The position numbers and the translations under genes were made by a program. Positions 1 through 64,000 of a stretch of 64,000 nucleotides of DNA are shown in pieces. Below the pieces are notes generated by a model. That model had not been told where the DNA came from. It did not search any database and saw nothing but the letters and a program-made list of their open reading frames with translations. Position 1 is the stretch's first letter. Each line of letters begins with the position of its first letter. This DNA comes from Lepidurus packardi. Its lineage: Eukaryota; Arthropoda; Branchiopoda; Notostraca; Triopsidae. The DNA is taken from contig JAKZAN010000007.1 of the NCBI GenBank assembly GCA_023053545.1, positions 9,362,001 to 9,426,000 on the forward strand, written 5' to 3'.

Positions 1-3000
1 ATCGTACAGGAATTGACAGCTAGGAAAATGGCCGTACCCGCTCCGCAATCCACCGAGTGCTACAATAAACCCCAACACAAATAGATTTCAGTCCACAAAA
101 CAATGAAATGGCGGCCAATTTACAATAAAAACTCGACAGTCATAAAGCCCTGACTTTGATTCAGTCTCATTCGACATAACACAACTGATAACTTCAAAAA
201 GACATTACAGAAAGTTGATCCATGCCAAAAGTTCGTCCGCACTTCAAAAACAGAAAGTACATCTCTTACGTACTGTACTCCATATATGTAGTGTACTGGA
301 AATGCGTACCGTACTTCGAGTAAGTACTGTACCATAAGCACGTACCACATTTAGTATACATTGTACTTTGCATATGTACCTTATTGCGAATATGTACCGT
401 ATTTCATGGATGTAATGTACTCCAAGTATACACTGTACTTTAAATATTTACCTTACTGCGAACATGTACCATACTTCGAGTATGTACTGTACCATAAATA
501 CGTACCACTTTTAGGATACATTGTACTTTGCATATGTACCTTATTGTAAATATGTACCGTATTTCAAGGATGTAATGTACTTAAAAGTATACACTGTACT
601 TGAAATATTTACCTAATATTTACTGCGAACATGTACCGTGCTTCGAGTATGTACTGTACCAAAAATACGTACCACATTTAGTATACATTGTACTTTAAAT
701 ACGTACTTTATCGCGAATATTTACCGTATTTCATGTAATGTACTTCAAGTATACACTGTACTTCAAATATTTACCTTACTGCGAACATGTACCGTACGAT
801 AAATATGTCCGGTGTTTCAAGAACGTACCTTACTTCAAATACACTCAGTATTTCAAGCATTACCGTACTTTGAATATATACAACACTTCCAATACGTACC
901 GCACTTCAAATATCTACTATAGTCCAAACATGTACCTTAGTATAGCTAAATACCATATTACGAACATGTACCGAACGATAAATATGTCCCGTATTTCAAG
1001 AACGTACCGTACTTCGAATACGCTCAGTACTTCAAGCATTACCGTACTTCGAATACGTACAACACTTCCAATACGTACCGCACTTCAAATACCTAATATA
1101 GTCCAAACATGTACCTTAGTATAGATAAATACCATATTTCAAGTATGTACCGTACTTCAAGTATGAACTACGTATCGTATCTATCGTACTATGTACCATA
1201 CTTCAAGTACTCAAGTACAAATACGTATCCTACTTCAGACACGCAACGTACTCCAAATATTAACTTACAACAAATACGTACCGTAAATCCACCCATATTT
1301 ACTTTGTAAAAAAACATTAAAATTGCGCACACACATAAAAAATACTCGCCTAGCTCAATAACCTTTAACTTCATTACTATACAATTTCTAGGATTTTTTT
1401 GGAAGTACTGAAGATTTCTTTGATTTATTAGAGAATTTTTACTTTCTTAAGTTCTCTACGACCAGTTCTTAAACATTTCCTAACCCATCGTATACTTAAC
1501 AATGAACTGTTTACTGGCCAATGCATACGCAAAAAAAAAACAAAGAAAAAAAAAATATGTACCTGTACTGCCTCGTGCATATTCAACCGCCGACAGCAGT
1601 TCTCGCGAAGGCAGACCAGGGCCCCACACACCAGACAGAGGCTCGGTTCCTTGGGTACTTCGTTGCAGGTACCGCATGGCCGGTGATGATAGTACTAGGT
1701 CAATACGACAGTCAACAACAGAAAAACTTCTGGACGGCCTTTTAGTACATCGTTAGTCCCGGAGGAAAAATCATGAAGAAAAGGGTACACATTGAAAGTG
1801 TTCCATCATCCCCTCTCCCCCCAAAAAAAACAGGGTACACAATCCATAATCGATTAAAGAAGGTAAAGAAGGTTTTCCCCGCCCCAAAAGAACATCATCC
1901 ATCACCATAAAGATCCGTTTAGGGATGCATGTACCTGGAAGACGACGTCATAGTTCTCGGGCAAGCCTAGGAGTCGGGGTCGGTTCCATGGTCGGTAGCC
2001 GACCATTAGGCTACGGGCGACGCCTCCCGCTCTCCCGGCGACTTCGCAAATTTCTTCGCACCACGTACGGATCACACTCACCGCTTCTATCCCTTGCGCC
2101 CAGCGTAGCCCATGCCACGCTCGCAGATTCTCCCGCGGACCGCTGCCGCTGCCCGTCAACCCCAAGAAGTGGGCCAGGGTGGCGAATTCGCTGTTGAGTC
2201 CCTGTCTCTCGCTGACGGGTAAAGGTACTTTGTGCAAATGATGAACCAAGAGGGCGCTGATCCGTAAGAAAGGGACCATCATGCGCTGCAACTCAAGTTC
2301 GACCCGGACTTCGCTCCAGTCTTCCTCCTCGGGATCCTCCTCCTCTTCATCCAGGAACAACGGGCTGTGTTCCAATAATGAAAGGACCAGGCCCAGGTTC
2401 AAGGGCAGGTCCCACCCTAACAAGTCGGGAACAGGACTCGCGGCCCTTTCGGGTAAGGCTCGACTGCGCCATAACGCGCGTCCCTTCTCCCCCATCTGTA
2501 AACAGAGTTGGCACAACTGCTGGAAGTAGGCCACGTTGTACAGCCCTTGGACCAGACAGAGGACATACGCTAGGAGGGGAAGGGGAACACAGACGATAAA
2601 ACAAAGCACCCTTAAGAGTCGAGTTTGGAGTTTGTAAGAGGGTCAAAGGGGACGCTAAACTTACCTTTGTCGACTTGTAAGGGCAAGACGAGTAGGAACT
2701 GCACCAGCAATGAGCTCACGTCACTGAGGAGCAGCGGTACGTCCTTTTTATGGACGGCCAGCGAGTCGGCTTGCGCGTCGTCGGCGGCCGACTTGATCCC
2801 CGTTACGTGGCTCCAGCGCTCGCTGTAATAGCGCATGGTTGAGTTTTCGCCGTTGCAGCGCGAAGTGAGTAGTTTCGAGTGCATGGCTAGTACGTGTAAA
2901 AGAGGGATCAGACAAGAACGCTTGGGAAGCAAGGAACTAAGACCAGGTAGCGGGGAGGAGCCGGTGCCGCCCGCCGCGTCAAAGACGTTGGTATAGGACG

Positions 3001-6000
3001 TGAGTTGGTCGTCGCGTTGTAGGATCTCGATTTCCAGGTTCGTCCGCGCGATGGAACACACGAAGAGGAACATGGACGAGGCGGACGGGGACTGCGTCAC
3101 TTGACGGTAACGCGGGAAGGTCGCGCTCGTCATGTGCTCCATAACAGAGCCCATGGCTTCAACCAGTAAGGAGGATACTGGTATCGGCGGCTCTTCCAGT
3201 AAGAGTAACTGTAGTTCTTGACTTAGTGTCGTTAAGCTTTTACTGTGGCTCGAGACCATTGCGCCACTTTGACCTACGCCGCAACAGTACAATTTCAGGT
3301 TCATAGTTTCGTTCATGATTAGCTGCGCGATTTACGATCGGTTACGCACTCGGTCAATCCTTTGGCTTTCGATGGAAACCGATCATAAATTCAAGAAATT
3401 CCAGAGATAGAAAATTCCTCGGCTTTCGGGGGATTCTCCCCCCTTGCCAAGGGCAATGGCAGAGTTAGGTTGTTTGTTGAAGCTCAGAGGGAAACAGACA
3501 ATTACAGGAGGAAAGGGAAATCATGTAGGAGTGCAAATAGTGACTTGGGAATGGGATTGGGGTGAAAAAGGGGAAGGGAGGGTAAGAAGGGATACAAAAG
3601 AGCCCAAGGCATAAAAAGACATAAAAGGCCCGAGGCATAGGGTTCGGCTTGACCGTCCGAAGAAGGGGATCCGAAGGGGAGCCTGTGTAAATCATGGCTT
3701 TTCCTCGTGTTGATTTACTTGGCAATACATTAAAGGGTGTTTTTCCCATAACGGAAACGAAAAGACGGAAAAACGAAAAAGGAAAAGGGGGAACAAGAAA
3801 AGGAATTTCATATTCATGACGAATGGTTCAGCGATTCGCTATAGACCCCAAATTATACCGAACTGTCAAACAGATCACGCTTTCTGGCTTACTCCTTACG
3901 CCAACTTCTGACTGCGGGTGAAATATTCCGCATGGCAACGACAGTGAAATCCCCCAAGATTCTTTAACGGATGTTACGACTGTGACTAGGCTCAAATACG
4001 ATGTTGTTTGGGAAACTCAATACTTGAATGATTTGAGTAATTTGTCTGGAACACGGAGCGTTTGATCTTTTATGAGACAGCTGATCTTGAAAGAGCTTAT
4101 GATCTACAAGGAACAACCTGATCGGACTCCACTGATCTTAGTGAGCTAAGGAGCGCCTGAACTATAAGGAGCTGATCTGTAAGGATCTTCGGACCAATAA
4201 GGAACATGTGATTCCATAACGGACAACTGATCTTTAAGGAGCTACTGATCTATAAGGAACAGCTGATCTTTAGGGAAAGTCTGATCTGACTCCACTGATC
4301 TGACTGGACTAAAGAGCGTATGATCTTTAAGGAACGTTTAATCTTTTAGGAGTTCCTGATCTTCAAGGAACACCTGACCGAAGGAGAGTCTTAGCTGTAG
4401 TGAACAAGGCTCCCGTATACCTTAAGGAGTGTCTGATCATCAGGCTCCACTGATCTGATTGGAATAGGGAGCGTCTGATATATTTGTAAAGAACAGCTGA
4501 TCTTTAAGGAGCTTCTAATTTTTAAAGAGCTTCTGATCTATAAGGGAACGGCTAATCTTCAGGAACGTCTGATCTTTAAGGAGCGTCCGATTTATAAGGA
4601 TCTTCTGATTTATAACTAACAACTGATCTTTAAAAAGCGTCTGATTCGACTTCACTGATTTCACTGGATCAAGGGCGTACGACCTACACGGCAACAGCTA
4701 ATTTATATTAGCGTCTGATCTTTAAGGAGCGTCCGATCTATAGGAATCTTCTGATTTATAACTAACAGCTGATCTTTAAGAAGCGACTGATTCGATTTCA
4801 CTGATTCGACTGGATCAAGAGTGTACGACCTATTAGAAACAGGTAATCTATAGGAGAGTCTGATCTTTAAGGAGCGTCCGATCTATAGGGATCTTCTGAT
4901 TTATAACTAACGGCCGATCTTTAAGAAGCGTCTGATTCGACTTCACTGATTTGACTGGATAAAGAGCGTACAACCTATACGGCAACAGCTTATCTATAGG
5001 AGCGTCTGACCTTTAAGGAGCGTCCGATCTATAGGGATCTTCTGATTTATAACTAACAGCTGATCTTTAAGAAGCGACTGATTCGATTTCACTGATTCGA
5101 CTGGATCAAGAGTGTACGACCTATTAGAAACAGCTAATATATAGGAGCGTCTGATCTTTAAGGAGCGTCCGATCTATAGGGATCTTCTGATTTATAACTA
5201 ACAGCTGATCTTTAAGAAGCGTCTGATTCGACTTCACTGATTTGACTGGATAAAGAGCGTACAACCTATACGGCAACATCTTATCTATAGGAGCGTCTGA
5301 CCTTTAAGGAGCGTCCGATCTATAGGAATCTTCTGATTTATAACTAACAGCTGATCTTTAAGAAGCGACTGATTCGATTTCACTGATTCGACTGGATCAA
5401 GAGTGTACGACCTATTAGAAACAGGTAATCTATAGGAGAGTCTGATCTTTAAGGAGCGTCCGATCTATAGGGATCTTCTGATTTATAACTAACGGCCGAT
5501 CTTTAAGAAGCGTCTGATTCGACTTCACTGATTTGACTGGATAAAGAGCGTACAACCTATACGGCAACAGCTTATCTATAGGAGCGTCTGACCTTTAAGG
5601 AGCGCCCGATCTATAGGGATCTTCTGATTTATAACTAACAACTGATCTTTAAGAAGCCACTGATTCGATTTCACTGATTCGACTGGATCAAGAGTGTACG
5701 ACCTATTAGAAACAGGTAATCTATAGGAGAGTCTGATCTTTAAGGAGCGTCCGATCTATAGGGATCTTCTGATTTATAACTAACAGCTGATCTTTAAGAA
5801 GCGACTGATTCGATTTCACTGATTCGACTGGATCAAGAGTGTACGACTTATTAGAAACAGCTAATATATAGGAGAGTCTGATCTTTAAGGAGCGTCCGAT
5901 CTATAGGGATCTTCTGATTTATAGCTAACAGCTGATCTTTAAACGTCTGATTCGACTTCACTGATTTGACTGGATAAAGAGCGTACAACCTATACGGCAA

Positions 6001-9000
6001 CAGCTTATCTATAGGAGCGTCTGATCTTTAAGGAGCGTCCGATCTATAGAGATCTTTTGATTTATAACTAACAGCTGATCTTTAAGAAGCGACTGATTCG
6101 ATTTCACTGATTCGACTGGATCAAGAGTGTACGACCTATTAGAAACAGCTAATATATAGGAGAGTCTGATCTTTAAGGAGCGTCCGATCTATAACGATCT
6201 TCTGGTCTAAAAGGAACAGGTGATCTTTACGGAGCTTCTGATCTATGAGGGCCTGGTCTATAAGGAATAGCTGATCCGTAAGTAGCGTCAGATCTAACTC
6301 TACTGTTGTGACTGGACTAAAGAGCGTCTGATCTATAAGTACCTTCTGATCTATTAAGGATCAGCTGATCTTAAGAAGAGTCTTAGTTTTTCAACAAACT
6401 GAAGGCCAAAGCTTGACTGATGAACAAGGATATGATGGAGACAAAGACTTACCCAGTTCAGGAGCCACCGGCAGCACCGAGTTGGCCAGCTGACGACAAA
6501 GCGGACACGCGTACTCTCCGCGTTCGACCGCCAGGCTCTGCTGTCGTTGCTGTGTCCTGAGTGAGGCCAAGTACGCCTTCTGGCAATCCAAGTGCAAGTA
6601 ATGTCCGCAGGTCTGCAGGTGTACTCCACCTTGGAACCCGGAGTTGATGGACCGTAGCCAAGACGACTCATCAAAGTTCAGCTTGAGGACCTCCATCTTC
6701 CGCTCCCAATCGGAGCCTAGCGACTCCACGTCCATCCCGCGTACCTCCGTAAGCGGTAAAGCCACAGGCGCTCCGAGTCGACGATGCCCCACCGCGGAAG
6801 TCGCTTGGATCAGCACAACCAAACACACCGGTCGGTCAATGGACGACGGAGTGGTCTGGTTGCAAATCACGCAATCATACGTTTCCTGTGTGGGAGCCGT
6901 GGTTTCGGTCGCTTCAGGTTCCGTCGATTCTGTGTCTTCCATGGATTCCGCCGCTTCCCCTTCTTCATTGTTTTTGTGTAAGTAAGATTCAAACGAACAA
7001 CCCTCGTTCCCTTCTTTCTTTGTATTTCCCCTTCCACCCGATTCTGTATCTAGAATCGGCGCTCTCTTACCTTGCATTGCTTGTTTCATGAACTGCTTCT
7101 GACGCGACGCAAACTCCGCCATGAGTTTTTGCTGCCTTTCTTTGGCTTTGCTGCGTTTGTCCTCTCTTTCTTTGGAATCCTTGTGCTTCTTCCACTCCGC
7201 CAGTTCCTCGACTGTCCGCGGCCATAACTCCTGCCTCGTCCTCAGCACACAATCCCGAACGCGCGTATCCATGGCGCATAACTTATCCAGTACTTTCCGC
7301 ACGAAGAACGGCCCGTCTCCAATACGGCTTTCGGCCGTACTCGGAGCAGAACTTCCTTCTCCTGCTCCCACTCCCGCTGTTACTCGCGGCGCTTCGTAAC
7401 TGTCGGCCGTACCCGTCATCTTCGAGTGGAGCTTTAGTAGCAACGAAATGATGCTCTCGTGAACTTCCACATGCTCTGAGGCGGGCAGCGGCAGCGCGTA
7501 CCCACTGTCCGCCCCCAGAGGACTAGAAACTGAATCCGACCGCACCAACGCGTTAGGTAGCGAGAGACCGCTGGGTCCTTCAATGCCCTCGTTCGCTATC
7601 GACGGTCGCGGTACGACTAAGATACCTTGCGCCCCGTTCAAAACTCATTACATACATGATTGCAAAAGAGACAACCGGATGAGCATCCACCCGGAAGTGA
7701 AGAAAGCGTGCGACTTACCTTGGAAACCTGACGGTCCGGCTTCCGCCGTGGTTGACGTTCGTCGAGAGGACTCGGGACGCGAGGACAGGACCATAGCTCC
7801 GACTTGACTCCCCGAGGGGCTGCGCTGAGGGCTTAAAGGAGGGTTCCGGAACGGTGACGGAGGAGGTAAAGGAGAGTGAGCATGTTGGATGTGGAAGGTA
7901 GGAGAGACAACTTCGTTGCCGGCCGTTAGAGCACGGAGTCGGACGGGAGAGACTGTAGGACCGTTTTCTAAAGGTAGATAGTACTGCGCGTCGATTATTT
8001 CCGAAGGCAACTCGGAGACGTCCATCTCACCGTCCGATGAGTCCACGTCGATTTCTCCACCTTTAGGTACGTGTCCCATTAGCTTATTGCCCTAAAACCT
8101 TCTAATCTCTTCTCTCAATCATAACTGGCTCAGTCGTTCAAAGAGCACCTGGACTCACCTTCGGTACTGTTGATGGAGATTGCAGTTTGCGGCACGAGTT
8201 TGACTCGGGAGATAGGAATGCAAACATTCTCGGCCAAAGAATCCGTATCGAACCAATCTTGGAACGCCATGTCCTGGCGTTCCTTGTCATGGTGCTGGAC
8301 TCGATGGTCCATTACACACAGCTCCTAGAGCACGTCCACACGTTCTATTACGACCCAATCTTTCCCAAAGTACCTCCAAACCCTTCTTATCCTCTACTTA
8401 CCTGGCCACTGGTCGGAACCGGCAACGTCTGGAAAGACACCGCCATATCCAACAGGTAGACTGTCAGCGCCAGTACCTGCTCCGGCACGAGGTTCGTGGA
8501 CGAATACAGCGCCTTGTAGAGCAACGCCCAGATCACTGCGTGAGCTGTCCCGCTCTGCAGGATGATCCTAGGGTCAGGGTAGGCGGGATGGACCGGTCCG
8601 GGTAGTCGGAAAGGCGGCCAGAGTGAATTCGGCGCTCCCTCACTTACCTTCCACCTCCCCGTTTGCTGAATACTACACCCGCTCCCCACAAAGCACAATC
8701 CATCAACACTTTTTTACGACACTAGCCTCTCTACCCTCTGACAACCCTAAAGCTTCCCCGGGTACTTACAATTGAGTAAACCGATCCATGGACGTTTGGA
8801 AGTCGCGGCGATGAACGGCACGGAGTAGGACGTACATGGGGTCGTAGAGCTGTTCCCATACTTCAGGTTTAGGGACGTAGTGTCCTTGCTGTAAAGAGCC
8901 GGAAGCTTCTACATTAGGCGCCCTGTAATCCGCCACTTGGGCCAGGACCGCGTCAAAGTCTTTGTTCTGAGGCGCGCCGCACTTTTCTGGCAGCAATTCC

Positions 9001-12000
9001 ATGAGCTGGCTATGCGTACGATCCGACATGCACAGTAATGACACCATCTCCAAGCGCTCTAAATCTCTTTCAGACAACCCTGTGCCAAAACCGAGGGTGA
9101 ACAAAGTAAGATTCACTACAATCTATCCAAACTTTCGAGCTTTTCTCTCCCCCTCTCTATGGCTCCTGAAGAAATAAGAAAAGAACTTCCGCTAGTTACC
9201 GATATTAGTGCGGATGTTGAGGATGGAGGCCATAAACGTCAGCCAGGACTCGAGCATGGCCATTTCGTGTTCGGCTTCCAGGAACGCGTTGGTCGCTTGT
9301 GGGTTTACGGACAGCGTTCCTAGCACATGGAACCGCTCCAACACCGTCATCCAAAACGTGGACGCGGGTAAGTGGGTCGCACATAACTGCAGCAAATACA
9401 AGTCGGCGTCCACCATCGAGTTGCCAAAATGACACTGGATGTACGTCATGGCTTGGCCTTTGATCTGCAGACCGTTCCGAACCCATAGCCCACACAGAAT
9501 CTCATAGAAACTCACCTGCATGCAATGAAAATAATTTCTTTTAAATATTACAAATAACTAAAAACCAATTCTAAAAAATTCTAAAATTCTAAATATTACA
9601 AATAACTAAAAAAAAACTTTCTAAAATATTTAGAATAAAATAGCAAGACGAATTACGTCTTCCTAAACTAACTAACAATTTACAAATAATTAACTAAAAA
9701 ATAATTATAATAGTTAAGCTATTTTAAAAATATATAAAATTGTACAACTGCAGTTAAGAATAATATTACAATTAGCTAATTTAGTCCACAAATAAACTAA
9801 TTCAATTAACTAACTTCAGTTCACTATTTATCTAGTTCAGTTCAGCTCAGTTCAGTTCACTCTGACAAATAACTAACAATTTACAAATAATTAACTAAAA
9901 AATTATTATAATAGTTAAGCTATTTTAAAAAATATATATATAAATGTACAACCGCAGTTAAGAATACTATTAAAATTAGCTAATTTAGTCCACTAATAAA
10001 CTGATTCAATTAACTCATTTCAATTCACTATTTATCTAGTTCAGTTCACTAGTTCAGTTCAGTTCAGTTCAGTTCAGCTCAGTTCAGTTCAGCTCAGTTC
10101 AGTTCAGCTCAGCTCAGTTCAGTTCATTCTGACAAATAACTAACAATTTACAAATAATTAACTAAAAAATAATTATAATAGTTACGCTATTTTAAAAAAA
10201 TAGATAAAAATGCACAACCGCAGTTAAGAATACTATTAAAATTAGCTAATTTAGTCCACTAATAAACTGATTCAATTAACTCATTTCAATTCACTATTTA
10301 TCTAGTTCAGTTCACTAGTTCAGTTCAGTTCAGCTCAGTTCAGCTCAGCTCAGTTCAGTTCAGCTCAGTTCAGTTCACTCTGACAAATAACTAACAATTT
10401 ACAAATAATTAACTAAAAAATAATTATAATAGTTAAGCTATTTTAAAAAATATATATATAAATGTTCAATTACAGTTAAGAATACTATTAAAATTAGCTA
10501 ATTTAATCCACTAATAAACTGATTCAATTAACTAATTTCAGTTCACTATTTATCTAGTTCAGTTCAGCTCAGTTCAGCTCAGTTCAGTTCAGCTCAGTTC
10601 AGTTCACTCTGACAAATAACTAACAATTTACAAATAATTAACTAAAAAATAATTATAATAGTTAAGCTACTTTAAAAAATAGATAAAAATGCACAACCGC
10701 AGTTAAGAATACTATTAAAATTAGCTAATTTAATCCACTAATAAACTGATTCAATTAACTAATTTCAGTTCACTATTTATCTAGTTCAGTTCACAAGTTC
10801 AGTTCAGCTCAGTTCAGTTCAGTTCCGCTCAGTTCAGCTCAGTTTAGTTCAGTTCACTCCGAGAAATCTAGTTCAGTTCACTCTGACAAATAACTAACAA
10901 TTTACAAATAATTAACTAAAAAATAATTATAATAGTTAAGCTACTTTAAAAAAGAGATAAAAATGCACAACCGCAGTTAAGAATACTATTAAAATTAGCT
11001 AATTTAGTCCACTAATAAACTGATTCAATTAACTAATTTCAGTTCACTATCTATCTAGTTCAGTTCAGTTCAGCTCAGTTCAGTTCAGTTCAGTTCAGTT
11101 CAGTTCAGTTCAGCTCAGTTTAGTTCAGTTCACTCCGAGAAATCTAGTTCAGTTCAGCTCAGTTCACTCCGAGAAATGCTTTTTTTCGTTTTTAAGACCC
11201 CAATTATCTTGACTCATAAAAACCGAAATTTTCTTGTATTTTTCGGGATGTTTTTCCGGTTTCACGCGTGTCGAATCCAGGTCAATTGATCTCCGCTATG
11301 TCTAACCACGTTGATTGCGTATTTCTCTTCCATCGGTAAGCTCTTTTTCACTCGTCAGGGTTTGATGAATAAAACACGCTCCAAGGCCTTTTTCCCGGTT
11401 TCGGCCACGCCTTCTCTCCGTTCCCCCTGGACCGTTTCACTTCACTTTGCATTGCAGGTGAAAACTCTCATTCTCTCTCTAGTCCCTTTACTCTTGCCAT
11501 TATAGTAACGTCCTGGCTGTCCAGCCACCTGCTTGTACTCGACACAAAAGTGTTCGGAACGGGAACTGCAAGACTTGTCGAGTACTCCATGTGTGTTAAG
11601 TGTAACGTAATCTTGTTGCTAATGTAAACTTATTTATCTGTTACGTTGTTTAAGTTAAGACCCAAAAAGTGTTCGGTGGACTGGATAGCCTCAACAATAA
11701 AGGTGAGTGAGTGCATCACGTGACCAAAAAGTGGTCAAAAAGTAACGGATAACGGGACTTTGGATGGCACCCTGCCCTCCTCTTCTCCCTAAGGCTTTCT
11801 TAATGACCAAAACAAAGCGCGAATTATAAACTTTCCAACCAAAACCTTCAAGAAATTTCTCGTCAACTAGGGTAGTTAGTTCTTAGTCACAAAAATGCTT
11901 TACATTAGCATTTTTTGTGGAGTCTACTGGCCACTACAACCTGAGATATTAGCATTCCCAAATGTGTATTTTGGAAACTACCGCAATTTTCCTTGATTCG

Positions 12001-15000
12001 CTTCCACTGCGAAGAAATTCTCTAAAATTCCTTAGAATGTCTCTTAATTCTCCTTAATTATTCTCCGCAATTATCTTAAAACAATACGAATCGAAACAAA
12101 CTTACAGTACCGATTCCTAGTTTCCAGAACTCATGGCTACCAAACTTACATTGCTTCCTGAATTTCTGCAGTAATTACTATGAATTGAATTAGTCTTTTG
12201 TTTGCATTTCACTTCACATTCTTCCCATATTTCTATTAATTGACTCAATTTCTGGAGTAGTTGCTTTAGAGCTTTTGTGGCAAAGTTACATTACTTCCTG
12301 AAATTTCTGCAGTAATTACTGTGAATTATATTTCCCTTTCATTTCCAATTTTTACTATGAATTGAATTAATCTTTTTTTGCATTTCACTTCACATTCTTC
12401 CCATATTGCTATTGATTGACTCACAATTTCTGGAATAGTTGCTTTAGAACTTTTGCGGCAAAGTTACATTACTTCCTGAATTTCTGCAGTAATTACTGTG
12501 AATTCAATTAGTCCTTTTTTTGCATTTCACTTCACATTCTTCCCATATTGCTATTGATTGACTCAATTTCTGGAGTAGTTGCTTTAGAGCTTTTGCTGCA
12601 AAGTTACATTACTTAAATTTCTGCAGTAATTACTGATTATGTTTCCCTTTCATTTCAAATTTTTTCATTCAAAGATTCAAATTTGGATATTGCGAAATTA
12701 ATGCAGATAAACTCTGCTTACCGGAAACGCTCAGAGTGACGTCATTGGTTCCGCTTATCGCACCTCGAGTATTACAACCTAATGACCTCTAGTTTTTTTT
12801 TTTATATTTTTTTCTCTGGGCAATACAAGAGAGCCAGACATGCGAAAGAAGAGAAGATGAATCAGGGGACATTCCTCCAATAAGCCAAGTTTCTTTCTTT
12901 CCCTTCTCTGCTTCCGTTGAGCTAGGTCATGATGCCCGCCCGGAAGGTCAGGTAGGGCCAACTAAAAATGGGTTTCAGCCCATGAGTCAGTTCTATCTTT
13001 AACCAGAATGACTCACTACAATATACAGTAAATGCCGCTTACTGTGATCATTGGTTATTAGGATCAGCCGCTTTATGGAATAAATTTTAAAGTGCCAATT
13101 CAAAATGACAAAATTCGTAGCGTTTTCATCGATTACTAGAATCCCACTTTCACATATTAAAATCAATTTAAAAAAGAATCTTCAGATGTACAGTAACGAA
13201 ACAGTAGTGATTGCTACATGGACTTTATATATTGACCAAAGAAATATTGCTTTGACGTCGTTTTGATCAGATCTGCCATTTCCAGCCTACTACTTCCCTT
13301 AAGGGGAAATCCCTTCTTAACTCCGCCAGTCAATTAAATGAGCAGGTTAATCAATTGATAATTATATATCATATAATTAATCAATTATAAAGTTTTATGT
13401 TGAGCGAAAGTTGCTTTGGCTGCAACATACAACTTTATAATATGAATTCAGTCAATCTGGATCGCTTTTTACAGTTTTATTTATTACTTAGCTGCTCAAA
13501 AACCAAAGTTTCCTGCATGTTTTTCATACAACTTTGCTTGGCAATGTGGTAAGTCACACAAATCACAACAATCAAAGGACCCAAATTCAATCTTATTTGA
13601 ATGGCACAAGTCAGACCAAACCACGCCCCCCAGTCAGTGATTTTCTTGATTTTGACTGGTGATTTTTGACTTTGAATGGTAGTGTGAACCACCCTTTAAG
13701 TGACTGGGGAAATTAGAAGGGATATCGTGCTGAGAACCTAGCAAAGCGTAGGAGGAGACAGGCGCTGTTTGTTGTGCTTTAGACTGTGTGGTTCTATAAA
13801 AATGGCGATGAACAAGAAAAGAGTTGATTTAAATGTAAAAAAGAAGTTGCGGTTCATTGAAACTTACGACAAGTTACAGCTAAAAGAATTGCCACAAAGG
13901 GAAACAGTTCAGTTACGAATTACTCGATCATATCTATGAAAATTCAAATCTATGAAATTAGCAGTTCAAAGTTCAATTACGAATTGAATATGATTGAATA
14001 TTGAATTGAATTACATATCTACGAAAATTGCTGAAAAATCCTTACCAAATAAACAGTAGTGGATCTAGAAAAAGATCACGAATTTTGATCTTTGTTTTGT
14101 TTTCAGCTTTGTTTCTTGGGTTTAAACATGCCAGTAACTAATTTTCGTTTACCAGATTTTCCGTTTTAATAGAATCAATATTCACTTGACAAATGTAATC
14201 CCAATAAGCGGCAACTACTTAATTTTTTCTTTTTTTTCCCCTGAAAAATCCTTACCAAATAAACAGTAGTGGATCTAGAAAAAGATCACGAATTAGACGA
14301 TGCTTTGTTTAATTGGTTTAAACATGCCAGTAACTGATTTTCGGTTACCAGATTTTCCGCTTTAATAGAATCAATATTCACTTGACAAACGTGATCACAA
14401 TAAGCGACAACTACTTCAACTACTACTTCAACTTCAACTACAACAACTACTATTTTTTCTTTTTTTTTTCCCCTGAAAAATCCTTACCAAATAAACAGTA
14501 GTGGATCTAGAAAAAGATCACGAATTAGACGATGCTTTGTTTCTTGGGTTTAAACATGCCAGTAACTGATTTGCAGTTACCAGATTTTCCGTTTTAATAG
14601 AATCAATATTCACTTGACAAACGTCATCACAGTAAGCGGCAACTATATTTTTTCTTATTTTTTCCCCCAATTTTGTAGATCCTCCTCTTCCACATATCAA
14701 AAATGCATCTTACAAAAGGGATCGGCTACTATTTAATCGCTCTGGGAGCACTCCACTTTGCTCGGGCCCAAATGGATCCTATAACTGTAGTATCTATTAT
14801 TGGCACCTCTATTGGCCTCATCAAGTACGTCGCCTCTTTATGGAACATGGCTTTCAACGAGAAACAAGACAGCTCCGGATCTAATGGCTTCAGCTTGGAC
14901 AACAACTTCGGTCTGTCGATACCTGGTCCTTTCCCGGACTTTACATTCGAGAACTTCAACCTGAACACGAATTCCCTAAACGGGACGCCAGTGAACCAAA

Positions 15001-18000
15001 CTGAATGGCAAACGCTGCTCCATTTCCTGATGAAGAACGACAAGGCGATCCTAAATCAATTCGCCGCCATGTCAGCCAAGTTAACCGGCATGGATCAGCG
15101 TCTGCAAGTCATCGAGTTGACTTTAGCGCGGCTAACTCGGCAGTTCCCAGCCGCGTTGCGATGGGAACTCGGGTTAGACCGGCTCATGACGCTCATCCGA
15201 CCCGTTCACTCGCTTTACGACACATTCCGGTACTTTCTAGCGTTTCCCCTTAACAAATCCCCGTTTTTCTAAACCTAATACGAGTTCCATCTAATCTATT
15301 AAGGTTGTACCAGGACCACAAAGACAAGGTCGAGCGTTTAACCCTCGAAGATTTCGCAAATTCAGCCGTTGGTCACGGAACGGACTCGCTTAGGTCCATA
15401 CTATGGCAAATCCACGACCATACAGTTGCCGGCGCGCCTCTACCGGCAGATTTGCGCAACTTTCGACAGTTGCGGATCGCCCGGGCGAGTCCGCGTCAAG
15501 CTCGCCTGCTAAATACGGGGATTTTCCAGCACTTCCTCGAGTATCTCAAAGTAAGTACCCTCTTTTCCCTTCCATTACTTCCCGGATTCGAACTGGGGGG
15601 TTTGGGTGGGGGTCAGTTCTCCTGCTGGTATGTTATTTCGATCCCTGAAGGAAGTGCAAGGTCCGATTTCGTAAACAGGAATGTTTAAGAAGGTTTTGAA
15701 ATTGAACAGGTCCACACTACAGGTCAAGGGTCAAGTGGGGATTCAATTTCAGGATACTTTTCCGTACTAGGATGTGCCAACTCGAGTTAAACCAGAGAAA
15801 ACTGAAAATACTTGAGGGGATTTTCGTTTTCAAGTAGTAAGGAAAAGAAAGGAAGCTATGATCCGAGAATTCTTATTACTGGCGTTTTCAACGCAGGACG
15901 TGAGTGGAGAAATAATGATTGATCGGGGTCTTTGCTGGATTCAATTAGCAGGCAGGAATCTACCTGGGCGTAAGAAAAGTGGAAAAGACATGCTCTAGGC
16001 CCAGCAAACCCCTTTTGGCAGGGAAAAGTAGTTTCGCCCCTTCGGAGCTTCAGTAAACAACACTTGGAACTCGCAGTTTACGCTACGCTCTTGCAAGGGT
16101 ACGCAGTTGCTAACACAACAGGATCAGGATCAGGTGAACGCTAACCCAAGTTCTGGAATGCTCTAGCACGTTTTAGTAGTGAAAAAAAAAACAAGAAATC
16201 AAAGCAAACAAACAATTTGGTGAATTGAAATGAAACAGTGAAGTGAATTGAAACTAGTCTCATTATACCCATGTTAACTGATCACATAACGCGAACCCAT
16301 ATTGATCCAGACTGTTTAGTCAAGCAATTAGGCTTACAGTTCGACAAAGGTTAAATGAAATCTGGCGATGTAAGTTGTTCGCAGTGTAAACGTTCCAGTG
16401 CCAACAATGAAAATCTCCCAAGTTTGCGCTGGAATTAGGATTTTTGATCTAGACTGTATTGACAGTCTAGATCGTATTGATCTAGACTGTTTAGTGATTC
16501 AAGCAATTAGGTTAAATTACGGTTAGATTACGTAAAATTACGTAATTAGGTTAAATGACGTAAGATTCTGTAAAATTGGAATGCAAGTTTCTAAATTTTA
16601 AAAACTGAACTTCAAATTCCAAGTTTTGAAAGTCAAATTTAAAGTGCTGTGACGTAGATTCGAACCGGTTCGAAGTCGACAACAGGTTTTCAATCTAAAG
16701 CAACGAACAAAAGCAAATACGAGTGAGGTTTGATTGGGTAAACAAGTCAGGTCAGTGTACCACGTGGTACAATGAAACAACAATGAAACCTTTCGGTGGC
16801 CAACATAAGAGTAGCGCGGCTTTCAATTTCCTTTTAGCCACAAGCTTTGCTTTTCATTGTTGGCTAACCGTGTTAAAACTTTGAAACTTTTTCATTCCAT
16901 GTGTCCATTTCATCGTTACAAGAATCTACAAGAAAAAGTGAAGTGAGTTGAAACTAGTCTCATTATATGTTAACCCATGTTAACTCATCACATAACGCGA
17001 ACCCATATTGATCCAGACTGTTTAGTCAATCAATTAGGCTTACACTTCGACACAGGTTCAATGTAATGTATGTAAGATTTTGTAAAACTTCAAATTCAGA
17101 TTCCTAAATTTGAAAACTGAACTTTTGGAAACTGGAAATTAAATTTGGAAACTGAACTAAATTGGAAACTGAAAACTGAACTGAACTGAACTGAAAGTAA
17201 AATTGAACGTGCTGTGACGTAGATTCGAACCGGTTCAAAGTCGATAACAGGTTTTCAATCTAAAGCAGCGAACAAAAGCAAATAAGAGTGAGGTTTGATT
17301 GGGTAAACAAGTCAGGTCAGTGTACCACGTGGTACAATGAAACAACAATGAAACCTTTCGGTGGCCAACATAAGAGTAGCGCGGTTTTCAGTTTCCTTTT
17401 AGCCACAAGCTTTGCTTTTCATTGTTGGCTAACCGTGTTAAAGCTTTGAAACTTTTTCATTCCATGTTTGCATTCCATCGTTACAAGAATTCCAGCGCAA
17501 ACTTTTGAGATTTTCATTGTTGGCACTGGAACGTTTCCACTGCGAGAAAACTACATCGCCAGATTTCATCGTTACAATAATTCCAGCGCAAACTTTGAGA
17601 TTTTCATTGTTGGCACCGGAACGTTTCCACTGCGAACAACTACATCGCCAGATTTCATTGTTCAAACCTGCCAAAACCCATCTCCTGCATTACACTGCGT
17701 TCCCTACTTGAGAATTAGACTGAGAATCTGTTGGAACATTCTTGCAACTCGAAGCCTAGTTTCACAAGTCGAAACACGTCAAAACAAGTTGGTGTGAGCC
17801 TGGGTATAAAAGCTGGCACCGATTAGGTCCTAATCTCATTGAACGACCAGCTCTGGACTCCTTCACAGGTTCATAAGCCCCTTTACGGGTAGTGACGTCA
17901 TCCTAGTTCTGTATTTATTTGCCTACCAAAAAACTCAGTGATTGAACATGAAGCCCAACATCGTTCTATTAGTTTGTGCCTTGGTCGCTTACGCACAAGG

Positions 18001-21000
18001 CTCCGATTTCCTGACCGCGGTAGTTAACCTCTCGGCCGCCAAACTGCGCGATGAGCTCTTCACAAACTTCATCACCAACAACGAAGACCCCAAATTGCAA
18101 CACCAAGCTTTCGCCGAACCCCTGAACTTGCAATTGGCTGTCCTGTCGACCACCGATTCCTTGCGTAGGGATCTGCAAGCGACTTCCCGTTTGGCCATGC
18201 TCAAGGCACTGGGCGGGGATAAGGAAATCCTGAAGCGCTTTGCGAACTTACGCTCGCGCTTTTCGAGTGTTGAACAACGACTCGATGACCTACGCGTGAA
18301 CCTACTGTCGGTGGGTCAACTACCGGTCAATTCCGCCTGGGCCACCTTATGGGACAAGTTGGAAGCGACCTTGGTTCCCGTGGGGAACTTACATGAGTGG
18401 TTTGAAACGTATCAGCGAACAGCTGGCATGGTGAACGAACGCACCTTGCGTGACTACGCGGACGTCATCCAAACTAACGACGACCGTGAATTGGCGACTG
18501 TACACTTGTTGCAGCAATTACATAACTTGACGTGTCCTAATAATGGGACCACAGAAGGAGCCTTTGACGTTTTAGCCCAAGCTCTCAAGGTGGCGCCACG
18601 TGTCATGTTTCGTGACCACTATTTGCAAACAATTCCAATTCATTTACTTAAACTATCTTTTTTTAGTATTCCATAAACTTGTTGTAAACTAGCACATTAT
18701 TTACAAACAAGTTTCAAAGTATTACTTACTATCTTTACTATCTTTTTTATTAACTATCATTTTACTAATTATCTTTTTTGTAGTATTATATAAACTTGTT
18801 TTAAGTAAACTAGCACATTATTTACAAACAAGTTTCAAAGGTTTTAACACTTGGTTTGGTTCCTAGACCACTATTTGCAAGCAATTCCAATTCATTTACT
18901 TACTATTAACTTTTTTATTAATTTACTTTTTAAATTTACTTTTTTATTAACTATCATTTTACTAACTATTTTTTTAGTATTACATAAACTTGTTTTAAGT
19001 AAACTAGCACATTATTTACAAAAAAGTTTCAAAGGTGTTAACACTTGGTTTGTCATGTTTCATGACCGTTATTTGCCAACAATTCCAATTCATTTACTTA
19101 AACGATCTTTTTTTAGTATTCCATAAGCTTGTTGTAAACTAGCACATTATTTACAAACAAGTTTCAAAGTATTACTTACTATCTTTACTATCTTTTTTAT
19201 TAACAATCATTTTACTAACTATTTTTTTTAGTATTACATAAACTTGTTTTAAGTAAACTAGCACATTATTTACAAAAAAGTTTCAAAGGTTTTAACACTT
19301 GGTTTGGTTCCTAGACCACTATTTGCAAACAATTCCAATTCATTTCCTTACTATTAACTTTTTTATTAATTTACTTTTTACTTTTTCATTAACTACCATT
19401 TTACTATCTTTTTTTAGTATTACATAAACTTGTTTTAAGTAAACTAGCACATTATTTACAAACAAGTTTCAAAGGTTTTAACACTTGGTTTGGTTCCTAG
19501 CCACTATTTGCAAGCAATTCCAATTCATTTACTTACTATTAACTTTTTTATTAATTTAATTTTTAAATTTACTTTTTTATTAACTATCATTTTACTAACT
19601 ATCTTTTTTAGTATTACATAAACTTGTTTTAAGTAAACTAGCACATTATTTACAAACAAGTTTCAAAGGTTTTAACACTTGGTTTGGTTCCTAGACCACT
19701 ATTTGCAAGCAATTCCAATTCATTTCCTTACTATTAACTTTTTTATTAATTTACTTTTTAAATTTACTTTTTTATTAACTATCATTTTACTAACTATTTT
19801 TTTAGTATTACATAAACTTGTTTTAAGTAAACTAGCACATTATTTACAAACAAGTTTCAAAGGTGTTAACACTTGGTTTGTCATGTTTCATGACCACTAT
19901 TTGCAAACAATTCCAATTCATTTACTTAAACTATCTTTTTTTAGTATTCCATAAACTTGTTGTGAACTAGGAAATTATTTAGAAACAAGTTTTTAACACT
20001 TGTTTTTGGTTCCTAGGCGTCGGACGGCTTCCTTTGTTCGTTAACCAAGTCGCCACACCAACTTGTCTATGACTTTTACAGCCTTTTAGCCCTAACGGAC
20101 GCTAAAGGTTACGCCATGATGCAATTCTCGTGGATGCTTCTCCGCCTTTACGAAAAAGGTACCGTTTTTGGTTCAAAAAGCGAGAATAGTAACCAAGGAA
20201 GGAGAGATACTTGGAAGTTTGCGTTTTTCTTTAGGCAATTTCACGATGGAATCGGATATGGCCCGTGCGGATTTCGAGCGCCGCATCCTCGAGAAGGCAG
20301 CCGCGGCGCGCCGCGTCTTGGCCGTTATGCCCAATTGGCTATGGAAATGCGACCCCGGTTCCAGCGATCACCACGAGGGCCAAACTTATTTGCAACTCAC
20401 TGAAGTGCTTCAAGTGAGTTACAAACCATTTTTACCCTCCTAACAACCCTTACAATCCACACCATTCTGCCAGCAACATTTCTTTCTTCTAATTCAAGAA
20501 TAATTTCAATTACACGTGCCAGGACTTTCAACGACTCACTTTGACGTCATTTGGTCATTTCAACGACTCACTTTGACGTCACTTTGATGTAGAACTGAAG
20601 CTGACTGTTTAACTAACTGTTTTTATCTAAAATCTTTCAAAGGAAGGGTTCTCCCTTCTAAATCTTCTGATCCTTCTGATCTTTCACTGTCCCAAGTTAT
20701 TTATGTGATGTTAATGTTGTTCCGGCCCCGTAAATAACCTTTCCGGCCTTGTTTTTTCTCATTTTCTCTCTCGCTCCGTCCTTTCTTTAGGGTTACCTTA
20801 TCAACGAGGTTGACATGAATAACATCAACACGTGCAAGGAGAATTGTGCCTCGTACACAGTAGCGACAGAGCAGAATTGCTTCCAGAACGGTTTTTGTGC
20901 TGAGCAAAAGAAATGCGATGGCGGCCGGCTTTTCAACTGCGGCTTTGTGGAAGCCGATTCGACGGTTTGCTTGTCCTCCTCGCTTACCCGTCGCTACGAC

Positions 21001-24000
21001 TGGGTGGAATACAAGAGCGGGCGATTGCTGGGCCAGCGGAATGATTGCCAGGGCCGCGGCCAGAGCAAAAAAAGCGTCAACAGTTGGTGGAGATGGATGT
21101 TTTGGCATTGTTCGTACTGCATGTGTCTCTGCGACCAGCCCAACATCGATTCAGATCGCTTTATTAGCCTTCAACCCATCACCAGCGACGTCACCCAGAA
21201 CCGCTTAATCACGGGCCTCCGTTTCGTGAAGAAGGGACGCGTCATCTCTTTGCAAATCCAAGATGGCGTCGCGCTGCCACGTGGCGCGGTCAACGCGTCG
21301 AGCGTTGACTGGCGACCGTTGGAATCGATCCGCGTCAAAGACGAGCTAACCGCGAACGGGAATCGCAGCGCGGACTACGCTATGATCACCTGGGAGGAAC
21401 GCGCCATCGACCTGGACGATTTGAGCGCTCCCGAGAATCACGTCATCACCGGCGTCCGATTCCGGAGGTTAGGACCTCACCTGAACCTCGAGATCCAAGC
21501 CACACCCATCAATTTCGTGACGGGAGCCTTGGACTCGCAGCGATCAGAGTGGATGGGCAATGACAACACCCCGGAATCGGATTCCCCGCGCACGAAACTC
21601 ACCCTGACCAACCCGGACGTTCCGACCCGCAGCGCAGTGCCGTCGACGTCGAACTCGAAGCCGGATCAGTACGTGGAATTCCAGGCGTCTTCGCTCGAAA
21701 AAGACGTTTCGCAAACCACGGTACCGTTCTGGGACGCGCAACCGGTGGTACCTGAGCCTGCTACCTGGCTGACAGGGATAGGATTGTTCCATAAGGGTCA
21801 AACAGGCTACGGAGGGTTCCTGAGCCTCAAAGTGGCCACTTTGAACGTTACCAACTACTTAGCGTTACCAAATCTCGGCGGCGAGAACTAATGTTATCTT
21901 TGTCGGTCTTTCCAACACAATCTTCCCAACAAGAGACTGTTTTTAAGCAATTCCCAAGTTTGGGAATTGCGCTGAATGTTCACGTTTGTAATAATATTTG
22001 ATTTCCGGGCGTTTTTTTACGACGGATGCTTCCTAATAAAACCTATGCTTTCACACTTGGGCTACATATCTGAATGTACAGTGCAAGTTCTTCTGTTGCG
22101 AGTAAACGAGCAAGAAGCTTCACTTCTAGCTTCAAGAACAAGAAGCTTCACTTATAGAAAAAGAGTTTCACTTTAGGTTATGTCCTCGTAAAACACAATC
22201 GACTTGGGAGGCATAAAAGCTCAGAAAGTTTTGAGAAAATTATTTTTCTTTTTATAAAGGAGTAGGAGGATTGTTACATTTACTAACCTTACTAGCCACG
22301 CCCTTGGTGTTGATCGAAATTATTCCTTTCTGATGCTAAGAAGACGAAACAGAATCGCTGACGTTTCTGTTATGCAGAAAAGGAAAGCCGTTGTGCTACA
22401 TTGTGATATTCTGGGTTTTGGATTTGAAAAAGAAATGGAGTGGGGTAACGCTGATGGTTTTGGTCGACTTTTTCGCTTTATAAAAGAATTTTACGAGTAC
22501 AATCTCGCTGAGAATTTAGGATACGTTAAGCTATGCAAAAGTTATGGAAAACATGCTTCGGCTTTTCTTAAGTTCTATAAACATTGTTTTATATCATACA
22601 AATTGCAAAGAGTGTGCAAAACGATCCAACTAACATCTGAATTAGCCATAAATGATCAATCTACGAAGACTATCTATTTATTATTATTATAAAATTTCTA
22701 TGAATCTTAAAAGTATCTCGCTGAGAACTTATAACACGTTAAATACGCGAAAGTTTTGGAAAAACTTAGTTAAGAAACTTTATTTCGTTCTCTTTTGGCT
22801 CTTGATCCGGATTTCGGAGCCAAAATTGTCAAAACCGGCTACAACCAGCAGCTGCGGTTGCCATTATTGCGTAGTAAGAGTGCAACGAAGCCTTCCGTTA
22901 GGAAACATTGCTATTTAATTGAGCTGTAAAACTGGTAACTTAACTGGATGTTTAGCTTATTTTCTCGCGTAATAATGACTTCTGTAACTTTTTCTGGATC
23001 AATGAATCTATGAGTTCCGTAATCTTTTTCTAGATCAAAAGGAATGAATGAATGACCTTTTGTTAGGTAGCGTGTGGTTTAGGGCAGTTAGGGAATGCTT
23101 CCCCATTTTTCGAAGGTCAGAAGGAACTAATAATAACACAAACGACCTCGGAAAACTTGACCAGATTTGCATTGCGTCTATCTGATTCTTTGACCTTTAC
23201 GGCCTCGCCTAACCCATAAAACCTGAAAAAAATGCCTTTCCCATTCCGCAAGATTCGTCAGAACTTTCGACAGGCGAAAGAATACATACATATCTAAAAA
23301 CAAAATTTTCTTACCTGAATCCTCAGCGGATGCATCATAATGAGATGAAGCATTTCTTGAGAAGGTAAAAGCTGACTTAACGGGATGCCTTGATTCCTCA
23401 CTGCTTGCCCAGTAAATGTCGCCAAATAGCGATGCAGAGGTAAGTGGAAGGACACTTGGTAAGGATCATTCTGCGCAAAAATAGAATAGAATAAATACAC
23501 GTTCTTAAAAGCGGAGATACGTTCCATTCACTTCATTAGCTTCTTTAAATAAAACTAAATCCAATCGACCTAAAGTTAAGCGTCATTTCGATAACGTCAT
23601 GCTCTACAACTTAATCTAAGCTTAAATTAAAAAATTATTCGCATGATTGCCGTCCTAAACTGGTCGAGAGCAAATAGCAACAATAAAATAAGCCAGTTTT
23701 CCCATTAAATGAACAGATTTAAGATCTAAAGATAATAAACAAGGCTTACTTTTCTCGAAACACTACCTTTGTAATTCCCATTTCACTAATTCCGTCTGCT
23801 AAACAGCGCCAAACTGGACTCTAGCGCTCAAATACGGTAAAAAAAAGTTCGAACGTTTCGCCAGGATTTAGCTATGCGAGGCATTTAACGCCACATAAGA
23901 CCTACATAACGCTCTGCATAGCTTGTATGGCTAACAACAAACCCGAAATTTAGAATTTTTTTTTTACTTAATATTGGCCATTTGATATATAATACGTCCT

Positions 24001-27000
24001 ACAAAATGTAATATAATGTCCTACAAAAGGCGAAAAAAAATCTCCTAATATGAATGCAATATATAATAATTTCACTACAATTTTCCTAGCCTAGCAGAAA
24101 ATAATTAATAAAGATGACAAATTTAAACCTTGGTTAATATATCTTTTTAAATAACTTGTTAAAACTCTTGCTAGCTACAAACGATTATCCTTAACGATTC
24201 GGATTTGCTTATCATTACTTTTCTATCGATCTATCGATTACTTTTCTATCGATCTATCCATTACTTTTCTATCGATCTATCGATTACTTTTCTATCGATC
24301 TATCGATTACTTTTCTATCGATCTTTATCTGTCCTTTCTTTTCCTTTAAAACATTCCCAAATTTCAATGCGCCTCAAACGACAATAACCTTTCAACCTAC
24401 AAAAAAGAAAGCTACCATCATGACAACTAAAAACAAAACTTCAACGGAAGGAAGAGTTAACAATGGTTTTCTTGATGATTCAGAATCGCTCACCATGTCT
24501 GGGTGGGTAAAGTTAATGGCGTCAAACCAGTCTTGCAAAGCCGTGACACAATGTCGTACGAGATTCAAGGTGAGGTGCGAGGAAGCCGCGTCTTTCAAGT
24601 GAAACAGTAAAGCCCACATCGTCGAAGCTGGAGCTTCCAATTCTGCACTAAAGGCAGCATAATACGTGTTGGGCTCAAACTCCACATGGGAATTCATTTC
24701 TCGTTGGTTGACATTCATCCCTGCGAACATAAATCAAGCCCCCCCAAAAGAAAATAAGCTTCTTTATCTCCCAAGCTTCTCAACCTCATACAGCCTTCCC
24801 TGATTTCCTCCCCAAAAAAGAAACCAGGGACATTACTTTCTTTTTTTTCGATTTTTTTGGTCTCTATCTACCTTGAAACATTGCCAAAAACGAAAACCAC
24901 ATCTCGAGAAGTCCATCGTCAGACAAGAAACGCAATGCCACAGGTTTGTGGGAGAGCACGTTGCTCAAGTCCGATACCAAGGGCCAATAGCAGTGGTCTT
25001 TCATGACGTGTTCGGAGCAATCCACCACAAAATGAAAGTTCTTCTCTGGATCTACTTTCAATAAACCCCAGAAAATATGAGCCAGACATTCAAAACAGTA
25101 TTTTTTCTTCTGGTTTATTTTTTGCATTTTTTTTTTCACCTTGGAGCGTGCTGGGAATCAGTATACGAGACATCATGTCTTTCAGGGAGACGACCAAGAC
25201 ATGTAAAAGGTTCAGCGAATCCACCATTCGCAAGGCCAAGTCTTCGTTCGAGAACAACTGCACGGAAACGTGGACCACGCGATTGGAAAGCGTGTCGGCG
25301 TCTGACGATTTCACCAACAAACGTGAGATTCGAGCGTAGTGAAGCACAAAAGCTCTCGTAAACGCTTCCTACAATTGGAAACGCCCAGAATGAAACATTA
25401 AAACCCAATACACTAATTTATTGCTATTCCAAGCCTTTTTTTTCACGTTTTTTTACCTTATAGTCCGGATCTGGGAGCATATTTAGGAGCAAGCAGACCA
25501 GTTTTTGAGGGAATTCGAATTTCACCGTCCAAAACACTAATTCCTCCAAGAAAGTGCGATGAACCAAACTGTTCTTCAAGGGAGGTAAATCTATAGATAT
25601 AAAAAAAATAAGTTAGGAAATGTTAACAAAACAAAATAAGTCTCTACAAAATAGGTCAAATTTCATGAATTCTTAATGGAAATTAATTCTTATTTTGGAA
25701 AAAAATGTTGAAAAATTCTTATTTTGGAAAAAAATGTTGAAAAAATTCTTATCTTGGAAAAAAATTTTGAAAAAAAATTCCTGCGTAGGTGTTTCACATA
25801 CTTTAGGTAAATATTCTAGTTTTTTGTTAGTATAATTAGCTTTCTCTTTTTTAAGGAAGAAAAATTTTGGCACAAAATACGTTTTAGGATTTAAAAAAAA
25901 AAAAAAAAAGTTAGGAAATGTTAACAAAATAAAATAGGTCTCTACAAAATAGGTCAAATTTCATGAATTCTTAATGGAAATTAATTCTTATTTTGAAAAA
26001 AAAATGTTGAAAAAATTCTTATCTTTGAAAAAAATTTTGAAAAAAAAATTCCTGCGTAAGTGTTTCACATATTTTAGGTAAATATTCTAGTTTTTTGTTA
26101 GTATAATTAGCTTTCTTTTTTTTAAGGAAGAAAAATTTTGGCACAAAATACGTTTTAGGATTAAAAAACAAAAAAAACAAAAAAAAGTTAGGAAATGTGA
26201 ACAAAATAAAATAGGTCTCTACAAAATAGGTCAAATTTCATGAATTCTTAATGGAAATTAATTCTTATCTTGGAAAAAAAATGTTGAAAAAAATCTTATC
26301 TTGGAAAAAAATTTTGAAAAAAAAATTCCTGCGTAGGTGTTTCACATATTTTAGGTAAATATTCTAGTTTTTTGTTCGTATAATTAGCTTTCTCTTTTTT
26401 AAGGAAGAAAAATTTCGGCACAAAATACGTTTTAGGATTTAAAAAAAAAAAATAATAATAAGTTAGGAAATGTTAACAAAACAAAATAGGTCTCTACAAA
26501 ATAGGTCAAATTTCATGAATTCTTAATGGAAATAAATTCTTATCTTGGAAAAAAAATTTTGAAAAAATTCTTATCTTGGAAAAAAATGTTGAAAAAAAAA
26601 TTCCTGCGTAGATGTTTCACATATTTTAGGTAAATATTCTAGTTTTTTGTTAGTATAATTAGCTTTCTCTTTTTTAAGGAAGAAAAATTTTGGCACAAAA
26701 TACGTTTTAGGATTAAAAAAAAAAAAAAAAAGTTAGGAAATGTTAACAAAATAAAATAGGTCTCTACAAAATAGGTCAAATTTCACGAATTCTTAATGGA
26801 AGTTAATTCTTATCTTGGAAAAAAAATGTTGAAAAAATTCTTATCTTGGAAAAAAATTTTTAAAAAAAAATTCCTGCGTAGGTGTTTCACATATTTTAGG
26901 TAAATATTCTAAGTTTTTTGTTAGTATAATTAGCTTTCTCTTTTTTACGGAAGAAAAATTTTGGCACAAAATACGTTTTAGGATTAAAAAAAAAAAAAAA

Positions 27001-27256
27001 AAAAAAGTTAGGAAATGTTAACAAAATAAAATAGGTCTCTACAAAATAGGTCAAATTTCATAAATTTTTAATGGAAATTAATTCTTATCTTGGAAAAAAA
27101 ATGTTGAAAAAAATCTTATCTTGGAAAGAAATTTTGAAAAAAAAATTCCTGCGTAGGTGTTTCACATATTTTAGGTAAATATTCTAGTTTTTTGTTAGTA
27201 TAATTAGCTTTCTCTTTTTTAAGGAAGAAAAATTTTGGCACAAAATACGTTTTAGG

Positions 27257-27289
<33 letters not shown>

Positions 27290-28525
27290 ACCTTTGTATT
27301 CTTCGGCTGCTTCAGGGCCAGGCAAAGTGCTCAAGGCTTCTTCATAGGCGTGTTGTTGTTCCTTCATTTTCTGCGCATATTCGGAATCCCCAGAGGTGAC
27401 CTCGGTCAATTCGGCGTATAACTAAAAATCCAAGAAAACATAACGCACTCAAATAAAAGGTCAATTTAGGACAAAAGGATCTGCCGACCTTAAGCCTTTT
27501 GAACTTGTGGCCTTAACCTTACCGTGGGATTAATCAATGCTGACGTCATAACCCTCCTTAAGGCTGCACCCAAGCTGCTGTACTCGTGGAGCAAGTTGAG
27601 GAAAAGTTCCGCTTCGATAATGCATTGCAAATGCTTCTCCAATTCATCGGGGATACAATGTTCGCGGAAATGTTGGATTACTCGCAAGAAAATCCGCGGC
27701 ATCACTGCTTCAGCCACGCAGAGTATATCTCGAGGGGCAGAGGGTTTATTTACTTGTGCTTGAGGCCCATGTTTCTCACAAAACCTGAAATAAAAATGAT
27801 GCAAATGAATGGAATGTCGTGACATTGACAACATCAACCCAAAACTGTAGTATGAAATTAATTTACAGAATAATGAGGAAATAGAGATTGTTTTCTAGTG
27901 AAAAAGTTACAGAATAATTAGGAAATCGAGATTGTTTTCTAGTGAAAAAGTTACAGAATAATGAGGAAATTACAGAAATTAGGACTTTTTGGGAGTGAAA
28001 AAGTAGACAAGATTGTACCCAGTGTCTTTCATGACGGAAGTATCGCCACAATCACAAGCTCCACCAGCTTGGGACCGAAACATGTTGAAATCATGTCCCT
28101 GATGATCTCCTTTTTGGAAACATTCGGCACACAAGGACATGCACGGAGATATGCCGCATGTTCGACAGCGATATGCCACGAAATTGGCTGTCCAGACTAA
28201 GCCACATGTTGTTCCATTATCATATCTCCGGACTAGAAAGTGGAGAAGCCAAGAAAAAAAGGTGTGTTAATACTGATATTCATGACGTAATCAAAGAAAT
28301 ACTTGTGGAGGCGAATTCGACAGGTGTTTTGCCTCCTGAAATAAGCCATTTCATCCAATCCACAGTTTCGGGCTCTTCAATCGGTTTAGCAAGGTTTAAG
28401 AGCAAATCTAACAGCTCGTGAAGGTGTTGGGGATCCGAGGTTCTACTACATTCCGATTGTACGTACGTCGCTGCACCACGTTTACCCTTCCTCATCAACA
28501 CTTGGGCTATATTTGTTGTTGCCAT
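1..28525 (-). CDS. UBR3: UBR3-type E3 ubiquitin ligase (3' end beyond window)
   Basis: N-recognin-family ubiquitin ligase; UBR3 proteins pair a UBR zinc box with a RING domain to ubiquitinate substrates in the cytosol. Nineteen coding exons, all phase-consistent: 28525-28303, 28232-28019, 27784-27523, 27421-27292, 25590-25457, 25368-25140, 25054-24872, 24720-24494, 23470-23315, 9515-9200, 9079-8770, 8654-8402, 8324-8159, 8060-7719, 7625-6453, 3273-2665, 2569-1935, 1694-1563, 59-1. They give about 1917 residues. The UBR box spans about residues 84-151 ([27 protein letters not shown]). The RING-H2 spans about 1300-1425 (CVIC, then C-G-H-x2-H-x2-C, CPLC). The cysteine-rich C-terminal region begins at exon 18 ([17 protein letters not shown]) and continues into exon 19 (CGAGTAIF). 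The motifs match UBR3 rather than UBR1/2. The start is the first ATG of exon 1. One 13.8-kb intron holds nested genes. The last tens of codons lie outside the window. Confidence 0.95.
245..1275. repeat. 18-bp GTAC-rich minisatellite with ~162-bp higher-order period
   Basis: The stretch is built from degenerate units close to GTACCGTACTTCGAGTAT. A longer block starting with TTAGTATACATTGTAC recurs near 351, 512 and 677, so about nine 18-bp units form a higher-order repeat. It lies in the UBR3 intron between exons 18 and 19. Open frames inside it are by-products of the repeat. Confidence 0.85.
3274..6452. other. UBR3 intron 15: unique left part, tandem array on the right
   Basis: This intron separates the RING exon from exon 16. 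Positions 3274-4030 are non-repetitive and purine-rich with no supported gene. From about 4030 to 6350 it is a tandem array described separately. Confidence 0.8.
4030..6350. repeat. TGATCT minisatellite with ~146-bp higher-order units
   Basis: The basic unit is about 18 bp (consensus near CTGATCTTTAAGGAGCGT). From about 4720 to 6190 it is organised into units of about 146 bp. Two subtypes alternate: type A contains GACTGGATCAAGAGTGTACG and type B contains GACTGGATAAAGAGCGTACA. The order from 4790 is A B A B A B A A B A. The left part (4030-4700) is more degenerate. Confidence 0.9.
6963..7070 (-). other. Possible 108-nt in-frame intron inside UBR3 exon 15
   Basis: On the minus strand a good donor (CAAG followed by GTAAGAGAG) lies after 7071, and an AG with a weak pyrimidine tract precedes 6962. 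Removal keeps the frame because 108 is divisible by three. It joins the conserved [10 protein letters not shown] segment directly to the acidic linker before the RING. Retention would insert 36 residues that do not resemble UBR3. Confidence 0.5.
9600..11180. repeat. Tandem ~230-270-bp units with variable TTCAG/CTCAG tracts
   Basis: Units beginning CTGACAAATAACTAACAATT start near 9862, 10129, 10380, 10609 and 10882, after a divergent copy near 9660. Each unit has an AT-rich body of about 190 bp followed by a run of TTCAG and CTCAG pentamers of variable length. The length differences between units (229-273 bp) come mostly from the pentamer tracts. Confidence 0.9.
12155..12660. repeat. Tandem ~140-180-bp repeat, four partial copies
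   Basis: The block CTGCAGTAATTACT followed by TTGCATTTCACTTCACATTC recurs near 12166, 12310, 12485 and 12620 with small differences. The array is intronic to UBR3 and non-coding. Confidence 0.75.
13026..14650 (+). mobile_element. Decayed pogo/Tigger-like DNA transposon
   Basis: The left end at 13026 reads CAGTAAATGCCGCTTACTGT after a TA dinucleotide. The inverse motif ACAGTAAGCGGCA occurs at 14629-14641, consistent with terminal inverted repeats of a Tc1/mariner-pogo element. Between them is a 45-codon frame (13802-13939) resembling the CENP-B/Tigger N-terminal helix-turn-helix ([20 protein letters not shown]). The rest of the transposase is missing, so the copy is heavily deleted. The right end exists in three tandem copies. 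Confidence 0.65.
13802..13939 (+). pseudogene. Truncated Tigger/CENP-B-like transposase N-terminus
   Basis: The ATG at 13802 opens a 45-residue lysine-rich frame that matches the start of CENP-B-type helix-turn-helix domains found in Tigger and pogo transposases. Family members normally run to several hundred residues. Here the frame stops at 13937-13939 and no downstream DDE domain is visible. It is a remnant, not a working enzyme. Confidence 0.55.
14033..14660. repeat. Three tandem copies (~210-235 bp) of the transposon right end
   Basis: Each copy begins CCCTGAAAAATCCTTACC-like (near 14030, 14241 and 14474), runs through ACATGCCAGTAACT, and ends with the AAGCGGCAACTA terminal motif and a pyrimidine tract. 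The last copy ends immediately before the splice acceptor of the next coding exon at 14679. Confidence 0.85.
14703..15550 (+). CDS. Secreted DUF4803-like protein, N-terminal half (alternative first module or truncated paralogue)
   Basis: Two coding exons, 14703-15229 and 15304-15550, encode 258 residues. A signal peptide is visible ([20 protein letters not shown], predicted end near ARA-Q). The C-terminal part aligns with the first exon of the complete gene 2.4 kb downstream ([22 protein letters not shown] against [22 protein letters not shown], in shorter pieces). The second exon ends in phase 0 at a strong GTAAGT donor after Leu-Lys, the same residues and phase as the downstream gene's exon 1. 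No own 3' exons were found before 17800. It may therefore splice into the shared exons from 20017, or be a truncated duplicate. A 5' untranslated exon probably joins at the acceptor before 14679. Nested antisense in the UBR3 intron. Confidence 0.6.
15551..17804. other. Stretch between the two DUF4803-like modules: duplicated DNA, no exon seen
   Basis: No frame resembling the downstream exons of the family was found. Positions 15551-16190 are unique. From 16230 to about 17520 the DNA is two direct copies of one block. Positions 17520-17800 lead into the TATA promoter of the complete gene and contain a further short duplication (TTCCAGCGCAAACTTT near 17490 and 17580). Confidence 0.7.
16230..17520. 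repeat. Direct duplication, two ~550-680-bp copies
   Basis: The first copy begins GTGAAGTGAATTGAAACTAG near 16231 and the second begins GTGAAGTGAGTTGAAACTAG near 16939. Both run through CACATAACGCGAACCCATAT, GTTCAATG-type sequence and CACGTGGTACAATGAAAC to TTTTTCATTCCATG. The copies differ by scattered substitutions and indels. Confidence 0.85.
17805..17812 (+). promoter_or_regulatory. TATA box of the complete DUF4803-like gene
   Basis: TATAAAAG lies 136 bp upstream of the ATG at 17948, with an arthropod-like initiator region (CTCATTGAAC) about 25-30 bp downstream. This places a short 5' leader on the first coding exon. The match is perfect, but the start site itself is inferred. Confidence 0.7.
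17948..21891 (+). CDS. Secreted cysteine-rich protein resembling the arthropod DUF4803 family
   Basis: Four coding exons: 17948-18589, 20017-20158, 20235-20413 and 20791-21891, giving 687 residues. It starts with a signal peptide ([18 protein letters not shown]), followed by a helical N-terminal half. The large last exon opens with [19 protein letters not shown] and a cysteine-rich block (C336, C340 and others), a [17 protein letters not shown] segment at about 420-436, then three related beta-like modules: ITGLRF (461), ITGVRF (540) and LTGIGLF (648). This layout recalls secreted arthropod proteins annotated with DUF4803; the function of that family is not known. It has its own TATA box and an AATAAA at 22035, and lies entirely inside the UBR3 intron on the opposite strand. 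Intron 1 is a tandem array. Confidence 0.85.
18600..20010. repeat. Tandem array filling intron 1 of the DUF4803-like gene
   Basis: Units of about 180-255 bp centred on CACTATTTGCAAACAATTCC start near 18613, 18867, 19064, 19315, 19500, 19695 and 19892. Two subtypes occur: one preceded by TGTCATGTTTCATGAC, the other by TTTGGTTCCTAG. Frames of 91 codons within the units are low-complexity by-products. Confidence 0.9.
21892..23314. other. 3' UTR of the nested gene, then UBR3 intron DNA without a gene
   Basis: Positions 21892 to about 22060 are the probable 3' UTR. Beyond that is AT-rich intron DNA. A frame of 119 codons at 22333-22692 has no recognisable domain, and part of it is repeated in degenerate form (TCTCGCTGAGAA near 22504 and 22716), so I treat it as non-coding. 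Confidence 0.6.
22035..22040 (+). terminator. Polyadenylation signal of the DUF4803-like gene
   Basis: Canonical AATAAA, 144 bp after the stop codon, followed by TG-rich sequence. Confidence 0.65.
24210..24325. repeat. Short CTATCGAT tandem repeat
   Basis: About five units of TTACTTTTCTATCGATCTAT-like sequence, period about 24 bp, in the UBR3 intron between exons 9 and 8. No coding role is visible. Confidence 0.85.
25612..27285. repeat. Six tandem ~275-bp units, each ending in a poly-A run
   Basis: Units starting GTTAGGAAATGTTAAC begin near 25612, 25910, 26187, 26461, 26731 and 27007 (spacing 270-298 bp). Each contains CCTGCGTAGGTGTTTCACAT, GTATAATTAGCTTTC and CAAAATACGTTTTAGGAT, then an A-rich run. 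Copies are very similar. The array fills the UBR3 intron between exons 5 and 4 and ends at the donor of exon 4 (27291). Confidence 0.95.
27860..27972. repeat. ~52-bp tandem repeat in UBR3 intron 2
   Basis: The block TACAGAATAATGAGGAAAT followed by GAGATTGTTTTCTAGTGAAA is present just over two times between exons 3 and 2. Confidence 0.8.
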
Positions 28526-29164
28526 TTTTAGGACTTAGCGAAATGTTTTCACTTGAGACAGCTGACTTCAAAGAGAATCATTTGGTTAGAGATTTAGGGA
28601 CTGTTTTTTTAAATTAAAGAGAAATTAGGGACTAACACAGACACACAGACATGCACTTCACTTTTCCAGAGCGGTAAAAGAACTGACACTGATACCAGAT
28701 CAAAAGCTGGCACTTTCTCTTTCAAGTTTCCAAATTAGTCACGGTAATTAACATTTTCTGGCTTTGCCAGTCAAGGCGTTAAAAGGAACAATCACTTGGG
28801 AAAAACACTTGATCATTAGAGCGTGCAATTTTTAGCAGACGCATTAAATTTGGGACCAAAATACTGCCTGTCTGCTGTGCAACCTTAGACAGGACCAGTC
28901 CATTCACCTTCCTAATTACAATGGATGTCTAGATCACGGACCTGCGAATCAAGACGACTTCCCGACGTTTCCTGAATTTCTTTTGATGCGCGACATCTGT
29001 TAAAAAGAATGCAAAGCTTAAGCTATTCGGCCTCGTGCGAATTTTCTAAATGTATCAGGTCAAATCAGATCATTTTCTAAATGTATAAAAATTATTCATG
29101 GATATGAAGTAAAATGCGAATAATGTAAGAATAATGTAAGAAATTCGCAACTTTTGCCTGGGTC

Positions 29165-29280
29165 ACATTGAAGGTTCTATATGATTCTATATGGATTATA
29201 TGAATTATATAGATTATACGAATTGTATAAATTATATGAATTGTATGAACTGTCTGAATTGTATGAATATGAATTAAAGA
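29165..29280. repeat. AT-rich ~10-11-bp repeat (GAATTATAT type)
   Basis: Degenerate tandem units such as TATATGAATTATATAGATTA and GAATTGTATAAATTATATGA in the UBR3-RAD50 spacer. Confidence 0.7.
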
Positions 29281-29410
29281 TAGATTGTCTACATGATTGA
29301 TATACGATTGTTGGATTGCCTTGTTGATCACATTTCCTTTTACTGGATCATTTTTGTTATTTTCCATTTTCGTACTTGCATTTTATTGTTTATTGATTGT
29401 ATTCCAGTTG

Positions 29411-29525
29411 CTTCTATTGAAATCTTTCAATGGAATTTTATTTGTTTTTCCGCTAAACCTTTGCGATCTGTTTTCTCGACTCAAGTGTGAGAGCTACAAG
29501 AAAAAGCAATTGAGCGAATTCAATA
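29411..29525 (+). pseudogene. Duplicated fragment of RAD50 intron 12/exon 13, upstream of RAD50
   Basis: Positions 29411-29520 closely match 34161-34271 of RAD50: ATTGAAATCTTTC, GATCTG, then CTCAAGTGTGAGA and AAGCAATTGAGCGAATT. The copy carries the end of the intron and about the first 40 bp of exon 13. At the junction TTTCTAGACTCAAG has become TTCTCGACTCAAG, so the acceptor AG is lost. Weaker similarity extends left to about 29310 (TTGTTGATCAC). It is a dead duplicate of host DNA. Confidence 0.8.
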
Positions 29526-29876
29526 CGCTCACTATCTATGCTCAAGATTTTTTTTTAAAGAACTTTCCTGCTTTTAAGCAAACAGTTATACAAACACATT
29601 AAAGTTATCCATGTTCATGTTTCTGGGTAAAATGAAAAACACCATTCGCAATACTTTCCCAATTCGTGCGCAGAAGAATATGCGCAACGGAAAGAAATTC
29701 TGCCAAACCAGCAGCGGCATCTATGATCTCTTCCAGGAAAAGTTTTACCAACAAAACACGTTGTTTTTTGGTATTGTATTATATTTTGGTATATGTCAGC
29801 CACGTGGTTTTGAATCGTTCCAGTTCTAGTGTATTTTTTACGTAAATTTATTTTTTTAAACTGACGCCAACTAAAA

Positions 29877-32800
29877 ATGTCTAAGCTCGATGGAATGCAA
29901 TTGCAAGGTATACGGAGCTTTGCTCCCAACAAACCCCAATCCATAACGTTTCTGTCACCTTTAACTTTAATATTGGGTGACAATGGCAGTGGGAAAACGG
30001 TATTTACGTTGCAATCGTCTTACTTTATTTGCATTCATTTAGATTGACAATTCTAAATTCATTTTAATTATAGACATTAATCGAAGCGTTGAAATACGCC
30101 ACTACTGGCGTAACCCCCAGTGGTACAGACGGTGGCAGATCCTTTATTCATGACCCTAAACTTTATAACGAACACAAAATCAAAGGTCAAGTCAAACTAC
30201 GAATATTCGATATAACTGGGAAACAAGTGACGGTCGTAAGAACCATGGAAGGGACCCAGTTGCCCAACAATAAAATCAAATTCCAGACTCTTGATGGCAC
30301 CATTACTCGAATCGGAGCCGATGGCAAAGTAAACAATAGTCCTATTCAATTTCTTTGCCAACCTAACAACCTTTTTCTTCTCCCCCTTAGCTTTACAGTA
30401 TAAGCAGCAAATGTGCGGACATTAACGCCGACATTGTCTCAACTCTGGGAGTGTCCAAAGCCATTTTAAACAACGTCATTTTCTGCCATCAAGATGACTC
30501 GAATTGGTAAAATCCTTCTCTTTTGCCTTCACAAAATTTCTAATTAAAATCCATGCAATTGGTTACTGTTCTTGTACATTTTCTTTCATTCTGTAGGCCA
30601 TTAGATGAAGCTAAGAAGGTTAAGGAAAAGTTTGACGATATTTTCAACGCCACTCGCTATATAAAGTGCCAAGACTTGTTTCATAAGCAAGTGAAAGAGA
30701 TCCAAGGAGGTACATATTCGTCTTTGCTAACTTCAAAACCTATAAGACTTTAATTCCAGAGCTAAAACTGAAGCAATCGGATCTGAAACACCTCGAAGAA
30801 AAGAAAAACGAGGCCAGAAACAAACGGGATGAACTAGAGCGATACAAAGCACGTTTGGCAGCCAATGAAAGCGACGTCAAGAAGTTCGAGGATCAAGCCA
30901 AACCCCTAGAAGAGAAGAAGAAGCAATTAGAAGCAGATTGGAGGAAAGTCGACAAGCTGGAAACGGAGTTGACGGATAAACAGTACCGTAAAAGCGCATT
31001 GGAGCAGCAGATGCAGATTATGGAAGATTCCCTGCTGGTCAAGTTCACCGGATCAGACGAGGAACTTCAGGAGGCTATTGAGAATTTCGCAGCTGAAAAG
31101 CGAACGCAAGGTGCTCAATTAACCGAGGTTTGTCAAAAAAATCCCAAGAAAATCCTCCAGAAACCTGGAATTTCTTTTAATTTCCTAATTCCCTTCATAT
31201 TTCCGCAGAAAGAGGAAGAAGTTCGTAAGCTAGATAGCGAGATTAGGAAAATGCAGAAAGAAAAGCAGGAAATTTCGACGAAAATTGGCAAACTGCTCTC
31301 TGAACAAGAGAATCACTTCCAGAGAATCAAAATCAGGGATGAAAACTTTCGCGATATGGCGCCTGAACTAGGATTGACAGGTACTTCCACCTATTTCAAG
31401 TTATTTTCACTTTGAATGCAAGATTTTTTTCCTAATTTTCTCGGTTTTTAAGAGTTTTTAAGAGTTGTCCTAAAACTAACCATGTAATTCGTTTTTTAGG
31501 CTTGCCTGGGGGCAAATTGTCAGATTCTGACGTAGATTTGGGGTTTTCAAAGCTGGCGCAAGTTGTCAGACAAAAGAAAGACGATTGGAGTAAACTGAAA
31601 TCTGATTGGGACGTTAACGAGAAGAAATTACGAGACGAACATAATAAATTCAGGTTAAGTATTTGAAAAAAATTTTTTTTTTTTTAAGAACAATGGGGAA
31701 ATAATAGGAGTTTTTTTCGTTTGTAGGGACCAGTACATGAAAATGAAGGACAGTATACAGTCAAAGGAAGAGCAAGTGAAGAAAAACGGGAGAGAAATCG
31801 TTCAAGTGGAACATGAGTTGAGTGCGTTGGAGTCAGCAGCTGCTCGACTGCAGAAATTGGAAACTTCTTTATCCGAAGCCAAGACTCAACTCAGTGACGC
31901 TGAAAACGCGGTTAGTTTGGTTGACCTGGCAGCGCAATTGAAGCAATCCAAACTAGAACGTGATCAGTAATTCTTAGAAATCCTTTAATTTGCATTTTTT
32001 TATTATTACTTTGTAGATTGGAAAGCGAGCTAACAGTATTGCGAAAGGAACTCATGAAGCTACACGAACTGAGCAATAAACGCGCACAGCTGGAGTTGCT
32101 GGAACGAAGCTTGGAATCCAAGAAAGCAGAACTGAGAAAATTGTAATAATTTAACGAATTTCTTTTAAAAAAAGAAATTAAATCATTTTTTTAATTTAAT
32201 TTATTTGTTTTAGCAAAGGACGTTTGGAAGAAAAGCTGAGTCATCTTCTCAAGACTATCCCAGAAACTAACCTGAAATCCCATTTCGAAGCTCATTTAGC
32301 TGGTTTGGTAATACAAATTGAGTCAAATTAATTATAATTGCCTGATAAATGAACTAAATCAGTAATAAAGGTCTTTTCATGTCTAGAAATCGGAGATTGC
32401 AGAGCATCGAGCTCAAGAAGCTGACGAAATGCAGAAAATCACCAAGCTATCGACGGAATTATCCCATTCCAAGTCTTCTTTGCTTCAAAAAGAAGCGGAA
32501 TTACGGTCCTTGAAAGATAAACTGTTTGAAAAGTGTCGTTCGCAGTCGCTGGAGCAAGAAATTGCCAAAATCAGCGCGGAAGTAGCCGAGTTACAAAACC
32601 GACGTGGCAGTTATACCGGCTCGGAGCATATCTACAATCGCTATCTGCAAAGCTTGAGGAATGCGGTGGTAGCAACCGAAGCAGAGGCTTGTTGTCCCCT
32701 CTGCGTTCGGCCGTTTGCGCAAATTAGTGAAGCCAAAGAGCTTATTGAAGAGGTACAAAGTACTTAATTACCCGAAAATCGCTATTGAAGTTTCTATGAA

Positions 32801-34508
32801 AGCTTTTTCCCGTAGATCGAGCACAACCTGAGTCAACTGCCCCAAAAGAAGCGCGATTGCGAGAAGGATTTGCAGGAAAAGCAAATCCGACACGAAACGC
32901 TCCTCAAATTGCAACCTGTCAATGAGCAAATCACTAAATTGAACCAAGAAATCCCTGGATTAAAGTAAATTTTCTTTTTAATCTTCTTTCCTTGCTTCAA
33001 TTCCAGAAATTATTTCACGTTTTTCCTCTAAATAATTCTTTAAATTCGAATTTTTTTCTTAGAATCGTACTACATTCTCACAGGTTCAGTTTATCATAAT
33101 TAAATTTTAAAACATAATTACAATTTTATTACAATAATCCCCTCTTTATGGGATCACGATCAGTTTATCGATAAATTAACATCAATTCATAATATCGATC
33201 AATTAAAATTACAGACGATAATATATAGAAAACTTCAGGATTTGTGGGCCTCAGATTCAATTTTATGTGTTTTAGTTGTTTTCTTAATTAAAAGTGAACC
33301 TTCTTGTTATAAGTTGTTGTAGAAAAATTTTCAAAAATGTAAACTTATTAGTTAAGTTAAAAATAGTGTACGCAGTTGAATTAGATTGCCTAGCCTATCG
33401 TAAGAGGAACAGGCTTCTTTAATTTAGCTCGCATTCCTTCTAGCTCGCATTCCTTCAATTTCAGTCCCTTTCATTCATCAAGCAAATTCAATCACAATAC
33501 TCGCTAACTACAAAGCCCACAACTCTGATAATAATTTATGAGAATCTACATAACCTAACCCTATTTTTGATTAGAAGCCATCCCTTTGTTTACTTTTTCA
33601 AAAAATCAAGTGTCTTCTTAGGCGTGGCTTTAGCGTCTTTACGTTTATAGCTGGCATTCCTTTTTCACACGTTTCTTGTCACTCGGTGCATGACTCAAAC
33701 TCGAATCATAAAATACACTATATAACGTCCAAGGTTCCGGAAAATACTATCCCTCCTCACGGAATCAGTAGATATTTGAAATATCTTGAAATATATATTT
33801 GAAATATATTGGTAATATTTGAATTATCAGTAGATAAGTAGAATATATTTGAAATATATTGATAATATTTGAATTATCAGTAGATAAGTAGAATATATTT
33901 GAAATATATTGATAATATTTGAATTATCAGTAGATAATTGAAATGTTACAAAAAAAGCATTCGTCATACTCTCCTCATGGAATCAGTTTATCCTAATTAA
34001 AATGATCTCTTTTATTCAATTTTAATATTAGATTGTCGTGTTGATCACGTATCTATTGAATAATTATTTATTTTATTTCTATTCATTATTTTTTTCTTTT
34101 CTATTTTATTATTTATTTATTTTTGGTATATTTGTCTGAAAATTGTTATGCTTTATATTTGTATGCTTTTATTGAAATCTTTCCATGTGATTTTGTTTAT
34201 TTTCCTGCTGAACCCTTTTGATCTGCTTTCTAGACTCAAGTGTGAGAACCAGGAAAAGCAATTGAGCGAATTGCACGAGTCTCTGGACGATATCAGGATG
34301 ACATTGCAATGCGTATGTTCCGATGAAAGCATGGGCCGCGAGATCCAAGGCGACGTACACACCCTGGATATGGTTACGAAAGACGTCAAGAAATTAGAGC
34401 AGGAAGTGGACGAGGAGAAGGCCAGACTCGGGGGAACATTAGGTCGAATTCCTTTCCTTATTTAATACGTACTTTGCGACGATTTTTTCGGGGATTCTAA
34501 ATTTTTTT

Positions 34509-34544
<36 letters not shown>

Positions 34545-37080
34545 TGGTTTAGTTTTTATGTTTTACGTTTTATAGTTTTTTTTTTTTTTTTTTTTTTTTT
34601 TTGTGGTTTACGTTTTATAGTTTGTAGCTTATGGTTGTATATTGTAATGGATTTTGTTCGCTCTTTCTAGCTGGTTTACGGGGGGTCGAGGAAGTGGAAA
34701 CCGAGCTCCATACCGCAGAAGCCAAATACGCAGAATTGAAAGCATTATGCGAGAAAGAGAGCCGAGTTTTGGAAGAGCACCAGAATACGTTTGCTAAACT
34801 TAAGGAGAAGGTGAATCACATCACGTCGGAGAAGCTGAAGGTAAATTTGTCTTGGGTTATCCCAATCCGGTTTTTTGTGTGTGTCTTTGTGTGTAAATAT
34901 TGTTTTAAAACGCTTATCATTTGAAATTTTCAGAGTTCCGAGGCCTTACAGCAGCGTAGCAACCTGGAGAAGAAGCGAAATGACCTTAAAGCGCTCAATA
35001 CTGATCTACGAGTGGAGGTTGAAGCGGCGGAAGGCGGTTTGGTGCCTCTTTTGGCGGACATGAATGCCAGCGAGAAGGCGTTGAAAGAAGGGTTGGTTTC
35101 CAAAGAAAAGGAGCTCGAGGCGGCGAGGGTTAAGGTGGGGACTCTTCAACGCACCCAGGAGGAATGGACCAAACTGGAGACGGAGATTAAGGACTGGGTT
35201 GCGAGCGGGAAAGCTGCGATGTTGGACCGCGAGCAAGAACGCTCTAATTTGCTCGATGTGGAGCTCAGAAACAGAGAAGAGAAGCGAGGGAGGTTCCTGA
35301 CTATCGTGGACGCGCTCAAGAGCTCGATTATCAAACAAGACGTAGGTTTTGGGATCCTTTTTTGTTATTATTTATTATTTCTGGGGCTGAGAATGATTTT
35401 CTTAGTTTTTTTTAAAAAAATTTTTTAGATGGAAGGGCGTAATTTGAAAGATAATGAGACGCTGAGGGTTTTGGAGCGTGATTTGAAGACGTTGAACGCA
35501 GAGGTTGCGGTTTTGAAAGCGAAAATTGCTGCAGCGTCCATTACCAAGATTCAGACCGAATTAAAAAGCATTCAAGACAAGATTGGGAGTTTAGAGCGTC
35601 AAAAAGCGCAGCTTCAGGGGGCGCAAACGGAGTTGCGAGAGAGGGTTCGCGACTTGGAAGTCGAGTTGAATAAAAGAGACTTTAAGGAAGCAAATGAGCG
35701 TTATCGTAAGCAGTTTATAGACTGCAAAACGACAGAAGTGGCGGCGGAGGATTTGAAGAAATATGTTAAAGCGTTGGAGTATGCAGTGTTGCATTTCCAT
35801 CAAGAGCGTATGAAAACGATTAACATTATCCTGAGACGCTTATGGGCCAATACGTATCGAGGAGATGATATCGATTACATTGAAGTCCAGACCGATGAAT
35901 TAACAACCTCTACAAGTGATTGCTCTTCCCTATTATTTGATTATATTTTCGAGTCCCGCAAGCTACGAAACCTTATTGTTGGTTATTATAGAAAAGAATT
36001 TATAGAATTTTAAACTTACTTAATCTTAAAAATACGCAGTTTTAATTAGATTCCTTAGCCTATCCAAAGAGAAAGGGTTTCTTTACTGCAGCTCGTATTC
36101 CTTCTAGTTCGCATTCCTTTCAAGCTCAGTTTCTTTTGTTGATCCAGCGAATTCAAGTATATAATACTCGCCAACTACAAAGCCCAAAATTCTGAAAATA
36201 ATGTATGAGAATCTACATGACTTAAGCCTTCTTTTGATTGCAAGCAATCTTATTGTTTACTTTTTCAACAAATCGATCTCAAAATCAAAGTTGTAAAGCT
36301 GTAATGCGATTCTTATAGTCAACCTTACTTTTGGTTATTTATCCAAGTTATTTGTCAGTTTACGTTAAAGCCAGTACATATATCTTCTTATAACTTACAA
36401 CCTTGTATATAATCCTTTGTCTTCTTAGAATAGCTTATCTTTCGTGGCCTATAGGATAAAAGGGTTTACGTTCTATAGCTCGCATTCCTTTCTGCTCACC
36501 TTCTTTGTCACCTAATGCGTGACTCAAATTCAAATCATAAAATACTGGCTTATTATAGCGCCCAAATTCTCGAAAAAATTCTGCCGGATTCTACGTGTTC
36601 TGGACTTTCTTTTGACTGCAAACTTTCGGTTTTGTTCGTTTTCGCCAAGTTGATGTCACACTCGCTTTTCATTGTTGTGTACAAATTCTCGAAGGGTTTC
36701 TAAACTATTGGACTGTTTCAGGTACGGACAAACGTCGGAGCTACAACTACCGCGTGATTATGGTCAAAAGAGGCGTTCCAATGGATATGAGAGGTCGTTG
36801 CAGTGCTGGTCAGAAGGTTTTGGCCTCTTTGTTAATTCGCATGGCCTTAGCTGAGACTTTTAGCACGCAATGCGGGGTACTCGCGTTGGATGAACCCACA
36901 ACCAACCTTGACAAAGCGAATATCGACAGTCTGATTGACACCTTGATCGACATTGCCAGACGCTACGCCAACCGCAAGAACTTTCAGCTCATTGTCATTA
37001 CCCACGACGAGAACTTTGTGGAGCGAATGACCCGAGAAGCTGGTTGCGAGTGTTATTTTCGCGTGGCTCGCAAGGAGTAA
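29877..37080 (+). CDS. RAD50: RAD50 double-strand-break repair ATPase
   Basis: SMC-like ATPase of the MRE11-RAD50-NBS1 complex, which tethers and processes DNA ends in the nucleus. Seventeen exons: 29877-29999, 30074-30328, 30391-30506, 30597-30709, 30760-31127, 31209-31380, 31500-31653, 31727-31966, 32017-32142, 32214-32307, 32387-32752, 32816-32964, 34234-34442, 34671-34840, 34934-35341, 35429-35915, 36722-37080; 1302 residues, close to the human length of 1312. Walker A is GDNGSGKT near residue 34, split from its downstream helix by intron 1. Conserved [11 protein letters not shown] and NATRYIK follow. Long coiled coils flank the zinc hook C690-P-L-C693. The signature SAGQK is at 1211-1215 and Walker [12 protein letters not shown] is near 1237-1247. 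All introns are short except the 1.27-kb intron 12 and the 0.8-kb last intron. It appears intact. Confidence 0.97.
33365..33780. repeat. RAD50-intron repeat, two divergent ~190-bp copies
   Basis: Sequence from TTAGATTGCCTAGCCTATC through TAGCTCGCATTCC and ACTACAAAGCCCA matches 36040-36240. The following block with GCATGACTCAAACTC and AATCATAAAATAC matches 36470-36620. Confidence 0.75.
33765..33945. repeat. 50-bp AT-rich tandem repeat, about three copies
   Basis: The unit contains AGTAGATAAGTAGAATATAT and TTGATAATATTTGAATTATC; the last two full copies are nearly identical. Confidence 0.9.
34508..34610. repeat. Poly-T tracts in RAD50 intron 13
   Basis: Two T-runs of about 20-30 bases separated by TTTTACGTTTTATAG-like sequence, which is itself duplicated. 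Length is likely to be unstable and assembly here is uncertain. Confidence 0.85.
36035..36650. repeat. RAD50-intron repeat, two copies in the last intron
   Basis: The copies at about 36060-36290 and 36460-36650 match intron 12 blocks (CTCGCATTCCTTCTAG, GCGTGACTCAAATTC, AATCATAAAATAC). This intron (35916-36721) otherwise contains no gene. Confidence 0.7.
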
Positions 37081-38085
37081 GTATAATCTCTCTCTTTACA
37101 AGTTTTTATACTATACATGTTATGTTTCTACTATTGTAATTTTGATTTTGTTGTATTTCCACCCTTTAACGGCGGTTTAGTCTATCGAGAAGTGCTCTAA
37201 CAATACCTTTTGGAAGATTTGGACTTGGACACGTTTTAAACTTTATTTTTTTGGCCGAGATCGTGATAATGAACTTTTTGTTGGGTTTGTGGTGTTCATC
37301 CTTTGTTACCTTTTCGGCCGTGTTTATGTGCAACGATTGCACGGATTTCCCAGCTCATTTCCATAAATCTGCTGATAGGACCAGTCTGGAAACGAGTACG
37401 AGCCAGTTCGGTACACTTGGCTTCCAAACGAAGCGAACTGGTTCCTGAAGGGCTTTCTAACTTGTCCTTTTATCTTCCTGAAGTTGACATAACAAGCCCC
37501 AAGTCCAGTATGATGCTCATGAGTGTGTGTTTTCTCTTTTGCAGGGGAGTTTCGCACATTCGGGCGTGCAGCGTCGATGTTGTTGAGGAGGAAACCCGTT
37601 AGTTTGCAAGAACCCAGCACTGCACCACTAAATACACTAGATACTCTACATGAAAACATTCCCTTAAACCCATTAGCTAAGCCGTCAAGGTGACCTGGGG
37701 AGATTAAGAGGGCTTTGGCCCTTAGATTATGCTTCTTGATTGGTCATGATGGATGGTTTGTGATCCCAGCTACGTTGTAAAAGCCTGTATTTGATATTTC
37801 AGGATTTCTCGTTCAAATACATCCAGTTTGATTGGAGTTTTATGTTCGTAACACGAATTTGCTGTGGGGTTTTTTGGTAGGAAGCATGTGAAGTAGTTGT
37901 TAGCCTTGGAAAACGCTCCCAGTTCACGTGGTTTTGTAGTTATCGAGCTAGAAGGGAGGAAGAGGAGTAATATTAGGTGTAGTAAAAGAACCAAGAGAGG
38001 CAAAAAAGAGTGGGGAAATCCCATGGAAACGATTTAATGTTTCACGGAAGTTCGTGCAAGTTTGGTAAAGTTGTATTACGCAGCG
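37081..38085. other. RAD50 3' flank and intergenic spacer
   Basis: No AATAAA was found soon after the RAD50 stop. Short frames on both strands (for example 37251-37448 and the minus frame 37324-37659) lack recognisable domains and splice context. I see no gene here. Confidence 0.6.
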
Positions 38086-38093
38086 CATAAAAG
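38086..38093 (+). promoter_or_regulatory. TATA-like box of the small secreted-protein gene
   Basis: CATAAAAG lies upstream of a plausible non-coding first exon that ends at a CAG/GTAAAAG donor (38216), with a matching TTCTGCAG acceptor before 38274. Placement is inferred from spacing. Confidence 0.45.
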
Positions 38094-38351
38094 CCAACGG
38101 CAGATACGCAGCAGGTTTACAAGTGGTCGAGGAGTAGAACCTACAACTTCCCAACTTCAGACCTTGTTTTGCTCGCCTTTCACCAAAGAGGAACCTCCTT
38201 TCTTCGTGCATAACAGGTAAAAGATTTCTTCATCAGACCAAACTGTTCAGCTTCTTCATTACCCTTTCTGCAGTTTACCTGGACGGAGTTGTCAGCACAT
38301 ATCCTTTGGAAAGTAACCTGAAGAGAGTTTACAGATAAGTTCAGATTGAAG

Positions 38352-39587
38352 ATGCGTTGCTATTTGGCGTTATTAGTGCTGGCTATGGCCACTCTTAGCT
38401 TTGGAGCTCCCGTGCCTAAGCCCCAGTTTACTGACTCGATCAACTTTGGGGTAATGTAATCTAATACATGTAATCTTATGATAGGTGTAAATTATCCAGG
38501 TGTAAAATTGCAGTTAGAAGGTGTATTGACCTCGAGAATGTATTCTGAGGTCCATGTATTTCCGGCCCATTCGATCAACAAAGCAGATTTTGGGCGGGTT
38601 TAGCCTTGATTTTAACTGTATTACGCATTTCTAGGGACCCATATTCTTCCCGCCAGCTTTTGGAGCTTTGTTTCAACAACTTGGGCAGGTAGCATCTTCG
38701 TTTAACGAATTGGGGACGCGTTTTGGGTCCATCCGTTTCCCCCAACAGAGCTACGGCAACTTCGCAGGGGTAGAAAATTAACTGTTCTAATTTCTTTCTT
38801 TTTTCTACACTTGAAAAACATCAAATATTCTTGAGGCAACTCTTGTTGCGAAAGCTATATATTCCATTCTTTTTTTACTCGGGGTCCTTTGTCATTCCTA
38901 CAAGCCCTACAAATCCTACCCGTGTGAAAGTCCATGCGTGTCCGCCATTTTGCCCTGGGGCTTCTGGAATGCTCACTGTTCGTGGAATTGGATTGACAGT
39001 ATCGTTTCCGTTTTTGTTGTGGTTTCATTCTCGTGCAGACCCTGTACCTGGAGTTCCAGGCAGCCCTTCTATACTTTACGTTTTGAACTATATTAGCTCT
39101 TTACAGGAGAATACTCGTGCTTATATTCGTTTGTTTTGTCTTGTTTGTTTTCCCGTTGTAGTTTCCTTTCACCCAAGTGGGCAATAGCGGGTTTCCAGAT
39201 GATGGGACCTCCATTAGGTTAGGAAACACTGGAGTCGGAGCCTTTGCTTCCAGTGGTTCTGGGGTAAGTTTTTGATTGTGCTCAATCCTGGATTTAGCTT
39301 AAAACAAATCAAAGGGTGAGACTGGTTCGATTCCAGGATTACCAAGCTTATACGTGTCGCATGTTGGGGGCTTTTTAGGACCTAATGGATATATAGTTTT
39401 CGACCATAAGAAAATGAAAACAGGATAGTCACTAAAATTTTAAATAATGTTGTTGTTTCAGGGACCCGGTAACTCCTTTTCTTCGGTGGCTGTCTCCAAC
39501 AGCGGCAACAGTGGCCGCCCGGTAGCTGTGTCCGTCACTCAACAGAATAACCAACGCCCCTTTGTCCAAGTCAGCCACTTCAGATAG
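38352..39587 (+). CDS. Small secreted protein, family not recognised
   Basis: Four coding exons (38352-38450, 38635-38769, 39162-39263, 39462-39587), all separated by phase-0 introns, give 153 residues. It begins with a clear signal peptide (MRCYLALLVLAMATLSFGA). The mature part is rich in Gly, Ser, Asn, Phe and Gln and has no cysteine. Segments include GPIFFPPAFGALFQQLGQ, GNTGVGAFASSGSG and VAVSNSGNSGRPVAV. Exons 2 and 4 both start with Gly-Pro. A 5' untranslated exon joined by a 57-bp intron is likely. I do not recognise the family. The composition would suit a cuticle, glue or other extracellular matrix peptide, but that is only a guess. Confidence 0.7.
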
Positions 39588-41672
39588 ATGATGCAAAGTA
39601 GCACCTCGAGGAACTTTGTGGAGTTTGGATTCCGCAAAGCTATGGACGTTTTTAACTTGTACTCGAATCATTCAGGCACTTCCCAATCATACTTAATTTA
39701 ACAAATTATCGGGGTTTGAAGCTATTTTTATCGAGCATGGGAACTAAGGTTCTAGTTTGCCAATGGCGATCCGACTTGTTTCGCACATGTATGGCGGATT
39801 CTTCTTTTTTTTTATGTTTTTATTTTCTTAGTGTCCTTTACAGACCCAAATTGAGGTTGTTACAAAAATACAAACCGTGTTTTATGTGTTTTCTTAAACC
39901 AGTTGGATTTTCCCTTTTACATTTAGTTTTATAGGTATTCCAGACAAAGTTAGAAGTTGTTTGTTTGCTTAAAAAGAATTTGAGGCGTCCTATCGGTCAT
40001 CCATTTTGAGGGATATCTAAATCCGTGCATTTGGTTTTTTCTAAATACATTCCTGGAAAAAGAGATTGTGCAAGCCAATCAAGCATATCAAGCGTAGATC
40101 TTTTCCATAGTCTACACGGCTACTATTGTTGCTATGGATTAATCTCGAGTGTTTTATTAAGGAGCCATTTTTTTTTCGCTCTTGATAAGTGAAGATGTTA
40201 CAGATTCCTTTGCTTTCCTTGTCGTCATTGTTTTCTGCATTGACGCACAACATCTGCGTTATTCTTAATCAGGATTTATTAGTGCGTACAGTGAGAAGAA
40301 ACCCTCTTTTAAGAGATTAGCAAAGTCGCGCGAGATAACGAAAAACATTCAACTCTGCGGTCCGCGATAATTTAAAATCCCCGCCACAAAGTAGGCTCGC
40401 TCTGGCATCCCTTCACTACACCATTAGACCCACGCGTGGCCCTTAGCGAGTCTCGCTCGGTGGTGCCAGGCACCGCTCACTGTTCACGATACGGCCGCGG
40501 ACTGGGGACAGTTGTTCTAGGAGCGCCAGTAAGGTAGTTTCCCAAATTTGCGGTCCTATATTGTCGTGCCTTATTTATTTACCAACTTGTTGCTTGGTGA
40601 TCTATTCATTGTAGTGATATACAAGCACATTCGACAGTACAGCTTATTAAACCATCGCGGATCTTCAACTTCAAACGTAAGTTTTACTCATTTGTTGAAT
40701 CGAAAATCTTTCCTTTTATGACTGGTTAAACGTCATCCCGCCCACTCCTTTATTTCCGTCTGGCTTTGTTTTTCCTGTGTTTAAGACGTAGTACGTAAAC
40801 CTCAAAATACCTTTCCATTCCCCTTATTTCCCATACTTTAATATAATTATCTTCTTAATTAGTTCGCATTGCGTCAGGTGCATTCTATAACACCCCAAAA
40901 CGAAACGTTTATCAACAGGTAGTGCCAGGCAGAAGCTTTTACCTTTCTCCGTTTTTTCTGCCTGTCCCCAGGCTCTTTTACCATAGTTTTTTTTTAGCTT
41001 TTGCCTAGGCTTTTCTCCTTTTTGACGTCAAGGCAATTCAGACGACCTACTTTCTTCTGGGTCTTTCCAAAGACAGGCAGAAACCAGTCTCCTTCTCTTC
41101 TTGATGTTCTTGGATTGCCATTACGACCCCAAACGCCTTCTTGGCAAGCCAAACCATCGAAAGTGGCTCACCCACGCTCAGCCAGCCCCTCAACGTCTCA
41201 AGAACCTCCCCCCACTTCCGATCCCTACAATTTTTCCTTCTAAAAGTTCCACTTTCACCTCTATCAATCTTGCACCACTAGAGCATTCCAATATTTCAGT
41301 TGCCTAGAAAGATCTTTGGCTGTCAACACTTGTCAGTTCAAACCTACTCGTGACTAGTGTACAACCATTCAAGCCAATTCATCTCGTGTTGTAGTTTCAC
41401 TTTTGTGAGTCATACGCCTATATCAGCAATCCTAAATTTCGCGAAAAAACAACGAAATAAGATCTACATCTGTCTGACGATTTTAGCTGAATCACTGCAA
41501 AGTAATTAGCTAAGTTTGTTGGAATTATTTAGCTGAATCACTTGGAAACTAGCTGAATTACGTTGATTTGTGACGTATATTGTTTCAAGGCATTTGTGAG
41601 TTTATTTGGGGATGTTCGGAGATGGAGAAATTGAGCTAATTAGTAATGGATTGTGTTTTTTCATTGAAGTAG
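39588..41672. other. Spacer and 5' non-coding part of the ETS gene
   Basis: Positions 39588-40350 show nothing recognisable. Positions 40360-40530 are unusually GC-rich with a short hairpin-like stretch (GGTGGTGCCAGGCACC) and look like the ETS promoter region. A strong donor (AAACGTAAGT) at 40676 and an acceptor before 41673 would make a non-coding first exon. No coding frame here is convincing. Confidence 0.5.
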
Positions 41673-41682
41673 GTGATTGTGA

Positions 41683-44600
41683 ATGATCATGGCGCAATTG
41701 GTTCCCTCATTTTCATCTCATCACGAGTACAAGTTCCCTAACGACACCTTAGACTTGTCGGTTTTAACGGATTACGAAGTGCCTTCGCCGTCTTTGGCCT
41801 TTTCCTGGGCCGAGACAAGGTCCCCGCATATGTACAACGCCTCCCCGCATTCGGCTTCTTCATCGCCCGCACATTGCGCGCCCTGCAGTCCGGGCTCAGC
41901 CAAATCCTACCTGCCTTTAACCATTAAACAAGAAGTGAGCTACCAAGATTACGTCCACGAGTTTAACTGCTCCGCCCAAGCCACAGAAGAAACTTACTTG
42001 TAGGTTAAACTTTTTTTTTTCGAAATTTACTTTATTTTTTTCGAGTTTTTTCGTCAAATTTTGCTTTATTTTTTCGAGTTTTTTTTCAATTTTGCTTCAA
42101 TTTTTGAATGTTTCTGTAAAGTTAACCATTTTGCGTACGTGTAGGTAAAGAGCGATGTTGCTTTGAATGCTTCTTAATCTTGAATGTGGGAAAAAAATTC
42201 TGAAATTTAGTGTAAAATTCTGAAATTTTCTGAAAAATGCTAAAATTCTGAAAAAAAAACACAAGTTCATAACAAACAGGTTTTATTTTTTGAAAAGGCT
42301 GTTTCTTTGGGAAGACTGCCAATTTGGCTTCTCTTCAATCAACTAACCTGCTCATTAGCAAAGAGTCGTTTTATTTATTTATTTTTTCGTTATGAATTTA
42401 TTGTTCCTTATTAATTTTTAAAAATCATTTATTTAAATTGAAAATCATTGAAAATTGAAAGTCATATACTTATATGAATGTATTCATCTTTGTTCGCCTA
42501 AGTTAATTACTAAGTGTGTGTTTGAATTTATTTAACTAACTTTTTGGAGTTTTTTTAGTGGACGTACCAAAGCGACTCCTTATTCGCGTCCTGCTGTGCA
42601 ACGCAGTGACGAAGATCACGCTCTATTGCGCCAATATCTGCGTGATACCAGTTTCCAACAGAAAGTCAATTTCCAACCGTTGCACGAACTAGACACGGCC
42701 ATTAGTACGCCTGCCTTGGCCACGCCCCCCGCGCTGGGGATCAAAATTGAACCAGGACTTGGAACGCCTACGTTGAACCACCACACTGGACCAACACCAG
42801 CTTCCGGTCACGTCATTCGAGACAAATTGGCATCGGTCATGTCGTTGGTCATGGAACAAGTTTGTGAAGAAGTGAGGATCACCTGCGATACGCTCGGTAT
42901 TTCGCCAGGTAAAGAACGTTTAAGCCCTTTCATGCTAACTTGCCCCTATCCATTTCTTGCTTACCCAAAATTTCGCCCCAATTCCGACGAAAGCAAATTG
43001 CAGCAATTACCATGTCTCTTCTGGAGTTTTCGACGTTTAGCAGATATTGAGCAATCAGATTAAATCGATCAATTTCTAGAAACTCTGGGACTATTGTCTA
43101 TTCTGGGACTCTTCTTCAGTTTCTAGAAACTCTAAAACCTAAAATCAAATCTAAATAGTTTCCAGTCAAAAATTCTTTTTTTCTCTAAAAATTCTCCTAA
43201 AAAACTTGTATAACTTGCATGATTTACGACATTTAGTTATTCCTTTAGTGGTAATTTAATTTGCTTATTTAGAAAAGCCTTTACTTGTTAAAAGCCTTGG
43301 TAGTTTAAATTCCTTATTTGCCAAATGAGGTGAAATTACAAATTTTCCAGAAAATATCGACAGAAATTTCTAGACAAATCAAGGCAAATCTAGGCAAAAT
43401 TCTTAAAATTGAGTTGATTTTTAGCGTTTACCAATTAGTGCTAAGGCCGTGTTTTCGCTTGTTAGAAGATTACACTTGAAAACTACCCTTAATGCCATTG
43501 GATTAGCTTTAAGGACGCGTTTCGCATGCTGTAACCCAGGAATATGACCCTAATGACACATGGTTTTCTTTCAAGTGCTTGAACGCCTTAAAAAATTGCT
43601 TTAAACGCCCTTTTGGGTCGTCCTAGGCTCTGTAGCCTATTCTTTTTCGATAAATTGAAAAGGAGATAACAAGGCACCAAACCTGAAATCAAATCTAAAT
43701 AGTTTCCAGTCAAAAATTCTTCTTTTTTTCTCTAAAAATTCTCCTAAAAAGCGTATAACTTACATGATTTACGACATTTAGTAAATCCTTTAGTGGTAAT
43801 TTAATTTGCTTATTTAGTAAAGCCTTTAGTGGTAATTTAAATTCTTTATTTGCTAAATCTGGTGAAATCGAAAATTTTCCAGAAAATATAGACAGAAATT
43901 TCTAGACAAATCTAGGCAAAATTCTTAAGATTGAGTTGATTTTAACGTTTACCAGTTAGTGCTAAGGCCGTGTTTTCGCTTGTTAGAAGATTACTCTTGA
44001 AAACTACCCTTAATGCCATTGGATTAGCTTTAAGGACGAGTTTCGCATGCTGTAACCCAGGAATATGACCCTAATGACACATGGTTTTCTTTCAAGTGCT
44101 TGAACGCCTTAAAAATTGCTTTAAACGCCCGTTTGGGTCGTCCTAAGCTCTGTAGCCTATTACTTTTCGATAAATTGAAAAGGAGATAAGAAGGCACCAC
44201 GAAACCTATATTTGCGATCTGATTTTGAACGGGTTTTGTAGTCAAGGTCCAAGAGCGTATGGGTTTTTCCCACTTTTTCCGTCTTGGGTGTTTTTATGTT
44301 TTCTTTTTTATTGTCTTCCCTCTTTTGGAACGTTATAGCAAGCGTTATAGTCGAAGAATAGTGTCCTAAAGATGAAAGTTTGCATGCTTCTGGTCTCACC
44401 TAGCCGTAAGCAAGATTGAAGAAAGATTCGTGGGGTACTAAAGGCGTGTTCTCTTTCGAGAAATGCCAAGGCCGCCTTCTTTGGCTGCTTCGGTCTTTCA
44501 TTCGCCTTGAGGAAGGCAAAGTTGTGGAGTATGTGCTCTATACACAGCTTTTTGTTTTTTTAAAACACGTTGATTGCATATTTGAATGTCGGACGTGGGG

Positions 44601-46254
44601 TTACTAAGCAATAATAGGACGAGTTTTACAACAAGAAAAAGAAAACAAGTTTTTTTTTTTTTAAAAAAAAAGGCATCAAGCTTCTTGATGGCGCCTTCCT
44701 GCCGGCCTTCGTCTTTTCAAGTGCTAGCAATACTGGTTTGACTGCCTTTTTGTCTTTTTTCTTTTAAAAAAAGAAAAATTAAATTAGAAAAGAAAAATAA
44801 AAAAAAAGAAAGAAAACAAGATGATCAATTCCACTATTTTTTATTGTTACTTCTTAGAGTTCGGCGAAGTACTTGGGATAAAGAACTTGGAACAAGACAA
44901 ACGTACTGGCAAAATAGGGAAAATGTAGACCAGACGAGGCTAACTGCTCAAACGAGTTTCAGAACCGATGCGTAAAATGCGAACGTTTTTGTCGTTGAAT
45001 TCAGGTTCGGGAAAGGTTAGAAACTCTTCCTGGTTAGGAAAACGTGTTGGTTTACCTTGAGAGATGCGAGTGGACGAGTGAGAAATTTCTGGGTGGGGTG
45101 ATTTTGACATTGTAATGTGACAAATGGGGACTTGAGACTTTTAACACTTTTAACAGTGCAGCAATTCAATTTGAACCATTGTGCGGTTCTATTTTACGAC
45201 CTCAAAGCTGTAGAATGCAGATCTGCGTTACCTTGGTCCTCATTCTTTAGAATGCAATTCTGGAGTTCCTGGAATTTCGCTTTAAGTGCTGTTTGTTTTT
45301 ACTAAGGTCCACTTTCCTTCACGTAATGATAGGAAGATGACCCTTATTGCGATGTGGTGCTCGTAAGGTCTAGATTGTAAGGTTTAGCCCTAGGAAGATG
45401 ACCCTTATTGCGATGTGGTGCTCGTAAGGTCTAGTTTGTAAGGTTTAGCCATAGGATAATGATCCTTATTGCGATGTGGTGCTCGTAAGGTCTAGTTTGT
45501 AAGGTTTAGACATAGGAAATGCTCCTTATTGCGATGTGGTGCTCGTAAGGTCTAGTTTGTAAGGTCTAGGCATAGGAAAATGGCCCTTATTGTGATACAA
45601 GGGCTAGTAAGGTCTAGTTTCTAACGTGTAAACAGAAATCGCCCTTCGCATAGGGAATTCGTCTTGAGTGAAGTCTTCAGTGAAGTTTTCAGTAAAATTT
45701 CTGATTATAAGTCGCGATTATTTTTTTGATTTTTTGTTAAGTGGATTCAAGGGAAGTGAGAAAGATTTTGGAAGTTGATTCGTTTTCCCTTGGGGTATTC
45801 GACAAACGCGCGAAACGTCACGTAAGCAAAAATTGGTGAAAATTGTTTGTTGATAGAAGAGTTTGAAATGAACTTCTTCACATTCCTGTCTATCTTTCTC
45901 TTTTATTGCCCGAGAGATCTTTCGAAAGACAGCTTGAGACTGGAAAGCATGCTGGAAAGTGATAAAGTGAATGGATTTGCTTTTCTATAAGCTGTTGCTC
46001 CGAACTTTTGACCTGACCTTCTAGCTTTTTGCTAGGATTTCATGCCCATTGGAACTTGCGAGGCGCCAGGCTGAGCAAACCGCGCCACTTTTTTTTTTCA
46101 CACTTTTTCGTCTCTAGTGATAACGTAACGTATTGGTTTACATCATTTACATAGAGAAAACAAACAAGAATCACAAGTCAAGAGGTCGTTTAGCTTAATT
46201 TATCATGCAGTTTGCAGCAGGAACTCGTATTTGGTTTCCTGATGCTGATTTTCC

Positions 46255-46286
<32 letters not shown>

Positions 46287-47231
46287 CAACAACTTTTTAC
46301 TGTACTTTTCCTTGATGATACGTTTGGACGAAACTAGGTTTCTCTTTTTCCCCTTAACTGTTCTACTTTATTGTTCCTTTTATTTCTAATTTTATTTTTA
46401 TTATTTTTAACGTTGTGTTATTATTTTAATTATTATTATTTAAAAAAGAAAGATAGAGTCGTGATTCGAATGTGATTTCAAGAATTTAGGTATTTTTAGA
46501 GAATTTCATTACGGACTAAATTTTGGGGGTTAAGTCTTAAGAAAGGTAAATTCTTTATAATGCAATTTTAAGCTCTTGGAAGCTCGCTTTAATTGCTGTT
46601 TTAACGAAAGTCCATTTTTCTTCAGCTACATATAGGAAAAGGGCCCTTATTGCGACATAGTGCCCGTAAGGTTTAGTTCTAACGTTTAAAGATATGAAAA
46701 TCGCCCTTATCGTTTTTGCATGTCACGAAGGTCCATTTTGTCGAGTTATAGCATAGGGAATTCGTCTTTACTGACATTTCTTTTTCTATTACATTTGTTA
46801 TTATGAGTAGTTGCTTGAAACATGGCTGGAAACGTAGAACGTAATCTTTATCGGACTTTTATGCTCAAGTATGTTCATTGGTGGGCGAATACCATTGTTT
46901 AACGTGTTTCCCCCCCCCAAAAAAATACTAAAAATCCATCAGTTCCACATCTGGAAATTTAGGAATGTCTAAGAATCTGCAATGAAACAAGAGCGCTAAT
47001 CGGCACAAATTCCTGTTATATAGACTAGGTTCGGTCTACCAACGCCAAAAAACTTTTTTTTCCAATAAAATTCCAGTTTTTTTTTTTTTCTTAATAAGGA
47101 GCGAAACAGACTTGAGTACAGTTGCGTAGCGTTTACGACACTTTGGGTAGATAGTCCGTCTTGTCTGGTCTGGGTTGGTCTAGGTTGGCTTTATTTCGTC
47201 CAGTTCTAACGCCTGGGCAGGTTACCAACTT

Positions 47232-47265
<34 letters not shown>

Positions 47266-50200
47266 AAGCTTCAAGTTTGTTTAATTTTTCTCACGTACAA
47301 CTAGAGACCATGGTGAGCGTGGCCATTGCCCTCTGAGCCACCTTTTCGTCCCTACCCAGGTTGAGATTCCAAATTCTTTCAAACCCCCAAAAAGAACTCA
47401 AATAAAAATGCAAAAAATAAAAAACAAGCAGATCAAAATCTCTCCCAAAAAGGGACGCAGCACAAGTTGCTTTGTTCCTTTGCACCTCTTCTAAAATAGC
47501 CACCCAAACGACATTACACTCTGGTAAAACATAATGGAAAAAGAAATGAAAAAAGAATTCGAAGAAAATGGAAAAGAGAGAGAATAGAAAGATAGACAGG
47601 GACGTGAAGTGAAGCTTGTCAAGAGTCAGAGTTCGGGTCTCGCTGATGGTAATGGTTGTCGAGCTTCTTTTTGAACACTTCTTTTTCGAGATTTTCTGCT
47701 TTCTCATGATCGTGCCGAGCTGAGCAGCTTCTAGCTTTGCATAATAATTAGCGTGGACTTGGCAGTGAGTAGTTTGCCGAAGTTGTTTTTACTCCAGCTG
47801 GACTTTTTTTTTCGGAGAAAAAGGCAAAAAAAAAACAAACAACGAAATTCATTAAATGAAAAAAGAAGATTTTTGGATAGAGCTAGTATAGTCATTACGT
47901 ATGCAAATCATGCTCACGTGTGCCTTTTTTGGTTCACGCAAGGCCAGCTATAGTTTTATTGCGTGTCAAGAAGACTAAACCTTTCCATCTAAGCATAGAT
48001 TAATCGCCCTTATTTCAGTTTGGCGGTACCAAAGTCACTAAGGTCGAGTTTCACCATTGAAACGTAGGCAAATCGCCCTTATTCTCTTCGGATGTTACTA
48101 AAGTCGATTTCCCTAGTTATAACATGGGAAATTCGCCTTTAGTGAAGTCTGAATAACGTTTACCTTTGATTAGTTAATGTTTACGTTCGGTTAATTTTGA
48201 TTAAGTTTGAAAGCAAATCTATTGCGTCATTAAGGTCGAGTTTCACCATTGAAACGTAGGCAAACCGCCCTTATTCTCTTCGGAGTGTTACTAAGGTCTA
48301 TGTTCCGTAGTTATAGCATAGATAATTCGTCCTTAGTGGAACTTGGAAAAAAGTTTGGTGAAGTTTGAAAGCAAATGTGTTTGGAATTTGGATACAAATG
48401 TGTTTGTATTCAAGTATGTAGATTCAGTTCAGATTCAGATTCAGTTCGAAGAGAATTTGTGAGAAAAAAAAAACAGGAAGTTATTTTAGATGGATTTATT
48501 TATTTATTTTGGAATATTTATTTTGGGTTCTATGCGTCCGTGTGTATGGTATAGGATGCACAACAATAGGGAAGGGCGTTGGTTGGGGAAAACACAACAC
48601 TCTGTGTATATGGCGTTGATCCAAGGCCGAAAAAACATCGTTTTTTTTTCGATTATTTTTTTAGTTCTTTTTTTAAAATTTATTTCTAGTTTGATTTTTT
48701 TTTTTAGAATGTTTAGAGATTTTCGTTGCCAGGAGTTTATGCTAAGTAGAGGTTAGTTTTTTTCCCCATGTGGTAGAGACTATACCAGCCATAACGGTAG
48801 TAATTACAGATGTAGGAGGTGGGGTTCCAGTGATTATGATAAATGCATTAAAAATAAAGGAGAATAGTAATTTTATGCAGATTGGGTACAAATAAGAAAG
48901 GTACGCGAGCTTAAGCCGTTAGCTTACAGGGAAACGAGTTTATAATGGAACCAATCAGCAGACCTTTTGACCCTAACCATATTCCATTGTTGGCACGACA
49001 ATTCTATTTGCCAACTGATTATCGTCCGCCATTATTGTCCGCCATTTTTCTAAACAAATTCTCTATTGCCCTTTTAAAATTTAGCTATTAATTTCTAGAA
49101 CAAATTCGCTTTTTCATTGTTGGGACCAGTACATTGCAACGTGTAGCACTTTCTTTGAGAATTTCCTTAGAAAGTTTGTTTGCAAACCAAAAAAAAATCT
49201 TGTTGATATTTCAATATTTCATTTAATAATCGATATTTATTCCTGCGATATTTCGATATTTATTCCTTCGATATTTCTGTAGTGTTCGAACGTTTGAAAG
49301 CTTTTGGCTTGTTTGTTTGCTTTTTCAAGAGATTTATTTTCTGCAACGCTCGAATGCCAGCCGATTTGTTTATTAATCTAATTTTCGAAAGTACAAAAAA
49401 TAGTAAACATACACATGGAGGGTAGGAAGGATCCAAAGTTAGTGGTTTGAGACAGGAGACGGATGTTGTGTTTTTGTTGTGCATGCATAAGATGCATGAA
49501 CTCGCCAATATTTCAATCAAGTGGTTTTCTGTCGGGGATTGGCTAGGGAAGAAATGGATATGTCTGCTTTTTTTTATTTGTATTCTTTTCCTTGGTAAGC
49601 CCAAGGTATTATGATGTCATGGAGTGTGGTGAGCAAAGCATCTAAATGGTTCGGATGTGTTAATATGTTGCAGATCCCTGTCAGTGGTCTCCGGATGACG
49701 TCAATGCCTGGCTCCTGTGGACCAGCAAGCAATGTGGCCTTCCTGGTGTGCCTTTTGACTTGTTCTACATGGATGGAGCAGCTTTGGCCGCCATTACCGA
49801 GGAGCAGTTCAGACAACGCGCTTCACAAGTAAAAAAAATTAAAAAAAAAACACACACAAATCTACCAAATTCCCTTCAGAAACATACCCAGTAATCCACA
49901 ATGATTCATATTGCTCTTCAAGTTGTAGTTGTAGCTATTTGAGTATGCCCGTTCATTCTCCTGTCAAAACTGAACAATTTGTTTCAATTATTCAAGCTAG
50001 TCCGTTCTGTTGTCACCTTTTGTCATTTTTCCGAATTTGTCAAATCACTTTGGAGTTTTTACAAGTATTTTTGTGGAGAAGGGAGATGATTTGTGGAGAA
50101 GGGAGTAGAGGAATGAGAGTATTGTATTGACTGGGTTCTACCCTACTTGGCGATCGTTTCGTAACTCAATTTGTTGGATTATGGACATAGGGTGGAGAAA

Positions 50201-52453
50201 TGTTGTACGCCAAATTGGACATCTGGAAATCCGCTTGGCAACACCGTGCTGCAACTGCTGTTAACGCTGCTTCCAGCCATCAGATAGCCTCCCCACAGCA
50301 ACAGCCTCTGCCAACATTCCATATTGAGGAATCTTGCCCAGATATGTCGGATATTCTCAGCGTTTGGTTTGTGGACAACAACGGGCCGGAGGCATCCATG
50401 GATTCCTCGCCTTCCGTTTCTGCTCAACTTCATAATAACAGCAACCATCTGATGATCCCGACAAGTGTCGGCTCGGATCCCTTGTCGCCTTTCACGGACA
50501 CGTCTTCAGCGGCCGAAGATTTCGGCTCAGAAGGTAAAAAAAAAAAAAAAATTTTTTTTAAGAATGTATATTTTGATTCTTAAATTTTGCTTAAATTTAT
50601 TGATTCTTAAGTTCTTAAGCTTTAGTTCCTTATGTTAACTAATACTATTATGTTATAATTAACATAATAATTTTATGTTAATAAAAGGAGTGAATTATGT
50701 AAGCCATTCTTAACGTTATTATCTAAGTGTCATAATTTCGGTCACTTTTTAGAGAGTTCAGTTAAGTTAGTTAATAAATTAAGCGTTTGTTTGAATTGGG
50801 AGTTTGAAGTTTTTGAAATTTTGAATTTGTTTTTTGAATTTGAAGTTTGAATTTGGTCAAGTACTTACAGGCATTACTAGTTCTTTTCTAACAGTTTTTC
50901 ACGCCATTTTTAGAAAACTTAAGTTCAAATGTATATAAGTTTATATTCTTAGACACATTTTAACTATTTTATCTGTTTTTTGCAAGTGTTACGAATCCGT
51001 TATCCGCATCTCCTTTACGTTAGTTACCGTCTGCTAAGCATAGATTCGTTTTACTGTCTTTTTTCCCATTTCCGTGGCTCATTATGGCCAGCTTGGAACA
51101 GTCGTTAAAGAAAGCCACTACTATGGATAATATGCGATTTAGAAAGAAAAAGAACTAGTCATGATGGCGTCATACGAAACCTTGGACTGCGGTCTTGACG
51201 TACAAGATAGAGACTTTATGTGGAGCCCCTCGAGGCGCATCTGGTACAGGAAATTTAGTTTCCATACCAGTTCTTTCCTACACCTTCTCTCTTTTTTTAA
51301 AAAATTGAAAGAAAAGAAAATGGCGTGCCTTTTGTAACTTTGAAATTTCATGGCTACTGAACCCACCCATTGGGAATGAAGTACGCAGAAAATAAAAAGC
51401 ATTCTTCCATATGGCAAATTGGAAAGGAAAGGGAAATGCGGTAGACATTGGGAGATCTTTTGGGGTTTTTGTGTGCGTGGGCGAGATTCGCTTAAGGGCA
51501 CGAGCCACCAAAACAGCTTTTCTCAGAAATACGGTAAACAAAACAAAATTAGTAAGATCAACGGTGAACAAGCACAATGATCCATGCCGTGACACGTCCA
51601 TGACGTCACCACCATAAGCATAGATGCCCCGACCACGTAAACGGCTAATCGAAACCATTAAGGCCAAATTATAAGTGTGACAACATAGGAATTTCGCCTT
51701 TATTGCAGTTTGGTGTTACTAAGGTCTACTTTGCTTCAGCTAAGCATAGCCAAAACGTCCTTAGTGCGATTTTGTGTTACTACGGTCTAGTTTTCTTAAG
51801 CGACGCATAGGCAAATGGACCTTATTGCACGTTGGTGTTGCGAAGGTCTACTTTTTGTAAGCTGAACATAGCCAAAACGCCCTTATTGCGTTTTATTGCG
51901 TTATTGCCTTGTTTTCAACCTAGTTTTCCTAGTTTTCAACGTTTAGCTTAGGTAATTCATTTTTAGTGAAATTTGATTACATAAAAAACGCTACCGGATT
52001 TGGGAAGAATAATGTTCTCTAATCATAGACTCTTTGGAAAGAAATAAGCGTGAGAAAAAATACACAATTAAGGAGGAACTAACTAATGATGTGCAATTTT
52101 CTACTTGGGCAATAGATGAAGTCGAAGAAGACGCCGAAGCGGCAGACAATTTACCCAGAGGCGGTACCTCTGGCTCCTCCCACATTCACTTATGGCAGTT
52201 TCTGAAAGAATTGTTGTCGCAACCGACAGTTCACGGAACCGCGATCCGCTGGGTGGACCGAACCAAAGGCGTATTCAAGATCGAAGATTCGGTCCGAGTG
52301 GCCCGACTCTGGGGGCGTCGCAAGAATCGCCCGGCGATGAATTACGATAAGTTGAGTCGCTCGATTCGACAATATTATCGGAAGGGAATCATGAAGAAGA
52401 CAGAACGCTCCCAACGCTTAGTGTATCAGTTTTGCCATCCGTATTGTCTTTAA
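41683..52453 (+). CDS. SPDEF: ETS transcription factor with Pointed domain, SPDEF/Ets98B type
   Basis: Sequence-specific nuclear transcription factor. Five coding exons: 41683-41999, 42559-42908, 49674-49828, 50191-50533 and 52029-52453, giving 529 residues. The N-terminus is Ser/Pro-rich with a SUMO-like IKQE and a second IKIEP. Exons 3-4 encode a Pointed/SAM domain from about 223 (DPCQWSPDDVNAWLLWTSKQ ... ITEEQFRQRA ... KLDIWKSAW), matching SPDEF-type PNT domains in its LLWT, EEQFRQR and LDIWKSA pieces. The last exon encodes the ETS domain from about 441 (HLWQFLKELL, IRW, GVFKIEDS, RVARLWG, KNRPAMNYDKLSRSIRQYY, RLVYQF). The ETS domain sits at the extreme C-terminus, as in SPDEF and Drosophila Ets98B. 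Start: an ATG two codons before a second one (Met-Ile-Met). Introns 2 (6.8 kb) and 4 are repeat-rich. Confidence 0.93.
43135..44165. repeat. Direct tandem duplication of ~490-545 bp
   Basis: Copy 1 starts AAACCTAAAATCAAATCTAA (about 43135) and copy 2 AAACCTGAAATCAAATCTAA (about 43678). Both continue to CATGGTTTTCTTTCAAGTGC and GATAAATTGAAAAGGAGATA. They differ by small indels and substitutions. Confidence 0.9.
44840..44845 (-). terminator. Polyadenylation signal on the minus strand
   Basis: AATAAA in minus sense, about 10 bp after the terminal stop codon of the possible small gene at 44855-45110. Confidence 0.4.
44855..45110 (-). pseudogene. Possible small antisense gene or frameshifted copy within the ETS intron
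   Basis: The minus-strand ATG at 45110 opens a 56-codon frame (MSKSPHPEISHSSTRISQGK ... NVRILRIGSETRLSS) that stops. Immediately after, in another frame, a further 28 residues (SSGLHFPYFASTFVLFQVLY, then PKYFAEL) end at a stop just before AATAAA. Together they look like one short protein with a hydrophobic C-terminal segment, interrupted by a one-base frameshift or an unrecognised short intron. I do not recognise the family. It could equally be chance. Confidence 0.3.
45305..45650. repeat. ~59-bp tandem repeat, about six copies
   Basis: Units of the type CCCTTATTGCGATGTGGTGC followed by TCGTAAGGTCTAGTTTGTAA and TAGGAAAATG recur every 58-60 bp. Related units occur at 46610-46770, 48000-48330 and 51670-51965. 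Confidence 0.9.
46610..46770. repeat. Two further units of the ~60-bp CCCTTATTGCG repeat
   Basis: GGGCCCTTATTGCGACATAG and CGCCCTTATCG with the spacing seen in the main array. Confidence 0.7.
48000..48330. repeat. Further units of the ~60-bp repeat, in two blocks
   Basis: AATCGCCCTTATTTCAGTTT and GCAAATCGCCCTTATTCTCT recur with ACTAAGGTCGAGTTTCACCA. The second block (48225-48330) duplicates part of the first. Confidence 0.75.
50534..52028. other. ETS gene intron 4
   Basis: AT-rich left part without features. Positions 51140-51620 hold overlapping frames without recognisable domains. Positions 51670-51965 carry the roughly 60-bp repeat. Confidence 0.7.
51670..51965. repeat. ~60-bp repeat in ETS intron 4, about five units
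   Basis: Units such as CGCCTTTATTGCAGTTTGGT and GTTACTAAGGTCTACTTTGC followed by CAGCTAAGCATAGCC belong to the family seen in intron 2. Confidence 0.8.
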
Positions 52454-53819
52454 AAAAACAACACTTAAAACAGTGGACCAACTTTGACGCATTATTTCAA
52501 AGTTGCAAAGTTGCGTTACACTGAGACCATGTGATTTTTTTGTTGTATTTAAAACTTTTTTATTGATTTTTAAAATTTTATTTAAATATTTTGTTTGGTG
52601 GACTTTTGTCTAGATTCGGAATCCCGAATATGGAACCAAAGGTTTAGCCAACAGAATGAAACGTAATTGCCTATGGCTTAAATATTTAAACGAATTAAGT
52701 TTCTTGACACTTTGGAATCATTGAATCCTTTCATTTAATTCTCTTAATTCTCTTAATTTAATTCGTCGGTTTTTATCGATTTAATAATCATCGATTTAAT
52801 AATCGGTTTTTGGAAGGAATATTTTTTGTGTACTACGCATCTGGGAGGTAATTCTCAGTGCAGAATCATCATTTGAAAGTTGTAATGTTATTATGTGTCT
52901 CGCCAATGTTATAACGGAGGAAACGGGAAGTTTTTTTTTTATTTCAAGAAAAACTTCCTCGGCGACAACTTGTAATGACGCTCGGGGTAATCGGTAATGA
53001 TTATCTCTTGAGATCTTGCGAGTTTAGCTTTAGTTTCTTTTCATTGTTATAAAGAAGGCGATGTTTTTGTTCCCATATATCTATGATATATCTCGTCCAG
53101 TACGTTCAATGAACACCTGGTATGTCAATGCCCTCTTCCCAAAATATCAGTTGTAGTGTTCCCCAGCTGCAGTTAGTAGATGGAGGAGTTTTAGTGTAGT
53201 TCATTTGCTATTCTATGATTGTTGAACCCAACTCTATCTGAGCGTTTTTATCTTTTCGACACGAATTTCATTGGCATATCTGTTAGATTTGCAAAAGGTA
53301 TTATGCCTACTTACAAAAGGTATTATGTCTACTTAAGAAAGAGCACATTTTGGATTCAAAAAGCCTTGCCAATGTTGTAATCTTGTGCCTTATTTCTTCG
53401 GGTAAAGGGAGCATTTCTTGTTATTGGGTGCCTTATATTTGAATGTAGCTTATTCGGGATGTATACTCCGAAAATGGATCATTTTCTACATTAAATACTA
53501 TAAAATTGATTGATTATGATTTGATTTTGTATTTATAAAAAAAAGCTTTAACTTGTTTTGTTTATTTATGTAGGGTATCTGTTTATTTGTAGTTCTATAT
53601 AGTTTTTATGCGTAAGGAATATTAGGAATGTTTAAGGAAAAGGAGACATCGCAGATGGCTGTAACAGGTAACTTTTTTTGCTTAGTCAGTGTCAGAACTT
53701 TCCCGACTGTTTAACGAACTAGAGTCTGACGGTGCTCTCGATATGGATGAAACAACAGGGACGCCAGGTGATGGATTACTAAAAAAAAACAAAAAAAAAC
53801 GGCAGTTAATTTCTGTAGC
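52454..53819. other. ETS 3' flank and spacer before WASHC3
   Basis: AT-rich non-coding DNA, presumably including the ETS 3' UTR. A short open stretch at 53690-53768 (ELSRLFNELESDGALDMDET) has acceptor- and donor-like ends but no partner exons, so I do not call it a gene. Confidence 0.55.
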
Positions 53820-53825
53820 TTTATT
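53820..53825 (-). terminator. Polyadenylation signal of WASHC3
   Basis: AATAAA in minus sense 15 bp after the WASHC3 stop codon, implying a very short 3' UTR. Confidence 0.6.
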
Positions 53826-53839
53826 ATTTAGGAAGCTCG

Positions 53840-54704
53840 TTAGTGTATATACTCGAGGAGACTTGGGTCAACTCCTTCGCTCTGCATTTTGAGCTTGACA
53901 GCAGTTACTGGCACTCCGAATTGGATCATTTTATGGTAACGCATCAAACGAGGATCTTGAGGAGCCGATTCTTGAGGTTCTTTATGTTCTTTACGGACGG
54001 CAGGGCTAGGGACTGAAAGAGATATTATAGAGGGAATTTACGGTGAGGATTATGAATAATATACTTGGCGTTGGAGGGGCGATTTCGTTCGATATGGGTA
54101 GGGGTGGAGCTTGAGCTGGAGCCTGAGGCGAAAGGGGAGGAGCTTCAGTAGGCTGTCCAAGGCTGATGGTTTCTAATCCAGGGATGGAAGCAAGCTAAAA
54201 TGATATTAATCTTCTCATTCTTTTAATGTCTTTGAATATTTTGAGTCATTCTCAATTCTATGTCATTTAAATAATTTTGAATAATTAATACATATTATAC
54301 ATATTAATACTTTGAATAATTAATACATATTAATACTTTGAATAATTAATACTGTTTTTTGGGGGGTTTTAATGACACTTTAAGGTGTTGAATGATTTAA
54401 AGTGCTGAATTATCGAATAAATTAGTTTACTTTGGTTTCGAGGATGGTTAAACCCGCTTCGATGTTCTGCAGGCGTAGATTTAAAGCATGTAACTTGGCT
54501 TCGCAAGTAGCTGAAAAGGTGTTTAAGAGATGAACAGTTTCCAAGAGAAAATGATTAAAATGGCCCAGGATCCATTTGCGCTCGATAGGTTCTACCTAAC
54601 GCAAAGTAAATGTTAGAATAATCGGAAGATTTGAGTAATTTTGTTGGGCAAACCTTGGAATAATCAATCTGAGGCCCAAATAAAGGCAGACCATTTGCAT
54701 CCAT
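53840..54704 (-). CDS. WASHC3: WASH complex subunit 3 (CCDC53)
   Basis: Coiled-coil subunit of the WASH complex, which drives Arp2/3-dependent actin assembly on endosomes. Four coding exons: 54704-54654, 54595-54431, 54194-54065 and 54012-53840, giving 172 residues (human 194). The N-terminus MDANGLPLFGPQIDYSKVEP and the helix with FLLETVHLLNTFSATCEAKL and LRLQNIEAGLTILETKLASI match CCDC53. A proline-rich linker follows (APPLSPQAPAQAPPLP). The conserved C-terminal motif DPRLMRYHKMIQFGVPVTAV with SEGVDPSLLEYI is typical of the family. Phases agree at all junctions. It is divergent from the L36a gene with 375 bp between start codons. The acidic tail seen in vertebrates is absent. Confidence 0.95.
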
Positions 54705-55079
54705 GTTAATTTTGGGGCACAAAATTCTATACTACAATTTATAGGATCTAAAAAGCTTATTACTGCGCTTTAAACGTTCTTAGAGGTCACAAATACCTAG
54801 AAACAACTTTTTATTTCATTGGTATTTTGCCAGAAACAGTTTAAGCAGCGTTGCCATGATAATTTATAAAACAGCGCGATAAAGCGATATTAGTCTTTTA
54901 TATATTGCATTAATTAGAATAGTAACCAATAATTACATGTGGGTTTTATTTTGTATGCTTTTATAGATAATAGCCTTTTGTTAATAGAATAATTTGCAGG
55001 AGAAGTAACAACACTGCTTTCTAAATAAACGAACTGGCATCCTTCTGTTATTGTCTGTGTTCGCCGTTGGATCACGAAA
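54705..55079. promoter_or_regulatory. Compact divergent promoter region WASHC3/RPL36A
   Basis: Only 375 bp separate the two start codons, so the promoters overlap or adjoin. A pyrimidine stretch (CCTTCTGTT) at about 55040 would suit the polypyrimidine initiator common in ribosomal-protein genes. No TATA box is evident. Confidence 0.5.
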
Positions 55080-55815
55080 ATGGTATGTATTGCTAGAAAT
55101 TCTCAAATATCCATGTCATCCTTACATATTTCGCAAAATACATTTCAGTTTTACATTGTGTACCTGTTTGGCAACAAATGCGTGTTTCGTACGTCTAAAT
55201 ACTGTTGAGGAAACCAAAATTGTTGTTATTTATTCTCATGAGGTATTCGGCGCATATTTATTGTTGCTTCACAAAAAGTTCCTAAGCTGAACTTTAACTT
55301 GACGTTTATGTATTTAAATGCAACCTTTATTTGTATGTAGTTATGTGTTTCAATTGGCTAATTTGTTTTCATTTCCTTTGTAGGTGAACGTACCCAAGCA
55401 AAGGCGTACCTTCTGCAAGAAGTGTAAGACACACAAGGTTCATAAGGTCACTCAGTACAAGAAATCCAAGGAACGTACTGCTTCCCAGGGTCGTCGTCGT
55501 TACGATCGCAAGCAAAAGGGTTTCGGTGGCCAAACCAAGCCTATTTTCAGAAAGAAGGTAACTTTCCGACAAACTATTACACCATATCTTAACCAGTCTT
55601 AAACTTTCAGGCTAAGACCACCAAGAAGATCGTCTTGAGGATGGAATGCGCGGATTGCAAATTCCGCAAGCAAGTACCGCTTAAGCGTTGCAAGCATTTC
55701 GAATTGGGTGGTGACAAAAAGCGAAAGGTTAGTCTGAAACTATTTAAAATTCAAATCGAGACACTAAAGATTTTTTTTTCGTTCTTCTCTCCAGGGCCAA
55801 ATGATCCAGTTTTAA
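55080..55815 (+). CDS. RPL36A: 60S ribosomal protein L36a (eL42)
   Basis: Component of the large cytosolic ribosomal subunit near the E site. Four exons: 55080-55082 (only the ATG), 55384-55557, 55611-55727 and 55795-55815, giving 104 residues, about the usual length of 105-106. The protein starts [19 protein letters not shown] and contains the zinc-binding pairs CKKC and CADC...C, the basic [10 protein letters not shown] region, and ends KRKGQMIQF. The start codon alone precedes a GTATGT donor. Sequence is almost invariant across animals, so identity is secure. Confidence 0.98.
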
Positions 55816-56584
55816 ATGCCTTCATTGTAAAGCTAATGCACAATAATACATCTGTGCTGCGCCCATTTCGTGCTTTTAAGCATTATTGTCATGTCTCTTC
55901 CCCCTTTTTTTGCACAGTCGCAGCTTTCCATAATTCCTAGTTTTATTGCTTGTAGTTCTGCAGACGAGGTAGCCGTGTTCCCATAAAGGTAAGTGCTTGT
56001 TTAATACCGACGAAACAAGCGATTCTCTTTCCAACGTATAGTTTTCTCTCCTTTTTACGTTGAATTACTCTTAAACCTTTTTGACTTTACCCCAACGATC
56101 ATGCGTATTTAGCGGGTTGTGAGTAAGCTTCACTTGGCATCAAATCGACAACTTACGAATTATCGATTTCGAAAAGGCGCCGATTCGATTTATAGGGATT
56201 TTTCCCGAGAGTGCTATTTTTCTCCCCTTTCCGGTTTGCCAAAAACTCTGCAAACAATTTATTCGCATACTAGATTTTGAGTTCTTAATACCTAAAAAGC
56301 GATTTGCGTCAAATGAACGTTATCTAAAGAAATGACCCGAAGCCGGGCTCTGGACCAATGAGGAAAGGTCTGGTGCCGGTCCCGCGCCATCCTCCATTTT
56401 GAACAAAGCTGCCTTGGCTTCGCTGGCTCGCGTCTCCTTGGGCGTCCTGGGGCAGTGCTGTCGTCGTTGGAGCTGGGTGGCATAGGAAAATCCGCAGTCT
56501 CTACTCAGAGGTTTAGCCGATCACGTGCAGAGTGACTGAAATTCAGATCCCTTTTTACACACACAAGTACACTCGACACACAGA
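55816..56584. promoter_or_regulatory. L36a 3' flank and promoter region of the prothymosin-like gene
   Basis: Non-coding. An open 33-bp stretch at 55956-55988 is flanked by acceptor- and donor-like sequences, but its use is unproven. Positions 56340-56500 are GC-rich and include CCTCCATTTTG, resembling a YY1 site, as expected for a housekeeping promoter. Confidence 0.45.
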
Positions 56585-59325
56585 ATGAGTTCCAAGGAAG
56601 CAAAAGCCGTCGAAGTTGCCGCCGACGAAGCCACCACGGAAACGAAAAAGGAAGTACCAGTCAAGGGAACAAAACGACCAGCCGAAGTAAGTGTTTCTTT
56701 TCCTATAAAGTGCGAGTTGTGTGCGTTTTTAAAATCCGCTCAAAGCCCGTATAGCGTCCCCCTCTCTTGCCGCCATTACTCGCCGGCGTCTCTTTTACAA
56801 CGGTAGCGTATCTGGGGAACCTGTTTCGGTTTCTTCGGAACCTGCTGAACCTCCGTTTATCCATAAAGTGCCCCACAATTTTGAGCCATTTTTTCTTACT
56901 TATGTCGAGGTTGTGTTGTGAACATGCCACGGCTTGTTGGGGACGCAATGCCGAGTGAAAAGCATGGGAAGGTGACATGTTGGTAGCCGCCATGTTTGTA
57001 CGATGCCAATGGCTCCACTAACCCAAGCGGCAAGCAGCCTTTGGCGCGAGGCCCACTTATGGGTTTGAATGCCCAAACTGATTCGTTTTAAAAGACCTCC
57101 GAGAAAAGATTCATGAGCTTGGGATACTTTTCAGACACTTAATGAAACACATTGTTGTGAGAAGAGGTGAAAGCGGAGCATATATCGAGATAGTTTGGGG
57201 GTTTTAACGCGTGAATATGGTTTAGCGCAGGTCTGGCGTCGTTTGTATTGTTAGCCGTTACCTTGACAAGTTAAGCGTGAGTACCTTCCGAACCTGCCAT
57301 GCTGAGCATTCCTTATCTTAAGAACGCATCTTTGGGGGAAGAATGCTACTCATTGACTTTGTTTTTTGAAGATTTAAAGACTATAAAAGCGCCAGTTGGA
57401 TGTCGTTAATCGTGCGTGCAACGCTGAATCGAGAGGGGATTCATTGTTAAAACGTTCGGTTTGGCTCCAAAGGGCGCTCAATCTGAACCTCAGCCGTCTT
57501 TCATTTGAAAAAGCCCCGCTCTGGGCCCTCCCTTCTTCTTTGACGCTTTACCCCAAGTTTTTACCTTGAAAGAATGTGTTAGCTTTTCATCGTCTCACAC
57601 GTTGACCGTTTGGGACGTAAACCTACCTGACCAGGTACTACAAGGTGATAAACTGGTTAGAGTTTGGAATCCATTTCGATAAAAAAAAAAAGTGTTGTAG
57701 AAAGCAATGCGTCGTAATTTGGGGACAACATAACGTGTGATTTCCGTTGAAGCAGAATACTTGGTTGCGTTGCGAGTCAACTTTTAGAGATAAGCGAATT
57801 GAGTTCGGGCCGCGCGTTGGGCTTTTGGGTTCGGTGCGGTTTGGGCCGGCCGAAACCGGCGTCTGAATCGACTGTTTTCTTGGAAAAGTAATAGCCATGC
57901 GTGGATCTTTTTTTGTTTTTACCTTATAGGAAATGTAATCCTCAGTGGTGAGACAATCTTTCTGTAAATTAAGTTCAGAACTTGGTTATATAAAAGCTTG
58001 TTATTTTTTAATATTAAAAAAGTGGTTGCGGATTATGGGAGGGGTTTAGGAAGCGTGTTTGAAGGTAAGCCAGGTTTGGAGCTGTATGGATGCTATATAT
58101 AGGGGATCGTTCATCCTGATCGATAAAAGTTGTGCATGAGAAACGGTTTGTTCGGTTTCCCGGGCAAGAAGGTAGCCCGCTCTGTTCGGTTCTGCCCCAG
58201 CAGTATTCGAGTCACTTCAGCGTAGTCCAGCGCGTTTGCCAAGTCCTCGTTTGTGCGTGGTCTTCAGTCTCCCGTTCCGTGGGAGCTGTCATGCGGGCTA
58301 GAATAGCGCGCTTCATCATGTAACGTATGGTAGATGTAGCACGGCTTGGGTATGCGAGCCTGGTTTTCTTGTCCTTCTTCCTCCCCCCTTTTCCGTAAGA
58401 ACGTTAGACATATGCGGGGGGATGAAGTGGGAGGGAAGTAAGATAATGAGCTGGGGGGAGGCAGGTGAAGAAGGTTCGAAAGGGGGAGGGTGGGTGAAAA
58501 GAAGGGGGAATGGACGCCAAGCGTTTCCTGAGGAGCACCGCCTTGTTACAAGGACAAACGAAGCGCGCAGGCAAATGGAACAGATTTTCCAACCCCGTCT
58601 TTTAGCTTTTGGGCCATAAAGGTGCCGGGATATGAAGCACACATACATACATGATACCCCAGGGCTACGGAAGTTAAGAAATCGAATGTGAGCGAATGGA
58701 TGCAGAGGGATAAAGCGTAAGCGATTCGGGAGCTTAGAGCGTACAGCTCCACGCGTCCCCGTAATGGTGGAGAGTTAATAAGTGGTAACAATGTCAGAAA
58801 CGGGAACTAAAGGAGAGGACTTGGAAAAACAGCTGAAAGAAAAGGAAAAGGCCAGGTGCTCGCTGCGGTTGCGAGTTCAACTGTCCCCGTCCAGCTGCAA
58901 AGGCTTTTGGCAATAACAAAGCGTGGCAAACAAGGGTGAGAGAATGAACCATGATGCAAATGACGTTAAGGAAATTGTAGGCATTTCAGTGTGGCTTTGA
59001 TGGTTTATTAACTTTCTTTTCCTTCCTTCGTTTCTTTTTGCTTTAGGAAAAGAGCGAAGACACCAAGAAATTAAAAAAGGCCGAAGAAAATGGCGATGAT
59101 GAAGATGCCGAGGATGAAGAAGAAGTAGAGGGCGAAGATGAAGATGAGGAAGATATTCCTGAAGGTGAAGAAGACTTTGAAGAGGAAGAAGGTGCGGATG
59201 GTGAAGATGCCGAAGGTAAATTAAATTGAAAATATAATTGAAACTAAAAGTTGGAATTAACTCATTCCTATTGTTTAGGTGAAGAGGAAGATGAAGGTGA
59301 CGATGATGATGATGATGACGCATAA
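56585..59325 (+). CDS. Prothymosin-like acidic nuclear protein
   Basis: Three exons, 56585-56686, 59047-59215 and 59279-59325, give 105 residues. The N-terminal part is mixed-charge (MSSKEAKAVEVAADEATTET). A bipartite basic signal (KR ... KKLKK, residues about 31-45) spans the first intron. From about residue 46 to the end the protein is almost wholly Asp/Glu/Gly, finishing in a run of Asp and a final Ala. Size, composition and KR...KK signal resemble prothymosin alpha or parathymosin, which bind histones and modulate chromatin. However, those proteins place the basic signal at the C-terminus, so orthology is uncertain. AATAAA lies at 59607. Intron 1 is 2.4 kb. Confidence 0.75.
56687..59046. 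other. Intron 1 of the prothymosin-like gene
   Basis: Relatively GC-rich intron without a recognisable gene. Overlapping frames on both strands near 58316-58650 reflect a G-rich purine tract (58420-58510), not coding sequence. Confidence 0.7.
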
Positions 59326-59606
59326 TGCGCGTTGCCAGTGTGAATGTGACGCCATGACTGCGACCAGCAAATTGCCACCTTTTCATCGTTCATTAACATT
59401 GACAAAAAATACACACTCGCCCTCATCTGCCACGCCCACCTCGCAGCAGCGGTCCCGCCTTGCAGTTTTCAAATTAGACTCCTCCTTCCGAAGCAAAATG
59501 GTTGGCCACAGTGGTTAAAAAAGAAACCGAACCTTCTTGGAAGATGATGATGAGAATGAACAAGATGATGAGAATGAACCTCTTTCTGGAGTTTCATCTC
59601 GTGCTA

Positions 59607-59612
59607 AATAAA
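59607..59612 (+). terminator. Polyadenylation signal of the prothymosin-like gene
   Basis: AATAAA 282 bp after the stop codon, at the end of a 3' UTR that itself contains GATGATGA-rich sequence. Confidence 0.6.
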
Positions 59613-60794
59613 AGACGGAAGACATGATGAGGTTTGGCGGAAAAGTGCAAGGCTAGGACCGAAGCATGCAAAAATAATATTACAGCCCGTTGTATAACGT
59701 GTTTTTAGGGACATAAAAGACTTAGAAAGAAACCATCATCCGTAAAACTTGGTTCGTTTTTCACACAAAAAGGACGAGATATGAAACTAATTTTATGTTA
59801 GAGCAAAGCAAGAAAAACAAAACTCCATATCCCATGAACTTTTCTTCGAATTGGCTGGCGGGAATAGATGCAGGCTCTTCAGTTTGGCGAGTTGGGTGTA
59901 TGAATTGTAGCTCTTTTGGTGTGCTTGTGTGATCTCCTGTTCTGCCTGAGAGAGAGAGAAAGAAATCGAGATGGATAGATGCGTCGTCAACTTTTTCTTT
60001 CCAGTTTTCCCCTTGTTTTTTTTTCCTGACTTTTTTGCAAGAGAAACCAAAACTTGCATCCTTTTTTCTTGTTTTGTTTTCATCTTTAACCAGTGTAAGG
60101 GGGGCGAATGCTACTTTTTTTTCGAGTGAGGAGATATACTTGACACCTGTTTTTTGAATAAACATGGTCTGTGAATGGTCTCGTACAAAAATACTGTTTA
60201 AACTGAGTATACAAAAAAAGGAAATCTTTTTCATTGATATGAAGGGATCATGTCCACCCAGCCCGTCAAACGCTCAGGAACGTCAATTCAAGTTTCCGCG
60301 TCTGATTTAGTTTCCTAATACCCTTGCCTGCAGAAATCGATGTTTAGTTTATAAGAATTCTTTAGGGGGTAACATTCTTTTAATGTTTCAAAATGAATCA
60401 CGTCTTGGCCCCTTTTTTTCAGTTTGTTTTCAGTTTCATGGAAAGTAGACTCAACGTTTTTTGACAAAGCAGAAATAATTATTTGTATCATCAAGTATCT
60501 TAAATAAATGCCCCATGAATCAGTTATACTGTATTCTTCGTTATTTCAACCTTTGCTTAATTACGTATTGTGTTATACATTATTTCTACAAATTTCCGTT
60601 GGGCATTTCCGTTTGAAAGTTGAAAATCGTTCGAAAAGGTAAGTTCCCAAGTTGCTCCGCTTGGAGGCGTTAATCGTCAAAACACTTCGTGACGAATGTT
60701 TTGGAAAATGTGGGATTCCTGTGTTTGTAGTCCATTTGCGTAGTAATTAATTGTGACCAGTGCTTAAAATAGTCTTAATTCGTAGTAGAACACC
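59613..60794. other. Spacer and 5' region of Furry
   Basis: A minus-strand frame of 157 codons (59761-60234) has low-complexity composition and no recognisable domain. A donor-like AAAAGGTAAGTTC at 60637 may end a non-coding first exon of Furry. No other gene is seen. Confidence 0.5.

Positions 60795-64000
<3,206 letters not shown>

What the first reader, a model, noticed from the sequence alone, without database searches (positions are those of the whole stretch)
14703..20158. Two alternative N-terminal modules may feed one set of DUF4803-like 3' exons
The upstream module (14703-15550) and exon 1 of the complete gene (17948-18589) encode related secreted N-termini with separate signal peptides. 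Both end after Leu-Lys in phase 0 at a good donor. Only one set of downstream exons exists, and no stop or 3' exons specific to the upstream module were found. Alternative promoters with mutually exclusive 5' modules would give two secreted proteins with a common cysteine-rich C-terminus. The other possibility is a truncated tandem duplicate.
Basis: partly seen in the sequence, partly recalled or inferred. Interest (0 to 1): 0.75.

Follow-up and report, generated by a model that had tools for sequence, protein, structure and literature searches.

The report
Secreted DUF4803 gene, two alternative beginnings
A single gene for a secreted protein of unknown function appears to carry two rival beginnings that would be joined to one shared remainder, an arrangement known from other gene families and still waiting for RNA proof here.

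Summary
The anatomy is real. The upstream module (14703-15229 + 15304-15550, 258 aa, no stop) and exon 1 of the complete gene (17948-18589, 214 aa) are homologous: 29% identity over 106 aa, scoring above 3000 of 3000 shuffles. I found no other credible relative of either in the 108.6-Mb genome. Both open with a signal-peptide-like start and end in Leu-Lys, phase 0. DUF4803 (PF16061) was found only in exons 20017-21891, from the sixth residue after the junction.

Exon 1 of the complete gene has its own TATA+Inr. The upstream donor is strong (fifth of 466 GT); of the 17 best acceptors after it only 20016 leads directly into DUF4803, in phase. The locus lies antisense inside a 13.8-kb UBR3-like intron.

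Best reading (0.66): a two-module variable-first-exon gene, as in vertebrate UGT1 or beetle receptor genes. Not shown: transcripts, the upstream module's promoter, any second species. A different 3' exon (such as 16022) or a recently dead duplicate remains possible. New member of a known kind.

The parts
14703..15229 (+). Upstream module, coding exon 1: ATG and signal-peptide-like start (hydrophobic stretch, then A-R-A)
   Evidence: searches (open frame; coding score 0.43; 1.6% of 955 noncoding ORFs as high), alignment, hydropathy
15230..15303 (+). Short intron of the upstream module (74 nt; the complete gene has one of 76 nt)
   Evidence: GT-AG pair that keeps the frame; protein alignment ungapped across the junction; both sites score low (donor 4.2 bits, acceptor -0.56)
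15304..15550 (+). Upstream module, coding exon 2, ending Leu-Lys in phase 0
   Evidence: in-frame score 0.57; 0.2% of 955 null ORFs as high
15551..15556 (+). Strong donor AAA|GTAAGT of the upstream module
   Evidence: 8.1 bits, rank 5 of 466 GT in 13000-21999; GT at 15606, 15612 and 15628 (6.4-7.8 bits) are out of phase
14664..14678 (+). Acceptor-like site before the upstream ATG (CCCCCAATTTTGTAG), suggesting a 5' UTR intron
   Evidence: 2.25 bits
13693..14645 (+). Dispersed repeat: about 250-bp head (13693-13945), then a tandem part to 14645; copies elsewhere match as far as 14563
   Evidence: 39 scored copies of the head elsewhere at 80-83% (40 of 600 candidates scored, this copy included)
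17804..17812 (+). TATA box GTATAAAAG (9/9 to STATAWAWR, consensus recalled), promoter of the complete gene
17836..17840 (+). Initiator-like TCATT, A at 17838, 33 nt from the TATA box; the only TATA(9/9)+TCAKT pair on either strand of the window
   Evidence: 15 TATA 9/9 sites on both strands, 1 with the initiator
17948..18589 (+). Exon 1 of the complete gene: second N-terminal module with its own signal-peptide-like start (A-Y-A), ending Leu-Lys in phase 0
   Evidence: (score 0.60)
18590..20016 (+). Intron 1 of the complete gene, in large part a tandem array (194-bp unit at 19192-19928) with no match elsewhere in the genome search; several units carry acceptor-like GGTTCCTAG
20017..20158 (+). 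Shared exon 2, entered in phase 0; DUF4803 begins at its sixth residue
   Evidence: acceptor third best of 227 AG
20235..20413 (+). Shared exon 3
20791..21891 (+). Shared exon 4, cysteine-rich part (CSYCMCLC), [18 protein letters not shown] and stop
22035..22040 (+). AATAAA after the shared exons, the first AATAAA on the + strand after the upstream module
9516..23314 (-). UBR3-like intron (GTAAGA...TGCAG) that contains the whole DUF4803 locus on its other strand

Best explanation
One gene with two alternative 5' coding modules. Promoter B (TATA+Inr at 17804-17840) starts transcripts whose exon 1 (17948-18589) is joined to shared exons 20017-21891. A promoter upstream of 14.7 kb (not identified) starts transcripts with 14703-15229 and 15304-15550; their strong donor at 15551 passes over exon 1 of the complete gene, which as a first exon needs no acceptor, and joins the acceptor at 20016 in phase 0. 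Result: two secreted proteins (731 and 687 aa) with different, distantly related N-terminal modules and an identical DUF4803/cysteine-rich C-terminal part, chosen by promoter and so probably by tissue or stage. Shown: exons, phase, homology, one set of 3' exons, second promoter motif, coding character. Inferred: the 15550-20017 splice, the upstream promoter, the regulation and the protein roles.
For: One DUF4803 set in 108.6 Mb; the modules' only credible relatives are each other; homology beyond 3000 shuffles; compatible phase and Leu-Lys ends; DUF4803 lies wholly in the shared exons; upstream donor 5th of 466 GT and 20016 acceptor 3rd of 227 AG; the module scores as coding while in-frame read-through after 15550 does not (0.47 against -0.07); own TATA+Inr for the second module. 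The module is intact, although neutral decay at 0.1 substitutions per site leaves 0.3% (with an assumed indel rate) to 10.6% (without indels) of 1000 simulated copies open, and the repeat beside it is at most 83% identical to its scored copies, so probably not young (its age was not measured).
Against: No RNA or second species. No promoter found for the upstream module: a TATA-like 13794 lies in the dispersed repeat and lacks an initiator. Three AATAAA (14048, 14258, 14490) sit in that repeat, between any upstream 5' exon and the module. Competing acceptors: 16021 (4.25 bits, above 20016 at 4.07), 18783 (4.14, 6 residues then stop), 17868 in the second module's 5' UTR (4.0, 7 residues then stop), and 18514 inside exon 1 (1.72 bits, 18th), which would also reach DUF4803 with 25 residues of the second module added. 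The coding score is a soft test: it gives 0.38 to an antisense frame of the module and 0.47 to a 39-codon frame at 15555-15671, just after the donor and out of the module's frame.
Confidence: 0.66

Rival explanations
1. The upstream module is a separate short gene whose last exon lies in 15551-17947, for example after the acceptor at 16021 (40 residues, stop at 16142), or after 17868 (7 residues, stop). It would make a secreted DUF4803-less protein.
For: Acceptor 16021 is the best of 227 AG by a generic matrix and keeps the frame for 40 residues; 17868 scores 4.0. A 39-codon frame at 15555-15671 scores 0.47, as high as the module, though in another frame.
Against: Coding score of 16022-16141 is 0.04, against 0.47 for the module; no AATAAA in 15551-17947 and one ATTAAA at 17138, though that scarcity is not significant (13% of 300 shuffles); no DUF4803 match and no copy elsewhere found for the region.
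Confidence: 0.15
2. Recently dead truncated tandem duplicate: the module lost its own 3' exons and promoter (perhaps through the repeat insertion) and is decaying.
For: No promoter found; dispersed repeat with three AATAAA just upstream; no own DUF4803 exons.
Against: 258 codons without stop or frameshift at only 29% identity to its sister; in simulation 42% of copies stay open at 0.01 substitutions per site, 7.7% at 0.03 and 0.3% at 0.1 with indels, so death would have to be recent; strong donor kept.
Confidence: 0.13
3. One shared upstream promoter with a common 5' UTR exon that is joined either to the upstream module (acceptor 14678) or to exon 1 of the complete gene (acceptor 17868), so the choice is by splicing, not by promoter.
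For: Acceptor-like sites 14678 (2.25 bits) and 17868 (4.0 bits) precede both modules.
Against: A perfect TATA box and initiator 108-144 bp before the second ATG, the only such pair in the window, argue for a separate start.
Confidence: 0.06

Closest known systems
Vertebrate UGT1 and GCNT2 clusters (variable first exons, constant 3' exons)
   Same: Tandem homologous first modules (UGT1: each a signal peptide + N-terminal domain; GCNT2: each with a distinct promoter), joined to common C-terminal exons (PMC1885805, passages).
   Different: Only two modules here, 29% alike over the aligned part; unrelated protein family; one module split by an intron; no transcript evidence.
Beetle odorant, gustatory and odorant-binding genes with alternative N-terminal exons (Dendroctonus ponderosae DponOr2a/b, DponOr36a/b, DponObp6, DponObp7; Tribolium TcasGr214)
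   Same: Arthropod loci with mutually exclusive N-terminal exons, for DponOr2/36 two-exon A1-A2 modules, on shared C-terminal exons (PMC6720082, passages).
   Different: Receptor or binding proteins; the DponObp alternatives encode the short signal peptide; the DponOr cases are described as 'regarded' and 'seemingly', the DponObp ones as supported by transcripts.
DUF4803 family (PF16061), including parasitoid-wasp venom VID proteins
   Same: Complete gene matches Pfam at 5.2e-98 and carries CxxCxCxC, RRY and a repeated TG-x-R-F motif like those described in PMC8310156 (passages).
   Different: One copy found here; six wasps have 91, 41, 17, 17, 1 and 1 (PMC12822402, passages). 'alternative splic' does not occur in the main text of either paper.

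Membership tests
DUF4803 (PF16061) | Pfam profile match over the gathering score | tested here: met
   327.9 bits against 27, profile 3-255 of 255, residues 220-477
DUF4803 (PF16061) | CxxCxCxC motif, RRY, repeated VI/VTGIK/RF motif (PMC8310156) | tested here: met
   read: [21 protein letters not shown] and VITGVRF (the last two are close variants, not exact)
DUF4803 (PF16061) | upstream module alone belongs to the family | tested here: not met
   no Pfam family up to E 1; it is an N-terminal module only
variable-first-exon gene (UGT1-like) | two or more homologous 5' modules in tandem, each with its own start | tested here: met
variable-first-exon gene (UGT1-like) | one common set of 3' exons | tested here: met
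   one set found in the genome
variable-first-exon gene (UGT1-like) | compatible phase at the junction | tested here: met
   phase 0 at 15550, 18589 and 20017
variable-first-exon gene (UGT1-like) | a promoter before each module | tested here: inconclusive
   second module: TATA+Inr; upstream module: none found
variable-first-exon gene (UGT1-like) | transcripts joining each module to the shared exons | not testable with these tools
   no RNA data held
venom protein | expression in a venom gland | not testable with these tools
   organism unnamed; no RNA

The most novel reading that the evidence does not exclude
A DUF4803 gene, hidden antisense in a UBR3 intron, works as a two-module UGT1-like cassette in which promoter choice swaps the secreted N-terminal module on a constant cysteine-rich domain; the cassette could have arisen at one stroke when a tandem duplicate lost its 3' half and its donor captured the neighbour's exons.
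Probability: 0.58. Interest if true: 0.42.

Novelty: new member of a known kind. Interest (0 to 1): 0.35.

Why it matters
DUF4803 proteins are abundant in some parasitoid venoms, and in one wasp five of them are needed to degrade host imaginal discs (PMC12822402, passages), but the domain's basic role is unknown. One gene with two interchangeable N-terminal modules would show that the family can diversify by exon choice and not only by gene duplication, and would point to the N-terminal module as the part that sets specificity. It would also be a clear two-module case for how a variable-first-exon gene begins.

Tried and rejected
Own DUF4803 exons for the upstream module: none found in the genome. 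In-frame read-through after 15550 as coding: score -0.07, 23% of null ORFs as high. Poly(A)-signal scarcity as proof that upstream transcripts run on: 15551-20016 (+) holds 1 A[AT]TAAA against 7.35 expected (0.7% of 300 shuffles), but the scarcity is significant only in the tandem array; 15551-17947 alone is not (13%) and its other strand is alike (16%), so it is not used. Relatives in viral contigs and genome contigs: 4 and 15 pattern hits, none confirmed. PDB by sequence: none up to E 1. AlphaFold2 of exon 1 of the complete gene, with the upstream exon as second row: mean pLDDT 38.1, no residue at 50 or more, so its all-helix picture is not used; the second job and fold searches were not run. 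Exon 1 of the complete gene also hits C5 (E 0.04, ahead of the upstream module at 0.08) and C131 (E 0.5): the first is an acidic coiled-coil-like frame, the second a 78-aa frame; I judged both unrelated by eye. COX1 search made to guess the organism: 41 matches, mostly with mitochondrial-code stops; no species call. The bacterial promoter scan does not apply here. Three literature searches with 3-5 joined terms on alternative first exons or UBR3 nesting listed 0 papers; a lacewing-venom paper on alternative splicing was seen in passages and not used.
Full report
OBSERVATION. The upstream module is 14703-15229 + 15304-15550 (258 aa, no stop), closing with Leu-Lys at AAA|GTAAGT in phase 0. The complete gene is 17948-18589, 20017-20158, 20235-20413, 20791-21891 (687 aa plus stop), with exon 1 closing in Leu-Lys, phase 0. 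Both starts look like signal peptides by hydropathy and by A-R-A / A-Y-A before the likely cut (judged by eye).

HOMOLOGY. BLASTP gives 29% over 106 aa; a Smith-Waterman score of 113 compares with at most 68 in 3000 shuffles of the upstream module (fitted P 1.4e-9). The alignment passes ungapped over the 74-nt intron of the upstream module, which supports both the intron and the kinship; the two splice sites of that intron score low on their own. In the genome the module matches its own two exons and, third, exon 1 of the complete gene at E 4.4e-6. The reverse search finds itself, then C5 at E 0.04, the module at 0.08 and C131 at 0.5; the C5 and C131 frames do not look related.

ONE SET OF 3' EXONS. 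Pfam finds DUF4803 (PF16061) in the complete protein at 5.2e-98, residues 220-477, that is from the sixth residue of exon 2 on; the upstream module has no Pfam family up to E 1. A genome search with PF16061 up to E 10 gives 3 matches, the three shared exons; the last exon as protein query gives 1 match at E<=0.001. So no second DUF4803 set or relic was found, between the modules or elsewhere. These searches score only their best candidates.

IS THE UPSTREAM MODULE ALIVE? A hexamer model was trained on 21 long ORFs (19,860 nt) and 112 kb of noncoding DNA from the window (without 13500-22500) and 200 kb of the same genome. The joined module scores 0.47 bits per codon (0.94% of 955 noncoding ORFs reach it), exon 1 of the complete gene 0.60, the in-frame read-through after 15550 -0.07. 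An antisense frame of the module scores 0.38, and a 39-codon frame at 15555-15671, out of the module's frame, 0.47, so this is supportive, not decisive. Simulated neutral decay leaves 42% of copies open at 0.01 substitutions per site, 7.7% at 0.03, 1.1% at 0.05, 0.3% at 0.1 (10.6% at 0.1 if indels are ignored; 1000 copies each). A dispersed repeat with its tandem part lies at 13693-14645, ending 57 bp before the module's ATG (copies elsewhere match to 14563); its 39 other scored copies are 80-83% identical (40 of 600 candidates scored). It is therefore unlikely to be a fresh insertion, and the module has stayed open beside it. That last step is inference: the age of this copy was not measured.

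SPLICING LOGIC. The upstream donor ranks 5th of 466 GT in 13000-21999; that of exon 1 of the complete gene ranks 21st. GT at 15606, 15612 and 15628 score 6.4-7.8 bits but are out of phase. Of 227 AG between 15600 and 20030, the acceptor at 20016 ranks third (4.07 bits), after 16021 (4.25; 40 residues then stop) and 18783 (4.14; 6 then stop) and before 17868 (4.0; 7 then stop). Of the 17 best only 20016 leads directly into DUF4803. The 18th, 18514 (1.72 bits), would also, through the donor at 18590, adding 25 residues of the second module; eight further AG in exon 1 would keep the frame but are not among the 25 best. The 17948 exon is preceded by TATA box GTATAAAAG (17804) and initiator TCATT (A at 17838), the only such pair on either strand of the window. 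A first exon needs no acceptor and is passed over by upstream transcripts unless a site such as 17868 is used, so the chimera is what the anatomy predicts. If a tandem gene lost everything from its second intron to the neighbour's promoter, the same chimera would follow at once. Hence 'alternative modules' and 'truncated tandem duplicate' are two descriptions, of the working and of the origin, and can both be true.

WHAT IS NOT SHOWN. No promoter was found for the upstream module. It has an acceptor-like CCCCCAATTTTGTAG ending at 14678, pointing to a 5' UTR exon beyond the repeat; a TATA-like site at 13794 lies inside the repeat and lacks an initiator. Three AATAAA lie in the repeat. A small 3' exon after 16021 cannot be excluded; its 40 residues score 0.04. 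Poly(A)-signal scarcity was examined and dropped as evidence. No RNA, no second genome.

SURROUNDINGS. The locus lies on the + strand inside a minus-strand UBR3-like gene. Pfam gives zf-UBR (2.8e-19) at 28018-28206, UBR1-like_wing (1.2e-16) at 8769-9122 and PRT6_C at 2615-3331 (2.2e-7) and 1905-2642 (2.1e-15). In all, 4 of the 13 minus-strand stretches scanned in the two calls match a UBR-type family above its cut-off; the others have no match above cut-off, among them the two exons that flank the intron. The exon ending ...MHPLRIQ at 23315 (GTAAGA) and the exon beginning VSFYE at 9515 (TGCAG) join in frame; the intron of 13,799 nt holds the whole DUF4803 locus. That the gene is UBR3 rather than another UBR, and that these two exons are neighbours, is recalled.

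KNOWN KINDS. [quoted passage not shown] DUF4803: arthropod-only family, found in venoms of braconids (PMC8310156, passages); five venom members of Asobara japonica are needed for degrading host imaginal discs, and two of six wasps have a single copy (PMC12822402, passages). A search for DUF4803 lists 10 papers; in the two of them that I searched for it, 'alternative splic' does not occur in the main text. The other eight were not searched for this. The gene here was found in one copy and nothing ties it to venom.

VERDICT. Real anatomy, sensible reading, known kind, unproven splice. Interest 0.35.

Noticed in passing
9516-23314 (-): The DUF4803 locus is nested antisense in a 13.8-kb intron of a UBR3-like gene whose recognised exons run from about 28.5 kb down to 1.9 kb.
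   Followed up: partly
18590-20016: Intron 1 of the complete gene is in large part a tandem array (194-bp unit) with no match elsewhere in the genome search; several units repeat an acceptor-like GGTTCCTAG like that of the true exon 2 acceptor, so decoy acceptors multiply before it.
   Followed up: partly
13693-14645: Dispersed repeat with a 250-bp head (39 other scored copies at 80-83%, 600 candidates) and a tandem tail; three AATAAA and a TATA-like site inside.
   Followed up: partly
16355-17660: Inverted repeat arms (82 nt, 91%) and internal direct repeats (299 nt, 96%) between the modules; the genome search found no copies elsewhere.
   Followed up: partly
15555-15671 (+): A 39-codon stop-free frame just after the upstream module's donor, in another frame, scores as coding as the module; unexplained.
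   Followed up: no
L015 and other places listed: Many mitochondrial-type COX1 matches (with TGA inside) in large contigs, apparently nuclear copies; three COX1 frames without stops on contigs C52, C214 and C43 may be bacterial contamination.
   Followed up: no
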